DNA of 64,000 nt from Paenibacillus xylanexedens (lineage in GTDB: Bacteria; Bacillota; Bacilli; Paenibacillales; Paenibacillaceae), in NCBI RefSeq assembly GCF_001908275.1, contig NZ_CP018620.1, positions 1,116,001-1,180,000 on the forward strand. Reading direction: 5' to 3'. The notes under the pieces were generated by a model, which saw nothing but the letters and a program-made list of their open reading frames with translations, was not told where the DNA came from and made no database searches. Positions 1-64,000 of the stretch are shown here, piece after piece; position 1 is the first letter of the stretch, and each line of letters starts with the position of its first letter. The position numbers and the translations under genes were made by a program.

Positions 1-1
1 T

Positions 2-616
2 CCAGGTGGTACCCCATATTACGGCAAGAGTATTCCTACAGTAACGCACACACAGATTGTAATTCAACTGCAACGCGACCATATGGAAACTCTGCCTGCA
101 CTGGAACGGTATGAGGCTTTGCGGCATAAACCTGGATGTTACGAACTGATCCATCAACGCATGAGCGCTATTTATCAACAATGGCAGGAGCGTCCGTCTT
201 ATTATGTCATGATGAGCCAAGCCTTATTGATGGAAGTGTTGATTTATATGAACAGGGAGCTTGATCGTGGAGTTATCCCGCCGGAGAGGCATAATCATGT
301 TGAACGGATGAAGCGATATATTGAGCGGCATTATCGGGAGAAAGTGACGAAGGAAGAACTCGGGGACGAGATCAATAAAACTCCCAATTATGCTGCCGCA
401 TTATTCAAAAGCATGACAAATCAGACCATCAGTCAATATGTCCATGAGCAACGGATGAAACGAGCTATATATCTGCTCACTGAGTCACAACTCTCCATCC
501 AGGAAATTGCCGAATTTCTCGGCTACCGGGATCTGTCTTATTTTTACCGCATATTCAAACGTATAACCGGAAGTCCACCGTCTGACCTTCTTCATGAACG
601 GCCACCTATAGCATGA
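2..616 (+). CDS. AraC family transcriptional regulator (5' end outside window)
   Basis: The frame is open from base 2, so the gene starts left of the window; the first internal ATG is at 83. The last ~100 residues form an AraC/XylS DNA-binding domain with two helix-turn-helices: the first around KVTKEELGDEINKTPNYAA, the second around SIQEIAEFLGYRDLSYFYR, followed by the family signature RIFKRITGSPPSD. The visible upstream part would be the end of the sensor domain. Target genes are probably outside the window. A terminator hairpin follows. Confidence 0.85.
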   Translation, partial: PGGTPYYGKSIPTVTHTQIVIQLQRDHMETLPALERYEALRHKPGCYELIHQRMSAIYQQWQERPSYYVMMSQALLMEVLIYMNRELDRGVIPPERHNHVERMKRYIERHYREKVTKEELGDEINKTPNYAAALFKSMTNQTISQYVHEQRMKRAIYLLTESQLSIQEIAEFLGYRDLSYFYRIFKRITGSPPSDLLHERPPIA

Positions 617-680
617 AACGCGTAGTCCAACCCAAATAAAGTTCTTCTATATAAGTAGGTTTAATTCAATGAGTACAAAA

Positions 681-704
681 AAAGAGGGCCTATGCCCTCT
701 TTTG
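681..704. terminator. Bidirectional intrinsic terminator
   Basis: AAAGAGGGC and GCCCTCTTT form a 9-bp stem with a 4-nt loop, with T-runs on both strands. It separates the AraC gene from the convergent PAP2 gene. Confidence 0.8.
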
Positions 705-750
705 CTGTATAGCAGGATCATCATCCCACCTGTTACATCTATAAATGTCG

Positions 751-1422
751 TTATACATGACTGCTTGGATTAGAAGCTGTAAGTGGCTGCTTGCCTTTTT
801 TTTGTGCCTGCCCAAGACGAAGAGCAGAGACATGTACAGTCCAATACGCGGCCTCAGCAAACAAAATGCCTCCAGCGATGTCCAGCAAGGAATGCTGTTT
901 TACAAACACCGTTGAAGCAATGATCAACCACAGCCATACCGACCAAGAAATCCGTGTCAAAGGCTTAAAGTTCAAGTGTCTGTTAATCACAATAAACAGC
1001 AAGTAGCTGGTCAGAACATGAACACTTGGGAAACAGTTGAAGGGCGCATCATTGGTATAGATAAACTGTACTAACACGCTGCTCAAATCAGTTCCGCCGA
1101 TCTCCGGGCGCGGGACATGGGTAGGGAACACCGCAAAACAGACATTGGCAGCCATGACACCAACATTATAGGTAATCAACGTACGCCAGAATAGTGACTT
1201 GTTCGTCAGACCCAAATAGAGAAATCCAAGATACAGAATGGGCATCCAGCTAATGTACGGATAAATAAATTCTTTGAGAAAAGGAATCTGTGTGTCAATC
1301 CAAGCATAATTGTAGAAGACATCACTTCCGGTGTTGCTGCCTAGAAATACGTAAATGGAGCCTTGGAGCGGTATGCACAGAATAGCCAGTAAATGCCCCC
1401 AGCGCTGAAAGAATGCTTTCAT
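751..1422 (-). CDS. PAP2-superfamily membrane phosphatase
   Basis: 223-residue polytopic membrane protein with about six hydrophobic segments. The PAP2 motifs are visible: CFPSVHVLTSY (the SxxxH motif; the usual SGH is replaced by SVH) and KQHSLLDIAGG (H-x3-D motif). The family removes phosphate from lipid phosphates or exchanges lipid headgroups at the membrane; the spacing resembles the inositol-phosphorylceramide-synthase-like bacterial branch, but the substrate cannot be read. The ATG start follows AGGGGGATACT. It is a single gene divergent from the CPBP gene. Confidence 0.85.
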   Translation of the reverse strand: MKAFFQRWGHLLAILCIPLQGSIYVFLGSNTGSDVFYNYAWIDTQIPFLKEFIYPYISWMPILYLGFLYLGLTNKSLFWRTLITYNVGVMAANVCFAVFPTHVPRPEIGGTDLSSVLVQFIYTNDAPFNCFPSVHVLTSYLLFIVINRHLNFKPLTRISWSVWLWLIIASTVFVKQHSLLDIAGGILFAEAAYWTVHVSALRLGQAQKKGKQPLTASNPSSHV

Positions 1423-1726
1423 AGTATCCCCCTGATTTCATTATGCATTGTGAGTCTATCGTTATGGGTACTTCATAGATATAAGACGCTGAAGAGTCGC
1501 CACACCCCTGCAACTTTGAACTCTTGTAATACTATAATGGACAGATAAAGGTATAAGCCATACCTGATTTTAGGGGAAAAGAGGTTAGGATAAGTCTCTT
1601 TTTTGTTACTTTTATAGTTTTATCCATAATAGGGATATTCAATATACGGATGATGTTATACAACTATATTGGCATATAAGTTCTTATGACAACGGAAAAC
1701 ATAAATGAAACGAGGTAGGCAAATGT
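1423..1726. other. Divergent intergenic region
   Basis: About 300 AT-rich bases between the divergent PAP2 and CPBP genes. It must hold both promoters, but I see no convincing -35/-10 pair and no RNA structure beyond a small GGTAT/ATACC repeat near 1539-1553. Confidence 0.4.
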
Positions 1727-2515
1727 ATGATTAATGCGCTATCCAAGCCAAAACATTCCTTTTCCGAGCGCAAACCTGTGCTCACCGTTGTGATTATTGA
1801 GCTACTTCTCTTGTTAGCCGTATTTGCTGCAGGAGCCATTGCGACGATAAAACAACTGGACTACACTTCCCCTGTACTCATTTCCTTTACACCCATCGCA
1901 ATTGTTCTGATGATCTATCTGACGTTAAGGTGCAAGTGGGGAGAGACCGGATTCCGATCTTTGCGAAGTATCCCAGCTGGCCACGCAAAGTATTATATTC
2001 CACTACTCCTTGTACTGGGTACACTTTCTCTGAAAGGATTTGGGGAGCTGAGCTTGTCACGGGTAGCCTTTTTCATCTTTTTTACCTTGCTCGTAGCTTT
2101 TGTTGAGGAAACGATCTATCGGGGGCTTATTTTCAAGACCTTGCTTCAAAAAAGTGCAGTGGCCGCAGTTGTGACCTCCAGCATCTTGTTTTCGATTACA
2201 CATCTGTTGAACGCATTGTCTGGTCAGCATATGACAGATACGATCATGCAATTGATATATGCGCTGCTTCTGGGAGCTGCACTGGCGTTATTGATGCTGA
2301 AGAACGGAAATATCGTACCGCTTATTTTGTTTCATTTCATACATAATCTGATTCAATTTCTAGGGAATGACCTGGAGGACACAGGTACACTGCCTTATGA
2401 TCTGTTTATACTGGCAGTACTGATTGCTTACTGTGCATGGTTAGTGTGGAGCATTCGAACAAATTCGTCTATTCCATCCAAAGGGAGTGAGCAAGCGAAT
2501 ACGGTTGTTCATTAA
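1727..2515 (+). CDS. CPBP family intramembrane glutamic endopeptidase
   Basis: 262 residues with about seven membrane segments. The CPBP (CAAX protease/bacteriocin-processing) core is present: EETIYRGLIF near residue 127 supplies the paired glutamates and arginine, followed by SITHLLNAL and FHFIHNLIQ with the two conserved histidine-containing helices. Family members cleave within the membrane, some in bacteriocin maturation or self-immunity and some in stress control. No bacteriocin gene is adjacent, so the role is open. The start is the ATG after GAGGT; an overlapping ATG four bases upstream runs into a stop. Confidence 0.85.
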   Translation: MINALSKPKHSFSERKPVLTVVIIELLLLLAVFAAGAIATIKQLDYTSPVLISFTPIAIVLMIYLTLRCKWGETGFRSLRSIPAGHAKYYIPLLLVLGTLSLKGFGELSLSRVAFFIFFTLLVAFVEETIYRGLIFKTLLQKSAVAAVVTSSILFSITHLLNALSGQHMTDTIMQLIYALLLGAALALLMLKNGNIVPLILFHFIHNLIQFLGNDLEDTGTLPYDLFILAVLIAYCAWLVWSIRTNSSIPSKGSEQANTVVH

Positions 2516-2555
2516 GGGTATTGCGGGTATTGCTTGAAAGTAGTTATCATACAGT

Positions 2556-2600
2556 TTCCCGTCAGCAGTTGGATCATGGTATACTTCAGTCTGGCGGGAA
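2556..2600 (+). terminator. Inverted repeat after the CPBP gene, possible weak terminator
   Basis: TTCCCGTCAG pairs with CTGGCGGGAA across a 25-base loop. No T-run follows, so it may only be an mRNA 3'-end structure. Confidence 0.3.
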
Positions 2601-2665
2601 GACAGATATGTTCATGATACGAGGTCTGCCTATCCGTACATTAGATTCAGACAGTAGGTGATATT

Positions 2666-2902
2666 GTGGAGAAGACAGCACAAGGCGTAGCAGAATGGAT
2701 GGTTCAGGAGATTAAATTCACAGGAACACTTCATCAGGAAGCTGCCATAGAATATGTGAAGACCCATTTTGGCGAAGAGTTTGTTTTTGTTAACGAGAAC
2801 GGCAATACATCATTGTCCAAAGAAGTGAAGAAGGCTTTCCGGAAGCTTCATCGTGGGCAGATCGCCTGGGATCGGGATGCATTTATGTGGGCATGGACAT
2901 AG
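2666..2902 (+). CDS. DUF6953-like small protein
   Basis: 78-residue soluble protein starting at GTG after TAGGTG. The pattern VAEWMVQEI, an acidic middle with FGEEFVFVNENGN, then VKKAFRKL and a Trp-rich end resembles DUF6953 small proteins of Bacilli; this is recognition from memory, not a search. The function of the family is unknown. It stands alone between the CPBP gene and the cold-shock gene. Confidence 0.7.
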   Translation: MEKTAQGVAEWMVQEIKFTGTLHQEAAIEYVKTHFGEEFVFVNENGNTSLSKEVKKAFRKLHRGQIAWDRDAFMWAWT

Positions 2903-3110
2903 TGTGTTATACTGGAGTAAGATGATTCATTGGTTGTGTTGGATATGCATGTCAGAATATTATATAAAAAATGTATAAGATGGATTAGAACTGCATATCC
3001 TTTCATAAGACCGTACATAAGCGGCCACACACATAAGTGTGATAAACCCTGTCCCCGCGCGTGTTAATAACATGTATTTCCAAAGCTGTTTGAAAAGAAA
3101 ATACAAAGAT

Positions 3111-3139
3111 TTGCTTTTTTGCTGAATTGGAGTTATAAT
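3111..3139 (+). promoter_or_regulatory. Sigma-A promoter of the cold-shock gene with a long leader
   Basis: TTGCTT, a 17-base spacer and a perfect TATAAT. Transcription from about 3146 would give an AT-rich leader of about 150 nt before the cold-shock ORF, typical of csp mRNAs. The rest of the gap from 2903 shows no ORF. Confidence 0.7.
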
Positions 3140-3297
3140 AAAAACAAGTTGTAGAGAGTGGAAAACCTAATTCATATATTGTAAAGGGCGATCACTTATA
3201 GGTTTATGACTGGTACCTTTTTCAATGTGTGAATTTTTATTTGCTTGCTGCAAAGAACAAAGGAACATGTTAATTTTTATTTGGAGGTGTAATTCAC

Positions 3298-3498
3298 ATG
3301 CAAAACGGAACAGTAAAATGGTTCAACGCTGATAAAGGCTTCGGTTTCATCGAAGTTGAAGGCGGAGAAGATGTATTCGTACACTTCAGCGCTATTACAG
3401 GCGACGGCTTCAAAACTCTGGACGAAGGTCAACGCGTACAATTTAAAATTGTACAAGGAAACCGTGGTCCTCAAGCAGAAGAAGTTGTAAAACTGTAA
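3298..3498 (+). CDS. CspA-family cold-shock protein
   Basis: 66-residue single cold-shock domain (OB fold), full length for the family. RNP1 is KGFGFIE (residues 13-19) and RNP2 is VFVHF, the aromatic surface that binds single-stranded RNA. These proteins act as RNA chaperones and antiterminators, often induced by cold. The start is the ATG behind TTGGAGGTG. A long leader lies upstream and a strong terminator directly downstream, so it is monocistronic. The next gene is of a cold-inducible family. Confidence 0.95.
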
Positions 3499-3507
3499 TT
3501 AAAGCAT

Positions 3508-3553
3508 AGCTGCCTTTAACATGTTAAAATGGTAAAGGCAGCTTCTTTTTTTT
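3508..3553 (+). terminator. Intrinsic terminator of the cold-shock gene
   Basis: AGCTGCCTTTA and TAAAGGCAGCT form an 11-bp stem followed by a run of Ts. Confidence 0.9.
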
Positions 3554-3686
3554 GATCAGTTATATAAAAGTCGACCCATTAGTTGTCGAGGCAGGAGTTC
3601 GGTGGGATGTAAAACTTCCGCTAATTGTAGGCTTCTGTGAAATAACGTCGGTTAGATGTTTTTCCATAACAAAGGGGGTAGAAGTC

Positions 3687-3914
3687 ATGTATAATCGCAA
3701 AAAACCGTTGGAAGAGATTCCACAAGCTGATGCGGCAATCTGGGAATGTACGAGTGATACGTGCAAAGGATGGATGCGGGACAATTTTGCGTTTGATAAC
3801 GTACCTACTTGTCCGATATGTGCTTCTGAGATGGTCAGCACGACTAGGATGCTACCATTGCTTGAGAATTCGAATAGTAATCTGAAAACGATGCCTAAAG
3901 GAAATCGGATTTAA
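3687..3914 (+). CDS. YdjO-like cold-inducible zinc-ribbon protein
   Basis: 75 residues from the ATG at 3687, chosen because AAAGGGGGT lies 7 bases upstream; a longer TTG-started frame from 3552 begins inside the preceding terminator tail and is not credible. Two cysteine pairs, WECTSDTCKGW and CPIC, make a zinc-ribbon-like fold. The arrangement and the WMRDNF and PTCPIC segments match the YdjO family of Bacilli, described as cold inducible, with unknown molecular role. Its position just behind a csp gene fits. Confidence 0.8.
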   Translation: MYNRKKPLEEIPQADAAIWECTSDTCKGWMRDNFAFDNVPTCPICASEMVSTTRMLPLLENSNSNLKTMPKGNRI

Positions 3915-3925
3915 CATAGCTTACC

Positions 3926-3950
3926 CGCCTCTAACGAGGTGTTTTTTTTT
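3926..3950 (+). terminator. Intrinsic terminator of the ydjO-like gene
   Basis: CGCCTC and GAGGTG form a short stem around TAAC, followed by nine Ts. Confidence 0.65.
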
Positions 3951-4003
3951 AAGATTAAATAGACACCCTGTGCGAAGGTAAGGGTATTAAATATGAAGTT
4001 CCC

Positions 4004-4032
4004 GGCATTCGTTTTAGCGAATGCCTTTTTTT
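4004..4032 (+). terminator. Second intrinsic terminator
   Basis: GGCATTCG and CGAATGCC form a perfect 8-bp stem followed by seven Ts. No gene lies between it and the previous terminator. Confidence 0.75.
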
Positions 4033-4086
4033 GTATCATTTTTTAACAAGATATAGTGTAATTGACGTGAATCGTATGAAAAAGAT

Positions 4087-4121
4087 AAAGACCCTTTTTG
4101 CTTATAGCGAAAAGGGTCTTT
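4087..4121. terminator. Bidirectional terminator
   Basis: AAAGACCCTTTT pairs with AAAAGGGTCTTT around an 11-base loop. It ends the minus-strand gene at 4158. Confidence 0.75.
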
Positions 4122-4157
4122 GTTATGACTACAATTTTACCATGATCAGATTGGAAT

Positions 4158-4505
4158 TTAGATGAACAGGAATGGAAGCAGAAACAATGTTGCTACCAGA
4201 GCCAGATCGATTCCTGCTCCATAGCCGTAACCCCCACCGTATCCTCCGTAACCATATCGACCGTAGGCCGAAGATTTAACTTTTTTCGTTGCAACAGCGT
4301 TTTTCTTGCTGCTTTTTACCAGCTGCTGTTTGGATTTGACTGAACACAGCCGTGGTCCCTCGAAACACCCGTTCAAATAAATTTTGCCATCACGACATTG
4401 ACTAAGCGTACCATACATATGCTTACCGTCGTTCATAACGAGACAAACGGAACGTCCAACGTGCGGAGAAACCGTTTCTTCACATACCCGATTAATTCTG
4501 TACAT
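4158..4505 (-). CDS. Small protein with Sm-like segment and Gly/Tyr-rich hydrophobic tail
   Basis: 115 residues from the ATG at 4505, which has a perfect GAGGAGGATT eight bases upstream; a longer frame to 4943 runs across the divergent methyltransferase gene and is rejected. Residues ~10-45 (GRSVCLVMNDGKHMYGTL, then a Gly-Lys-Ile-Tyr-Leu stretch) look like the beta-strand pattern of small Sm-like spore proteins. A Lys-rich linker leads to a tail of GYGG/GYGY repeats and a final hydrophobic helix, as in YjcZ-type sporulation peptides. A spore-coat or forespore role is inferred only. Confidence 0.7.
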   Translation of the reverse strand: MYRINRVCEETVSPHVGRSVCLVMNDGKHMYGTLSQCRDGKIYLNGCFEGPRLCSVKSKQQLVKSSKKNAVATKKVKSSAYGRYGYGGYGGGYGYGAGIDLALVATLFLLPFLFI

Positions 4506-4669
4506 GCAAATCCTCCTCATTAGATGCGGTTGCCGCTTGAATTCAACGGTTTGTATATCATAGTAAAAAGAAGACCAATTGGTATGGACGAGTACCCGGA
4601 AAATCGAATGGGGAGGAGCCGTTTTTGAATCTGCTCCATACAATGGGAGGAGTGAGGAGGGGATGTCGC

Positions 4670-5404
4670 GTGGATTATCATGACATGCTGGCTCGGTTAG
4701 GGGAGGGAAGTGCCCATCCTGGAGGATTTTTGGCAACGCTGAAGTTGCTGGAGGGCTTATCTCTGCCTGTGGGTAGTCATATTCTTGAGATAGGGTGCGG
4801 CACTGGGAGGACTGCGTGTTATCTGGCCAATAATGGATATCGGGTAACGGCGATTGATCTTCATCGCAATATGCTGGATAAGGCAGTTCGGAGAGCGAGA
4901 CGAGAACGGGTGGATGTTCAATTTGTTCAGGCTGATGTAACATCGTTACCTTTTCCGGAAAATCATTTTGATGTGGTATTCGTGGAGTCTGTTACGATCT
5001 TCACCCCATGGCGGAGTGCACTTGCTGAGTATAGAAGAGTGTTGAAGCCCGGTGGACTTTTAGTGGATCGGGAGATGGTTCTATCAGGCCAGAAGACCGA
5101 ATTGATGTGTCGTAGGTTAAAGCAATTTTACGGTATACAAACCCTGGTAACGGCCACAGCATGGAGAAAACGCCTCAAACAGTGTGGTTTCACCAAGGTA
5201 GAGGTCAAAGAACATTCGCGATCCATGGGAAAATGGGGCGTTGATCATGACCCACATCGCGAGATCGATATGAATTGGTTTGAGGATGAACGTATGCAGC
5301 GAATGAGTCAAACTAATGATCGTTTGCTCGCGAAATACGGCAAAAAGTTGGGATATGCTGTTTTTGCGGCTAGGGCACCGTTGGAGGTCAAAAACGAAAA
5401 ATAG
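4670..5404 (+). CDS. Class I SAM-dependent methyltransferase
   Basis: 244 residues from the GTG at 4670, which follows GAGGAGGGG by 7 bases; upstream TTG (4625) and ATG (4643) codons are in frame but lie at or before that site. Motif I is LEIGCGTGRTACYLA, followed by VTAIDLHRNML (acidic ribose contact), VQFVQADVTSLPF and a motif IV-like DVVFVESV, i.e. the Methyltransf_11/25 fold. The segment RRVLKPGGLLVDREM is typical of UbiE-like small-molecule methyltransferases. The substrate is unknown. It is divergent from the Gly/Tyr-rich gene. Confidence 0.85.
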   Translation: MDYHDMLARLGEGSAHPGGFLATLKLLEGLSLPVGSHILEIGCGTGRTACYLANNGYRVTAIDLHRNMLDKAVRRARRERVDVQFVQADVTSLPFPENHFDVVFVESVTIFTPWRSALAEYRRVLKPGGLLVDREMVLSGQKTELMCRRLKQFYGIQTLVTATAWRKRLKQCGFTKVEVKEHSRSMGKWGVDHDPHREIDMNWFEDERMQRMSQTNDRLLAKYGKKLGYAVFAARAPLEVKNEK

Positions 5405-5412
5405 GAAAAAGA

Positions 5413-5436
5413 CAACTCACACAATCGTGTGGGTTG
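5413..5436. terminator. Terminator between convergent genes
   Basis: CAACTCACAC and GTGTGGGTTG form a 10-bp stem (one G-T pair) with T-rich sides on the minus strand and a short T-run on the plus strand. It serves the methyltransferase and the GntR gene. Confidence 0.7.
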
Positions 5437-5462
5437 CCTTTGGTTTGTTCCGACAGAACGTA

Positions 5463-6107
5463 CTACAGCATATCGTTGTCGATAATCCGCCAATGGTGTT
5501 TGAGCAGGGCTTCCAGTTGGTTCTTATCTTTGGCTCGAAAAGCACTTAAAATTTGCCGGTGCTCTTCATTAACTTCCATCAGTACCTCAGATAGCTTTGG
5601 TTTATTATCACTAACATAGGACTGCCGGATGAAACTGTTCTTCAATGTGTTTAACATCTCAATGACTGTGGCGTTACCACATCGCTGAATGTACAGATTA
5701 TGGAACTGATATTGGTTCTTGTTGTAGGCAGCAAGATCAAGCTGGCTGATATCTTCGTCCATTCGAACAACCAGAGTTTCCATCTCCAAAAGTTCTGATG
5801 GTCTGAGATGGTCTGCTGCAAGTGTGGCAGCAAGTGCCTCCAGCACACCGATCGCTTGGGAGAACTCCAGTTTTTTGCCTGCATCAAAAGGAGTGACAAT
5901 AAATCCCCTGCGTGGGATGTATTGCAGCAGATTGTCTGAAGCCAGCTGGAAAAGCGCCTCCCGAGTAGGCGTGCGACTGATGTCCAGCTTTTTGCATATT
6001 TCGGCCTCGTTGATCTTCTGGTTGGGAAGTAACGTCCCGTCCTGAATCTTCTGGGCAATGTAATCGTATACGTGATCTTTCAAGGACCGGTATTTGGGTA
6101 CCTCCAT
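5463..6107 (-). CDS. GntR family regulator, FadR/FCD subfamily
   Basis: 214 residues. The N-terminal winged helix carries KINEAEICKKLDISRTPTRE, the GntR signature, and the RRGFIVTPF wing. The C-terminal ~130 residues are an all-helical FCD ligand domain with the metal/ligand pattern NKNQYQFHNLYIQRCGN and EEHRQILSAF. The start ATG follows AGGAGGATTCGGT. It is divergent from the amino-acid uptake and arginine-degradation genes. Two TTGTATACAA palindromes, the GT-N-AC type bound by this subfamily, lie before them, so local control of arginine/ornithine use is inferred. Confidence 0.85.
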   Translation of the reverse strand: MEVPKYRSLKDHVYDYIAQKIQDGTLLPNQKINEAEICKKLDISRTPTREALFQLASDNLLQYIPRRGFIVTPFDAGKKLEFSQAIGVLEALAATLAADHLRPSELLEMETLVVRMDEDISQLDLAAYNKNQYQFHNLYIQRCGNATVIEMLNTLKNSFIRQSYVSDNKPKLSEVLMEVNEEHRQILSAFRAKDKNQLEALLKHHWRIIDNDML

Positions 6108-6376
6108 ACCGAATCCTCCTTTCTATGTATAGTGAATGATTAGATGGGTGTGAGGCCGTACTGTGCGCGCCGTTCAGGCGTTTCAAGTTTTTATCATCTT
6201 AACACCGAGGGGGAAGTTGGGCAAGCAAACTTCATGTTTCAGCCGATGTAAATACCGTGTTATATATAGTACATTTTATGGAATTAGAGCGTATAAATGT
6301 TTAAATAATGATTGTGATATATCGGATTATTTGTTAGTATTACTTACATATAAGTCCATATATTGTCTTATGTATA

Positions 6377-6386
6377 TTGTATACAA
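6377..6386. promoter_or_regulatory. Candidate GntR operator 1 (TTGTATACAA)
   Basis: Perfect 10-bp palindrome 44 bases before the binding-protein gene, in an AT-rich promoter region. The identical palindrome occurs before the aminotransferase gene. The rest of the 6108-6429 gap shows no ORF or other structure. Confidence 0.6.
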
Positions 6387-6429
6387 ATTATTATGCTACT
6401 CATTCAAAAAAAGAATAGGGGTATGATGT

Positions 6430-7251
6430 GTGAAAAAAGTGCTTTTGCCAATGATGCTGTTGTTAGTGGTTGTATTCATGTCCGCATGTGGGCAGGAAAA
6501 AACGACAGGGACCGGATCAGACGCTACTTCGTCTTCGGACAGTAGCTCTGCGGAAAAGGAAGTAATTGTACTTGGAACCAGTGCAGACTATGCACCCTAT
6601 GAATTTCATAAGAAAATCGATGGAAAAGATACTATCGTAGGTTTTGACATCGAGATTGCGAAAGCAATTGCGGCTGATCTGGGAGCCGAGCTGAAGATTG
6701 AGGACATGGACTTTGATGGCCTTCTTATGGCCCTCGGTACAGATAAGGTTGATTTTGTAATATCAGGCTTAACCCCTACCGAAGAACGCAAGAAGAATGT
6801 TGATTTTACAGATATCTACTATTATGCAGAACAGGCTGTACTCGTTAGAGAAGGTGAAGATGCGGCATTGAAGTCCATAGAAGATCTATCAGGCAAGCAG
6901 GTTGGCGTACAAAAGAGTTCCATTCAGGAAGGGATTGCTCAGGAAATAGAGGGAGCAAAGCTCACTTCTCTGGCCAAAATACCTGAACTGATTCTGGAGT
7001 TGCAGACGGGGCGTGTAGACGCACTCATCCTGGAGAAGCCGGTGGCTGAACAGTATGTGAAGAACCAAGAGGGGCTTGTTGTTGCAGGTGTGGAGATTGA
7101 ACAGGCTGAAGACGAGGGTGGTTCGGCCATCGCGGTGAAGAAAGGTAATCAGAAGCTGCTGGATCAGATCAACACTACATTGGAAAAGCTCAAAACAAAC
7201 GGAGATATTGAACGGTTCGTCGTTGAAGCGAATGAGATGCTCGGCGAATAA
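6430..7251 (+). CDS. Amino-acid ABC transporter substrate-binding lipoprotein
   Basis: 273 residues, starting at GTG after AGGGGTATGAT. A lipoprotein signal ends in VVFMSAC, with the lipidated Cys near residue 20, then an acidic Ser-rich linker. The rest is an SBP_bac_3 polar amino-acid binding domain: DYAPYEF, VGFDIEIAKAIA, LLMALGTDKVDFVISGL and TPTEERKKNVDFT. Neighbours for ornithine and arginine breakdown suggest a basic amino acid, an inference. It is followed 23 bases later by the permease. Confidence 0.88.
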   Translation: MKKVLLPMMLLLVVVFMSACGQEKTTGTGSDATSSSDSSSAEKEVIVLGTSADYAPYEFHKKIDGKDTIVGFDIEIAKAIAADLGAELKIEDMDFDGLLMALGTDKVDFVISGLTPTEERKKNVDFTDIYYYAEQAVLVREGEDAALKSIEDLSGKQVGVQKSSIQEGIAQEIEGAKLTSLAKIPELILELQTGRVDALILEKPVAEQYVKNQEGLVVAGVEIEQAEDEGGSAIAVKKGNQKLLDQINTTLEKLKTNGDIERFVVEANEMLGE

Positions 7252-7274
7252 ACCGGACGAGTGAGGGATATGCC

Positions 7275-7931
7275 GTGAATTTAGATTTTTCCTTTCTATT
7301 AGAACATTGGCAGGATTATGCACAAAGTGCGTGGGTTACGCTTGAACTTTCCTTTTTCGGTGTATTGTTTGGTACGTTGCTGGGTGTAATCATGGCGCTA
7401 ATGCGAATATCCCGAATATGGCCAATTAAATTTGTGGCATCGGCGTATATTGAACTCATTCGAGGAACACCGATGCTGGTACAGATTCTTATTATTCATT
7501 ATGGTCTGACGGTTGTAGGTGTGAACTTACCGGCATTTATGTCGGGGGTGGTAGCCCTGACTATGAATAGCTCGGCTTATATGGCGGAGGTGTTCAGGGC
7601 CGGGATTCAAGCGATTGATAAAGGACAGACGGAGGCTTCGCGCTCCCTTGGTATGACAAATGGTATGACACTTCGTTATATTATACTGCCGCAGGCTTTT
7701 CGTAACATGCTTCCAGCCATCGGTAATGAATTCATTATTATCATTAAAGATTCTTCGCTTGTCTCCATGATCGGCATAGCCGAGATTATATACACGGCCA
7801 GAACGATTCAGGGTGTTACGTTCCAGCCGCTTGCTCCGCTGCTTGTTGCCGCCGGCCTCTATTTTATAATCACATTTACACTGGCTAATTTACTCTCTTG
7901 GTTGGAACGTAGACTGTCTACCTCTCGCTAA
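7275..7931 (+). CDS. Amino-acid ABC transporter permease (HisM/GlnP type)
   Basis: 218 residues, GTG start after GAGGGATA. Five or so membrane helices with the polar amino-acid permease signature: YIELIRGTPMLVQI near residue 57, AYMAEVFRAGIQAIDKGQTEA and the EAA loop SLGMTNGMTLRYIILPQAFR that docks the ATPase. It forms an operon with the preceding binding protein, but no ATP-binding gene follows; the next gene is an aminotransferase. The missing ATPase must be encoded elsewhere or shared. Confidence 0.9.
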   Translation: MNLDFSFLLEHWQDYAQSAWVTLELSFFGVLFGTLLGVIMALMRISRIWPIKFVASAYIELIRGTPMLVQILIIHYGLTVVGVNLPAFMSGVVALTMNSSAYMAEVFRAGIQAIDKGQTEASRSLGMTNGMTLRYIILPQAFRNMLPAIGNEFIIIIKDSSLVSMIGIAEIIYTARTIQGVTFQPLAPLLVAAGLYFIITFTLANLLSWLERRLSTSR

Positions 7932-8024
7932 CTATTGATAAAGGATTGGATTCGAGAAAGGCTTGGATTAGGCTGGAGTGGAAAAAGAGGGATGTAGTCG
8001 TAAATGGCGATGGCATCGCATACA

Positions 8025-8053
8025 TTGTTATTGTATTTTGTATACAATATTTT
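8025..8053 (+). promoter_or_regulatory. Putative promoter with candidate GntR operator 2
   Basis: TTGTTA (8025-8030), 17-base spacer, TATTTT (8048-8053). The palindrome TTGTATACAA (8038-8047) lies within the spacer, where a bound repressor would block RNA polymerase. It suggests separate initiation of the aminotransferase-arginase pair. Confidence 0.5.
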
Positions 8054-8072
8054 GGAAAGGTGTTGGGTGTGT

Positions 8073-9293
8073 ATGTCAGATTCCAAAATGTTAATTGATT
8101 GGTCGGAGCGTTATGCTGCACCTAATTATCATCCGCTCCCTATTGTTATTGAACAGGCGGAAGGGGTATGGGTGCAAGACCCTGAAGGCCGCCGTTATAT
8201 GGATATGTTAAGTGCATACTCTGCATTGAATCATGGTCATAGACATCCTGTGATCATACAGGCGCTCAAGGATCAGGCAGATCAGGTTACGCTGACATCA
8301 CGGGCGTTCCACAGTAGCTCCGCTTCTCTTTTTTATCAGAAACTCTCACAATTCACGGGGAAATCGAAGATTCTCGCCATGAATACAGGAGCGGAAGCGG
8401 TGGAAACTGCCGTGAAGGCGGTACGCAGGTGGGCTTATCGTCGCAAAGGTGTACCGGAAAATCAAGCCGAAATTATCGTATGCTCTGGTAACTTTCATGG
8501 AAGAACTCTGACGGTTACGTCCTTTTCTTCTTCAGCGGAGTATAAAAAAGATTTTGGACCGTTCACACCTGGATTCCGGATTATTCCCTATGGAGACATT
8601 GAAGCGCTGAAGCAGGCCATTACGCCAAATACGGCTGGTTTTCTTGTAGAGCCTATTCAGGGCGAAGCTGGAATCGTTATCCCGCCTGATGGATATTTGG
8701 CTAAAGCCTTTGCTCTGTGTAAGAGCCAGCAGGTGTTGACTGTATCTGATGAGATCCAGACCGGATTTGGAAGAACAGGTCGCCGTTTTGCCTCCGACTG
8801 GGAAGGGGTTGAACCAGACATCTGGGTTATGGGCAAAGCGCTGGGGGGAGGAGTCATGCCCATCTCGGCTATCGCTGCTGATGCGGAGATACTTGATTTG
8901 TTTGAGCCGGGGTCTCATGGTTCTACGTTTGGGGGTAACCCACTCGCTTGCGCCGTGGCTATAGCAGCTCTGAAAGTTCTTGAAGATGAGAAGCTTGCCG
9001 AGCGATCGGAGCGTCTGGGGAACTATTTTATGAAAAGACTTCGAGATATTCGCAGTTCAGCCATACGGGATATTCGGGGGAAAGGTTTATTTATTGGTGT
9101 TGAACTGCATGAACCAGCCCGCCCTTATTGTGAGCGGTTGATGTCTGCTGGACTGCTGTGTAAAGAAACCCATGAGACAACCATTCGATTTGCCCCACCA
9201 CTGACGATTAAAGAGTCCGAGATTGACTGGGCACTGGAGAGAATTGAGCAGGTATTGATCACCAATGAGGGAGCTGACCTACATGAAAAATGA
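8073..9293 (+). CDS. rocD: Ornithine aminotransferase
   Basis: 406 residues from the ATG at 8073 behind GGAAAGGTG, matching family length; an in-frame ATG at 8004 lies upstream of the operator and is rejected. Class III PLP aminotransferase: [13 protein letters not shown] (cofactor phosphate cup), [17 protein letters not shown], and VMGKALGGG with the Schiff-base lysine. The FHSSSAS and YSALNHGH segments resemble ornithine transaminase rather than acetylornithine or GABA enzymes, and arginase follows. It converts ornithine and 2-oxoglutarate to glutamate semialdehyde and glutamate. Confidence 0.9.
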
Positions 9294-10248
9294 TGATGAT
9301 GTCCATAGTGGAATAAAAGATACTTCTATTGATACAAATCAAACATCTGTGCGGCGTAATATTGCTATCATTAAGGTTCCTTTTGGACTCGGTGGAGCAC
9401 GAGGTGGAGCAGAGTTGGGGCCTGATGAATTGATTACAGCTGGACTGAAGCGGGAGATTGCGAGTCTTGGGTTAGTGCTTTCCAAAGAAGTGCGGGTAGA
9501 TTGTCCTTCTGAACCTGCTGCCCCTATTGAGCGGAATCGTGTAAAACACTTAAATGAGGTACGTCAGGTCAGTGAGAAGGTGTGTAGTGAAGTATCAGGT
9601 GCAGTAGAGGAGGGGGCTTTCCCACTTGTGCTTGGGGGAGATCATAGTGTAGCGATTGGTACTTTTGCCGGGCTAACAGCGCACTATTCGAATTTGGGTG
9701 TGATCTGGTTTGATGCGCATGCAGACTTGAATACGGAAGAACGCAGCTTGTCCGGTAATATGCATGGGATGAGTGTGGCTGCATCCTTGGGGCATACTGC
9801 ATTCAATCTGTCGCACATTACTGGAGCAGGCGAGTTTATTGATCCGTCCAACTTGGTCTATATTGGTCTGCGTGATCTGGATGAGTATGAGAAAGAGCAG
9901 ATTAAGGGACTGGGAATCCGAGCATTTACGATGCATGATATTGACCGGATGGGAATAAAGCAAGTTATTGAGGAAGCAATAGCTACAGCGGGAAAAGGGA
10001 CAGATGGTATTCATGTCAGCTTCGACATGGATTGTCTGGATCCGCGGGAAGCTCCGGGTGTGGGTACCCCAGTACCGGGTGGTCTGACTTACCGAGAAGC
10101 ACATTATGCATTGGAGATACTTGCTTCCACAAATCAAGTTACGTCGATGGAACTGGTTGAGGTGAATCCGTTGTTTGATCATAATAGACATACGGCACGA
10201 CTTGGTGTGGAACTGATCGCTTCGTTACTTGGTAAGCGCATATTGTAA
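9283..10248 (+). CDS. rocF: Arginase
   Basis: 321 residues from the ATG at 9283 (GGGAG upstream; an ATG at 9265 is also in frame); it overlaps rocD by 11 bases. Ureohydrolase manganese-binding motifs are complete: [32 protein letters not shown] and [18 protein letters not shown]. The NTxxxSxSGNxHGM segment fits arginase rather than agmatinase. It splits arginine into urea and ornithine, which rocD then uses. The first ~25 residues (acidic, DDDVHSG) are an extension over B. subtilis RocF. Confidence 0.92.
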
Positions 10249-10528
10249 GCACTGAGAAGTAAAACGGAATGTGTAAGCTGTGCCCAAGGAATATACTTTC
10301 TTATCTATTATAGAAGGAAAGAAAACTGAGATCTCCGAAAACTAGGGCTAGTCACAATCAATTGTTCACTGCAATCGCAGTGGAAGTGGCTTCCCTGGTT
10401 ATGTTTAATGGATATGTATATTAGAAGCGCCGTAATGAGGATGCTGAGAGTTATTTCTATAATACAGGAGCGTCAGATTACATAATGAGCTGATGATGTA
10501 GGTTGATTATTATTTTTTGAAAAAAGAC
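10249..10528. other. Intergenic region between arginase and rrn promoters
   Basis: No supported ORF. A small hairpin, CACTGC/GCAGTG, lies near 10367-10382. No clear terminator is visible for the arginase operon. Confidence 0.4.
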
Positions 10529-10557
10529 TTGCAATTGAAATCTCTACATGATATATT
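10529..10557 (+). promoter_or_regulatory. rrn promoter P1
   Basis: TTGCAA, 17-base spacer, TATATT. P2 lies 110 bases downstream with the same -35, the usual tandem arrangement of Bacilli rRNA operons. Confidence 0.75.
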
Positions 10558-10638
10558 CTAATTCCGGCCAAGAAAACACGGTTTACACGGTGCGGCAAGC
10601 GAATGAAATAAGCTTCGAAAGAAACTTAAAAAAAGAGC

Positions 10639-10667
10639 TTGCAAAGTTGGTTCGGACATGATATTAT
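10639..10667 (+). promoter_or_regulatory. rrn promoter P2
   Basis: TTGCAA, 17-base spacer, TATTAT, in the same relative layout as P1. Confidence 0.75.
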
Positions 10668-10715
10668 ATAAGAGTTGATGAAGAGAACGACATTCGGTAA
10701 CAAAATAAGTTTGAT

Positions 10716-10740
10716 CTTTGAAAACTGAACAACGAGTGAG
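10716..10740 (+). other. 16S processing stem, 5' arm (with boxA-like leader)
   Basis: Near-perfectly complementary to 12476-12500, downstream of 16S. The two arms would form the long stem that RNase III cuts to release pre-16S rRNA. The CTTTGAAAACTGAAC part resembles the antitermination boxA region of Bacilli rrn leaders. Confidence 0.7.
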
Positions 10741-10863
10741 TAAACATTCTGCTTGCAGAATGAACGCGAAAGTTGAGACAAGCCTTGGCTTGAATCGGCT
10801 GGAGCACAAATGAGATTTTTAATCTCGTCAGATTCAAAATGAGCTTATCGCTCTTTTCAATAC

Positions 10864-15657
<4,794 letters not shown>

Positions 15658-15732
15658 AGCAAGTTGTAATTCGCATGTTTCGTTTCGAATCTAGTTTTCA
15701 GAGAACAACAACTCTGAAATGTAAGCTACGCG

Positions 15733-15849
15733 TTTGGTGGCGATGGCGGAGGGGTTCCACACGTACCCATCCCGAACACGACCGTTAAGCCCTCTAGCGC
15801 CGATGGTACTTGGACCGCAGGGTCCCGGGAGAGTAGGACGCCGCCAAGC
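15733..15849 (+). rRNA. rrf: 5S ribosomal RNA
   Basis: About 117 bases, starting TTTGGTGGCGATGGCGG and ending GGACGCCGCCAAGC, so both ends pair. The internal CCCATCCCGAACACG is the conserved 5S loop. It follows 23S by ~75 bases. Confidence 0.96.
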
Positions 15850-15908
15850 GATTTCCCTTTGGGGTATTTTTTTTGCCCCCCTTGCTAAGGAATAAGGGAT
15901 ATATATTA

Positions 15909-15982
15909 GGGCCCTTAGCTCAGTTGGTTAGAGCGCACCTCTGATAAGGGTGAGGCCGGTGGTTCGAGTCCACCAGGGCCCA
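15909..15982 (+). tRNA. tRNA-Ile(GAT)
   Basis: 74-nt cloverleaf, acceptor GGGCCCT, anticodon GAT at 15943-15945. CCA is not encoded. First of 17 tRNAs behind 5S. Confidence 0.96.
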
Positions 15983-16016
15983 TAGCAAGACCACAACAAT
16001 GAAATACACAGTGTAT

Positions 16017-16092
16017 GGGGCCATAGCTCAGCTGGGAGAGCGCCTGCCTTGCAAGCAGGAGGTCAGCGGTTCGATCCCGCTTGGCTCCACCA
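16017..16092 (+). tRNA. tRNA-Ala(TGC)
   Basis: Acceptor GGGGCCA/TGGCTCC, anticodon TGC at 16050-16052, CCA encoded. Confidence 0.96.
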
Positions 16093-16093
16093 T

Positions 16094-16169
16094 TCCCTGA
16101 TAGCTCAGTTGGTAGAGCACTCGACTGTTAATCGAGTTGTCACAGGTTCGAGCCCTGTTCGGGGAGCCA
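16094..16169 (+). tRNA. tRNA-Asn(GTT)
   Basis: Acceptor TCCCTGA, anticodon GTT at 16127-16129, CCA encoded; one base after tRNA-Ala. Confidence 0.96.
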
Positions 16170-16172
16170 TAT

Positions 16173-16264
16173 GGAGAGGTGTCCGAGCTGGCCGAAGGAG
16201 CACGATTGGAAATCGTGTAGGCGTCACAAGCGTCTCGAGGGTTCGAATCCCTCTCTCTCCGCCA
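16173..16264 (+). tRNA. tRNA-Ser(GGA)
   Basis: 92-nt class II tRNA with a long variable arm, anticodon GGA at 16208-16210, CCA encoded. Confidence 0.96.
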
Positions 16265-16281
16265 GATAATTTTTTTAGCAA

Positions 16282-16353
16282 GGCCCGTTGGTCAAGGGGT
16301 TAAGACACCTCCCTTTCACGGAGGTAACAGGGGTTCGAATCCCCTACGGGTCA
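16282..16353 (+). tRNA. tRNA-Glu(TTC)
   Basis: Acceptor GGCCCGT/ACGGGTC, anticodon TTC at 16315-16317; CCA is not encoded. Confidence 0.95.
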
Positions 16354-16359
16354 TAATAT

Positions 16360-16435
16360 GGAGGCTTAGCTCAGCTGGGAGAGCATCTGCCTTACAAGCA
16401 GAGGGTCGGGGGTTCGATCCCCTCAGCCTCCACCA
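16360..16435 (+). tRNA. tRNA-Val(TAC)
   Basis: Acceptor GGAGGCT/AGCCTCC, anticodon TAC at 16393-16395, CCA encoded. Confidence 0.96.
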
Positions 16436-16452
16436 TATAAACTCTATAACGA

Positions 16453-16526
<74 letters not shown>

Positions 16527-16553
16527 TTATACTTTCCTTTGAGAAAGTGATCT

Positions 16554-16631
16554 GGAACCGTGGTGTAGTTGGCCTAACATGCCTGCCTGTCACGCAGGAG
16601 ATCGCGGGTTCGAATCCCGTCGGTTCCGCCA
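16554..16631 (+). tRNA. tRNA-Asp(GTC)
   Basis: Acceptor GGAACCG/CGGTTCC, anticodon GTC at 16589-16591, CCA encoded. Confidence 0.96.
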
Positions 16632-16654
16632 TTTTTTAATTAAATATACACCGT

Positions 16655-16730
<76 letters not shown>

Positions 16731-16826
16731 TTTTTAGTATTTACATCTGAATTTGTGATAGAATGTATATTACAAGTAAAATTGTTAATACTAAGATTCT
16801 CTTAGTGGATGAATGGCTTACTCTAT

Positions 16827-16903
16827 GGCGGTCGTGGCGAAGTGGTTAACGCACCGGTTTGTGGATCCGGCATTCGGGGGTTCAATTCCCCTCGATCGCC
16901 CCA
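16827..16903 (+). tRNA. tRNA-His(GTG)
   Basis: Anticodon GTG at 16861-16863; extra 5' G (16827) opposite discriminator C, the His identity element; CCA encoded. Confidence 0.95.
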
Positions 16904-16914
16904 TGATTTTTTAA

Positions 16915-16989
16915 TGGGGATTAGCCAAGCGGTAAGGCAACGGACTTTGACTCCGTCATGCATAGGTTCAAATCCTATATCCCCAGCCA
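16915..16989 (+). tRNA. tRNA-Gln(TTG)
   Basis: Acceptor TGGGGAT/ATCCCCA, anticodon TTG at 16947-16949, CCA encoded. Confidence 0.96.
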
Positions 16990-16998
16990 TTTCATTAC

Positions 16999-17074
16999 GA
17001 GTCATTAGCTCAGTTGGTAGAGCACCTGACTTTTAATCAGGGTGTCGAAGGTTCGAGCCCTTCATGACTCACCA
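16999..17074 (+). tRNA. tRNA-Lys(TTT)
   Basis: Acceptor GAGTCAT/ATGACTC, anticodon TTT at 17032-17034, CCA encoded. Confidence 0.96.
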
Positions 17075-17083
17075 TTATATTTT

Positions 17084-17170
<87 letters not shown>

Positions 17171-17178
17171 TATGTTTT

Positions 17179-17253
17179 GCGGAAGTGGCTCAGCGGTAGA
17201 GCATCGCCTTGCCAAGGCGAGGGTCGCGGGTTCGATTCCCGTCTTCCGCTCCA
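17179..17253 (+). tRNA. tRNA-Gly(GCC)
   Basis: Acceptor GCGGAAG, anticodon GCC at 17211-17213, CCA encoded. Confidence 0.96.
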
Positions 17254-17259
17254 ATATTT

Positions 17260-17336
17260 GCGCCCTTAGCTCAGCTGGATAGAGCGTTTGACTACGAATC
17301 AAAAGGCCGGGAGTTCGAATCTCTCAGGGCGCGCCA
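17260..17336 (+). tRNA. tRNA-Arg(ACG)
   Basis: Acceptor GCGCCCT/AGGGCGC, anticodon ACG at 17294-17296 (A34 is expected to be edited to inosine), CCA encoded. Confidence 0.96.
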
Positions 17337-17352
17337 TTATTCTCATAAGTAT

Positions 17353-17426
17353 CGGGATGTAGCTCAGTTTGGTAGAGCACCTGGTTTGGGACCAGGGGGT
17401 CGCATGTTCAAATCGTGTCATCCCGA
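17353..17426 (+). tRNA. tRNA-Pro(TGG)
   Basis: Acceptor CGGGATG/CATCCCG, anticodon TGG at 17387-17389; CCA is not encoded. Confidence 0.95.
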
Positions 17427-17439
17427 TTTTTTTTATTTT

Positions 17440-17510
17440 GCGGGTGTAGTTCAATGGTAGAACTTTAGCCTTCCAAGCTAATAGCGTGGGTTCGATTCCC
17501 ATCACCCGCT
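17440..17510 (+). tRNA. tRNA-Gly(TCC)
   Basis: 71-nt tRNA, acceptor GCGGGTG/CACCCGC, anticodon TCC at 17472-17474; CCA is not encoded. Last tRNA of the operon. Confidence 0.95.
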
Positions 17511-17530
17511 TCCTAGTAACATACAGAAAA

Positions 17531-17558
17531 GCCTTTGCTTATAGCAAGGGCTTTTTTT
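17531..17558 (+). terminator. Intrinsic terminator of the rrn-tRNA operon
   Basis: GCCTTTGC and GCAAGGGC form a stem (one mismatch-like G-T pair) followed by seven Ts. No other terminator is seen between 5S and here, so rRNA and all 17 tRNAs probably form one transcript. Confidence 0.85.
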
Positions 17559-17696
17559 GTGCTTTAAAAAGAATAAGTGTATTCCTTTTAAAATAGGGTC
17601 AATTGTCATTTGATTAAGGATGAAATCTTTGTTTAAATAAATAGAACAATTCGTATCTGATTAACCGCATTTATTTATGAAGGAGGACAAACAGTA

Positions 17697-18302
17697 ATGA
17701 AAAGAGCTTTGGTCATTGGTGGAAACGGAACATTAGGTAAAGCCGTTGTTGCGAAACTGAGAGATTATTCCGTTGAGGTTATTACAGCAGGTAGACAATC
17801 CGGGGATGTTCAGGTGGATATGATGTCGACAGAGAGTATTACTACCCTCTTCGAAACGGTGAGAAATATTGATTACGTCATTGTGGCGGCGGGCCAGACC
17901 CATTATGCGAAACTCGAAGAACTTACACCTGAGAACAATATGATTAGTGTGCAGGGTAAACTGCTTGGACAGGTCAATATCGTATTGATTGGACAGCACT
18001 ATATTAACGACAAGGGGAGTTTCACGCTGGTCAGTGGCATTATACAAGACCACCCTATTGAGCAAGGTGCATCAAGTGCTATGGTCAATGGGGCTATTGA
18101 TTCGTTTGCCAGAGCGGCAGCGTTTGAGTTACCAAGAGGCATTCGTTTGAATTCGGTTAGTCCTAATTTGTTTGTAGAGTCGGCGGAAAAATATAAGGAT
18201 TTCTTTATTGGATTTAATCCCGTACCTGTAGAGAAAGTGGCTAATACGTTTATCCAGAGTGCACTTGGGATTGAAACAGCCCAAAATTTTAAAATATATT
18301 AA
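17697..18302 (+). CDS. Short SDR-like oxidoreductase lacking the usual YxxxK motif
   Basis: 201 residues, ATG after GAAGGAGGACA. A Rossmann fold with the nucleotide loop GGNGTLGKAVV at residues 8-18, then VDMMSTESI and VIVAAGQTHYAKLEEL. At the place of the SDR catalytic tyrosine and lysine it reads GASSAMVNGAIDSF, so neither residue is present. The later NSVSPN matches the SDR segment. Homologous ~200-residue SDR-like proteins share this; whether they are enzymes or NADP sensors is unclear. Monocistronic behind the rrn terminator. Confidence 0.82.
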   Translation: MKRALVIGGNGTLGKAVVAKLRDYSVEVITAGRQSGDVQVDMMSTESITTLFETVRNIDYVIVAAGQTHYAKLEELTPENNMISVQGKLLGQVNIVLIGQHYINDKGSFTLVSGIIQDHPIEQGASSAMVNGAIDSFARAAAFELPRGIRLNSVSPNLFVESAEKYKDFFIGFNPVPVEKVANTFIQSALGIETAQNFKIY

Positions 18303-18456
18303 AAGCTGGACAGTTATATATGATTTTGATGAAATACCTATCCCTAATTAGTTGTAGGAAGAGAAGGGTGTACATGAAATGCATTTAAATGTTAAGCATG
18401 TAGAATGATTTTTCCTGAAACAGGACTGAATGAGGCCATATGGAATATTAAATATA

Positions 18457-18493
18457 AAGGAGATCCACCGAAAATACGGTGAATCTCCTTTTG
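18457..18493. terminator. Bidirectional terminator
   Basis: AAGGAGAT-CACCG pairs with CGGTG-ATCTCCTT around AAAATA, with Ts on the plus side and TTTATATT on the minus side. It ends the siderophore binding-protein gene. Confidence 0.75.
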
Positions 18494-18527
18494 TTTGTTG
18501 TGGATGAAATAGTCGGTATGTTTGGAA

Positions 18528-19574
18528 TCAGGGAGCAGGTAGTCCAAGAACTTCGAGCATTTCATTACGTTTGAGCGATTCGGCAATGGGGCCGTCAATG
18601 AGCCATTTCTTAGCATTGAGGACATAGACATGGCCATTTTGAACAGCGGGTAGGCTTTTCCACACTTGGAGTAGCTGGATTTCGTTGAGTTCATCTTTTG
18701 TTTTTTGCAACGCTTCAGCTGATCCATCTGAGCTAATGGACACGATAAAAAGATAGTCTGCTTTGATTTCAGGCAAAAGCTCTACCGAGATACTGGCATT
18801 CATCCGATCCGGATTCTCTGCCTCAAGTTTGGTAACGAGAGCATCGGGAGTGAATCCAACCTCATAACCCGCTCCTACATAACTGGAAGCTGGGAATGGC
18901 GTGGATGGAATGGACGAGAAGAACAAACGCATATCTTTCTCTTCCAGGCGCAGGAATGCAACTGTAGGTTTGGTTTTGGTGATATCGGCTGAAAGCTTCT
19001 GAGCTTCAGTTACTTGATCTTTATTTTTTTGTAAAAGCTGTTCAGCTCGCTCTTCAATATCCAGTGCAGTAGCTACCTGCACGATAGATTCCTGCCAATT
19101 ACGGCGATCATAAGTGATCGTAGGCGCGATCTTCTCGAGTTGTTCGAGAATTTTGGCATCCAAACTGGCATTGGCAATAATGAGGTCCGGATTGGCGCTG
19201 ACTACAGCTTCAAAATTGACACTTTCATTGATGGGTTCGACATCCACGCCTTGAGCTTCAAGTTGCTCATTCAGGTAATCTTGCCGACCAATAGGTGTAG
19301 CAAGTACCAGTGGTACCTCCAAGGAGAGGATAATGTCCTCCATATTAATGGACACAATCCGTTCGGGATGTGCCGGGATTTTTTTGCTGCCACTAGCGCT
19401 CTCCACGGTCTTAGTAGCTGATTCAGTGGATGAGTCGCCATCTGTCCCCGCAGCTGACTTTACGCCATCTGCAGATGGCTGCGAAGTGCTTGCAGGTGTC
19501 TGCCCACACGCAACAAGTAACATGGCGAGTATGAACAGGATCCCCGTTATTTTGACATAATGCTGTTTGTACAT
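18528..19574 (-). CDS. Iron-siderophore ABC transporter substrate-binding lipoprotein (FecB/FhuD type)
   Basis: 348 residues from the second of two adjacent ATGs (19574), which sits six bases from AGGGGG; the first (19577) is only three away. The lipobox is AMLLVAC, then a Ser/Thr linker with STSQPSADG. The TroA/FecB class III fold follows: PERIVSINMEDIILSLEVPL, a long backbone helix near DIEERAEQLLQKNK, and WKSLPAVQNGHVYVLNA. It would deliver ferric siderophore to an importer at the membrane. A Fur box covers the promoter. Permease and ATPase genes are absent here. Confidence 0.88.
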   Translation of the reverse strand: MYKQHYVKITGILFILAMLLVACGQTPASTSQPSADGVKSAAGTDGDSSTESATKTVESASGSKKIPAHPERIVSINMEDIILSLEVPLVLATPIGRQDYLNEQLEAQGVDVEPINESVNFEAVVSANPDLIIANASLDAKILEQLEKIAPTITYDRRNWQESIVQVATALDIEERAEQLLQKNKDQVTEAQKLSADITKTKPTVAFLRLEEKDMRLFFSSIPSTPFPASSYVGAGYEVGFTPDALVTKLEAENPDRMNASISVELLPEIKADYLFIVSISSDGSAEALQKTKDELNEIQLLQVWKSLPAVQNGHVYVLNAKKWLIDGPIAESLKRNEMLEVLGLPAP

Positions 19575-19592
19575 CATAATCCCCCTGTGTTT

Positions 19593-19611
19593 CTAATGAT
19601 ATTGATTCTCA
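19593..19611 (-). promoter_or_regulatory. Fur box before the siderophore binding protein
   Basis: On the minus strand the 19-mer TGAGAATCAATATCATTAG closely matches the Fur consensus of interlocking TGATAATCATTATCA units. It lies ~20 bases upstream of the start. Confidence 0.75.
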
Positions 19612-19671
19612 GTACACTATATATTGTAGCGGTCTCATGTTGGGGGAGACATAGCCTTCTGTGCTATCCGG

Positions 19672-21354
19672 TCATGGATTAATGTGCTGAGTCCCACCAA
19701 AAAGTTTCAGGGTTTCATCGATGATCTGATCATGGGCATATGGTGAATAATCCAACCAAGGCATTTCATCAAGCAGATATACATGTTGGTTCTGCACAGG
19801 CATCAAATCTTGCCATAACTGAGTATGTTGTACTTTATGCCAACGTTGCTGGGATTCTGAGTCCTGGTCCACAATCAGTAACATGCGATCTCCAACCATT
19901 TGAGGCAACTCCTGATCATCCAATACACGATAGACTTGCCCTGGAAGCAGATCGTGTGAAGGCGACACGTCGAGATCGTTATATAGAACAGCGCCCCCAT
20001 TGCGTCGCCCGTAGATTAACAGATGACCCATCATGATATGAATAATGGAGACCGTATCCTTACCGATTAAATGAGTAAGCTGCTCTTTGGCTTGGATTAC
20101 CTTGTCATCGTACTGCTCCAACCATTGCTGAGCATCTTGTTGCTGTCCCACAATGGAGGCAACTTGTATGAAGTGTTCCCGCCAGCTCAATCCTTTCCAT
20201 GGGATAACGATGGTAGGCGCAATTCGCTGCAGCGTTCTTTTTAACGTATTGGCTTCGTACTCATTACAGAGTATGAGGTCCGGGCTCGCTTGCATCAACA
20301 ACTCAACGTTGGTTTGCCAGATACGAGGATTCATGCGTTTGCTACGTCCCAGATGATAAGGGATATTCGAGAAAAACAGATTCCTGTGTTGATCCCGTCG
20401 GTTATCGATCAATGCCGCATGGGGGATGATCTGTAATGCCAGCAGATGGCCAGTGGTTCCGAAGGAGAGAGTGGCAATTTTACTGCGTTTCTGCCGTTGA
20501 TAGGTAGAGGGAGACACGCCAACATATTTTTTGAATTTGCGACTAAAGTAAAACTCGTCCTGAAAACCAACCTGTGAGGCGATATGTTTGATGGTTTGGC
20601 CGGGGACGAGCAGCATCTCTTTGGCCCGGTCCATGCGGATGCTATTCACGTATTCCATGGGACTGATGCCAGTGCTATTTTTGAATACCCGCGAATAGTG
20701 CCACACACTCATGCCTGCCACTCCGGCAAGAACTTCACGAGAAAGATGCTCAGCATATCCAAGCTCAATAAGTTCAATCGTTTGATCCAAAGCAGAGGTG
20801 TGTTCGGAATCTCCTATTGAACTTTCTTTGGGAGGAGCATACACATGGGTCAACAATTCATGCATCAAAGTCTGAATACGAAATGGACGATTTTCTTGAG
20901 GTACAGAGATGCATTCGTGGAGCTGTGAGGCAATTCTGGTACATTCCTGAAAAAGTTCATGCGGTAATTCATCAGCGTAAGATGAACGAAGTAACCCTTT
21001 TTGGTATACCTCCCTTACAGTAGAGCCGGAAGTAGCTTTATTGATATCGGAGAGAGGCTTCAACATATCAAAATATATCGCGATGCCCTGTAAAGGATGA
21101 ACCTCATCCGTTGTATATTCTATCGCTGTTCCTGGCAGGATCAGATACATTTTGCCGAGTGTGGCATGATTCAGCCTGTGCCCAATACGGATATTGGCCT
21201 CACCACCAGTACAGATGAGCAGAAGATGTGAGTCCGTTAATACGAATGGGGGAAGAAAAGACGCTTGATCGAGAACTTCGGATGTCTTGAATCTTGCATA
21301 TAGGTCACGGGTATGTTCACCGTTAGATATCAGTGGAAAGACTTGCAAAGTCAC
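19672..21354 (-). CDS. Btr-like AraC regulator fused to a siderophore-binding domain
   Basis: 560 residues, GTG start after AAGGAGGGATTCTG. Residues 1-~180 are a cupin-type AraC sensor, ~185-290 an AraC DNA-binding domain (REVLAGVAGMSVWHYSRVF, IKHIASQVGFQDEFYFSRKF), and ~295-560 a FecB-like binding domain without a signal peptide (RMNPRIWQTNVELLMQASPD, GRRNGGAVLYND). B. subtilis Btr has this design and activates siderophore uptake when it binds bacillibactin. Here it is followed by a Fur-boxed binding-protein gene and has its own Fur box, so the same logic is inferred. Confidence 0.88.
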   Translation of the reverse strand: MTLQVFPLISNGEHTRDLYARFKTSEVLDQASFLPPFVLTDSHLLLICTGGEANIRIGHRLNHATLGKMYLILPGTAIEYTTDEVHPLQGIAIYFDMLKPLSDINKATSGSTVREVYQKGLLRSSYADELPHELFQECTRIASQLHECISVPQENRPFRIQTLMHELLTHVYAPPKESSIGDSEHTSALDQTIELIELGYAEHLSREVLAGVAGMSVWHYSRVFKNSTGISPMEYVNSIRMDRAKEMLLVPGQTIKHIASQVGFQDEFYFSRKFKKYVGVSPSTYQRQKRSKIATLSFGTTGHLLALQIIPHAALIDNRRDQHRNLFFSNIPYHLGRSKRMNPRIWQTNVELLMQASPDLILCNEYEANTLKRTLQRIAPTIVIPWKGLSWREHFIQVASIVGQQQDAQQWLEQYDDKVIQAKEQLTHLIGKDTVSIIHIMMGHLLIYGRRNGGAVLYNDLDVSPSHDLLPGQVYRVLDDQELPQMVGDRMLLIVDQDSESQQRWHKVQHTQLWQDLMPVQNQHVYLLDEMPWLDYSPYAHDQIIDETLKLFGGTQHINP

Positions 21355-21400
21355 CAGAATCCCTCCTTAACTTGCAATAGTAACATTACATATGATGTAT

Positions 21401-21419
21401 TTGAGAATCATTATCAATT
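21401..21419 (-). promoter_or_regulatory. Fur box before the Btr-like gene
   Basis: TTGAGAATCATTATCAATT is a near-consensus 19-mer, ~47 bases upstream of the GTG start. The rest of 21420-21655 is AT-rich and shows no ORF. Confidence 0.75.
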
Positions 21420-21654
21420 ATTGCATATTGTCATACAAATAAGAAGTCCATATGATAATATGAAAATGAAATAGCGAATTCTGATCATTTAACCGTGTAA
21501 CTCTCCACTATAAATTGAATTGAATTAGGTTACCGAGTTGGAAAATAGCCATTACATAGTTACTATCATGCAAACCGTTGAGCGAATAACCAGTAAAAAT
21601 CTCAACTGATGTTAATCGTAGAATTACTTAAATAACAGATCATTTAATTCACTA

Positions 21655-21713
21655 CGCAAAAAAAGACAAGCCCCTCTCCTACGATGTCCGCAGGAAGAGG
21701 AACTTGTCTTTTT
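21655..21713 (-). terminator. Terminator of the CYTH-like gene
   Basis: AAAGACAAG pairs with CTTGTCTTT, extended by CCTCT/AGAGG inside, with seven Ts following on the minus strand and a shorter run on the plus strand. Confidence 0.85.
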
Positions 21714-21728
21714 AATTAGAGCTTGCGA

Positions 21729-22595
21729 TTAGTATCTTTCCAGAATCGTCTGTGTTTTCAAGCCATCTGCAGGAATCAGCCAGTTGTTGTTCTCCAGCAA
21801 TTGCAGCAGTTGGGTACGCAGTCCGGATACGGCTACAGCATCATCGGTTTTGAAAGAAACCTCTACGATATTCTCAATACCTGTACCTGCTGCGTCACGG
21901 ATCGGCCATACTTCGAGTGTAAGCTCTTGACCATTCCATGTACCTTCATATCGTTGGAACGTTATCGGACCATATGCACGGGATTGAGTCAGTTGCTGCT
22001 TGCCCCAGTTGGAGGAAGTCCAGTTTTTCAATTTGCCCGGAAGCTTGTCCAGTAACATGTTCAAGGCTTCTTGCTGCGAAGGAAGTTGAACACCTGTCGT
22101 TTTGGTATCGACTTTTTTGGTATTGGAGAAGCTTAGTGTCTGTTTGCCGTATCCCCAATCGATTTCAGCCTCGTAATTATCATCAGACTTATCAAATCCT
22201 TCTTGGTTAGCGAGAGTCAGCGCTGCGTTGATATCGCCATTGATCACAGGGTAGCGTTTTTTATAAGTCAATTCGTAGTTATTCTTGTCATCTTTTTTTC
22301 GAAAACGAACGTTCCATCCTTGTTGATCCAATCCGAGAGCATTGGTGTCGAAGTACTCTACGTTAATGTTTCTTGGCGTGGAACTCAGGCCGAGTGTCTG
22401 AATCACTTCACTGCGTGGTGTCCCATCTGTATTCAAAACCAGTTCCGGCTTGGCCAGAAACTTCACTTCATAAGCAGGAACGGCATTGGCAGCAGCTGAA
22501 GCCTGGGGTGCTCCCAGAAATGTCATTCCACTTCCCAATGTTACGATGCTCAGCATGAATGAGGCGGTTACCTTTTTCCACTTTTTCAAAACCAA
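21729..22595 (-). CDS. Secreted protein with a CYTH-like domain
   Basis: 288 residues; TTG start after TTAGGAGAG. A signal peptide ends around PQASAAANA. The mature part begins AYEVKFLAKPEL and continues with GWNVRFRKKDD, YELTYKKRYPV, YEAEIDWGYG and ENIVEVSFKTDD. This alternation of Glu-x-Lys strands and basic strands resembles the CYTH/triphosphate tunnel fold, whose enzymes act on triphosphates or adenylate inside cells. A secreted version is unusual. The EVK replaces the full ExExK, so activity is uncertain. Monocistronic, with its own terminator. Confidence 0.65.
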   Translation of the reverse strand: MVLKKWKKVTASFMLSIVTLGSGMTFLGAPQASAAANAVPAYEVKFLAKPELVLNTDGTPRSEVIQTLGLSSTPRNINVEYFDTNALGLDQQGWNVRFRKKDDKNNYELTYKKRYPVINGDINAALTLANQEGFDKSDDNYEAEIDWGYGKQTLSFSNTKKVDTKTTGVQLPSQQEALNMLLDKLPGKLKNWTSSNWGKQQLTQSRAYGPITFQRYEGTWNGQELTLEVWPIRDAAGTGIENIVEVSFKTDDAVAVSGLRTQLLQLLENNNWLIPADGLKTQTILERY

Positions 22596-22717
22596 TCACT
22601 CTCCTAATCTGGATTAATGTACAGATCCCACTTTATCGCCCGAGTATCTGAAAGCGATTAACGGGGAGCGCACATTGCGTTAACCCTGCATAGATTTGAT
22701 GAATGGCAAACGATAGT

Positions 22718-23644
22718 TTATAGCGGATCAGGGCAATCAGCCATAGAAAGGGGGGAGCCGTGACTCACCTCTCGTAGCACTTCTTTGAAGCGGTTTACCT
22801 GAACTGAAGGGTGGCGGTCCTTGTTATGTACCGTATAGATATGGCGCGGCGCTTGCTCTCCCGGAATGGGAAGAACTTGAATGAGCCCGTGCTGTTCCTC
22901 CCACTGTACCGCCATCCGAGACATGAATGAGACATGCCCCCCGATTAACACGAGCTGTTTGATCGCTTCCAGGGAATCCATCTCCACGGTACTCCGCAAA
23001 CGAATATCATGTTGCGCAAGCCATTGATTGGTTAACCGACGAGTACTGGATTCATTGCCGTGTAGGGCAAAAGGAATCTGCGCGATATGATCAGGGGTTA
23101 ATGCATCCTTCTGGGCCAACCCATGCTGCGGAGAACAGATCAATACCAGGTCGTCTTCACACAACGTCTCAGCTTGCAGTGCGGGTCCAACAAATGGCTC
23201 GGAAGAGATCACCCCCAGATCAATCTGATGTCGAATCAACATCTCGCGAATAACAGGTGATGGTTTGACGGATAAGATGATACGAATGCCCGGGAATTCC
23301 TGCGAAAAGGTATTGAATATGGCAGGCAGCAGATATGTAGCCGGTACATAGCTTGCTCCAATGTGCAGGGTGCCCCGATAGAGACTGTCATATTCCTTTA
23401 CGATCCGCCTTGCCTCTTGGGTCAGAGCATTGATTTTGACAGAATAGTGGAGCAAAGCCTGTCCGGCCTCGGTTAAAAAAGTCTTCCCACTCCGCGATTC
23501 AAATAATCGCACACCCATCTCTTCCTCCAATGACTTCATATGAAATGTAACGGTAGGTTGTTTGATCCCCAGTAACTCGGCCACGCTTGTCATGTGATGA
23601 TGCTTGTCGATCAGCTCAACAATTTGCAATTTGATCAGATTCAA
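22718..23644 (-). CDS. LysR family transcriptional regulator
   Basis: 308 residues, TTG start 10 bases after AGAGGAG. N-terminal winged HTH: HHMTSVAELLGIKQPTVTFH, then LEEEMGVRLFES. The CysB-like effector domain starts near residue 90 (GTLHIGASYVPATYLLP). It is divergent from the ABC importer operon at 24 kb, and a perfect T-N11-A palindrome lies between them, so it probably controls that operon in response to the imported compound. A MITE-like repeat separates its start from the operator. Confidence 0.88.
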   Translation of the reverse strand: MNLIKLQIVELIDKHHHMTSVAELLGIKQPTVTFHMKSLEEEMGVRLFESRSGKTFLTEAGQALLHYSVKINALTQEARRIVKEYDSLYRGTLHIGASYVPATYLLPAIFNTFSQEFPGIRIILSVKPSPVIREMLIRHQIDLGVISSEPFVGPALQAETLCEDDLVLICSPQHGLAQKDALTPDHIAQIPFALHGNESSTRRLTNQWLAQHDIRLRSTVEMDSLEAIKQLVLIGGHVSFMSRMAVQWEEQHGLIQVLPIPGEQAPRHIYTVHNKDRHPSVQVNRFKEVLREVSHGSPLSMADCPDPL

Positions 23645-23672
23645 TGTTCCGACACTCCTCTCACTTCTACTA

Positions 23673-23859
23673 TATAAATTGAACTAAAGATTTACACAGA
23701 CACTACGATGACAGAACAACCTTCCAATCGCTGTTATCCCCAGATTTTTTTGATTCCCTTTCTCAAAGGGAAAATCCGGTGATAAAGGCGAACGCTCCGC
23801 TTTTTCAGGTTTTTTCTGTCCTCTCCGTTATCGTGCAAATGATTAGTTCACCTACTATA
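23673..23859. mobile_element. MITE-like repeat, copy A
   Basis: About 187 bp with imperfect terminal inverted repeats: TTGAACTAAAGATTTACAC on the left, and TGAACTAATCATTTGCAC read inward from the right. The left half (CACTACGATGACAGAACAAC and ~35 more bases) is nearly identical to copy C near 52.45 kb in the opposite orientation; the right half matches copies B and C. The 8-mer CTACTATA occurs at both edges (23667-23674, 23852-23859), a possible target duplication. No ORF. Confidence 0.7.
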
Positions 23860-23871
23860 GATTTAATCTAT
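23857..23871. promoter_or_regulatory. LysR-type operator (T-N11-A palindrome)
   Basis: ATAGATTTAATCTAT is a perfect 15-base palindrome with T-N11-A spacing, between the divergent LysR and ABC genes and directly against the edge of MITE copy A. Confidence 0.65.
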
Positions 23872-23999
23872 GAACATCAACAGAATTCATCTAAAAAGTT
23901 AATTCCAATTTTACATACAAGACATACAACTCGCGAAAGCGGACGTTAGACTGAGAACAGTGCAAGAGATCAAGTAACAGAAGACAGGCAGGGATGCTT

Positions 24000-25016
24000 A
24001 TGAAATTAGAGATGACAGGAATTCAAAAATCATTTAATCAAACACCCGCACTGCTGCCGACAGATCTAACGCTTGAACATGGAAAGTTCACGACCCTGCT
24101 CGGCCCATCGGGCTGTGGCAAAACAACACTGCTCCGCATGTTGGCCGGGCTGGAACAGCCGGACGCGGGGGAGATTCGTGCAGATGGTCAGTGTATCTAC
24201 TCTGCGGTGAAGCGGATTGATATACCAACACACAAGCGTAATCTGGGCATGGTGTTTCAGGATTTTGCATTATGGCCGCATATGACTGTATACGAAAATG
24301 TAGCATTTGGCCTGAAGGCCGGAAAACAGAAATCTGATCTGCGACAAAAGGTGAACGAAGCACTTGGCATGGTCCGCCTGCAAGGCATGGAAGATCGATA
24401 TCCTCATCAGCTGTCTGGTGGACAGCAGCAACGGGTTGCTTTTGCCAGAGCCGTAGCGGTTAGACCTGGTGTGATCCTGTTCGATGAGCCACTGAGTGCA
24501 CTGGATGCTGTACTCCGGGAAGAGATGCGTATTGAGATGATGTCCTTGGTACGAGACATGGGACTGACTGCGCTGTACGTCACACATGATCAGATTGAGG
24601 CGATGTCGATGTCGGATGAGATTGTGGTGATGCAGAAGGGGCGGATATTGCAAAAAGGAAGCCCGGAAACGATCTACTCGGCGCCAAGTGATCCGTATGT
24701 CGCTTCGTTTATCGGAAAGTCCAACTGGCTCACGCCTAATCAATCGATGGTGCGACCAGAGCATGTCACCTGGAACAAAACAGGTCATGATGATCTGTGT
24801 TATCCAGGGACGGTACTTAGTGTCAGCTATGTAGGTGAACGTTATGAAGTACGAGTGCAGATGGAAGGGCTGGGCGTATGGACAGCCTATATGAACCAAA
24901 GGGTGCGCGTAGGGGAGCGTGTACAGCTCTATGTAACCCCTGAGCGGATATGCCGAATGGACGGTTATGACCACCAGAGTATGAAGCAAAACGAAGCGAT
25001 CGCAGTGGCATATTAA
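24000..25016 (+). CDS. ABC transporter ATP-binding protein (FbpC/PotA type)
   Basis: 338 residues from the ATG at 24000; an ATG six bases earlier lies directly against the CAGGGA ribosome site. Walker A is GPSGCGKTTLL, Q-loop VFQDFALWPHMT, signature LSGGQQQR, Walker B VILFDEPLSALD, H-loop YVTHDQ. A C-terminal TOBE-like regulatory segment (residues ~255-325) marks the Fe3+/phosphonate/spermidine importer class. It energises the importer formed with the next two genes. Confidence 0.9.
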   Translation: MKLEMTGIQKSFNQTPALLPTDLTLEHGKFTTLLGPSGCGKTTLLRMLAGLEQPDAGEIRADGQCIYSAVKRIDIPTHKRNLGMVFQDFALWPHMTVYENVAFGLKAGKQKSDLRQKVNEALGMVRLQGMEDRYPHQLSGGQQQRVAFARAVAVRPGVILFDEPLSALDAVLREEMRIEMMSLVRDMGLTALYVTHDQIEAMSMSDEIVVMQKGRILQKGSPETIYSAPSDPYVASFIGKSNWLTPNQSMVRPEHVTWNKTGHDDLCYPGTVLSVSYVGERYEVRVQMEGLGVWTAYMNQRVRVGERVQLYVTPERICRMDGYDHQSMKQNEAIAVAY

Positions 25017-25086
25017 ATTGTTGAACGAGCACGCAGTTGGAAGCAGAAGTACACATTTTATAAGAAACCAGGGGAGATGGACGAAT

Positions 25087-26160
25087 ATGTTGGGTATGAA
25101 CACACGGAAAAAGAGCGCAATGCTGTTATTAACTGCGGTAATGAGTATCAGTTTGTTCGGATGTAGTACAGGGAACTCGACCACAGGCAACGCGGCACAA
25201 CCCGCGGGTGAAGGAAACACAGCAGCGGCGGCGGAAACAACGAAACCGGCTGGCGGCAAGTTGGTCTTGTACAGTGCTGGCCCACAGAAGCTGGCGGATA
25301 ACATTGTGAGCGGATTTACAGACAAAACAGGGATCGAAGTTGAGATGTTCCAGGGAACGACAGGCAAAATTCTGGCTCGTATGGAAGCTGAGAAATCCAA
25401 TCCGGTTGCAGACGTTGTAATCCTGGCCTCTTTACCTTCAGCACAGGCTCTGAAAGCCGATGGACTGACTATGCCATACCCTGAAGCAGCCAATGCAGAC
25501 AAGTTGAACAAGGACTGGTCGGATGCAGAGGGCAATTATTTCAGCAGCAGTGCTTCCGCACTGGGCATTGTGTATAACACCAAACTGGTATCTACACCAC
25601 CAACAAGTTGGGCAGAGCTGGCTACGCCTGCGTGGAAAGATGCAGTAAACATTCCCGACCCTACATTATCAGGTTCAGCACTCGACTTCATCACAGGATA
25701 CCTGAGCGCAAATGGTGAAAAAGGTTGGGATCTGCTGAGTGCCTATAAAGCCAATGGTGCAGCGATGGCAGGCGCCAATCAGGAAGCACTTGATCCGGTC
25801 ATTACGGGGGCCAAAAGCATCGTAGCAGCAGGTGTGGACTACATGGCGTATTCCTCCAAGGCAAAAGGCGAACCACTGGATATCGTATATCCTGAGGAAG
25901 GCACGGTAATCAGCCCAAGACCGGCAGCGATTCTGAAATCCAGCCCAAATGTAGAGAATGCCAAAGCGTTCATTGACTACCTGTTGTCTGATGAAGCACA
26001 GAAGCTTGTTGCAGATGCCTATCTGATCCCGGGCCGCGAAGACATTGAAGCGACTAACCGTGCCAATGTGAAGGATATTCCACAGCTTAAAGTGGATTGG
26101 AACTGGATGAGCGAACATGGCGAAGAGACAGCAGCTCGTTTTTCCGAGACTTTTAAGTAA
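25087..26160 (+). CDS. ABC transporter substrate-binding lipoprotein (Fbp/AfuA-like)
   Basis: 357 residues from the ATG at 25087 (GGGGAG nine bases upstream); a TTG frame from 25018 is rejected. Lipobox SISLFGC, then a Thr/Ala-rich linker. The class II fold begins KLVLYSAGPQKLADNI, with TGIEVEMFQGTTGKILARME and ADVVILASLPSAQ. The paired tyrosines of iron-binding FbpA are not evident (GVDYMAYSSKAKGEP instead), and no Fur box precedes the operon, so iron is doubtful; a phosphonate or phosphate ester is possible. The substrate is unknown. Confidence 0.85.
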   Translation: MLGMNTRKKSAMLLLTAVMSISLFGCSTGNSTTGNAAQPAGEGNTAAAAETTKPAGGKLVLYSAGPQKLADNIVSGFTDKTGIEVEMFQGTTGKILARMEAEKSNPVADVVILASLPSAQALKADGLTMPYPEAANADKLNKDWSDAEGNYFSSSASALGIVYNTKLVSTPPTSWAELATPAWKDAVNIPDPTLSGSALDFITGYLSANGEKGWDLLSAYKANGAAMAGANQEALDPVITGAKSIVAAGVDYMAYSSKAKGEPLDIVYPEEGTVISPRPAAILKSSPNVENAKAFIDYLLSDEAQKLVADAYLIPGREDIEATNRANVKDIPQLKVDWNWMSEHGEETAARFSETFK

Positions 26161-26261
26161 GTACTTTTGCATATGCAACATACCGAAAGAAGAAATAAGA
26201 TAGAGACAACTAGGCAAAAGGAATACCTGCTGTCTGTGGAAAGTCATGTGAGGTGAACGTA

Positions 26262-27947
26262 GTGAAACCTGTTGTAATGGACAACAACCGAATTTTTCGG
26301 AGAGTGGGCGTGATTCTGGCCCTCTTTCTGCTGACTATAAGCATTGGCGTACCGCTCTTGCTGATCTTCTGGCAAAGTGTGTATCCGGACGGACAATGGG
26401 ACTGGATGGCTCCGATTCGCACGATTACAGGTCATCATCTATCGGGTGTATTGCTGAATTCCGTCTGGCTTGGTATCTGCGTTGTAGCAGTAACCACGCT
26501 GCTGGCGCTACCGCTGGCTTGGATGATGGCGAAGACTCGGATGGGTGAGCATCGCTGGGTGGATGTGATCCTGATGATTCCGTTCATGACCCCGCCGTAT
26601 ATCGGATCGATGGGCTGGATTCTGTTTATGCAAAAAGGGGGATACCTGCAGCAATGGCTGCCCTCATCTGCTGGCTGGAGTGAGCTGTTCTTCAGCTTCT
26701 GGGGCATGGTGCTCATCATGAGCCTGCACCTGTTCCCATTCCTGTATCTGCTGCTTCGGGATGCATTGATCCGCATCGGTGGCAATCTGGAAGAAGCGGG
26801 AGCTGTGCACGGTGCACGTGCGGGGTATCGTTTCAGACGTATTATTTTACCCCTGTTGTTGTCGTCTTACGGCATGGGAATCATGCTGGTCTTTGTCAAA
26901 ACGATTGCGGAATTCGGAACACCGGCGACCTTTGGACGCAAGATTGGCTATTATGTCATGACCTCCGAGATCCATAAGTACATATCCAGTTGGCCGATTG
27001 ACTTCGGCAAGGCGACTTCACTGGCATCGGTGCTGCTGTCCGTCTGTCTGGTGATGTGGTATATGCAGTCTGCCATGAGTCGAAAGTTCACGTATCGTCT
27101 AGTCGGTGGCAAAGGACAACGTTCGAAGCGATATTCTCTTCGTGGCGGAGCAGGATGGTTGTGCGGGGTATATCTTGCAATCCTGTTGATCCTGTCGATA
27201 GGTATCCCGTATTTCTCCATCATCGCCGCTTCGACCATGAAGTTACGGGGATCGGGAATTGCTTTTGATAATCTCACCTTGGATCATTACAAGGAGCTGT
27301 TATCTTGGGGATCAGTGAGTATGAAGGCCATCGGGAACAGTCTGGGATTATCCCTCGCGGCTTCAACCGTTGCTGTTATTATCGGAACCGGGTTTGCGCT
27401 GGCGATCGGCAGATCTTCTTCATTCATGCAGCGTGTGATTGACTTGTTCAGTCTGTTGCCTAATACGGTGCCGGGTATCGTGATGGTCGTGGGTCTGATT
27501 CTGTTCTGGAACTCACCTTGGATGCCAGTTACGTTGTATAACACCTACGGCATGGTTGTGCTCACGTACGTTGTGCTCTTCTTGCCTTACACCGTGCAGT
27601 ATGTAAAATCGAGCTTTACCCAGATTGACGGAACGTTGTTCCAGGCTGGGCAAGTCTTTGGCGGGAAGCCGCTGTATATTCTGCGGCGAATCCTGATCCC
27701 GCTGATCCTGCCCGGCATGCTGGCGGGTTGGATGATGACCTTTACGATTGCTACCCGGGAGCTGGTAGGTTCGTTGTTGATTCTTCCGCCGTCGATGCAG
27801 ACGTCGGCTACGTATATTTTTGCCCAGTTTGAACAAGGTCAGGTATCCCTCGGAATGGCGATGGCCGTTGTGACTGTAGGCATGACGGTGCTGATGCTGC
27901 TGGGAATCGAACTGCTGAATTCAAAGAGAAAGTGGAATGCATCATGA
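26262..27947 (+). CDS. ABC transporter permease, fused double domain (FbpB type)
   Basis: 561 residues from the GTG at 26262, six bases after AGGTG; another GTG at 26253 is in frame. About twelve membrane helices in two homologous halves, each with an EAA docking loop: EEAGAVHGARAGYRFRRIIL near residue 175 and FQAGQVFGGKPLYILRRIL near 465. This one-chain permease is typical of Fe3+ and 2-aminoethylphosphonate-type importers. Its stop overlaps the next start (ATGA). Confidence 0.9.
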   Translation: MKPVVMDNNRIFRRVGVILALFLLTISIGVPLLLIFWQSVYPDGQWDWMAPIRTITGHHLSGVLLNSVWLGICVVAVTTLLALPLAWMMAKTRMGEHRWVDVILMIPFMTPPYIGSMGWILFMQKGGYLQQWLPSSAGWSELFFSFWGMVLIMSLHLFPFLYLLLRDALIRIGGNLEEAGAVHGARAGYRFRRIILPLLLSSYGMGIMLVFVKTIAEFGTPATFGRKIGYYVMTSEIHKYISSWPIDFGKATSLASVLLSVCLVMWYMQSAMSRKFTYRLVGGKGQRSKRYSLRGGAGWLCGVYLAILLILSIGIPYFSIIAASTMKLRGSGIAFDNLTLDHYKELLSWGSVSMKAIGNSLGLSLAASTVAVIIGTGFALAIGRSSSFMQRVIDLFSLLPNTVPGIVMVVGLILFWNSPWMPVTLYNTYGMVVLTYVVLFLPYTVQYVKSSFTQIDGTLFQAGQVFGGKPLYILRRILIPLILPGMLAGWMMTFTIATRELVGSLLILPPSMQTSATYIFAQFEQGQVSLGMAMAVVTVGMTVLMLLGIELLNSKRKWNAS

Positions 27948-29539
27948 TCAAACTGAGCGTATGGGGCGGTGCAGGGGAACACGGACGTTCCGCCTATCTC
28001 CTGAGCGGGAGCCAGTTCCACCTTTTGCTGGATTGTGGTGTGAAAAAAGAAGGCACGGGCGAGTATCCGATGATTGACCCGGAGATTGTCCCCCAACTGG
28101 ATGCGGTCCTGTTGTCCCACGCCCATGAGGATCATTCGGTCGCCATCCCTTTGCTGTACAAGATGGGCTACCAGGGTGAAGTGTGGACGACGAGAGAGAC
28201 GAGGGCGCAGCTGCGTACGTATTTTGCCAACTGGCGTAGGTTTGTAGAGCGTGTAGGCGAAGAACTTCCTTATGATGAAGCAGATGAGCAAGCTATTCGT
28301 TATCGGTATCTGGAGGATGAGGTGGTATCCCAAACCTGGTTCGAACCCATTCCTGAAGTAAAAGTGATGTGGGGCCGTAGTGGACATCTGGCTGGATCGG
28401 TGTGGTTTGGGGTTGAAATGGAAGGTAAGCGGATTTTCTATTCCGGGGACTACACGTCCGAATCGATGCTTTTACAGGAGGATTGTCCAGCGGAGGCATT
28501 TTGGAAGACAAACATGCTTCGTGAGAATCCTGTGTCCGATGCTCCTAGCAGCGAGCGGTGGGGTATAGAGGAACTAATCGCTATAAACAGTGGGCAAAAG
28601 GCTGGAGAATTCATAACGTCACAAGATCAGACATCTGTTGCATCAGAGGCGTCGTCAAGAACACTTGTATCCATGGAGATACCCATGAAGCAGAGAAATT
28701 TCACATCCAATGTAGCAGATGGAGCAGTCAGAGCAGGCAGAGCAAACGTAGCAGACGTTGCAGACGCTGCGCCAATATCTTCGGTCGTGGTGGATCTGGC
28801 GATCATTGATGCGGCCTACGGTACGGACCAAGATGCACAGGCTGACAAACTGGAACAGCTGGAACAAGCCATTCGCCAGACGATTGCTCAAGGTGGAAAG
28901 GTGCTCTTACCTATGCCTGTCGTAGGGCGTGGACAGGAGATCATACTGTGGGCACAGCAACAATTCCCGGCTATCCCAATCGTAGTGGAACAAGGGCTGG
29001 TGGACGGCATGAAGCAGCTTATGCATGTTCCGTATTGGTTGAGGGAGAAGGGAGAGCATGTCAACGGAAGTTCGTTGAAAGACAAAATTGATGGCTTTCT
29101 GACTGGACGAGGATGGGATCTGCCTACGACCACTCAAGAGCGGGAACAACTGTTGGAACATCATGCTGCTTCGCTATGGTTTATTCCGGACGGCATGATG
29201 CAGTCCTCACTTGCTCGTTGGTATTATAGTCAATTATCGGACAGGGAGGAGAATCTGATTCTGCTCACCGGGCATGTTGCTCATGGTACATTTGGTGATA
29301 AGCTGCTACAGGTTCCTGACAAGTATGGAGTGTGTGAGGTGCGGAAAATACGTTATAAAGTGCATCAGGGCTGGAAGGATGTTGAACGGATGCTGCACCT
29401 GATTCCAGCAAAGCATACGGTCCTTGTGCATGCTGACCGGGCAGAGACGGACCGATTAAAAGAAGGTTTGCTCAGAAATAGCCCGTCACCGGGAACAGTT
29501 ATACATTCACTGTCTGCTGGTGACGAGCTATATCTGTGA
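27944..29539 (+). CDS. Metallo-beta-lactamase-fold hydrolase (beta-CASP-like)
   Basis: 531 residues from the ATG at 27944, overlapping the permease stop, so translation is probably coupled; an ATG 12 bases upstream is also in frame. The metal motif is SHAHEDHSVAIPLL (residues ~54-67), then WGRSGHLAGSVW and RIFYSGDY. C-terminal features resemble beta-CASP nucleases: WFIPDGMMQSS, LLTGHVAHGTFGDKL and a histidine-aspartate HADRAETDRL. A 70-residue low-complexity insert (~220-290) splits the core. Being last in an importer operon suggests it processes the imported compound; nuclease activity is the alternative. Confidence 0.8.
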   Translation: MIKLSVWGGAGEHGRSAYLLSGSQFHLLLDCGVKKEGTGEYPMIDPEIVPQLDAVLLSHAHEDHSVAIPLLYKMGYQGEVWTTRETRAQLRTYFANWRRFVERVGEELPYDEADEQAIRYRYLEDEVVSQTWFEPIPEVKVMWGRSGHLAGSVWFGVEMEGKRIFYSGDYTSESMLLQEDCPAEAFWKTNMLRENPVSDAPSSERWGIEELIAINSGQKAGEFITSQDQTSVASEASSRTLVSMEIPMKQRNFTSNVADGAVRAGRANVADVADAAPISSVVVDLAIIDAAYGTDQDAQADKLEQLEQAIRQTIAQGGKVLLPMPVVGRGQEIILWAQQQFPAIPIVVEQGLVDGMKQLMHVPYWLREKGEHVNGSSLKDKIDGFLTGRGWDLPTTTQEREQLLEHHAASLWFIPDGMMQSSLARWYYSQLSDREENLILLTGHVAHGTFGDKLLQVPDKYGVCEVRKIRYKVHQGWKDVERMLHLIPAKHTVLVHADRAETDRLKEGLLRNSPSPGTVIHSLSAGDELYL

Positions 29540-29572
29540 ATTGTGCATGAATCAAATTGCTGCGACAGATTG

Positions 29573-29597
29573 GAACGTCCCTGGGGACGTTCTTTTT
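29573..29597 (+). terminator. Terminator of the importer operon
   Basis: GAACGTCCC and GGGACGTTC around TG, then five Ts. Confidence 0.85.
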
Positions 29598-29614
29598 CCA
29601 TTGATGTGTGATCT

Positions 29615-30175
29615 TTAGGGTTCGCGATGAATAGGGTGTTCCAGTTCGGCATGACCCATCAAACTATCAACGGCTTCACCATCCACCAGTATATCCAGGC
29701 TGTTCACTTCATCAAATTGAAACATCGTTGTAGTTAAAGCTTCCAATGCGAGCAATTCTCCACTGGTACCGAGATTGGCTTCAGCGGGGATATGAACATC
29801 CAAAGTCACCGTACCCTCAGCATATTGGACAGAGAGCAATTCCACCTGCTCCCAGAGGGAAACAAGCTCCGAATCGGTATTCGTCTGCAACGCTGCAAAT
29901 GTTTTTTCATATTTTTCGGAATCATCCTTGTATTCAATTTCCTGCTCTGTTTTCTCAAGCTCCAGCACCTGTGAGTCTGCCAAGTAAATGTCGACGACTT
30001 GTGTATTCATTGTGCCCAGGTCCACTTCCGTTTCGGATGGGTTTGGTGACTGCGTCTGTCCTCCCTGAACAGCAGGTTCATTCGAACCGGATTGGCTCAC
30101 TGGCTTCTGGGCACATCCAACTCCGATAAGGATCAAGCATGATAATATAAGTGCACAACCTAGCTTCTTATTCAA
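29615..30175 (-). CDS. GerMN-domain lipoprotein
   Basis: 186 residues from the TTG at 30175, five bases after AAAGGAAG; the longer frame to 30238 runs into the upstream amidase gene. Lipobox LIGVGC near residue 20, then a Gln/Ser/Pro linker. The GerMN domain covers ~65-175 (VDIYLADSQVLELE, LWEQVELLSV, ALEALTTTMFQFDEVNSL). GerM-type lipoproteins act in sporulation and germination or cell-wall processes. It lies 34 bases behind a cell-wall amidase on the same strand, so the two are probably co-transcribed. Confidence 0.85.
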   Translation of the reverse strand: MNKKLGCALILSCLILIGVGCAQKPVSQSGSNEPAVQGGQTQSPNPSETEVDLGTMNTQVVDIYLADSQVLELEKTEQEIEYKDDSEKYEKTFAALQTNTDSELVSLWEQVELLSVQYAEGTVTLDVHIPAEANLGTSGELLALEALTTTMFQFDEVNSLDILVDGEAVDSLMGHAELEHPIHREP

Positions 30176-30209
30176 AGAATCACTTCCTTTATCTGATTTA
30201 TTTGATGAT

Positions 30210-31622
30210 TTATAGGCCCAAATACTCCTTGATTCCATCGGCTATCGCTTGAGCGGCTTTCATCTGAACAACTTCGGACGACATCAGTTCTTCATCGAGC
30301 ACATTACTCAAGAATCCCACTTCCAAAAGCACTGCAGGCATGGTCGTGTCTCGGATTACTTCCAAGTTGCCATTTTTCACACCACGATCTCTGAGACCCA
30401 TGGCTTTCACCAAACGTTGATGAATGATAGTGGCTAATTCCTTGCTATTACTGCGTTGATAATAGTATGTCTCCGTACCTGTGGCTTGGGGGGCGGACTT
30501 CACACTATTGCCGTGGATAGATACAAATACATCCGCATTTAATTGATTGGCGAGTTGAACACGCTCAGGGCGGGTCGGATAGGTATCACCTTCACGAGTC
30601 ATCACCAATTCGATATTGGGTTCATTGAGCAACAGGGCTTGTACTTTGTGAGCTAATGCCAGATTGTATTCCTTTTCGGGTTTGTTCGTGATGCTGATCG
30701 TCCCTGGATCACTGCCACCGTGTCCTGGATCGATGACCACAACCTTGCGTCCTGAGTCGCCTACTGGAGTGACTGGAGCAGGTGTGACATTGTCACCCGC
30801 AACATTCAGATCAATAATCAGTTTGTCGGCAATGACGTTCTGGCTGTACTGGACATTCTTCACATTATTCAATTCTACAACAATTCGAACTTGCTCCGGT
30901 TCTCGTTTGAACAGTGAATATCTCACTTCTGTCACATTGGGATAACCGCTCACATCCAACTTGCCATTGAGTCCTTGATCCAGCGGCTGGGAGATATCAC
31001 CAAAGGTGGCTCCGGGCAAGTCCACAACCAGACGATCAGGGTACTTGAGGGTCGTTACTATCGGCTGAACGGCCCCATCGGTGGATAACACGAGCTGATT
31101 ATTGGCAAATTGGATATCGGTAACCTGAGCGGTAGAGCTTGAATCCCCTTTTCCAGGACTATTTCCTGGTTCAATAGCAGGTTCCTTACTGGTGTTTGTT
31201 AAGTATACGATCTTGTCTTGATTGTTCCATCTTACCTTAAGCCCCATCTGTTCACTGACAAATCGAATGGGAACCACCAGCGTTTTATTCAAAATCTGCG
31301 GTGCTGTGTTCAAAGTGACTTGTTTGTCAGCAACCAGGGCTTGCTTTTGGTCCACGGTTAGGGAAATCGTCTGTTGATCTTGCTTAATTTTTACAGTGCG
31401 TGCTTGTTGGTTCCAATCGACTTTGAATTTCAAATTTTCGGCAACGACACGAATCGGGATCATCACGTTTTTATTGATAATCGTTACCTGTACATCACTT
31501 GGGAGGACTAATTCCTCTCCATCCATAAAGATTTTCGACGTGCTTGCAGCGGCATTTCCCTGATTAGGGAGCAAAACGAGTAAGAATAGACTCAAAAACA
31601 GTAGTAAAATGGTTTTCTTCAT
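30210..31622 (-). CDS. N-acetylmuramoyl-L-alanine amidase (Amidase_3) with stalk and AMIN domains
   Basis: 470 residues, ATG after GAGGTGCATA, signal peptide ending near NQGNAAA. Residues ~30-135 are a copper-amine-oxidase-like stalk domain (MIPIRVVAENLKFKVDW, VVPIRFVSEQMGLKVRW), ~165-270 an AMIN wall-targeting domain, and ~290-468 the catalytic Amidase_3: VVIDPGHGGSDPG, the KEYNLAL glutamate region, FVSIHGNSV and LLEVGFLSN. The enzyme is zinc dependent and cuts the MurNAc-L-Ala bond in peptidoglycan, outside the cell. It may feed the amino-sugar recycling genes next door. Confidence 0.92.
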   Translation of the reverse strand: MKKTILLLFLSLFLLVLLPNQGNAAASTSKIFMDGEELVLPSDVQVTIINKNVMIPIRVVAENLKFKVDWNQQARTVKIKQDQQTISLTVDQKQALVADKQVTLNTAPQILNKTLVVPIRFVSEQMGLKVRWNNQDKIVYLTNTSKEPAIEPGNSPGKGDSSSTAQVTDIQFANNQLVLSTDGAVQPIVTTLKYPDRLVVDLPGATFGDISQPLDQGLNGKLDVSGYPNVTEVRYSLFKREPEQVRIVVELNNVKNVQYSQNVIADKLIIDLNVAGDNVTPAPVTPVGDSGRKVVVIDPGHGGSDPGTISITNKPEKEYNLALAHKVQALLLNEPNIELVMTREGDTYPTRPERVQLANQLNADVFVSIHGNSVKSAPQATGTETYYYQRSNSKELATIIHQRLVKAMGLRDRGVKNGNLEVIRDTTMPAVLLEVGFLSNVLDEELMSSEVVQMKAAQAIADGIKEYLGL

Positions 31623-31799
31623 TATGCACCTCGACTAATATTAGATCATTTTCTTAATTCCAAAATATCCCTACATAATATAAACGGTAAAAATGTAAAA
31701 ATGTTTCTCTTCTGATATCTAATTATCAATTGATGGAAGAAAACATGAGGTGTGATCGCAAATGGGATGAATCTCTCTCTTTTTATTTTCAATGATGTA

Positions 31800-31837
31800 A
31801 TTAAATTTCATATAATGTTTGACTTGTGAAATTTAAT
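31800..31837. promoter_or_regulatory. Candidate MurR operator O1
   Basis: Perfect inverted repeat: ATTAAATTTCA (31800-31810), 16 bases, TGAAATTTAAT (31827-31837). The anmK promoter -35 lies inside it. The same half-sites with the same 16-base spacing recur at 38197-38234. No ORF is seen elsewhere in 31623-31904. Confidence 0.65.
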
Positions 31838-31847
31838 ATCATATACT
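31819..31847 (+). promoter_or_regulatory. Sigma-A promoter of anmK-murR
   Basis: TTGACT, 17-base spacer, TATACT. The right operator arm lies in the spacer. Confidence 0.75.
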
Positions 31848-31904
31848 GGGTGAAATTATGGCAGGATGACGTGTTCATCGGGTCTTGCAGGAGGTTGGAA
31901 GTGG

Positions 31905-33134
31905 ATGGATACAGGCAGCTATCCGATGTGGGAGAAGTATCGTTTGAAGCAGGAGCATCTGGTCATCGGACTAATGTCAGGAACGTCACTTGATGGAACA
32001 GATGCGGCACTGGTGCGTATTCAAACCGATATGAGCGGGGCATTACAGCAGATCGAGCTGGTTGATTTTGTCTGTGTGCCGTATTCGAATGGATTGAGAG
32101 ACGTACTGATCCGGTTATGTTCACCGGGGACGTCGCGTGTCGACGAGCTGACAGCCGCACATTTTGGTGTATCGGAGTGGTATGCGCATAGCGTTACGGA
32201 ACTGATGCAGTCTGCCGGTATCTCAACGCAGCAGGTGGATATGATTAGCATGCATGGACAGACGGTATGGCATGCTCCTGTAGCATCTGCATTTCCAGGG
32301 CCAACGGGAGCAAGTATTGATGTGGTATCGACATTGCAGATCGGTGAATGTGCTGTCGTTCGAGAACGGACAGGACTGCCAGTGATTGGCAACCTTCGGG
32401 CAAGGGATATGGCCGCTGGTGGGGAAGGTGCCCCGCTTACGCCTTATGCGGATGCTCTGATGTTTCGTAGCCCGACGGAAGGACGGCTGGTGCAGAATAT
32501 CGGTGGCATTGGCAATGTGACGGTGCTTCCCTCCGAGTCATCTACCGAAGGTATTTCGGCATTTGATACGGGACCAGGGAATATGGTGATGGACGCCATT
32601 GTGCGGCAGGCGACGGATGGACGGAAGCATTATGATCCGAATGGAAGTATTGCCGCACAGGGGAAGGTCGATCAGGGTCTGGTAGACCTGTGTTTGGAGG
32701 ATGAGTATTTCAAAAGACTTCCACCGAAAAGTACTGGGCGAGAAGTATATGGAGCCGCGTATGCAGTGAGACTGATGGAGATGGCCGCAAAGCGTTCCTT
32801 ATCTCTTGAAGATACGCTGGCTACTGCCACCTGCCTGACCGCGGAGACCATCGTGCGTGCTGTGAAGGATTTTATCCTGCCCAAGGTGCAAATATCGGCC
32901 ATGCTCGCGTGCGGTGGTGGCACTTCCAATGCCACGTTAATGGAGATGATCCGTCAGAGACTACCGAAGGATATCCGTTTGGAGCGAACGGCAGATCATG
33001 GTATACCCGATGATGCTCGGGAAGCCATTGGATTTGCTTTACTTGGCCATGAGGCACTTATGGGAAGAACCAATACACTTCCGGCCGTAACCGGCGCAAA
33101 ACACGCCGTAATCTCGGGCAATCTCACACTTTAG
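31905..33134 (+). CDS. anmK: Anhydro-N-acetylmuramic acid kinase
   Basis: 409 residues from the ATG at 31905 (AGGAGG ten bases upstream); an ATG at 31866 precedes that site. The ASKHA-type phosphate loop is LVIGLMSGTSLDGTDAALV near residue 19, with MHGQTVWHAP, GGIGNVTVLP, FDTGPGNMVMD (catalytic Asp region) and ACGGGTSNATLM. It opens the 1,6-anhydro ring of anhydroMurNAc and phosphorylates it to MurNAc-6-phosphate, the substrate of MurQ. The regulator gene follows after 116 bases. AnmK in a Gram-positive points to anhydro-sugar salvage as well as MurNAc use. Confidence 0.93.
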   Translation: MDTGSYPMWEKYRLKQEHLVIGLMSGTSLDGTDAALVRIQTDMSGALQQIELVDFVCVPYSNGLRDVLIRLCSPGTSRVDELTAAHFGVSEWYAHSVTELMQSAGISTQQVDMISMHGQTVWHAPVASAFPGPTGASIDVVSTLQIGECAVVRERTGLPVIGNLRARDMAAGGEGAPLTPYADALMFRSPTEGRLVQNIGGIGNVTVLPSESSTEGISAFDTGPGNMVMDAIVRQATDGRKHYDPNGSIAAQGKVDQGLVDLCLEDEYFKRLPPKSTGREVYGAAYAVRLMEMAAKRSLSLEDTLATATCLTAETIVRAVKDFILPKVQISAMLACGGGTSNATLMEMIRQRLPKDIRLERTADHGIPDDAREAIGFALLGHEALMGRTNTLPAVTGAKHAVISGNLTL

Positions 33135-33250
33135 TGAGACCTGAATTTAATATGAGTTCAGTTATGGAAGGGCGAGGAATTCGATTAGACGCGAGTGGAA
33201 TTATAAGATAAAATGCTTGTACATGAATGCAGTACGGAAAGGAGGAGCGA

Positions 33251-34099
33251 ATGGAAGGCATGAAAGGTGGACTTGTACGTTTACGCGCATTAATGGATGA
33301 CTTGACCCCGTCCGAACGGAAGATCGGAGCTTATATTCTCGATCACCCGCAAGAAACTGTTCAATCCTCGGTGGCCCAGTTGTCTGAACGGAGTGGAGGT
33401 AGCCCAGCTGCCATTATCCGTCTCTGCAAATCACTAGGTGTAACGGGTTTTCAGGAGCTGAAGCTGAAGATTGCCGGAGATTTGCAGACGAGTGAGCCAT
33501 ATCAATATACGGAGATTCGTCCCCAGGACTCCATGGAGAGCATTATTCAGCATGTGTCCGCAAACAATATTCAGTCGGTGAAGGATACGGTTCATATTCT
33601 GGACCCACGTCTGGTGGAAAAAGCCGTGGACGTGCTTCATCAGGCGAAACGGATCTTTTTCTATGGAGTAGGGGCCTCCAACCTGATTGCGCTGGATGCA
33701 CATTACAAGTTCATGCGAATCAATCGCACAAGCTTTTCGTTCGCCGATCCGCATATGCAGATTTCGTCCGCAACGACGCTTCGTGAGGATGATGCGGTGG
33801 TATGTATCTCGTATTCAGGGGAGACGTCGAACGTAATCTCCTGTCTCAAGCATGCTCATGATGGCGGTGCAGCGACAATCAGCATTACCAAGTGGGGCAG
33901 CAATACACTCAGTAGTATGGCGGATGTGCCCCTGATGATTACTTCCACCGAAAGTGATATCCGAAGCGGAGCAACTTCGTCACGCATTGCACAGCTGAAC
34001 GTGATCGACATTTTGTATCTGGCGATTGCCAGCCGCGACTACAACCAGTCGGTGGAATATTTGGAGAAGAGCCGACAGGCTATACTGGAACATAAATGA
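33251..34099 (+). CDS. murR: MurR/RpiR family transcriptional regulator
   Basis: 282 residues from the ATG at 33251 behind GGAAAGGAGGAG. N-terminal HTH_6 domain (LTPSERKIGAYILDHPQ, SSVAQLSERSGGSPAAIIR) and a SIS sugar-phosphate domain at ~120-250 (FFYGVGASNLIA, VCISYSGETSNVI, ATSSRIAQLNVID). RpiR proteins sense sugar phosphates; MurR senses MurNAc-6-phosphate, which AnmK makes and MurQ consumes. Two matching inverted repeats at the anmK and murQ/importer promoters are its likely targets. The gene symbol rests on neighbours. Confidence 0.85.
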   Translation: MEGMKGGLVRLRALMDDLTPSERKIGAYILDHPQETVQSSVAQLSERSGGSPAAIIRLCKSLGVTGFQELKLKIAGDLQTSEPYQYTEIRPQDSMESIIQHVSANNIQSVKDTVHILDPRLVEKAVDVLHQAKRIFFYGVGASNLIALDAHYKFMRINRTSFSFADPHMQISSATTLREDDAVVCISYSGETSNVISCLKHAHDGGAATISITKWGSNTLSSMADVPLMITSTESDIRSGATSSRIAQLNVIDILYLAIASRDYNQSVEYLEKSRQAILEHK

Positions 34100-34546
34100 A
34101 TCATACCCATATTGATCTTTTTTTGATTGTAGAGGATATTGAAAGTTATGAGGCTGTCACTAATATGTCTGTAGTCTTTTCTGAGGCTAAAGATAAGTAA
34201 TAGAGGCCAAGCTTTGTGCTTCATTTAGGAGCAACATTTGCATCAAGCAATGAAGTTAAGAGGGGAAACATAATATCCCATATTAGAGTATGGTTATGCT
34301 AGACACATTGTGCACTTGCTCAAGATTCTCCAATGCGAGGTATATGATTGTCGTAGCCCATGGCGGGCCTTAAGATTCAATAAAAAGGCTGAACCTGGAG
34401 TGAAAATAACATTCCGGGTTCAGCCTGGCCGATAAAGCTACTCGATGAAGAAAAAAACTTCACGATGAGAAGCATTGCACCAACTTAGGTATTGACTAGA
34501 CATTCCGTTCTGGTTTTTAGAGTTTGAATTAACTGCCTGGTATATA
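34100..34546. other. Intergenic region downstream of murR
   Basis: No supported ORF. It contains an imperfect palindrome around CCATA/TATGG (~34279-34293) and the minus-strand terminator at 34386. No decayed gene was recognised. Confidence 0.4.
34381..34426 (-). terminator. Terminator of the AT-rich gene pair
   Basis: AGGCTGAACC and GGTTCAGCCT form a 10-bp stem; on the minus strand it is followed by TTTTTA. Confidence 0.75.
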
Positions 34547-34759
34547 CTATATTAACCCAGACCTAATCCATTTTCTTATTCTGTAGAAACCAAATAAGAT
34601 GACCGCTAACATTAGGAGTGATAATAGTAAAAAAGCCATGTTACTTACCATACCTAACTCACCCCAATGTAAAACAGTGTAAATTATTATAGAAATATCA
34701 AGAATTACTAAAAATATAAGAGGAATAATCCAAGCGAGACGGAGTTTGTAATTTTTCAA
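34547..34759 (-). CDS. Small two-helix membrane protein
   Basis: 70 residues, TTG start seven bases after GGGAGGGA, which makes it credible despite its size. Two hydrophobic helices (~9-30 and ~38-60), basic ends (MKNYKLR, YRIRKWIRSG). I do not recognise a family. It sits 33 bases behind a secreted protein gene on the same strand, with the same low G+C. Small two-helix proteins in this position are often immunity or accessory proteins, but that is only a suggestion. Confidence 0.7.
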   Translation of the reverse strand: MKNYKLRLAWIIPLIFLVILDISIIIYTVLHWGELGMVSNMAFLLLSLLMLAVILFGFYRIRKWIRSGLI

Positions 34760-34792
34760 GATTCTATCCCTCCCGACATTATATATTACTTC

Positions 34793-35899
34793 TTAGTATC
34801 CATTTACAATTGAAAAACTGGAGTTAGGCCAATACTTCCCTCCTCTAACGTTCATTTCCATTGCGTTGTTTTGATATTGAGCTGCTGTTCTACTTAAATC
34901 CATTCTTGATTTTGTTGCATATGCTGAAGAAGTTAATCCCGCAAAAGTTGTTAGAGCACCTACATAGTTTGAAACAATTGCAACCCAGCCAGCAGGGCCA
35001 GAGGCAAATCCGACTACCATTATAACAAGACCTGCTAATGCAGAAATCCAACCTACTGTTTCTGGCCAAAGTGCTGTGTCCATATATTGTATTACATACT
35101 TCTCATAATTGTTGATATAACCTTTGTAGAGTACCAGTGAACTTGCCTGTGTAGAATTATTTTTGGTTGTGCCCGTGTACTTCAAATATTTATTTGGTGC
35201 ACCGGGGCTTAATGATTGTACAACAAATGCACCAGTATCTAGTGTATGGTTGTAATAGTTATCGTATGCACCAGCCCGTTCAGTTGTTGAAGCGAGGGCC
35301 ATGGCTTCTTCAACTTCTGAAATATATGATTTCAGTTCTGTTATTTGTGCTTTAGTGATACCTTGAGAGCTGGTAGGTGTAGCGTTAGAAGATAAATTCG
35401 ACGTTAAACTCTCCACTTTTTTTCGAACATTTACCTCTTCCTTAGCAGTTAAACTCTCCTGAATGAATTGGGTTTTTTCTTGAGGATCAGTATTAAGTTT
35501 AAACTGCACAGCTTTAGTTTCCACCAGTGGAGTTAAAAATGTTTCAGTTTGTTTTAACTCAGTAGCTTCTCCAGTGTTCCAATTGTTTTTGAATTCTTCG
35601 TATACAACACTAGATTCTTTATAAGTAGCGTTAGTATCATAATAGTCTTCAATTACACTTAATTTAGTTTCAATTTCTAGACCATTATCTGTGATTTCAG
35701 TTATTGCATTTACATTTTTATAACCTGTTGGTTCATAAAAACCCTCTTCATTTTGGGTGTCTGACAAAGTTTCAATCGTATAAGATTCTACGTTCACTAC
35801 AGTATTATCAGAAGTTTTCGCGTGGGAAGCAGGAGCTGTTAAAGATACAAAAAGTAAAGTTGCCGCAAGAAAAGTACTTAGAGTCTTTTTAATCAACAT
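34793..35899 (-). CDS. Secreted protein of unknown function with hydrophobic C-terminal region
   Basis: 368 residues from the ATG at 35899, five bases after GGAGG. Signal peptide ending at PASHAKT. The middle (30-~230) is acidic, Thr/Asn-rich and without cysteines. Residues ~280-335 hold two glycine-rich hydrophobic segments (ISALAGLVIMVVGFASGP, VGALTTFAGLTSSAYA) like a membrane hairpin. I know no family for it. Base composition is much more AT-rich than the flanking genes, suggesting recent acquisition. With the small membrane protein behind it, a membrane-active toxin or bacteriocin-type precursor is possible but unproven. Confidence 0.7.
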   Translation of the reverse strand: MLIKKTLSTFLAATLLFVSLTAPASHAKTSDNTVVNVESYTIETLSDTQNEEGFYEPTGYKNVNAITEITDNGLEIETKLSVIEDYYDTNATYKESSVVYEEFKNNWNTGEATELKQTETFLTPLVETKAVQFKLNTDPQEKTQFIQESLTAKEEVNVRKKVESLTSNLSSNATPTSSQGITKAQITELKSYISEVEEAMALASTTERAGAYDNYYNHTLDTGAFVVQSLSPGAPNKYLKYTGTTKNNSTQASSLVLYKGYINNYEKYVIQYMDTALWPETVGWISALAGLVIMVVGFASGPAGWVAIVSNYVGALTTFAGLTSSAYATKSRMDLSRTAAQYQNNAMEMNVRGGKYWPNSSFSIVNGY

Positions 35900-36192
35900 T
35901 ACAACCTCCAATATTCTTTTTTAAAATAGACAGACAACTAAAAAACCATATCAATGCGAACGAATCCAATTTATAACCAATAATCACCTCTTTCTACCAT
36001 ATATAAAAGAATTCTACCATAATTTATAATAAATATATAGATTTATATCGTTCATATTCTATTTCATTTGAATAAAGATATAGATGATTTGGGAAAAGAC
36101 GGGCAAAAACCAGATTTATTGTATGTCCGCGCTGGTGGGGATTTTTTTAATAGATTGAACATACTCGTGCGACATAAAAAAATCAAAAAAAG
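35900..36192. other. AT-rich intergenic region
   Basis: Very AT-rich stretch between the secreted-protein gene and the murQ terminator. It must hold the promoter of the secreted protein; TATATA-type elements are frequent, but no single promoter stands out. No ORF. Confidence 0.4.
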
Positions 36193-36213
36193 GGCCCAGA
36201 CCAATGTCGGGCT
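36185..36213 (-). terminator. Terminator of the murK-murQ operon
   Basis: On the minus strand GAGCCCGAC pairs imperfectly with GTCTGGGCCC, followed by seven Ts. Confidence 0.65.
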
Positions 36214-36241
36214 CCTTCGTGTTTAACCATAGCCACCTGCG

Positions 36242-37144
36242 TTATTTACCGGATATAGCATTGCGGACAAATCCGTCAGCCAGATCAAGCCTGTGCTGGG
36301 CTTCTGTTACGTCCACGCCTGCCATCAGCATGACGATTGCCGTTTTTACATGACCGTCTGCACCGGTAAAAGCCTCTTCAATATCCGTTTCATTTGCTCC
36401 GGTTGCCAGATGGATCATGCGTTTGGCCCGATGGACAAGCTTCTCGTTCGAAGGGTTCAGATCAACCATGAAATTACGGTAAACCTTGCCCAGACGAATC
36501 ATGGCGGTAGTGGTGAGCATATTCAGAATCATTTTCTGGGCGCTGCCTGCCTTCATACGTGTTGAACCCATGACAACCTCTGGGCCGACAACAGCCTCAA
36601 TGCTTACATCAGCCAACAGAGTCATCGGCGTGCCTGCATTATTACTCAGGCTGATCACCGTAGCCCCGATCTCCTTGGCGTGTCTCATCGCACCGAGCAC
36701 ATACGGCGTTCGTCCACTGGCTGCAATGCCAACCACGACATCGTTTTTGTCTAAGCCATGTTCATCAAGGTCCGCAGCTCCCAACTCCTCATTATCTTCA
36801 GCACCTTCAACCGGGTCCTTCACTGCCCGGAATCCCCCTGCAATAATACCCTGCACCATGGAGGGCGGGGTTCCGTAGGTAGGCGGGCATTCCGAAGCGT
36901 CAAGTATTCCTAATCGTCCACTGGTACCTGCGCCTACATAAAAAAGCCTCCCGCCAGACTGAAACGCCTCCAAGATCCGATCCGCAGCTTGAGCAATGGC
37001 CGGAATGAGGGGCTGAATGAGCTCCGCAATCCGTTGATCTTCCTTATTAATTAGCTCCATAATTTCTGCCGAAGGCAATTCATCTATATGATCCGTTAGT
37101 GGATTGGGTTGTTCTGTTATTAGTGAATTCAGCATGTGATTCAT
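36242..37144 (-). CDS. murQ: N-acetylmuramic acid 6-phosphate etherase
   Basis: 300 residues from the ATG at 37144, eight bases after AGAAGGAGG; an upstream in-frame ATG (37180) overlaps the kinase gene. SIS domain with LFYVGAGTSGRLGILDASE, CPPTYGTPP (the catalytic Glu lies in DASECPP), ASGRTPYVLGA and STRMKAGSAQKMILN; a small UBA-like helical end follows. It removes lactate from MurNAc-6-phosphate to give GlcNAc-6-phosphate. Co-transcribed with the kinase upstream. Confidence 0.95.
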   Translation of the reverse strand: MNHMLNSLITEQPNPLTDHIDELPSAEIMELINKEDQRIAELIQPLIPAIAQAADRILEAFQSGGRLFYVGAGTSGRLGILDASECPPTYGTPPSMVQGIIAGGFRAVKDPVEGAEDNEELGAADLDEHGLDKNDVVVGIAASGRTPYVLGAMRHAKEIGATVISLSNNAGTPMTLLADVSIEAVVGPEVVMGSTRMKAGSAQKMILNMLTTTAMIRLGKVYRNFMVDLNPSNEKLVHRAKRMIHLATGANETDIEEAFTGADGHVKTAIVMLMAGVDVTEAQHRLDLADGFVRNAISGK

Positions 37145-37166
37145 CTGTATGGCCTCCTTCTCTCTT

Positions 37167-38129
37167 TTAAAATGATTCATTCAGGGAACAGCGTTTTTTT
37201 GCCAGTTGTGCTGCGCCAACCGCTGGAGCGGGGCCATCTTCACGATATACCAAGTCCAACTCTCCATAATATCCCGATAACTTCTGAATAAATGTATTTC
37301 GGAAAAGTGTAGCGTATCGAAACAGTGATCCGGACAGGACAACCGGAGTGGATGCAAATTCGGGATGACGGGCAATCAGCGCCTTGGCGGTATCCGCCAA
37401 TTGTGAGGCTTCGTCAATGATCAGTGCGCGTGCGGCCTCATCTCCGAGTTCAGCAGCTTCTATAGCTAGGCGGGCGATGGATGCGGTCTCGGTTTTGCCC
37501 CAATCCGTCTGATACACTCGCGTCTTTAGCTCCGATATATCCCGAAGGTTCAGATTCTTTAGAAGAAGCGGGGTTAAACAGGTTGGAGGAAGAACACCGT
37601 CATAACTCTGCATAACCACTTGGAGTGCACGCTGCCCAATACGATAGCCGCTCCCCTCATCTCCGAGCAGATGACCCCAGCCTCCTGCACGGTATCGCTC
37701 GCCTTCCCGCGTAAATCCGTACACGATGGAACCTGTTCCAGAGATACACAATACACCGTGCGTATGTCCGAGAGAGGCCATCAGAGCAATCTCTCCTTCG
37801 GATACAACCCAGACTGGACAGTCTTCTGATACTTGTCGATTACGACTCTTCATATAGTTATTTACTACTTCGGCTATAAGTTGCCGTTCTTGGATCGCGT
37901 CTACACCTGACATACCAAGACATATACCCTCACAATTTGTCGATAAATCACTGATTAGATTAAATAGCTGTTCCAGCACTCGTTGCAGTTCGGAAATGGC
38001 CTGTTCAGTTGATACGCTGTGAGGATTCGTGGGACCGCCGCTGAGTCGGGCAAGAATTTCACCAGATTCAGAAATGATTGCTGCATCAGTATTGGTACCG
38101 CCTCCATCTACACCTACATATACTCGCAA
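37167..38129 (-). CDS. murK: BadF/BcrA-type amino-sugar kinase (MurNAc/GlcNAc kinase)
   Basis: 320 residues, TTG start six bases after GAGGTGA. ASKHA fold: VGVDGGGTNTDAAII (phosphate 1), GICLGMSGVD, LCISGTGSIVYGF (phosphate 2), GGWGHLLGDEGSGYRIG, and VVLSGSLFR (adenosine). It matches the BadF/BadG/BcrA/BcrD family that contains GlcNAc kinases and clostridial MurK. Between murQ and an importer it would phosphorylate incoming MurNAc or GlcNAc. The gene symbol is an inference from context. Confidence 0.85.
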   Translation of the reverse strand: MRVYVGVDGGGTNTDAAIISESGEILARLSGGPTNPHSVSTEQAISELQRVLEQLFNLISDLSTNCEGICLGMSGVDAIQERQLIAEVVNNYMKSRNRQVSEDCPVWVVSEGEIALMASLGHTHGVLCISGTGSIVYGFTREGERYRAGGWGHLLGDEGSGYRIGQRALQVVMQSYDGVLPPTCLTPLLLKNLNLRDISELKTRVYQTDWGKTETASIARLAIEAAELGDEAARALIIDEASQLADTAKALIARHPEFASTPVVLSGSLFRYATLFRNTFIQKLSGYYGELDLVYREDGPAPAVGAAQLAKKRCSLNESF

Positions 38130-38167
38130 AGTGGCTCACCTCGCTTGCTTGGGTTTTCTTTTTACAT

Positions 38168-38196
38168 AGTATAGTTGCATGAAAAGAAAAAGTAAA
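38168..38196 (-). promoter_or_regulatory. Sigma-A promoter of murK-murQ
   Basis: On the minus strand TTTACT, 17-base spacer, TATACT. Its -35 abuts the left arm of operator O2. Confidence 0.65.
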
Positions 38197-38234
38197 ATTA
38201 AATTTTATAATAAAAAATAATGTTGAATTTTTAT
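38197..38234. promoter_or_regulatory. Candidate MurR operator O2 between divergent promoters
   Basis: ATTAAATTTTA (38197-38207), exactly 16 bases, TGAATTTTTAT (38224-38234). The half-sites resemble those of O1 at the anmK promoter with identical spacing. The site lies between the murK promoter and the importer promoter and touches both -35 elements. Confidence 0.6.
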
Positions 38235-38251
38235 TTTATAACTCATATAAT
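38223..38251 (+). promoter_or_regulatory. Sigma-A promoter of the sugar importer operon
   Basis: TTGAAT, 17-base spacer, perfect TATAAT, ~230 bases before the binding-protein gene. The long leader (38260-38480) shows no ORF or clear RNA structure. Confidence 0.65.
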
Positions 38252-38485
38252 GAATTCAATCTACAATTTTGGAAGGAATTAATACTGTTAATGTCAATTA
38301 AGTTGACGTTAATATTGCATTTAAGAGATTTAGCCTGCGACTGGCAGGCCCAATCTACAGGGGAGGTGCTTTTCCTTACTGCCGCGTGTATAGGTGGATG
38401 GCGTTTGAAGGCCGAACGATCACAAAGGGGTAGCATGGTTAGGCAATGAAAGAATCGGATGATGACATGCAAAGGAGATGAAGGG

Positions 38486-39838
38486 ATGAAAAAGAAGGGT
38501 CTAGTATGGGCAATGTTGTTGATGATGGTTTTGGTTACTGCCTGTGGGAATAGCGGAGGTGCTACTTCGGATGACCCGAATGCCGATGATACGGTAACGG
38601 TATGGACCTATCCTGTACATGGCACATATGAAGATGAACTGAAGGATCTAATCTCTGATTTCAATAAGGAACACCCGAACATTACCGTGAAGACGGAAAT
38701 GCTCTCCTGGGCGGAAGGCCCCAAAAAATTCGATGTCGCACTGAATGCCGGGAACCCGCCGGATCTGTATTTCCATAGTGTAGATGGTACGTATGTGAAT
38801 ACCGGGCTGGGGCTTGAACTGGACAGCTACCTGACACCTGAGATCAAGGACGACTACCTGCCAGGTACGCTTGAGTTAGGCCAGATTCAGGGGAAACAGT
38901 ATGGACTTCCTTTATATCAATTCCAATGGGCTTGGGGTGGTAACAAACGCATTCTGGATGAAGCGGGCATTGACTGGAAATCGATTCAGCAAAATGGCTG
39001 GACCTGGTCCGAATTCAACGATGCCGCGGCCAAGTTGACCAAAACGCTCGATGGCGGGGCTAAGCAGTATGCGTTGGTTACGGATGGTACTTCGCTCGAC
39101 TTCATTGAAATGTTATCCCGGAACAACGGGATGATTGATGTTCTTGATAAAGACGGCACGTTCCAATGGAATGATGGTCGCATTCTGGACACCCTCTCTT
39201 TTATCAAAAACCTAATGGATCAAGGGTATATGCCGAAGGAAACGGCGGCTCTCGCTCCAGCGAAACGGACGGATATGTTCTACGCGGGGGAAACGGCGAT
39301 CATCTCCAAAGCGATTCCTTATTATGATGTGATGATTCAGAACCGCAACAAGGACATCGATGATGGCAAGGTGCAGGGAGAGAAGATTGATTTTGTCCTG
39401 TTGCCTGTACCGCATAATGATGATCAACCTGCGGCCACAACAATGGGCGGCGAAGGGTATGTAGCCTTCAAACAGAAGAAGGACAAAGGTGAGCAACATG
39501 CCAAAAATACGTTCTTGGTGATGGAGGCGCTTAGCGGTGCCAAAGCAGGGAACTCGGCCAATGAACTGGCGCTCCCATTCGTAAGACAATCCCAAGTGGA
39601 ACTGTTTAAAGGAAAAGAGCTTGGTCAACCGGATAATCTGGCTGCTGCGAAAGTCATGGCAGAGGATATCGCTATGCCGGTTGTACTGGAACTGGATATC
39701 GACAAAGCATCTCAGCAAAAACAATTCAAGGAACAAGTTGTGAAGCCAAACATCCAGGCGCTGTTCTCGGGAGAAAAATCACCGGAGCAGATCGCAGAAG
39801 ACTTCAAGAACAAAGGCCAGCAGATGTTTGGACAATAA
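38486..39838 (+). CDS. Sugar ABC transporter substrate-binding lipoprotein (family 1)
   Basis: 450 residues from the ATG at 38486 (AAAGGAG upstream); an ATG/ATG frame from 38459 precedes that site. Lipobox LVTAC, then an acidic linker. SBP_bac_1 fold: TVWTYPVHGTYEDELKDLI, VALNAGNPPDLYFHSVDG, QFQWAWGGNKRILDEAGI and FYAGETAIISK. Probably binds MurNAc, a MurNAc-GlcNAc disaccharide or GlcNAc, inferred from the divergent murK-murQ genes and the namZ-nagZ genes downstream. Confidence 0.9.
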   Translation: MKKKGLVWAMLLMMVLVTACGNSGGATSDDPNADDTVTVWTYPVHGTYEDELKDLISDFNKEHPNITVKTEMLSWAEGPKKFDVALNAGNPPDLYFHSVDGTYVNTGLGLELDSYLTPEIKDDYLPGTLELGQIQGKQYGLPLYQFQWAWGGNKRILDEAGIDWKSIQQNGWTWSEFNDAAAKLTKTLDGGAKQYALVTDGTSLDFIEMLSRNNGMIDVLDKDGTFQWNDGRILDTLSFIKNLMDQGYMPKETAALAPAKRTDMFYAGETAIISKAIPYYDVMIQNRNKDIDDGKVQGEKIDFVLLPVPHNDDQPAATTMGGEGYVAFKQKKDKGEQHAKNTFLVMEALSGAKAGNSANELALPFVRQSQVELFKGKELGQPDNLAAAKVMAEDIAMPVVLELDIDKASQQKQFKEQVVKPNIQALFSGEKSPEQIAEDFKNKGQQMFGQ

Positions 39839-39893
39839 CTCGGACCATCAAACATAACGCAAAACCACATTGATTAGGAGAGGAGGATTCGCC

Positions 39894-40817
39894 ATGCAGA
39901 CCGCCCTTGCGCCAAAACCGTCAGTGCCCCGGACTTCCCGGGTTGCCCGGTTTTGGCGAGACTACGGGTGGGCGTATTTGTTCATTTTGGCGCCTGTCCT
40001 GCTGTTTCTCATTTTTACGCTGTATCCAGTACTTACGGCTCTAATTATGAGCTTCCAGAAATACAACATTATGAATTCGACGTGGGTTGGATTGGACAAC
40101 TATGAGCGACTGGTGAAAGATGAGACGTTCTGGAAGTCGATCAAAAATACGGTGATCTTCACTGTTGGCACAGTCCCGGTCAATATTCTCATTACATTTG
40201 TACTTTCCTATTTCATCTATCAGATGAAAAGTAAATGGCAGACTTTTTTCAAAGCTACCATGTATCTGCCTGCGGTAGCCTCCGGGGTAACCATCTCCAT
40301 TGTATGGCTGGCCATCTTTGATCCTACCGATTCGGGGCTGCTCAACCGTTTTCTCGGCTTGTTTGGCCTTGATCCGGTGATCTGGCTGGGCCAGTCGGGA
40401 ACGGCACTTTTTTCCCTCATTCTAATGAACTGGCTCGGATCACACGGAGCGGGCATTATTCTGTATCTGGCAGCCATGGGCGGTATTCCGAAATCGCTGT
40501 ACGAAGCGGCGGATATTGATCATGCCAGCGGCTGGACCCAGTTCAGCAAGATTACATGGCCGCTACTCAAACCAACGACTCTATATCTGCTCGTCACGGG
40601 TGTTATTACATCCTTCCAGGTGTTTATCTCGGTATATCTGATGACACAGGGTGGACCAAACTTTGCGACAACTACAATCGCGTATCTGATCTACGAGACG
40701 GCATTTAAATTCTATGAATTCGGATTAGCTTCGGCACAGTCGTTCGTATTGGCGATTATCATCATAGTCATCTCCGTCATACAGTTCAAATATTTCTCCA
40801 GCGATATCGAGTATTAA
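39894..40817 (+). CDS. Sugar ABC transporter permease (MalF/UgpA type)
   Basis: 307 residues from the ATG at 39894 behind GAGAGGAGGATT; a TTG at 39870 is in frame but lies before it. Six membrane helices and the EAA loop SLYEAADIDHASGWTQFSKI near residue 200. It pairs with the next permease to form the importer channel. Confidence 0.92.
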   Translation: MQTALAPKPSVPRTSRVARFWRDYGWAYLFILAPVLLFLIFTLYPVLTALIMSFQKYNIMNSTWVGLDNYERLVKDETFWKSIKNTVIFTVGTVPVNILITFVLSYFIYQMKSKWQTFFKATMYLPAVASGVTISIVWLAIFDPTDSGLLNRFLGLFGLDPVIWLGQSGTALFSLILMNWLGSHGAGIILYLAAMGGIPKSLYEAADIDHASGWTQFSKITWPLLKPTTLYLLVTGVITSFQVFISVYLMTQGGPNFATTTIAYLIYETAFKFYEFGLASAQSFVLAIIIIVISVIQFKYFSSDIEY

Positions 40818-40854
40818 GCACGTTGCATTAAGCATCCGGGGGTGAATAAAATTC

Positions 40855-41688
40855 ATGAAATCAACACAGAAAAAGATACTGCTCGTTGTTGCATCCATTC
40901 TGCTGGTGGTCTGGGCGCTGGTGACGGTTATTCCGATGTATTGGATGCTCGTTGGTTCGGTGCAGGATAGCGCAATGTCGGCTTCGTTTAAACCACAGAT
41001 GATTCCGGAGCAATTGTCATTATCACCATATGAGCGCTTTTTTGCCAAAACCGATGCCTGGCGCTGGCTGTACAACTCGCTGCTCATCTCGATCATTCTG
41101 ACCGTAACCAATGTATTCTTCGCCTCCCTGGCGGGATATGCATTTGCCAAACTGAAATTTCCGGGTAGTCAGGCGGTATTCTGGACCCTGCTCGGGACCA
41201 TGATGATTCCGGCACAGGTGACGCTAATTCCTTTGTATATTCTGATGGTCAATGTATTTGACCTGGGGGATACCTATACAGCTATTATTCTGCCTGCTGC
41301 CGTCAGCGTAGGGAACATATTCCTGATGAAACAGTTCATGTCCACGCTGCCCACATCACTGATCCATGCGGCGCGTATCGATGCATGCAGCGAGTTCGGC
41401 ATCTTCTGGAAAGTCATTCTGCCGATGGCAAAGCCGGGAATCGCGGTGCTGGCAATTTTCACATTTGTAGCTTCGTGGAATGAATTTTTCTGGCCGTTCC
41501 TCATTACCAATTCCAACGAGATGCGGACCATTCAGGTAGGGCTGGCCTCGTTTGTATTTGCCGAATCAACGGATTTCGGCGCAATGATGGCCGGGGCTAC
41601 CATAGGTGCTCTGCCCATGATCATTCTGTTCTTCTCACTGCAACGTTACTTCCTGCAGGGCATTACGATCGGTGCGGTAAAAGGTTAA
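40855..41688 (+). CDS. Sugar ABC transporter permease (MalG/UgpE type)
   Basis: 277 residues, ATG after GGGGGTGA. Six membrane helices and the EAA loop TSLIHAARIDACSEFGIFWK near residue 165. Second half of the importer channel, 37 bases behind the first permease. Confidence 0.92.
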   Translation: MKSTQKKILLVVASILLVVWALVTVIPMYWMLVGSVQDSAMSASFKPQMIPEQLSLSPYERFFAKTDAWRWLYNSLLISIILTVTNVFFASLAGYAFAKLKFPGSQAVFWTLLGTMMIPAQVTLIPLYILMVNVFDLGDTYTAIILPAAVSVGNIFLMKQFMSTLPTSLIHAARIDACSEFGIFWKVILPMAKPGIAVLAIFTFVASWNEFFWPFLITNSNEMRTIQVGLASFVFAESTDFGAMMAGATIGALPMIILFFSLQRYFLQGITIGAVKG

Positions 41689-41731
41689 CTTTTAGTTCAG
41701 GACAAGCGACAACGTAAAGGGGGATCTACCT

Positions 41732-42841
41732 ATGGCACGCGTGGAGTTTCGCCAAGTGCGCAAAGAATTCAAAGACGATCATAAAGGGACGTTCACGGCT
41801 GTGGCCGGCTCGGACTTTGTTATAGAAGATAAGGAATTCGTAGTGTTTGTGGGTCCTTCGGGCTGTGGCAAGACAACATCACTGCGGATGATTGCCGGAC
41901 TTGAAAAGCAAACGAGCGGTGATATTGTGATCGGTGACCGGCTTGTTAACGATCTGCATCCGAAGGATCGGGATATCGCGATGGTGTTTCAGGATTATGC
42001 ACTTTATCCGCATATGACCATCCGTGAGAATCTTTCCTTTGGCCTGAAAAATCTGAAAAAGCCAAAGTCCTATATTGATGAACAGGTGCAGAATGCGGCC
42101 TCCATTCTTGGACTGGAAGCGATGCTGGAGCGCAAACCACGCGAGCTGTCTGGTGGTCAGCGTCAGCGTGTGGCGGTGGGACGGGCGATCGTCCGTGATC
42201 CGCAGGTGTTTTTATTCGACGAACCACTGTCCAATCTGGATGCCAAGTTGCGGGTGCAGATGCGGGTGGAGTTGGGAGAGCTTCATAAACGTCTCGGTGC
42301 CACGATTGTGTACGTGACGCATGATCAGGTAGAAGCCATGACACTTGGGGAACGCATCGTGGTCATGAATCATGGAGATATTCAGCAGGTGGCTTCACCA
42401 AAAGAACTGTATGCGAGTCCGCGGAATATGTTTGTTGCCGGATTTATCGGTTCCCCGGCGATGAATTTCATTGATGCACGGATTGAAGGCACGCAGGTTG
42501 TCATCGAGGGAGCATCATTCACCTTGCCAGCAGATGTACTCGCTCGTCTTAAGAGTCATCAAGGCAAGCCGGTAATTATGGGGCTGCGTCCAGAGCATAT
42601 TTTTGGTGAGGATGTTGCTCCGAATATCCCGACAGACCACATGCTGCAGGCGCGAGTTCAGGTTGTAGAACATCTGGGCTCCGAGAATTTGGTGTATTTC
42701 CATTCCGGTACCCGTACCGTTACGGCTAAAGTTCATCCGGAAACACATGCTTATGTAGGTATGGACAAAAATTTTGTACTGGACCTGCGTAAGGCGCACT
42801 TTTTTGATCCAGAGACGGAGCTTGCGATTGGACGGGAGTAG
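41732..42841 (+). CDS. Sugar ABC transporter ATP-binding protein (MsmX/UgpC type)
   Basis: 369 residues, ATG after AAAGGGGGAT. Walker A GPSGCGKTTSLRM, Q-loop VFQDYALYPHMT, signature LSGGQRQR, Walker B VFLFDEPLSNLD, H-loop YVTHDQVEAM; C-terminal MalK-like OB domain (GLRPEHIFGED). Many Paenibacillus sugar importers borrow a shared ATPase, so having its own gene here is notable. Last of the importer genes; a repeat-rich gap follows. Confidence 0.92.
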   Translation: MARVEFRQVRKEFKDDHKGTFTAVAGSDFVIEDKEFVVFVGPSGCGKTTSLRMIAGLEKQTSGDIVIGDRLVNDLHPKDRDIAMVFQDYALYPHMTIRENLSFGLKNLKKPKSYIDEQVQNAASILGLEAMLERKPRELSGGQRQRVAVGRAIVRDPQVFLFDEPLSNLDAKLRVQMRVELGELHKRLGATIVYVTHDQVEAMTLGERIVVMNHGDIQQVASPKELYASPRNMFVAGFIGSPAMNFIDARIEGTQVVIEGASFTLPADVLARLKSHQGKPVIMGLRPEHIFGEDVAPNIPTDHMLQARVQVVEHLGSENLVYFHSGTRTVTAKVHPETHAYVGMDKNFVLDLRKAHFFDPETELAIGRE

Positions 42842-42911
42842 GCGGGGCTGTTCTAAAAGCAATGAGCTTGAATGTGTATTATTATTGGCTCCCATTTGCA
42901 CCGGTTTGAAA

Positions 42912-43008
42912 TGTAACGAATCGCAGAGACGTTATTTACTCGAAGATGTTGTTTTTTAGGCTCTGACGCCTTATTTGTACCGAAATAACGGCACTGAAGT
43001 TCGTTACA
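42912..43008. repeat. 97-bp hairpin repeat (MITE-like)
   Basis: Ends are imperfect inverted repeats of ~26 bases: TGTAACGAA...CGTTATTT on the left, AAATAACG...TTCGTTACA on the right, with a ~45-base centre. No ORF. It does not resemble the A/B/C repeat family and lies ~135 bases before copy B. Confidence 0.6.
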
Positions 43009-43131
43009 ATTGGCATGCCTCGAAAATTCGTCGTTTAAGGTGCGGTAAATTCGTTAGCACGTTGCAAGTTTGGTACAACATACTGACCGGTGGTGCGGCC
43101 AAGCCAACCGAAATGGGGAGCCCTTTTAAGA

Positions 43132-43215
43132 CAGCTCTTGTGGGCGAACGCTTCGCTTCTCCAGGTTTGTTCTGTTTTCTCCGTTATCGTGTAAATGTTT
43201 AGTCCAACTTATATA
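43132..43215. mobile_element. MITE-like repeat, copy B (partial)
   Basis: GGCGAACGCTTCGCTT, then CAGGTTT.TTCTGT..TCTCC and CCGTTATCGTGTAAATG match the right half of copies A and C, ending in TTTAGTCCAACTTATA. The left half is missing or replaced by unrelated sequence. It ends 15 bases before the next start, so it may supply part of that promoter. Confidence 0.65.
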
Positions 43216-43230
43216 GAAGGGAGAATAAAC

Positions 43231-43941
43231 ATGCGTAAGCTGAGTGAAGTATTGATCAAGTCGGGTGCGGAAATCTATCGGGATATTATTTCGGTGGCCT
43301 TGTACAGTGTCGTTAGTTCCATCGTATTGGTTCCCATTCTGATGTTTGCTCCGCTGCCGATCGCTATACTGCTTCTGGCCTTGATATATATGCCCATCCT
43401 GTTCGGGGTCTGTTATGCCGTACATCACAGATTGAAACGTAAGGAACGGCGTAATGGACTTAAGGATATCTGGGTCGGAACATTGAAGGGAGTAATCCCT
43501 GGAGTGTCGGTGGGGGTGCTTTTCGCGGTGCTTGGCTTCATTCTATGGTCAACCTGGTGGTATTACGGCGGACAGGGTGGAATTACAGGCACAGCAGTGG
43601 GTGTATTCCAGACGTTCTTTGTTCTCATGGCGCTGATGTCACAGTTCTATACCTGGCAGCTTGTTTTACAAAAAAACATGGGCATCGTTCAGGCGATGGG
43701 GGAAAGTGTAAAGCTGTTCTTCCGTCACCCGGGGTACACGATGGGCGCTTGTTTTCAGGCCATGTGCCTGACGGCTCTGCTGATGCTGACTGTCGTTGGT
43801 TTCGGAGCGTTGTTTGGAGGTATGTTTGCCGTCTATCAGCATAAGGTTGCTCTTAATGTGTTGGAGCCTGCAGAAGAGCCTGTCGTAACAGGCGGTAATG
43901 ATCACCAGCATACAGGCTGGGTCAGCCAGGGGAATGTGTGA
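43231..43941 (+). CDS. Polytopic membrane protein of unknown function
   Basis: 236 residues from the ATG at 43231 behind GAAGGGAG; an ATG at 43195 lies within the repeat. Five or six hydrophobic segments (VVSSIVLVPILMFAPLPIA, IPGVSVGVLFAVLGFILW, FQTFFVLMALMSQFYTW, TALLMLTVVGFGALFGG) separated by a basic loop RLKRKERRNG, and a polar His/Gln-rich tail. The layout resembles YesL/DUF624-type proteins found with sugar importers, but I cannot confirm it. Its stop overlaps the namZ start (TGATG), so it is coupled to namZ. Confidence 0.75.
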   Translation: MRKLSEVLIKSGAEIYRDIISVALYSVVSSIVLVPILMFAPLPIAILLLALIYMPILFGVCYAVHHRLKRKERRNGLKDIWVGTLKGVIPGVSVGVLFAVLGFILWSTWWYYGGQGGITGTAVGVFQTFFVLMALMSQFYTWQLVLQKNMGIVQAMGESVKLFFRHPGYTMGACFQAMCLTALLMLTVVGFGALFGGMFAVYQHKVALNVLEPAEEPVVTGGNDHQHTGWVSQGNV

Positions 43942-45137
43942 TGGGTCAGTTGAATGGGACCGAGCAGATCCCGGCTGTAAAAACGGGAGTTGATCTTCTG
44001 TCCAGAGGGTTATCGCATCCATGGATAACAGGTAATCGAATCGGTCTAATTACAAACCCGACTGGTATTACAGCGGATTTTGTATCGACAATAGATGTGT
44101 GCGCCGGACTGGCTAATGCCGAGCTTACAGCGCTCTATGCCTGTGAGCACGGACTGGATGGAGAGCTTCAGGCGGGTGTCAGATTCGGAGACATGCTTCA
44201 TCCACGTCTGGACATTCCGGTGTTCAGCCTATATGGAGATTACAAGAAACCTACGCCTGCAATGCTGGCTGGAGTGGATACAGTGCTGTTCGACATTCAG
44301 GATGTGGGTATCCGTTATTACACGTATGCCTCAACCTTGTTCCATATGATGGAGGTCTGCGCTGGAGCGGGCAAACGCATGCTGATTCTGGACCGTCCCA
44401 ATCCGCTGGGTGGAAACGTTGTGGAAGGCGGTGTGCTGAACGCGGGGTATGAATCACTCGTTGGCGCTTGGCGTGTACCTGTACGTACCGGATTGACGGT
44501 AGGTGAACTCGCCCTGATGGTCAACAGCGAGATGGATGTACCTTGCGAATTGGACGTGGTTGCCATGAAAGGATGGCAGCGCTCCATGGAGTATGCGGAT
44601 TGTGGGCTTCCCTGGATGTTACCCTCTCCCAATATGCCCACGCTGGACAGTGTGCGGGTATATGCGGGTACGTGCCTGTTCGAAGGTACTAATGTATCGG
44701 AGGGCAGGGGCACGACCCGCCCATTCGAGTGGATTGGGGCCCCCTGGGTTGAGGGTGAACGTTTGGCGGAACGATTTCGGGAATACAAACTGGAAGGTGT
44801 GCATGTGCATCCAGTGTACATGTCCCCAACATTCTCCAAACATGCAGGTGAGCTGTGTGGTGGCGTAAGGATTTTTGTAACGGACAGCCGGAAATTCCGG
44901 GCGGTAGAGACAGGGTTGGTGCTTTTGCATGAACTGGTTTCACTCTATCCGGAGCAATTCTGCTGGCTGGAGCCACCAGAGCCGGGTTCAAGGTACTTTA
45001 TCGACCTGCTGGCAGGGGGTAAGGAAGTCAGGGAAACGATTCATGACCGCGCGGAATTCATTCGTTTAATGGATGCGTGGAATGTACAGGCAGCGGAATG
45101 GAAGGAGCGGCGAAAGCCGTTTTTGTTATATGAATGA
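43941..45137 (+). CDS. namZ: Exo-beta-N-acetylmuramidase NamZ (DUF1343)
   Basis: 398 residues from the ATG at 43941 (AGGGGA seven bases upstream). The DUF1343 pattern is clear: LITNPTGIT, YACEHGLDGELQAGV, VLFDIQDVGIRYYTY, LDRPNPLGG, LPWMLPSPNMPTLDS, and EGRGTTRPFEWIGAPW. B. subtilis NamZ (YbbC) releases terminal MurNAc from peptidoglycan fragments. I see no signal peptide, so it may act in the cytoplasm on imported MurNAc-GlcNAc, unlike the secreted B. subtilis enzyme. nagZ follows. Confidence 0.92.
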   Translation: MGQLNGTEQIPAVKTGVDLLSRGLSHPWITGNRIGLITNPTGITADFVSTIDVCAGLANAELTALYACEHGLDGELQAGVRFGDMLHPRLDIPVFSLYGDYKKPTPAMLAGVDTVLFDIQDVGIRYYTYASTLFHMMEVCAGAGKRMLILDRPNPLGGNVVEGGVLNAGYESLVGAWRVPVRTGLTVGELALMVNSEMDVPCELDVVAMKGWQRSMEYADCGLPWMLPSPNMPTLDSVRVYAGTCLFEGTNVSEGRGTTRPFEWIGAPWVEGERLAERFREYKLEGVHVHPVYMSPTFSKHAGELCGGVRIFVTDSRKFRAVETGLVLLHELVSLYPEQFCWLEPPEPGSRYFIDLLAGGKEVRETIHDRAEFIRLMDAWNVQAAEWKERRKPFLLYE

Positions 45138-45168
45138 ATGGATGTTTGTTATCGGGGGGAGGCATGAA

Positions 45169-46887
45169 ATGAGTGGGCCAAAAGAGTTATACCATTCGAG
45201 GCTGAAACAGATGACCTTGCGTGAGAAAGTCGGGCAAATGCTGCTTTGTGGCTTTCATGGCACTGAAGCTGTTGGTGATGTGGAACCCTTTCTCCGAAAG
45301 TATCCAATTGGTGGCGTAATCTACTTTGCGCGCAACGTTGAGTCGCCAGAGCAGGTAGAGCGGTTATCGTCAGGGTTACAACAGATTGCCAAAAGCAGTG
45401 GTAATGTGCCGCTCTGGATATCCATTGATCAGGAGGGCGGCATGGTTGCTCGAATTACCGAAGGGATAACCTTGATGCCTGGACCAATGGCCATTGCCGC
45501 TGCCGGTTCCATTGACGATGCATATCAGGCGGCATATATCAGTGGATTGGAGCTGAAGTCCATGGGCATTAACATGAACTTTGCTCCGGTATTGGATGTG
45601 AACAATAACGCGGCCAATCCGGTCATCGGTGTACGATCATTTGGCGAATCTCCACAATCGGTTGCAGAATATGGGGCCAGAACCATTGCGGGAATACAGG
45701 ACGCTGGAATTGCAGCGACAGCCAAGCACTTCCCGGGGCATGGGGATACGGATACCGATTCCCATCTGGACCTCCCGATCATCACTCATGATCGTGAACG
45801 GGTAGAGCGCCTGGAGTTGATTCCATTCCGAGCCGCTATCGCCGAAGGTGTCGATGCCATGATGTCGGCGCATATTTATTTTCCTGCACTGGAGCCAGAG
45901 CGTCTGCCCGTAACGCTATCGCAAACCGTATTAAGCGGTCTGCTTCGCCAGGAACTGGGTTATGAGGGCATGATCGTGACAGATTGCATGGAGATGGATG
46001 CCATTGCCGTGAACTATGGCACTGTCGATGCAGCCGTAATGGCGGTAGAGGCCGGGGCAGATCTGGTGTTAATTAGCCATACGGCTAAGCTTCAAGCAGA
46101 GGCATTTGAAGCATTGTTAGCAGCTGTGAGGAGCGGGCGGATCAGCGAGAGACGTATTGATGAGTCGGTGATTCGCTTACTGATGTACAAGGCGAAGCGT
46201 GGTTTACTGGAGAGTGAAACGGGTGGTGCAGGTGATGAGGAAGTGAATATTGCAGTATCGAATGCATCATTGCCAGAGGCATTCAACGCTCCTGCTCTAT
46301 CCAGTCCGTCGGAGCGCAACAGTTCATTACACCAAGAGGTTGCCCGCCGTATTAGCGAGAATAGTATCACACTGGTGCGCGATCAGCTGAATATGCTGCC
46401 TTTAAAGCCGGAACGCACGTTGGTCATAACGATTGCCACGTCCGTGACGACAATTGCTGACGAACATCTGAATCAGACATTCACCTTGGGATCAGCCTTA
46501 TCCATTTATGGTCTGGATGTTGTCGATCTGATGGTCACGCCCGAAGAAGTCGCCATTCGTTCCGCACGTCTGCTTCAGGCAGCGGAAGCAGATGACATTC
46601 GGCAGATTGTGGTGGGGACCTACAATGCGGGAAGCTCCTCCGGCGATCCACAGTGCAGGCTGATTGGTTGGATACAGCAATTGGGCAAACCGCTGGCTGT
46701 TGTGGCATTGCGAAGCCCCTATGATCTGCTGGCGCTTCCGGATGCCCAGGTCTATGTAGCGGCTTACGAGAGCCGGCCACTTGCCATGGATAGCGTCGCT
46801 CAGGCGTTGATGGGGCACATTCCTTTTGCGGGGAAACTTCCTGTAACATTAAAGCAGACAGATGATGAAAGAGCGGATGTCTCCTAG
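45169..46887 (+). CDS. nagZ: Beta-N-acetylglucosaminidase NagZ (GH3)
   Basis: 572 residues from the ATG at 45169, six bases after GGGGGGAGG; the longer frame from 45073 overlaps namZ. GH3 TIM barrel with SIDQEGGMVARI, FAPVLDVN, and the catalytic His-Asp loop AKHFPGHGDTDTDSH typical of NagZ; the nucleophile is in MIVTDCMEMDAI. A C-terminal alpha/beta domain (~380-570) is present, as in B. subtilis NagZ. No signal peptide. It removes GlcNAc from the non-reducing end, alternating with NamZ on muropeptide sugar chains. Confidence 0.93.
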   Translation: MSGPKELYHSRLKQMTLREKVGQMLLCGFHGTEAVGDVEPFLRKYPIGGVIYFARNVESPEQVERLSSGLQQIAKSSGNVPLWISIDQEGGMVARITEGITLMPGPMAIAAAGSIDDAYQAAYISGLELKSMGINMNFAPVLDVNNNAANPVIGVRSFGESPQSVAEYGARTIAGIQDAGIAATAKHFPGHGDTDTDSHLDLPIITHDRERVERLELIPFRAAIAEGVDAMMSAHIYFPALEPERLPVTLSQTVLSGLLRQELGYEGMIVTDCMEMDAIAVNYGTVDAAVMAVEAGADLVLISHTAKLQAEAFEALLAAVRSGRISERRIDESVIRLLMYKAKRGLLESETGGAGDEEVNIAVSNASLPEAFNAPALSSPSERNSSLHQEVARRISENSITLVRDQLNMLPLKPERTLVITIATSVTTIADEHLNQTFTLGSALSIYGLDVVDLMVTPEEVAIRSARLLQAAEADDIRQIVVGTYNAGSSSGDPQCRLIGWIQQLGKPLAVVALRSPYDLLALPDAQVYVAAYESRPLAMDSVAQALMGHIPFAGKLPVTLKQTDDERADVS

Positions 46888-46997
46888 ACAGTAATAAGAA
46901 TATGAGTTAATCTGCCTTTTGCAGGATGAAGAAGAGATGAATTGTGGATTGAGCGAAACGGAAGTGTGAGTCGTTAAAATGAGAACATATACAGAGC

Positions 46998-47031
46998 AAA
47001 GAGACGATCCTTTAAAGGACCGTCTCTTTGT
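46998..47031. terminator. Bidirectional terminator between nagZ and the serine hydrolase
   Basis: AAAGAGACG-TCCTTT pairs with AAAGGA-CGTCTCTTT. It closes both convergent operons. Confidence 0.8.
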
Positions 47032-47055
47032 GCTGTATAAACGATTAATTATGGA

Positions 47056-48456
47056 TTATTGCAATTGCAGTGTTGCTGCTGTTTTAGTTTCAACTTCATC
47101 CAAAAGTGAAGTCATGTCCATACCTGCGTGGTTGCCGAGCAGGATAATGGTGATATCATCGGACAGATTACGTGAAAAGGCTGTAGCAAACCCGCCACCA
47201 CTACCGTTGTGGAAGACGGTACGGTTGGTGCCATTCTCTTTGAGAATCCAGGCGTAGCCATAGTTTTTATCGGAGTAAGGCTCATACATCTGTTCAATCG
47301 TATCCTGGCTTAGAATCTTGTCCGTATACAACGCACGATCCCATTTCAGCATATCGTCCACCGTGGAATAGATGGTTCCTGATCCCGATTGAGACACATA
47401 GTAAGGCGCAGTTACCCATGCGTTATCTTCTTGAACAAAACCACTAATCGTGTGCACTTTACGGGAGGCCTCTCCCGAATTTTTCATGCCAAGTGGTTTC
47501 AATATCGTCTGCTGCACATAATCGGCATAACTCATACCGGATACCTGTTCAACGACGTATGCGAGCAAAACATAACCGCTGTTGCTGTACAGATAGGCAC
47601 TCCCTGGTTCAAACTTCAGCGTTTTGTGACGAATCTCTTCTACAGTCTCTTCCATAGAAGTTCCTTCACTCCGACCAAATGCGGATGGCAGGCCTGAAGT
47701 CTGGGATAACAGCATATGCAGTGTGATCTGATCTCCCTTCGGTATACCCGAGATATACTTGGAGATTGGATCTTGCACATTAATCTTACCCTCCTCCACG
47801 AGACTCAGAATGGACGCGGCCGTGAAGGATTTGCTCAGCGATGCGATTCGGGTCTTCTGATCCGGGCGATTCAGCGTCTGTTCATCGGCAAGTCCGTAGC
47901 CTTGTCTTAGCAGAACTTCACCATCGCGGGCAATCAGCGCCATACCTGGATAGTTGATCTCGCGCAGATATGTATCCACGCTGGCAACCTCGCTGTTCAG
48001 CAGGCTGACCTGATCAGTGACCATATTTACACTCATCTGACCCGTGGCTGTGCGTTGGACCTTGATGTCTGCCTTGATTGCATTAGCCATGGCCCGGACA
48101 GGGACCATCAATGTACCGTTAACGGTACGTGAATTCACACCTGTAGCCAGATCAACTTGGTTAACCTTAATGGAGTTGCTGCCAGCCTGATGGATCAGCT
48201 TGTCTCTGCCAACGTTAACGGTAGCTGTCTTGGTGCGAGCATCCCATTTCAACGTGCCTTTAACCGATGTGACCACATCCCGCAGTGGAACAAACGTTGA
48301 ACCTTTGATGATAAGTGGTGCGTTCTTCCAGGATTGTTGCTCACCATTCACTTCAATGTGAACTGCTTGCGTTGCCTGCGCTGCGGATGTCGTAATACCA
48401 GCTTGTCCCAGAATCGGGCCTGCGCACAGGATGAGCGCCAACAGAATGCGGAACAT
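47056..48456 (-). CDS. Secreted serine beta-lactamase-family hydrolase with N-terminal stalk domain
   Basis: 466 residues from the ATG at 48456. Signal-like N-terminus (RILLALILCAGPILG), a copper-amine-oxidase-like stalk domain at ~30-145, then a class C beta-lactamase/penicillin-binding fold: SLSKSF (Ser-x-x-Lys), LYSNSGY (Tyr-x-Asn) and FHNGSGGGF. B. subtilis AmiE (YbbE), beside namZ-nagZ, belongs to this fold and cuts muropeptide amides, so an AmiE-like role is plausible. No ribosome site precedes the ATG; AAGGAGAGG lies upstream at 48514-48522, in phase with an ATC codon at 48507. Confidence 0.85.
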   Translation of the reverse strand: MFRILLALILCAGPILGQAGITTSAAQATQAVHIEVNGEQQSWKNAPLIIKGSTFVPLRDVVTSVKGTLKWDARTKTATVNVGRDKLIHQAGSNSIKVNQVDLATGVNSRTVNGTLMVPVRAMANAIKADIKVQRTATGQMSVNMVTDQVSLLNSEVASVDTYLREINYPGMALIARDGEVLLRQGYGLADEQTLNRPDQKTRIASLSKSFTAASILSLVEEGKINVQDPISKYISGIPKGDQITLHMLLSQTSGLPSAFGRSEGTSMEETVEEIRHKTLKFEPGSAYLYSNSGYVLLAYVVEQVSGMSYADYVQQTILKPLGMKNSGEASRKVHTISGFVQEDNAWVTAPYYVSQSGSGTIYSTVDDMLKWDRALYTDKILSQDTIEQMYEPYSDKNYGYAWILKENGTNRTVFHNGSGGGFATAFSRNLSDDITIILLGNHAGMDMTSLLDEVETKTAATLQLQ

Positions 48457-48722
48457 GGATGAATATACCGTGGAAATACGTTGTCTTTCATTTGACTTGC
48501 GTAAGATTTGAATCCTCTCCTTCCAATCGTTTCATGAATAGCCAGCTTATGAGCATTGTAAACGATCTCGCTAAGGGGGTCAAAACGAATAGAAGGATAA
48601 GGTGAGTTCATCTAACCTGACCGAAAAGATTAAATTTGTACTAATTTAGTATCGATACATAATATTTTTACAGCGATTGTCCGATAAAAGGATGGGTGAA
48701 GATTATGATGGGGGATAGTTAA

Positions 48723-50696
48723 ATGAAGAAAAGGATTCGAAATTGGTTTACTTTAACCGTAAAAAAACGCCTGATCGCTGCATTGCTCCTGTTCCTGATT
48801 GTACCGAGCATTACTGTTGGTTGGTTGTCTTATCAAAAAGCTGCTGACCAGGTTAAGCTGGAAATTATTCGTTCCGCACAGGCCAAAACAGAAATGCTTA
48901 GTCTGCAGATAAATGAAATGCTGGATATGGAGAAGGATAACGCAGCGCAAATGGCGGCGGGTATTACTTCAAACGATATTATTAATAAATCCCCTGCACT
49001 GCAAAGGCAGATGGATCGGATGTCTCAGAATCATAAGGAACTGGGTGTACTCACCGCAGGTGCGGAAGATGGTAGCTGGATGAAATCTCCTGATTCCGGG
49101 GAACAGAATTATGATCCGCGTGAACGTTCATGGTATACGATGGGTATGTCTCAGGACGAACCTGTAATCTCGGATACATTCCAGTCTTCCACGACAGGTG
49201 AATGGGTTGTAGCGGTTGCCGCCAAGCTGGCTGATGGCAAAGGGGTATTTGGGGCCAATGTCAGCCTCAATCATCTGAAAGAATCCGTTGATCAGATACG
49301 TATTGGTAAAGAAGGCAAACTGTACATGTTGGATAACGGAGGTAAATTCCTGTTCCACTACAATATTGGATCCGGTACACAGTCGGATGAAAGCTACATT
49401 AATGAGATGTATACGAAGGAAAGTGGAACGGTGAAGTATACATATGATGGTCACGAAGTGGAAGCAGTGTATTTCACCAATCCGGTGACAGGTTGGAAAA
49501 TTGTTGGTGAGATGGTTCCTTCCGAAGCAAGTGAAGCCGTAAGGCCTATTTGGATCCGTGCAATTACAATTGTGGCATCTGCATTGGTTATCGGGTTGAT
49601 TCTGCTTATATTCATTATCCGCAGCATTCACCGGCCATTGCTGCAATTAACGCAGGCAGCATCCAAAGTAAGCGCCGGGGACCTCACCGTTCGGGTAGGT
49701 TTACAGCGCCGGGATGAGTTCGGACAGCTCGGGGAAAGCTTCGACACGATGACGACTTCACTACGTAGTGTGCTTGGAGAGGTGCATGATACATCCAGCC
49801 AGCTGGCGGCATCTTCTGAAGAGCTGATGGCGAGTTCCGAGCAGACATCCAAAGCCACAGAACAGGTGGCTGAACTGATGCAGGATGCAGCTGCGGGAAC
49901 GACTTTGCAGAACAATAGTCTTGCTGCTACAGGTCAACTCGTGGGCGAAATGTCCATTGGAGTCAAAGAGATCTCATCAAGTGCTGAAGATACCGCTCGT
50001 ATCGCTCTGGATGCATCCACGAAGTCGGAAGCGGGTATGGTTACAGTAGAAGAAGCCGTTACCCATATTCAGCAGGTGAATGATGAAAGCAAAGCCATGT
50101 CTGTGGTCATTGAGGATCTGCGCGCGAAAAATGAAGAGATTCTTGTGATCGTGGCCGAGATTACGGCCATTGCCAAGCAGACGAACATTCTTGCATTGAA
50201 TGCGTCTATTGAAGCTTCAAGAGCTGGTGAGCAAGGGCGTGGATTCGCGGTTGTAGCCAACGAAGTGAAGACACTGGCTCACAGTTCAGGCGCTTCAGCC
50301 GAGCGGATTAATGAGCTTATGCATGAGATGCAGGAGAAAACCAATGCGGTGCAATCCACTTTTGCCCGTACGGGAGAAGGTATGGTGAAGAGTTCGCAGA
50401 TGGTTACAGAAGCGGGCGAAGCATTCCAGAACATTCGTACTGCGGTACAGTTGGTGGCTGCACAAGCTGGAGAAGTATCCGCGGCTTCCCGTCAGATTGA
50501 TGGCGGCATGAGTCATATCAACAAGGCAGTAAGTGATACAATGGTTCTGTCGGACAGAATTGCCTCTGGAACGGAAGATGGATCAGCGGCGGCTCAAGAG
50601 CAGTTGGCTACAATGGAAGAGGTTGCAGCTTCTTCGGCAGCATTGTCACGTATGGCTGAAGATCTGCAAAGCATGATTGAACGGTTTAAGTTGTAA
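48723..50696 (+). CDS. Methyl-accepting chemotaxis protein (dCache sensor)
   Basis: 657 residues, ATG after GGGGGATA. Membrane helix at ~13-32, an extracellular dCache-type sensor (~35-280, with [13 protein letters not shown] and [16 protein letters not shown]), a second helix at ~285-305, HAMP to ~355, then the signalling domain with the conserved tip [20 protein letters not shown] and [15 protein letters not shown]. It signals to CheA/CheW. YDPRERxWY is a small-molecule (often amino acid) ligand motif in Cache domains. The ligand is unknown. A terminator follows. Confidence 0.93.
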
Positions 50697-50767
50697 CAGA
50701 GATTGAAATGAGACAATGATTGAGGATAAATGCTTATGGAAGGTGCTGAAATGCCCTTTCTGCGATG

Positions 50768-50800
50768 AGACTGCAGGGTTGCGACCCTGCGGTCTTTTTT
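50768..50800 (+). terminator. Terminator of the chemotaxis receptor gene
   Basis: AGAC-TGCAGGGT pairs with ACCCTGCG-GTCT around TGCG, followed by six Ts. Confidence 0.8.
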
Positions 50801-50970
50801 CTGTTGAACAACGGGGCATCCGTTATGTCTTTAAACACAACATTTTTTCGTTATATTGACATATAACAAACAAAATTATATTATATCTATAAATAAACAA
50901 ACAAAAATATAAAATATTTGATTATTATACGGTTGAAATGACCATAACATTGATAAAAAGGGGCTTTAAC

Positions 50971-52167
50971 ATGAAATCATCGGAATCCTGGTTGCAAACA
51001 GCTTCATTGGAAGAGATCAAGCGTGGTTACATGGAGGAGGGTCCCGCCTATATATGTGTCTGTTGCGGATACAGGACGGAATCAGGGATTATCTATCCTG
51101 AAGAAGGAGTGCTCTATGAGGCAGCCCGTTATATGCGAGTGCATATTGAGAAGGTTCATGGATCGGTATTTGAATATTTGCTGGAGCTGGATAAAAGCGT
51201 AACCGGATTGTCTGATGTCCAGCGGGGCTTGTTGTCACAATTCTATGAAGGCAAGAAGGATGCTGAAGTACAGAAGACCCTTGGCATCGGGAGTGCTTCC
51301 ACGATCCGGAATCATCGGTTTGTATTGAAGGAGAAGGAACGGCAGGCCAAAATATTCCTGGCATTAATGGAACTTCTCAAGAGTAAGGATACCCAGGCTC
51401 CAGCCGAATGGGTGTCACCTGTGACAAGACATGGACATACGATCCATCGTGATTCATTTGATATTACAGAACAGGATCGGGAAAAGGTGCTAAACAAGTA
51501 TTTTCCAGAGGGTACCGGCGGTCGGCTGACGACGTTTCATATGCAGCAAAAGCATAAATATATTGTGCTCACCGAAATTGCCAAACGATTCGAGACAGAG
51601 CGCAAATATTCCGAGAAACAGGTCAATGAGCTGTTGAAGGAAGTTCATGATGATTACGTGGAAATACGGAGGTATCTCGTCGACTATGGTTTGCTGGAAC
51701 GTGAGCCAGACGGCAGTCAGTATTGGTTGGGAAGCCACACAGATCAACAGAGCGCCAAAGTTGGAAAACAGGAGCGCAAAGAAAAGGGGGAGCAGGAGAA
51801 GATGAATCGTCGCAAAGAATTGCAGGAACAGGCCAAAGAAGTTAAAACGGAAGCGGGCGTCTACCAAATTCGGAATGAACGTAACGGCAAAGTTTATATC
51901 GACAGCACACTGAACCTGAAAACCATTAACGGACAACGGTTTATGTTACAGATGGGTAGCCATCTGAATCGAAGATTGCAGGCTGAATGGAATGAATATG
52001 GAGAGACTGCGTTTGTGATTGAGGTGCTGGAGACATTGAAACAAGACGATAACCCGTATAACGATTCCAAAGATGCACTCGCCAAATGTCTGAATCGCTG
52101 GTTTGAACAGTTAGAGCCCTACGGAGATCAAGGGTACCACGGAGATAAAAAGCAATCTGCTGAATAG
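50971..52167 (+). CDS. DUF2087 protein with degenerate GIY-YIG domain
   Basis: 398 residues from the ATG at 50971 (AAAAGGGG upstream; ATG at 50938 also in frame). N-terminus has a Cys pair (ICVCCGY) and a His pair suggesting a zinc site. A LuxR-like helical segment follows (SQFYEGKKDAEVQKTLGI), then DUF2087 (~165-260: NKYFPEGTGGRLTTF, EVHDDYVEIRRYLVDYGLL), a Lys/Glu-rich linker, and a GIY-YIG-like domain (~300-390: GVYQIRNERNGKVYIDST). The Gly of the YIG motif is Asp, so nuclease activity is doubtful. A DNA-binding regulatory role is inferred. Confidence 0.8.
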   Translation: MKSSESWLQTASLEEIKRGYMEEGPAYICVCCGYRTESGIIYPEEGVLYEAARYMRVHIEKVHGSVFEYLLELDKSVTGLSDVQRGLLSQFYEGKKDAEVQKTLGIGSASTIRNHRFVLKEKERQAKIFLALMELLKSKDTQAPAEWVSPVTRHGHTIHRDSFDITEQDREKVLNKYFPEGTGGRLTTFHMQQKHKYIVLTEIAKRFETERKYSEKQVNELLKEVHDDYVEIRRYLVDYGLLEREPDGSQYWLGSHTDQQSAKVGKQERKEKGEQEKMNRRKELQEQAKEVKTEAGVYQIRNERNGKVYIDSTLNLKTINGQRFMLQMGSHLNRRLQAEWNEYGETAFVIEVLETLKQDDNPYNDSKDALAKCLNRWFEQLEPYGDQGYHGDKKQSAE

Positions 52168-52218
52168 GAGAGTCATTTCCTTTTATAAGAAGCCAGTTCC
52201 TTATAACTCAAATATAAC

Positions 52219-52257
52219 CCAAAAGCCCCTTTGCCAATATGATGGCAAAGGCTTTTG
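52219..52257 (+). terminator. Terminator of the DUF2087 gene
   Basis: AAAAGCC-TTTGCCA pairs with TGGCAAA-GGCTTTT around ATATGA; the T-run is within the stem end. Confidence 0.7.
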
Positions 52258-52278
52258 GTATTACAGACTACTTAATTT

Positions 52279-52486
52279 TATAAGTTGAACTAATCGTTTG
52301 CACGATAACGGAGAGGACAGAATAAACCTGAAAAAGCGAAGCGTTCGCCTGCAAGCTTTCTGAAAGAAAGCTACATCGGAAGCATACGCTATCCCCGGAT
52401 TTTCCCCTATGGAAAAGGGAATCGAAAAATCTGGGGATAACAGCGATTGGAAGGTTGTTCTGTCATCGTAGTGTCAGTGTAAATAA
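52279..52486. mobile_element. MITE-like repeat, copy C
   Basis: About 208 bp, inverted relative to copy A. It starts TATAAGTTGAACTAA and continues through CGATAACGGAGAGGACAG, an internal palindrome AGCTTTCT/AGAAAGCT absent from copy A, and the block CTGGGGATAACAGCGATTGG that is identical in copy A. The far terminal repeat decays after GTGTAAAT, where the chemotaxis gene begins 15 bases later. No ORF. Confidence 0.7.
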
Positions 52487-52501
52487 TCTCTGGCTCAACG
52501 A

Positions 52502-54502
52502 TTACAGCTTGAATTGTTCAACCAGCTTCTGCAGCTTGTGAGCCAGATGGGCAAGGGAATCAGCAGAGGATGATATCTCCTGCATGGAAGCCACTTGCTC
52601 CTCCGTAGCAGCAGAGATGTTCTCCGTTCCATCGGCATTGGTTTCCGATATGGCGTGGATCTGATCAATGGATTGCACCACTTCGGCTGTACTTGCAGAC
52701 ATCTGTTGTGAGGCGGCTGCAATGTTCTCAAGCTGATGATTGACGACCCCAACAGCCTCACTAATCTGGGCAAAAGATTCATCTGCAAACTGAACGGCAC
52801 GAATGCCGTTGCTTACATCCTGTTGCCCGATCTGTACATTGTGATTGGCCATTGAAATTTCCTGTTGAATCGCTCCGACCATCTCTACAATCTTCTGGCC
52901 GGACAGGCTCGATTGTTCCGCCAGCTTGCGGACTTCGCTGGCAACCACGGAGAAGCCACGTCCATGCTCACCTGCACGTGCTGCTTCAATAGAAGCATTG
53001 AGAGCAAGCAAATTGGTCTGTGCAGCGATATCTGTAATGACAGATACCATCTCGCCAATGGATGTGGAATGCTGTTCAAGTCGTCCAGCAGTATCTGCCA
53101 TACCTTGCACAAAGCGACTCACGGAACTCATCTCGGATACGGCCGTCTGCATGGTTGCATTCCCTTTATCCGCGAGCTCACTTGCTTGCATGGCAGCTTC
53201 GGATACTTGCTGTGTGCTGTTCGTTACCTGTCCTACACCTCCAGCAAGCTCTTTCATCTGTAGTGCCGTATGTTTCAGGTTGCTTGTTTGTTTCTCAAGT
53301 CCAGCTGCGGATTCTTCCGTGATCAGGGCGACTTGCTCTGTTGCTTTGGTTGTCTCCGATGAGTTGACTGCCAATTGTGTGGATGAGGCGGTTAACTCGT
53401 CAGCCGTGTGTCGCACGTCCTGAATAACGGTTCGCAGGGATTCGCTCATCTTATTGAAGCTGGTGCTCAGCTTGCCGAATTCATCCTGTCCTAATACAGC
53501 AACCTCGATGGTCAGATTACCATTACTAATTTCGTCAGATGCCTTCACCAAGCGGTTCAGTGGTTTGGTGATTGATTGCACAATCCAGAAAATAATAATG
53601 GAGCTTACCGCAATTGCAATTGCTACAACAATAAGTGTGGTGTATAGGATCGGACGGACAGATGCCGTCACTTCCCCACTGTCGATGACACCAACCACGG
53701 TCCAGCCCGTCGTTTCATTGGTGGAGAAAAAGGCGTGTTCCTGGTTTCCATTGAGTGTATAGGTCAGACTTCCGTTTTTCTGTGCAAAAATATCTTTATA
53801 GGGTGCCATGGTTCCTTCGGTCCCCGGTTTTTCGGTAGGATGTACAATGATTTTATTGGCATTATCAATGATATAGATATAACCCTTCTCGCCAATCTTC
53901 GTGGAGTTAACCGTCTTCGAGAGGGCTTCAAGCGATAGGCTGACAGAGACGACACCATGGCCATCCGTTGAGGTCTGAGCTACCGAAGCAACAACATTGC
54001 CGGTATTGCTTGATAAGTAGGGGGTGATTATGGTAGGAACATCTTTGTTCTGCGTAGCAGCCTGATACCACGGGCGTTCGCGCGGGTCATATCCTTCTTT
54101 GTTCACCGCAGTTACAGGGGAGTTAATATACACACCCTGATCGGTACCGATGGAGGCAAGTTCTACGTCATCATGCGTTTCCTTATAAGCGTCGAGCAAG
54201 GTACGGATGGTATCTGTTTCGTCACCCTGATTGGGTCCGACATTGCCTGCATCCAGCTGACTTGCCAGGAAATCAACATTTTTGCGTGTTGCACCAATGA
54301 TCTGGTCAATGGTCTGGTTGAGCACAGTAACACTGCTGATCGCGTTCTCATACATTTTCTCTTCAACCTTGGCATCAGCTGTTTGGAACGAGATAATGCC
54401 CAGACTAATGGTTGGAATGAGCAATACAATGGCAAATGACAAAATCAGTTTCTCTCTCATCTGCATTGTTCTTTTGACCCCTTGTTTACGAATTTTTTTC
54501 AT
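52502..54502 (-). CDS. Methyl-accepting chemotaxis protein (dCache sensor)
   Basis: 666 residues from the ATG at 54502, eight bases after AGAGGGGG; an ATG two codons upstream is too close to that site. Domains as in the other receptor: membrane helix ~20-40, dCache sensor ([15 protein letters not shown]), second helix ~290-312, HAMP, and the signalling tip [20 protein letters not shown] with [18 protein letters not shown]. The sensor differs enough from the 48.7-kb receptor to suggest another ligand. The gene ends right next to MITE copy C. Confidence 0.93.
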
Positions 54503-54909
54503 ACACATTCCCCCTCTGTGTAACCCATCCTCATGTCTAGTGGACAAGCCCATCTGGTAAAAGATATTTCATTCCATCCTTTCCAGAAGTTTCTGGTGCT
54601 ATCGTATGACAAATTTCGCGTTTATTCAACATAATTTATGAGTTTCGCGAAAATATTTTTCGATTTTGTAGGTATTTAGGATTACATCTGTTCTATAAAA
54701 AGTAATCTGTCTCTCCCTTAGTGCACATCTTGTGGTATATTTCTGAATTAATGTGAAGTGAATTCTGCAAAATGTGAAATCCATAAGACATGTAACTGGT
54801 CATGTTGAATACACAAAGAAGTTGTTTTCATGAAGAGTGGACCTGGATGGATCTACATCCATATATATCGGTTTATGGGGACTGAGATTGGAGAGGGGTT
54901 GTAAGGCAG
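54503..54909. other. Divergent intergenic region
   Basis: AT-rich region between the chemotaxis and azlC genes, presumably with both promoters. No supported ORF, repeat or riboswitch was seen. Confidence 0.4.
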
Positions 54910-55653
54910 TTGGACCAAAGTACACTACAGATATCTGGACAGGAGAACATGGAAGAGGTCCAGGATCAAGCTACATTCATGCAGGGGGTCAAAGATTGTA
55001 TCCCAACCCTGCTTGGTTATTTGAGTATTGGCTTTGCGGCGGGTGTTATTGAAATGACCGCAGGTCTGAGTCTGGCGGAAACGGCACTGCTCAGCCTGAT
55101 TTTATATGCAGGATCGGCTCAGTTCATTGCAGCAGGCATGCTCGCATCGAATGGATCAGCAATAGCCATCATGTTCACCATATTTTTTGTGAATCTTCGT
55201 CATTTGCTGCTCAGTGCAGCTGTATCACCGTATTTTCGGCATCTGACCCCGCTTAAAAATATGTGGATTGGTTCACTGCTTACCGATGAGTCTTTCGGCG
55301 TTGCGATGACACGTGCAATTGGCAGAGAAAGGCTCAGTGAACGCTGGATGCACGGTCTGAATATTACCGCATATCTGAACTGGTTCGTGGCTAATATGGC
55401 GGGAGCGTACTTTGGACGCTGGATCACTAACCCGGAACGACTGGGTCTGGATTATGCCCTGCCAGCGATGTTTATTGGACTGGTTGTACTCCAGTTGGTG
55501 CATCGCAAAAACAAAAAAATACACATTAATGTGGCTATTATCGCCGTGGTCTGTGTAATCTTCGCCAGCATGGCTTCACTTGGCAGCATGAGTGTCATTG
55601 TGGCTGCGGTCATTGCGGCAACGATGGGAGTGTTCATGGAACGATGGAAGTAA
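54910..55653 (+). CDS. azlC: AzlC family branched-chain amino acid exporter subunit
   Basis: 247 residues from the TTG at 54910 (GAGAGGGG 11 bases upstream); an ATG at 54949 with AGGAG only three bases away is the alternative. AzlC pattern: GVKDCIPTLLGYLSIGFAAG, LILYAGSAQFIAAGML, FFVNLRHLLLSAAVSPY and LLTDESFGVAM, with about five to seven membrane helices. It forms a two-component exporter of branched-chain amino acids or analogues with AzlD, whose gene overlaps by 10 bases. Confidence 0.9.
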   Translation: MDQSTLQISGQENMEEVQDQATFMQGVKDCIPTLLGYLSIGFAAGVIEMTAGLSLAETALLSLILYAGSAQFIAAGMLASNGSAIAIMFTIFFVNLRHLLLSAAVSPYFRHLTPLKNMWIGSLLTDESFGVAMTRAIGRERLSERWMHGLNITAYLNWFVANMAGAYFGRWITNPERLGLDYALPAMFIGLVVLQLVHRKNKKIHINVAIIAVVCVIFASMASLGSMSVIVAAVIAATMGVFMERWK

Positions 55654-55973
55654 GATGGGATGTATTCTGGATTATTATGGGTTCGGCGCTGTTAACATTT
55701 ATCCCGCGTGTACTGCCACTGATGCTGTTCAGCAAGATACAGATTCCGATGTGGTTGTTACGCTGGCTGGAGTATGTACCCGTAGCGGTCATGGCAGCGC
55801 TGATTGGTCAGGAACTGTTCATGTCGGACAACCAGTTGGTGCCGATTACGCACAATGCAGCTCTGTGGGCCTCCCTGCCTACGATTGCAGTAGCCATCTG
55901 GACACGCAGTCTGCTTGGAACCGTAATGGTCGGTATTGTGGCTATGATGATACTGCGATATTGGATCGGATAA
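55644..55973 (+). CDS. azlD: AzlD domain-containing membrane protein
   Basis: 109 residues, four hydrophobic segments: VFWIIMGSALLTFIPRVLPL, WLEYVPVAVMAALIGQELF and a final LLGTVMVGIVAMMILRY. Length and pattern match AzlD, the small partner of AzlC. It overlaps the azlC end by 10 bases, so the two are translationally coupled. Confidence 0.9.
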   Translation: MEVRWDVFWIIMGSALLTFIPRVLPLMLFSKIQIPMWLLRWLEYVPVAVMAALIGQELFMSDNQLVPITHNAALWASLPTIAVAIWTRSLLGTVMVGIVAMMILRYWIG

Positions 55974-56044
55974 TTGCTAGGAGAGTCATATGATGGCGAC
56001 CCTCAGTGATGAAAACGCTATTTTCTATTGTAGCCGAAAGGGAT

Positions 56045-56079
56045 AAAATGGAGACTGAGGTGTTCAGTGTTTCCATTTT
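56045..56079. repeat. Strong hairpin between azlD and the SGNH gene
   Basis: AAAATGGA-ACTGA pairs with TCAGT-TCCATTTT around GGTGT. No T-run follows on either strand beyond the stem, so it may be an atypical terminator or an RNA structure in the next leader. Confidence 0.5.
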
Positions 56080-56106
56080 GCACAAGAGGAAGGAACGATT
56101 TCAATC

Positions 56107-56763
56107 ATGAGTACTAGTCCATCCGTTATATTGTTTCAGGGAGACTCGATTACAGATGGGGGAAGATCACGCAATGATGATCCGAATCATTTTCTCGGAC
56201 ACGGATATGCGTATCTGATCTCCAGCAAACTGGGTATGGAACTGGCGGGCAAGGATAAGACGTTCTATAACAGAGGTATCAGCGGGGATCGGGCATCCGA
56301 TCTGTACGCACGCTGGAATGAGGATACAATTAGTCTAAAACCGGACCTGATCAGCATCCTGATCGGGGTTAATGATGCCTGGCGCACGATGAATGGTGAA
56401 CCTAGCGGGGTAACCGATCGTTTCGGACGGGCGTATCGCCATTTGCTCGAAGAAACTCGGGAAGTAATGCCGGATACGGGGCTGATTTTGATGGAGCCGT
56501 TTATTCTGAGAACTGGAGCGACTGCGGAGAAATGGGAAGCCTGGGAAGAGTATGTCGGTCAATATCAGAAACTGGCCCAAGGTCTTGCTGAAGAATTTGG
56601 AGCTGTGTGGGTGTCATTGCAGCAGACATTTAATGACGCTCTGAAACAGGCGGATGCAGCGTACTGGTTATGGGATGGTGTACATCCAACCGCAGCAGGT
56701 CATGAGCTGATTGCACGCCAATGGTTGTCAGTTGTACAGAATTCTCCGCTTGCGATTGTGTAA
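56107..56763 (+). CDS. SGNH/GDSL hydrolase
   Basis: 218 residues, ATG behind GAGGAAGGAACG. SGNH blocks are complete: FQGDSITDGG (Ser, block I), NRGISGDRASDL (Gly, block II), ILIGVNDAW (Asn, block III) and DGVHPTAAGHEL (Asp/His, block V). No signal peptide, so it acts in the cytoplasm as an esterase, probably a carbohydrate deacetylase. It lies just before the uronic-acid saccharide operon but has its own terminator. Confidence 0.92.
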   Translation: MSTSPSVILFQGDSITDGGRSRNDDPNHFLGHGYAYLISSKLGMELAGKDKTFYNRGISGDRASDLYARWNEDTISLKPDLISILIGVNDAWRTMNGEPSGVTDRFGRAYRHLLEETREVMPDTGLILMEPFILRTGATAEKWEAWEEYVGQYQKLAQGLAEEFGAVWVSLQQTFNDALKQADAAYWLWDGVHPTAAGHELIARQWLSVVQNSPLAIV

Positions 56764-56888
56764 TAACAACAGCGGACAGTTGCGATATGGGCAGCAGCAT
56801 TAAAGGTATTCAGGATTAGTTGAGGATATAAGATAGTTAAGAATATGAGATAACCATAAAAAGCCTGTGGTGACAGGCAGAATGTAAC

Positions 56889-56920
56889 GGAGAACCTGAC
56901 AAAGGTTCTTCGTTTTTTTT
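56889..56920 (+). terminator. Terminator of the SGNH gene
   Basis: GAGAACCT pairs with AGGTTCTTC around GACA, followed by eight Ts. Confidence 0.75.
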
Positions 56921-57000
56921 GTGTTGGGAAGGAGAAGGAAGTAACGTCGTGGAAGGGTTCTAATGGATAATTCTTCAAAAGTGTTATCATATCCGGTAAA

Positions 57001-57016
57001 ATGAAATCGATTACAT
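57001..57016 (+). promoter_or_regulatory. cre site (CcpA) with adjacent -10
   Basis: ATGAAATCGATTACAT matches the cre consensus WTGNAANCGNWNNCAW at every position. A TATAAT at 57017-57022 follows at once, so CcpA would cover the -10/-35 interval of the lyase operon. Confidence 0.7.
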
Positions 57017-57049
57017 TATAATTTTGGTATGACAATCCATTAACGAAGA

Positions 57050-59053
57050 GTGGTGAATCCAGTGGAAGATTCCATTCACGAAGTCGAAAATGAAAATATA
57101 AACCAACGGAGAACTGAGAGCAGAGCATTGAGATCCTTAAGTGCCGACAGACTCTTGGAGAAGTTATCCCGGCCTGAATTGGCTACGTTATACACAGACT
57201 TGAAGGCTTACGGTGAACGTGCCTTGAATGAACCCATGCCTTCCTTGTCGTTCCGTCTATATCGACAGTTCAGCGATATGGGTGAGCGAAAAGCCTATGA
57301 AGAGGTTTATTTCGATCGAAGGGGCAGGCTGGCTGCTGTGGCGATGCTCGCATTAGACACAGCTAGGCCGGATGCACTGCAAGCGCTGGAAGAAATGTTG
57401 TGGGACGTGTGTGGTGAGTATACGTGGTGTTTACCCGCGCATCTGGGTACGGGAGAGGTCAACCAGGTGAATGGAAACATCGATCTGTTCGCCGCAGAGA
57501 CAGTACATATGCTGGCCGAGATTGTGACCATTCACGCCGAGCGGCTGGATCGCCTTGTCATAGAACGGATCAGGTCTGAAGCAGAACGGCGAATCTTCAT
57601 CCCGCTTTACCGGGAGCAACGGAAGTTCCACTGGCAGACAGCGGATCACAACTGGTCGGCAGTCTGTGGTGGCTGCTGTGGCATGGCTGCATTGTTGCTT
57701 TTGGAGGATGAGCTCACACTACAGAAATCGATCTCCCATACAGTCAGCTGTATGAACGCATTCTTGAGCGGATATGGCGAGGATGGCGGTTGTGCCGAAG
57801 GCATTGGATATTGGGTATATGGATTTGGTTATTTCACCTATTATGCCGAGATGCTTCGTGAGTACAGTGAGGGCGAACTAGATCTGCTGACGGGTTCCAA
57901 AATAACAGCTATCTCAGCCTTCCCGCTGCGAGTTCATCTGTCGGGCGGCACATATGTGAATTATTCGGACAGTGCCGAGCAGGAAGAGATCCCTTCCGGA
58001 TTGCTTTCCCTGCTCGCATCCCGAGTTGGGTTGCAAGTGGATCTGCCTCTTCATATTCCACTGCTTACTGATGATCCCTGTCATCGCTGGGCTCATCTGT
58101 TGCGGAACGTGATGTGGAGCGATCCGGCAGTGTATGGCGATGAAGGTGCCTCTGGGCAGGCTGAACGAGGATTTATTTTTCGAAATCTGGGCTGGATGAT
58201 TGCAAAAGGATCGCTCGATTCTCCGGATACAAAACGTACAAACGGCGCACCCCTTCATGTGGCTATTTCCATTAAAGGCGGGCATAACGATGAACCTCAC
58301 AACCATAATGATCTGGGGCAGTTCGTTATCCATTGCGGTGGTGAGAATATTCTGTGTGATCCAGGAGCAGGGTTGTACAGCCAAGCGTATTTTGCACCAG
58401 GCAGAGAGCAGCTGTTCCACATCTCGTCATCCGGTCATAACGTTCCGCTCATTGAAGGCCAGGAGCAATGCTCCGGTCGGCAAGCGCAAGCCCATTTGTT
58501 AGAGGCAAAGCTGGCAGAGGGTGGCTGTGAGCTGGATACTACTTTGGATCTGACATCCGCATACTCTGAGGCTGCTTCTCTGGCTCGTTATACGCGCCAA
58601 TTTCATTGGGAAATGTCTCCTGACGGTAGCAAAGATAGAGCAGAATTGCGTCTGATTGACCGTTTTCAATGGAAGAGCAGGAGTATGTCTTCAGCTGAAC
58701 GATCATCTTCGGTGGACGATTCAGATGCAGGATGTTCGAGCGTAGTGGAGCGATGGATGAGCGGAGTGCAACCTGAGGTGGTGAAGAGCGGTAATCTTCG
58801 CTGGCAAGGCATACATGGAACGGTCCATATGACGTATGATGCGAACCAGTGGCAGGTCTTTACGGAGGTTATGAACACAGTTGATCATGATAATGTACCA
58901 GTCACATTCTATCGAACGTCACTATCATGGACAGGTGCAATTGATGAGACGGATGTTCGGACAGAACGCCCTAATTCGCTTGAAACGGTATGTGAGGTAC
59001 GCTTCATCATTGAACCGAAAATGGGAGAAATCGAGGTGAGCATGCGTGAGTAA
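57050..59053 (+). CDS. Heparinase II/III-like polysaccharide lyase
   Basis: 667 residues from the first GTG; GTG at 57062 (five bases after GGTGA) is an equal candidate. The N-terminal ~330 residues are helical, as in the lyase toroid (NWSAVCGGCCGMAALLLLED, EGIGYWVYGFGYFTYYAEM). The C-terminal Hepar_II_III beta-sandwich has GGHNDEPHNHNDLGQFVIH, CDPGAGLYSQAYF and SSSGHNVPLIEGQEQ. No signal peptide, so it cleaves imported uronic-acid oligosaccharides in the cytoplasm. The next gene overlaps its end by eight bases. Confidence 0.9.
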   Translation: MVNPVEDSIHEVENENINQRRTESRALRSLSADRLLEKLSRPELATLYTDLKAYGERALNEPMPSLSFRLYRQFSDMGERKAYEEVYFDRRGRLAAVAMLALDTARPDALQALEEMLWDVCGEYTWCLPAHLGTGEVNQVNGNIDLFAAETVHMLAEIVTIHAERLDRLVIERIRSEAERRIFIPLYREQRKFHWQTADHNWSAVCGGCCGMAALLLLEDELTLQKSISHTVSCMNAFLSGYGEDGGCAEGIGYWVYGFGYFTYYAEMLREYSEGELDLLTGSKITAISAFPLRVHLSGGTYVNYSDSAEQEEIPSGLLSLLASRVGLQVDLPLHIPLLTDDPCHRWAHLLRNVMWSDPAVYGDEGASGQAERGFIFRNLGWMIAKGSLDSPDTKRTNGAPLHVAISIKGGHNDEPHNHNDLGQFVIHCGGENILCDPGAGLYSQAYFAPGREQLFHISSSGHNVPLIEGQEQCSGRQAQAHLLEAKLAEGGCELDTTLDLTSAYSEAASLARYTRQFHWEMSPDGSKDRAELRLIDRFQWKSRSMSSAERSSSVDDSDAGCSSVVERWMSGVQPEVVKSGNLRWQGIHGTVHMTYDANQWQVFTEVMNTVDHDNVPVTFYRTSLSWTGAIDETDVRTERPNSLETVCEVRFIIEPKMGEIEVSMRE

Positions 59054-61000
59054 ATATACATCTGCGTCCACATATCCATGGAAAGATGAACTCGAACGTT
59101 ACCGTTCATTGGCAGAGCAAGCGGGCCCTCCTCCGGCAGACGGCTGGAATAGGGAGCGCAAGTTGGCACTTGTTGAGAGTGTTGTTCGCGCTTACACACC
59201 ATATCAGGACAGCCAGGGTGCAATTATCGACCCGTTCTCGGGTGTGGAGAGATATTATTCTACACCGGCCTATGCGATGGCTGCGGCAGTTCTGGTTGAT
59301 GCAGGGCGTACAGATTTGCTCCAATCGGCAGCAATAGCCCTGTCACAGAGCATTGATGCCGTGGTCAATGGTAGCGCACCTGACAATCACCCTGATTTTT
59401 TTCCGGTGCTCATGATGAAAGCTTATATTTTGTTGAAGTCACATCTGCCTGAACATGCACAGATCTGGGCTGAGGCACTCAAGACAATCAGTCCTGAACA
59501 AGATTATGTATTTACGATGAGCAAGATAAACAATCCCAATCGCATGATTAACTGGAACGCCATTATGATCTCTGGCGAATATCTGCGGTGGCATGAACAG
59601 CTGGCGAATGAGGGTACTGCGTGGATGGATCGATATCTGGAAGCCTATCATCTACCCCGGTTTACGGCCCTTGGCTTGTATCAGGATGGACCGCTGGACC
59701 GTCCAAATTGTCCATTTTCCTATGATATAGCCACCCGTTATCACCTTGGGGTGATGCTTGAAGCTGGTTACGAGGGAACCACTGCCGATACGTTACGTGA
59801 GCAGCTGCGCCATGGTGCCTTCAGCTCGTTACTGACGCTCTCGCCGCTAGGTGAGATTCCACCGCGTGGTCGCAGCTCCCAGCATCAGTGGAATGAAGCG
59901 GCGGCGGCTTATGTATGCTCCACACATGTAACGCAGGCTCTGAAGGCGGGAGATCGGGTGATGGCGGGTGCTTTTGCACGTGCGACCAATCGGTGTTTTG
60001 CTGCTGTTGAGCGCTGGAAGATGGAAGATGGACGCTTGAAAAAATTGTGCGCAATGAATACGCGCCAGAAGATCGGCACGGGTACGAGATATATACCAAC
60101 CACACCTGTTACAACCTGTGGACGGCAGCAGCGCTTGCTCACGCTTGTCTCAGTGATCCGGGAGACGATGTGAGCGAAGTATACCTTCCTTCCGAGTTAG
60201 GCAGCAGGGTTTTGCAGACCGATGGGTGGTTTGAAACTGTGATTGCTTCCATACCTGGTCAGCAACTGGTATTACACACGGCGATGAATGATCCGTATAC
60301 GATCCCTGGTTTGGTACGGATTCAGCAGACGGGGTTACCTGGTCTGATTGGTCCGTCCGCCGCCAGCCATGTGCAGGCCGGATTCACGGAATTTGCCGAA
60401 GGGGTGGTTCGTCCGCTCAGTTACTGTCCTGCCTGGAAGACACCAGATGGGGTATGGCACAGTCTTGCAGAGGGGATTCCATCCGGTGGTGCATATGATC
60501 GGGATGTTGGATTAGACCCTGCTCAGGGAGGTGGTTCCATTGTGTATGAGAAGGTGGACCATGATACACGGAACCAAGTGGAGCAGCATCTGGCGGAAAG
60601 AGCGGCAGAAGATGGCGTGAACGCCTTGGAGAATGCTTTTGCCGTGACATGGGTCGGTCCATTACCCGGAATTAAAACATTGCGTACTCATTACGTACAA
60701 CAGGCGGATGTGCTGACTATAACGTATGAATTCGAAGGAGAGATCGCGGCAGCAGGGGCACTCATTCCATTAATGTTCCATGATGGCCGTGAACAGGCGG
60801 TAATTACCCATACGGATCATAACGTACGAACGGAGTATCGGGGGGCCTATGTAGAATCTACAGCGCTGGATCAGGAAGCCATAATTCATCTGGAGGAGCA
60901 AGCCGTGGCTTCACGTAATGGGTTACTGAAGGAAGCCCGGATTGAAGTGAACGGAGCACGTAGGTTGTCATTTGCGATCCGATTGGGCGAGTTTAACTGA
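59046..61000 (+). pseudogene. Lyase-operon protein split by a frameshift
   Basis: GTG start five bases after GAGGTGA, overlapping the lyase gene. The first frame runs 59046-60173, the second is open through 61000. They join without loss if one base is added to the A6 run at 60039-60044, giving ~651 residues; in the joined reading GRLKKIVRNEYAPEDRHGYE is smooth, while the first frame ends in unrelated sequence. The first ~330 residues look like a helical toroid (TPYQDSQGAIIDPFSG, NHPDFFPVLMMKAYILL), the rest a beta-sandwich. I do not recognise the family; a second uronate lyase-like enzyme is likely from context. Sequencing error is possible. Confidence 0.75.
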
Positions 61001-61189
61001 AGATGTTCAGGTTGAGGATCATTAGATCTCGAAACAGTTCGAAGCATAGTTAAAGTGTTATTCGTGGATGATTAGTGATATTTATCGGATAGATATCGCA
61101 GTTACGGCATACGACGCTATAGATAAGTTGAGGATGAGCTGGAGCATCAAGCATAGATGTCCGGTATTGAGTCGAGGAGGGATATGTTC

Positions 61190-62326
61190 ATGAACACATC
61201 AACGTCGGTAAAATGGCTCGAGGAAGCGTGGCAACAGGGCGCTGCCAAGACAATTCGGAATGCAAAGCGGATCAAGGATACTTTTCCGCACATTGCTCCG
61301 CAGGGGACGTATGATCGAAATGATCCGGAATGGTGGACAGCAGGTTTCTGGCCTGGATTGTTATGGCTGGTCTATGGGGATGCGCCGGAAAGTGAAGCGG
61401 CGGCTCCGCTGCATCGCATTGCCGAAAGCTGTGAGCGGCAACTGGAGGGTTGTCTGCGTGATCCCGAATCGGTGGATCACGATCTGGGGTTCATCTGGCT
61501 GCTTAGTGGCGTAGCCAACTACCGCCAGACGGGTAGCATGGATGGACGGCGGCGCGGAATGCTTGCCGCCAATCTGCTCGCTGCCCGGTTCCACGTGCGC
61601 GGTGAGTTCATCCGCGCCTGGAACTTCAGCTCGTCAGCAATGGATACGCGCGGCGTAGCCATCATTGACAGCATGATGAACCTGCCGCTGCTCTACTGGG
61701 CATCCGAGCAGAGCGGCGACCCTCGCTTCCGCTGGCTGGCGGAAGCGCATGCGGACACCGTGGCGCGCGAATTCATCCGCGCTGACGGGTCCATCTGCCA
61801 CGTGGTGGAGTTTGATCCACACACGGGGCAGATGCTGCGAGAGCATGGCGGACAGGGCCATGCTCCAGGTTCCGCCTGGGCGCGGGGGACCGCCTGGGCG
61901 TTGCACGGGTTTGCGCTGTCTTTCCGGTATACGGGCGAAGCCCGATATCTGGAGACAGCGGAGCGTGCGGCCGATTTCTTCCTCGCCATGCTTGGCGAAG
62001 AGATCGTGCCGGTGTGGGATTTCCGCGCACCTGCGGAGCATCAGGTGGCGTGGGACTCGTCCGCTGCGGCGATTGCCGCGAGCGGGTTGCTAGAGCTGGC
62101 GAAGCTGTCGCCGCGCGGGGAAACCTATGCTGCCGCGGGAGAGCGTATCGTCCGCGGCTTGCATGAGCAATATAGCTCCGGCGACTCGGCAGCGGAAGAA
62201 GGTCTGATCATGCAGGGAACGGTGCATTACCCGGAAGGGCGAGGGTTGAATGTGCCGATTATATACGGCGATTATTTCTATATGGAAGCGCTGGCGAAGC
62301 TGCGTGGACATGCGGGGTTATTTTAA
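61190..62326 (+). CDS. GH88 unsaturated glucuronyl hydrolase
   Basis: 378 residues from the ATG at 61190, eight bases after GAGGAGG; ATGs at 61184 and 61157 are also in frame. GH88 (alpha/alpha)6 barrel with the two key aspartates: VDHDLGFIWLLSG and RGVAIIDSMMNLPLLYW; also GHAPGSAWARGTAWALHGF and VWDFRAP. It hydrates and opens the 4,5-unsaturated uronate left by lyases such as the first gene of this operon. No signal peptide. From about 61540 the gene is markedly richer in G+C than its 5' part and neighbours. Confidence 0.93.
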   Translation: MNTSTSVKWLEEAWQQGAAKTIRNAKRIKDTFPHIAPQGTYDRNDPEWWTAGFWPGLLWLVYGDAPESEAAAPLHRIAESCERQLEGCLRDPESVDHDLGFIWLLSGVANYRQTGSMDGRRRGMLAANLLAARFHVRGEFIRAWNFSSSAMDTRGVAIIDSMMNLPLLYWASEQSGDPRFRWLAEAHADTVAREFIRADGSICHVVEFDPHTGQMLREHGGQGHAPGSAWARGTAWALHGFALSFRYTGEARYLETAERAADFFLAMLGEEIVPVWDFRAPAEHQVAWDSSAAAIAASGLLELAKLSPRGETYAAAGERIVRGLHEQYSSGDSAAEEGLIMQGTVHYPEGRGLNVPIIYGDYFYMEALAKLRGHAGLF

Positions 62327-62651
62327 AAGAAGAATTGAGAACTACGGGCTGGAAGAACTGAAGGGGAGAACGGATTAGTAAGATCGTGGTGTTATGAGCC
62401 TTCGAGTTGTTAGCAAACCATCATCACCTGTTCGCATAAGGCTGTCTCCAGTATTAGGAACGCTATTCCCTCTACTGGAGACGGAGTATACCTAAGCTTG
62501 AGCTTTGAATAGACAAATCAAGGTGAGCGGACAGGCGGATGGTGTACATAATCGAAGGAAGACAAAAGAAGTATCTGGCCTATAAATATCTCATTCTTAC
62601 GGATCCAGTTGGGGTGCAGACTTAGTTATGCTCTACTGAAAAAATCGCTTT
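62327..62651. other. Intergenic region downstream of GH88
   Basis: No supported ORF. It contains the nested hairpin at 62444-62482 and otherwise unremarkable sequence. Confidence 0.4.
62444..62482. repeat. Nested hairpin
   Basis: GTCTCCAGTA and TACTGGAGAC form a perfect 10-bp stem, and GGAA/TTCC a second stem inside. No T-run follows, so it is not a standard terminator. Confidence 0.55.
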
Positions 62652-63257
62652 TCACTTCGAAGGTGTACGTCTCAGGATGACAAAGTCGGCAGAAGATTGA
62701 TCTGGATAGCGCTGCGGAATAATCTCATGAACTTTGAAATCAGGGTAGTCGAAGAGATATTCGAACAGATTACGGTCCTGGATTGTATCAATCCCCGGGT
62801 TGCCGTTTTCTTTCAAACGGGTGTAAAGCACCACCCATGCTGTTGAGGAGTGCAGAATATCATAGAGGGTATTACGAAAATCTGTTTCATCCGTGATGTG
62901 ATATAACACATCCAGACAGACCGTCAGATCGGCTTGCAGGAAACCTCGGTTAATCCATAGTCCTGGTGTATACAGCATGAAACTCTTGGACGAATCCTTG
63001 GCAAATTGGGAAGCACAACGCTTTACTGAAGAAGCCGCTACATCCACGCCCAGGTAGTCCTCATAATTCATGTATTGCAACTGGTTGCCATCCCCACATC
63101 CAAACTCAATGACACGATGAATCCCTTCACGTTGAATCAGTCCGTTCACGACCTCGGCCTTGAATTCAGCCAAAACCCCGTATGAACCCCTCCCGGAAGT
63201 TTCACCCGAACGATATGTTTCCTCCCAATACCCGATGTAATCAAAAGGCTGATGCAT
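62652..63257 (-). CDS. Class I SAM-dependent methyltransferase
   Basis: 201 residues, ATG six bases after GGAGGAAA. Motif I is RVIEFGCGDGNQLQY, then YLGVDVAASSVKRC, and motif IV-like LTVCLDVLYHITDE. The N-terminus FDYIGYWEETYRSGETSG, followed by GSYG and YGVLAEFKAEVVN, is typical of small methyltransferases found near surface polysaccharide genes. The substrate is unknown. Divergent from the Big_2 surface protein. Confidence 0.85.
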   Translation of the reverse strand: MHQPFDYIGYWEETYRSGETSGRGSYGVLAEFKAEVVNGLIQREGIHRVIEFGCGDGNQLQYMNYEDYLGVDVAASSVKRCASQFAKDSSKSFMLYTPGLWINRGFLQADLTVCLDVLYHITDETDFRNTLYDILHSSTAWVVLYTRLKENGNPGIDTIQDRNLFEYLFDYPDFKVHEIIPQRYPDQSSADFVILRRTPSK

Positions 63258-63468
63258 TATGTTTCCTCCAATCCTGTTAAAAGAAGTTCAAGACTGCCAA
63301 TATACATAGGTATGCGCAATATTCGCAGGTATGATCGGTTGAAACAGGAATAGAAGATAAATTAATTTCCATAGAATTCCCTGAAAATTTCCTGAAAGTC
63401 TAAACATCTGGAAAGAACTTGCCGACATAAAACATAAGGAAAAAAATGATGATAATCGGGGGGAAATG

Positions 63469-64000
63469 ATGTTAAAGCCAAGATTGACCAAGTACATGGT
63501 GATGATGCTGGTGTTGATGCTGAGTATTTCCAACGTAGGCTTGGCCGCTGCGGCAGATAAAGAACTGTCCAAAATTGTGGTTTCCAAGAATGAGATGTCG
63601 CTCGAAGTTGGTGATTCTGGGTCTGTTACGGTGACAGGGGTATATTCAGACAATACCTCGGCTAATGTAACGATTAGTACAACCTGGAGTAGCGAAGATA
63701 CTTCGATAGCAACTGTATATAATGGTGCAATCACGGCCAAAAAAGAAGGTAAAGCGACGATTACGGCAGCTTACCAGGGTCAGAGTCAGACTGTTCAAGT
63801 GAAAGTAACGAAGAAGGTCAAAGCCCTTTCGAAAAACGTGCAAAGTCTGGATTTGCGCACGGGAGATACAAAAGAAATTATTTTGACAGCAACGTATAGT
63901 GACAATGAAACAAATAATGCAGCAGCAAATACTGCAGAATGGTCTACCAGTGATGAGAAGGTTGCTACCGTTGTGAATGGTAAAGTAACTGGACAAAGCG
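63469..64000 (+). CDS. Secreted surface protein with Big_2 Ig-like repeats (runs off window)
   Basis: Open from the ATG at 63469 (five bases after GGGGGG; an ATG three bases earlier is too close) to the window end, 177 codons so far. Signal peptide of ~30 residues (MLVLMLSISNVGLAAAA). Two bacterial Ig-like group 2 repeats: the first has MSLEVGDSGSVTVTGVYSD and GAITAKKEGKATITAAY, the second has LDLRTGDTKEIILTATYSD and VATVVNGKVTGQ. Such repeats form stalks in surface and S-layer-associated proteins. The function will depend on the missing C-terminus. Confidence 0.88.
   Translation, partial: MLKPRLTKYMVMMLVLMLSISNVGLAAAADKELSKIVVSKNEMSLEVGDSGSVTVTGVYSDNTSANVTISTTWSSEDTSIATVYNGAITAKKEGKATITAAYQGQSQTVQVKVTKKVKALSKNVQSLDLRTGDTKEIILTATYSDNETNNAAANTAEWSTSDEKVATVVNGKVTGQS

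Follow-up and report, generated by a model that had tools for sequence, protein, structure and literature searches.

The two sites described here, one over the anmK-murR promoter and one between the divergent murK-murQ and importer promoters, are highly likely to be operators for the RpiR-family product of the gene at positions 33227-34099, a regulator that would repress through a pair of dyads and be released by MurNAc-6-phosphate. This prediction is drawn from sequence comparison and concerns how the control sites of an already known type of regulon are built. The arrangement of the sites, their conservation, their co-occurrence with murQ and MurR and their overlap with promoters are directly supported by the 64,000-nucleotide stretch of Paenibacillus xylanexedens DNA that was analysed (the window) and by the genomes compared with it.

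Genes of the locus

The forward strand carries anmK (31866-33134), encoding anhydro-N-acetylmuramic acid kinase (PF03702; NF007148 above its cut-off), whose probable start is 31905, preceded by a GGAGG at 31890-31894, and not the first ATG at 31866. The next gene on the same strand, murR (33227-34099), encodes a regulator carrying the domains of the RpiR family, i.e. HTH_6 (PF01418, 71.9 bits against a cut-off of 28.3) and SIS (PF01380, 86.5 bits against 25). The protein scores 118.4 bits with the NCBIfam equivalog for E. coli-type MurR (NF012026), below the cut-off of 408 bits, and the name MurR is given from context only: the gene lies beside murQ and MurNAc genes, which is the gene context of a MurR regulon. 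The reverse strand carries murQ, encoding MurNAc-6-phosphate etherase (36242-37180; TIGR00274 above its cut-off), and a gene for a sugar kinase of the BcrAD_BadFG fold (37167-38129) that does not reach NF046058 and that we take to be murK from its context. Further along the forward strand are an ABC importer comprising a solute-binding lipoprotein (probably starting at 38486), two permeases and an ATPase (38459-42841), the exo-beta-N-acetylmuramidase gene namZ (43938-45137; PF07075 and PF20732), and a nagZ-like gene of glycoside hydrolase family 3 (45073-46887; PF00933).

Architecture of the two sites

Site 1 (31800-31837) reads ATTAAATTTCA-N16-TGAAATTTAAT, its arms forming a perfect 11-bp inverted repeat, and site 2 (38197-38234) reads ATTAAATTTTA-N16-TGAATTTTTAT, both exactly as given in an earlier, sequence-only reading of this DNA. 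That reading took each site for one inverted repeat with a 16-base spacer; while its letters are present, the functional unit appears to be two 15-bp dyads, each 'arm' being the inner part of one dyad (TRAAAT-N3-ATTTYA), and the spacing varies rather than staying at 16. Measured against the 6-3-6 geometry of the 15-bp palindrome of an RccR-like RpiR dyad, five of the six base pairs are self-complementary in both the upstream dyad of site 1 (31796-31810, TGTAATTAAATTTCA) and its downstream dyad (31827-31841, TGAAATTTAATATCA), while the left dyad of site 2 (38193-38207, TAAAATTAAATTTTA) is a perfect palindrome with six of six pairs and the right dyad (38224-38238, TGAATTTTTATTTTA) keeps four. 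At each window site the dyad centres are 31 bp apart, or about three helical turns; among relatives this spacing varies from 31 to 33 bp, even inside the genus.

If each site were instead a single inverted repeat with N16, each 11-mer would be the half-site for one subunit, as the perfect inversion of the site 1 11-mers would suggest. However, two dyads always resemble an inverted repeat, because each dyad is itself nearly palindromic. Additionally, the TGTA beyond the left arm of site 1 (31796-31799) does not vary among the 20 sequences aligned, and in other genera each arm extends into a near-perfect 15-bp palindrome. Furthermore, the RpiR-family regulator RccR binds 15-bp palindromes, although it also binds a 28-bp palindrome in which these half-sites are set more widely (PMC5489143, in excerpt). 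The single inverted repeat is thus considered unlikely, and the dyad pair is preferred.

Site 1 alone is only moderately improbable, since shuffling the AT-rich region upstream of anmK 2000 times gave 12 sequences that contain a perfect 11-bp inverted repeat (spacer 4-30); the whole window contains five such repeats. With a pattern that had been fitted to both sites, none of 100 window shuffles reached three matches. At up to three mismatches, the whole 7.1-Mb genome yielded these two loci and one place with three mismatches (C1:5370623), and nothing else. A scan of this genome with the single dyad for further regulon members returned 154 matches versus 123 in the reversed control and was abandoned as not specific, indicating that it is the pairing that carries the information.

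Promoters touching the sites

A scan for sigma-70-type promoters gave 14 matches in total versus 13.7 in shuffles, and the three promoters named by the earlier reading therefore rest on their position and conservation rather than on the count; all three are among these matches and are those that touch the sites. The anmK-murR promoter (31819-31847, forward strand; TTGACT-17-TATACT, 10 of 12 consensus positions) retains both hexamers in 20 of 20 sequences, and the upstream dyad of site 1 lies just upstream of its -35 element, with the downstream dyad filling the gap between -35 and -10. At site 2, the -35 box of the murK-murQ promoter (38168-38196, reverse strand; TTTACT-17-TATACT, 9 of 12) overlaps the left dyad, and that of the importer promoter (38223-38251, forward strand; TTGAAT-17-TATAAT, 10 of 12) overlaps the right dyad, both promoters being kept in 19 of 19 sequences. 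Since the predicted dyads overlap both -35 boxes, one complex would shut both promoters. The possibility that site 1 acts as an RNA hairpin or attenuator was rejected because the site, lying upstream of and within its promoter, would not be part of that promoter's transcript; near site 1, no Rfam family reached the gathering score.

Conservation in relatives and co-occurrence with murQ

The check proposed with the original observation, a search of other Paenibacillus upstream regions, bore it out: site 1 is present in 20 of 20 sequences and site 2 in all 19 that have the region (window included in each case), and across 74 genomes their presence follows murQ. For site 1, the window and 19 named relatives were aligned without gaps, anchored on the -35 stretch; for site 2, only L007 was dropped, as its contig ends first. 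Mean ungapped identity over the 20 site 1 sequences was 0.511 (random-like) in the 36 bases upstream, 0.987 in the left dyad, 0.725 in the spacer and 0.94 in the right dyad, of which the first eight bases belonged to the search anchor present in all 20 sequences. Site 2 displays a like profile in 19 sequences; the search anchors of both alignments included parts of the sites, and those parts are identical by selection.

Among 74 genomes of the genus, the dyad pair (up to two mismatches) was found in 38 of the 43 that carry murQ versus none of the 31 that do not (Fisher p 6e-16, a value that ignores kinship, the counts not being independent because the genomes are related), and the reversed pattern in 0 of 74. 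The remaining five murQ genomes carry the pair at 32-33 bp, one of them solely at three mismatches. When three mismatches are allowed, the pattern still turns up in 7 of the 18 genus genomes that lack a MurR match. In G006, a second murQ, of PTS type, is without a site. The comparison, through conservation in relatives and presence that follows murQ, lends strong support to a MurR regulon, and the sites are very probably landing sites of MurR, because many related bacteria have this pair beside the same genes.

It might be argued that the sites are operators of another regulator acting on the mur genes, such as the RpiR paralog L002, which is 38-39% identical, has a similar recognition helix and lies beside nagA-nagB-like genes (so named from reading the open reading frames, with no family search). 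Against this, a murR relative adjoins the majority of the mur-cluster sites inspected, even where the order of genes has changed, and the double site (up to two mismatches) is confined, in the window genome, to the mur locus. From a search around the sites that covered homologues of the genes in the window and a small number of additional genes, we regard such a regulator as very unlikely, and MurR itself as the preferred candidate.

Occurrence in the wider family and beyond

The dyad pair also adjoins MurR proteins of just 34-46% identity. A first scan with the arms of the earlier reading and a variable spacer gave chiefly spacers of 16, 17 and 22, and the spacing was recounted with the dyads. 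The distant set comprised 40 of 42 more distant MurR matches, from 38 genomes with rearranged gene order; 26 of its 50 dyad pairs between 15 and 60 bp fall at 31-33 bp, in 23 of the 40 loci, versus zero pairs at this distance in five shuffles. In the other 17 family loci, which likewise have a MurR relative, the pair is missing at 31-33 bp; an 18-bp pair takes its place in five of them, and four show no other mur gene. The separate 'family distant' set was picked for carrying the pattern, and its 21 of 21 arises by construction and is not evidence.

That the preferred spacing persists in different gene orders also bears on the notion that the likeness arose by chance in promoter DNA rich in AT, or that the sites are a feature of base composition, for instance UP elements. 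Local AT-richness and the inverted repeats arising in shuffles of the anmK upstream region would favour it, but conservation climbs sharply at the dyad edge and the reversed pattern is absent from the genus genomes; it is most improbable, and a genuine operator pair remains preferred.

A pattern without protein information, allowing up to one mismatch, matched at least 43 places in 295 family genomes. Among the 43 matches listed, 31 are at murQ, murK, anmK or namZ, two more are by a murR relative and importer genes, and 10 adjoin other genes; in other genera the pair also lies upstream of S-layer-anchored glycan-hydrolase genes. At three mismatches the pattern was too loose for genome counts over the family (127 of 295 genomes with N16 and 97 of 295 with N17, the reversed control also matching many genomes), and two mismatches in the genus were used instead. 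Outside the family, a pair at 31-33 bp lies upstream of murQ in 10 of 88 regions (0.02 in shuffles); under this strict model 78 of the 88 have no pair at 31-33 bp and 73 have none at 31-35 bp. Of the 17 pairs that precede murQ there, 15 have a spacing of 32-35 bp.

Comparison with known systems

E. coli MurR is likewise an RpiR-family repressor of MurNAc catabolism beside murQ, with 27% identity to the window protein over the aligned part, although E. coli has a PTS where the Paenibacillus window has anmK and an ABC importer. E. coli MurR reportedly binds two adjacent inverted repeats (Jaeger and Mayer, 2008), and the paired operator may thus be shared; the E. coli murR-murQ intergenic region contains no dyad pair of the present kind, the best dyad having three mismatches and the best pair eight. 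The B. subtilis genes murQRP-amiE-nagZ-ybbC, of which ybbC corresponds to namZ, represent the same pathway as the Paenibacillus locus. They differ in having a PTS importer and a single operon, anmK not being among the six genes in the excerpted account (PMC5061867). Deletion of murR (ybbH) in B. subtilis raises PmurQ activity in a lacZ fusion, identifying MurR as a negative regulator, according to the relevant extract (PMC6148471). The Pseudomonas regulators RccR and HexR belong, like the window MurR, to the RpiR family. In the extract of PMC5489143, the RccR sites at aceE are 15-bp palindromes (TGTAGT-N3-ACTACA) that share the 6-3-6 geometry of the window dyads, while consensus and ligand (KDPG) differ; the two sites at aceE, separated by 68 bp, do not keep the three-turn distance, and RccR has an extra 28-bp site. 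MurR is listed among the regulons reconstructed in lactic acid bacteria in RegPrecise (PMC3616900, in excerpt), which may already store an equivalent motif for Bacilli.

Proposed regulation and its implications

We infer MurR binding, a tetramer, repression, the ligand and the inclusion of the genes behind the importer in one transcript. As 31 bp is about three turns, both dyads would be open to two MurR dimers from one side of the helix, the dimers probably being joined as a tetramer on each operator. Without MurNAc-6-phosphate, MurR would repress the kinases, the etherase, the importer, NamZ, NagZ and itself; AnmK and MurK would make MurNAc-6-phosphate, and on its build-up the ligand would bind the SIS domain and MurR would leave the DNA.

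In a 2018 paper, regulation by MurR in Gram-positive MurNAc salvage is called unknown. The two phase-locked dyads provide a precise, testable candidate operator for this pathway, and the natural spacing series of 31, 32, 33 and 34 bp offers a direct way to test helical phasing and the binding of a tetramer. Additionally, the search pattern is specific enough to propose regulon members, surface enzymes included. It is conceivable, if somewhat short of probable, that the dyad pair (31-34 bp) represents an old, widely kept MurR operator of the Bacilli, read by a tetramer and indifferent to import route (ABC or PTS) or gene order, which in some Paenibacillaceae genera was also recruited before S-layer-anchored GHL10 glycan hydrolases, a NAGPA-phosphatase surface protein and SpoIID-like enzymes. 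If so, MurNAc sensing would be coupled in those genera to the digestion of denuded peptidoglycan outside the cell.

Results

The sequence-only reading had proposed that two inverted repeats with 11-base arms and a 16-base spacing mark a MurR regulon, and both were found in the window where it had placed them, one over the anmK promoter (site 1) and one between the divergent murK-murQ and importer promoters (site 2). Its equal spacing was confirmed at both sites (31 bp centre to centre), while the arms proved to be parts of 15-bp palindromes (dyads), at 31796-31810 and 31827-31841 in site 1 and at 38193-38207 and 38224-38238 in site 2. Searching the 7.1-Mb genome with the proposed pattern at up to three mismatches returned both loci and one three-mismatch place, and nothing else. 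A perfect 11-bp inverted repeat arose in 12 of 2000 shuffles of the upstream region of site 1 itself; the unlikelihood of site 1 taken alone is not overwhelming. The weight of the case for both sites comes from comparison.

Site 1 precedes anmK and the gene of an RpiR-family regulator, which lie on the same strand (31866-34099), while murQ and a BcrAD_BadFG kinase gene, named murK by context, run in the opposite direction to the ABC importer. The genes that follow the importer encode a protein matching no Pfam or NCBIfam family, then NamZ and a NagZ-like enzyme of family GH3. The regulator carries HTH_6 and SIS domains; with the E. coli MurR model it reaches 118 bits, where the cut-off is 408, and 'MurR' is therefore a name by context. 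Between murR and murQ lies approximately 2 kb of extra DNA (34100-36180) with a 372-aa, secreted-looking ORF on the minus strand (34796-35911) without Pfam or NCBIfam match; judged by spacing, this stretch is missing in the named relatives having both sites, and it is present in genome G296 at 99%. The anmK gene is broken into two frames in genomes G295 and G296 (loci L226 and L227), as are murR and murQ in G296, which may reflect assembly errors. Elsewhere in the window (10865-17510), a ribosomal RNA operon precedes a series of 17 tRNA genes.

At site 1, the right dyad occupies the -35/-10 spacer of the promoter TTGACT-17-TATACT. At site 2, each dyad overlaps a -35, the left one that of the murK promoter and the right one that of the importer promoter, in agreement with the proposed -35 contact at both divergent promoters. 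The -35 and -10 elements are conserved among relatives; since the promoter scan taken as a whole did no better than shuffles (14 matches versus 13.7), the promoters are supported only by position and conservation. Another inverted repeat, TTAATGTCAA-N5-TTGACGTTAA, is conserved in the importer leader (38288-38312, approximately 37-61 bases past the -10); its arms co-vary in some relatives (e.g. locus L017), with one T-G pair constant, and it may be a leader hairpin or a second operator.

Comparison with other Paenibacillus upstream regions, the check suggested by the earlier reading, showed site 1 to be kept in 19/19 named relatives and site 2 in 18/19, the contig of the nineteenth (L007) ending before it; in P. 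pabuli (L014) the site 2 dyads are 33 rather than 31 bp apart. Mean identity at site 1 (20 sequences, ungapped alignment on the -35 stretch) was 0.511 upstream and 0.725 in the spacer, against 0.987 in the left dyad (31796-31810) and 0.94 in the right one (31827-31841), with a sharp left edge at TGTA, beyond the proposed arm. Among more remote MurR matches (40 of 42 examined, from 38 genomes), many murK upstream regions read TGTAAAATAAAATTTYA...TRAAATTTTATTTYA, each arm being a 15-bp palindrome TRAAAT-N3-ATTTYA. The 50 dyad pairs within 15-60 bp at these loci were concentrated at spacings of 31 bp (9), 32 bp (13) and 33 bp (4), and five shuffles of the loci gave no 31-33 bp pair. Further groups fell at 18 bp (6) and 26-27 bp (8), all eight of the latter sharing bases with the main 31-32 bp pair of their loci. 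The 31-33 bp pair was present in 23/40 loci and absent in 17/40, among which five have an 18-bp pair and four have no other mur gene near murR. The 18-bp pairs, which lie towards namZ in mur clusters of changed gene order (L060, L064, L070, L073, L074 and L080), differ from the three-turn pairing.

Of 74 Paenibacillus genomes, 43 have a murQ match (E ≤ 1e-50) and 41 an anmK match (E ≤ 1e-40). The N16 pair (dyad centres 31 bp apart, ≤2 mismatches) occurred in 38/43 murQ genomes versus 0/31 others (Fisher p 6e-16, kinship ignored), and a reversed-pattern control in 0/74. By coordinates, 68/70 places lie at a mur locus, the two others being G293:C1:6705547 and G317:C1:5172144. Five murQ genomes lack an N16 match: G158, G304 and G305 carry a 32-bp pair with no mismatch; G311 has a 32-bp pair with two mismatches before its PTS-type murQ, the contig of its other murQ beginning just ahead of murK; and G240 has only three-mismatch pairs (33 bp) before its PTS-type murQ, its other murQ showing no pair and no murR within about 10 kb. 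No site at ≤4 mismatches was found at the second, PTS-type murQ of G006. In a comparison of 46 genomes of the genus (MurR at E ≤ 1e-70), the pair occurred in 28/28 genomes with MurR at three mismatches and 27/28 at two, versus 7/18 and 0/18 of those without a match, where a MurR may have been missed because at most 8 candidates per genome were scored.

In 295 Paenibacillaceae genomes, at least 43 places matched with ≤1 mismatch. Among the 43 matches listed, 31 lie at murQ, murK, anmK or namZ, some of them in clusters of the PTS type and some in clusters whose MurR is only 34-46% identical, and two (L107 and L108) lie beside a murR relative of 44-45% and importer genes, with no murQ in the stretch covered. 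The remaining ten lie at other genes. Six come from three genomes of one genus, where they either precede the gene of a GHL10 hydrolase carrying S-layer domains or separate a PGA_cap gene from that of a NAGPA-phosphatase-SLH protein (named by Pfam in one genome and by similarity in the other two). In another genus, one lies ahead of a GHL10-SLH gene. Two more lie next to a beta-lactamase-fold protein (in L100 with an amylase on the opposite side) and one next to a SpoIID-like protein.

Outside the family, among 88 murQ upstream regions from the class (28 of an initial 30 loci, the other two belonging to the own family and being dropped, plus 60 places chosen among the matches listed), a 31-33 bp pair was found in 10 (shuffles: mean 0.02, maximum 1 in 50) and a 31-35 bp pair in 15, while 78/88 had no 31-33 bp pair under the strict model. 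The spacings were 27, 28, 32 (2), 33 (8), 34 (4) and 35 bp.

Discussion

Both sites are, on this comparative evidence, very probably a MurR-type operator consisting of two dyads three turns apart. The regulon reading thus appears to have been guessed correctly and its repeats are real, although two dyads describe the operator better than a single repeat with N16 spacing. E. coli MurR is reportedly tetrameric and is said to bind two adjacent inverted repeats; the E. coli murR-murQ region is without the dyad pair found here. RccR, of the same protein family, is described as binding a 15-bp TGTAGT-N3-ACTACA in addition to a 28-bp site (PMC5489143). A study in which MurR was found to repress PmurQ in B. 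subtilis described how this regulation works as not known (PMC6148471).

The pairs before GHL10-SLH genes (two genera) and NAGPA-metallophosphatase-SLH genes (one genus), at loci L097, L098, L099 and L116, mark candidate regulon members in outside wall digestion. DigH is presumably a member of the GHL10 family. In E. coli, DigH is described as a denuded-glycan hydrolase (PMC12288456).

No earlier description was found among the titles and abstract openings listed by literature searches; RegPrecise may already contain an equivalent motif for Bacilli. While this kind of regulon is already known, its architecture, the spread of that architecture and the additional candidate members appear to be new.
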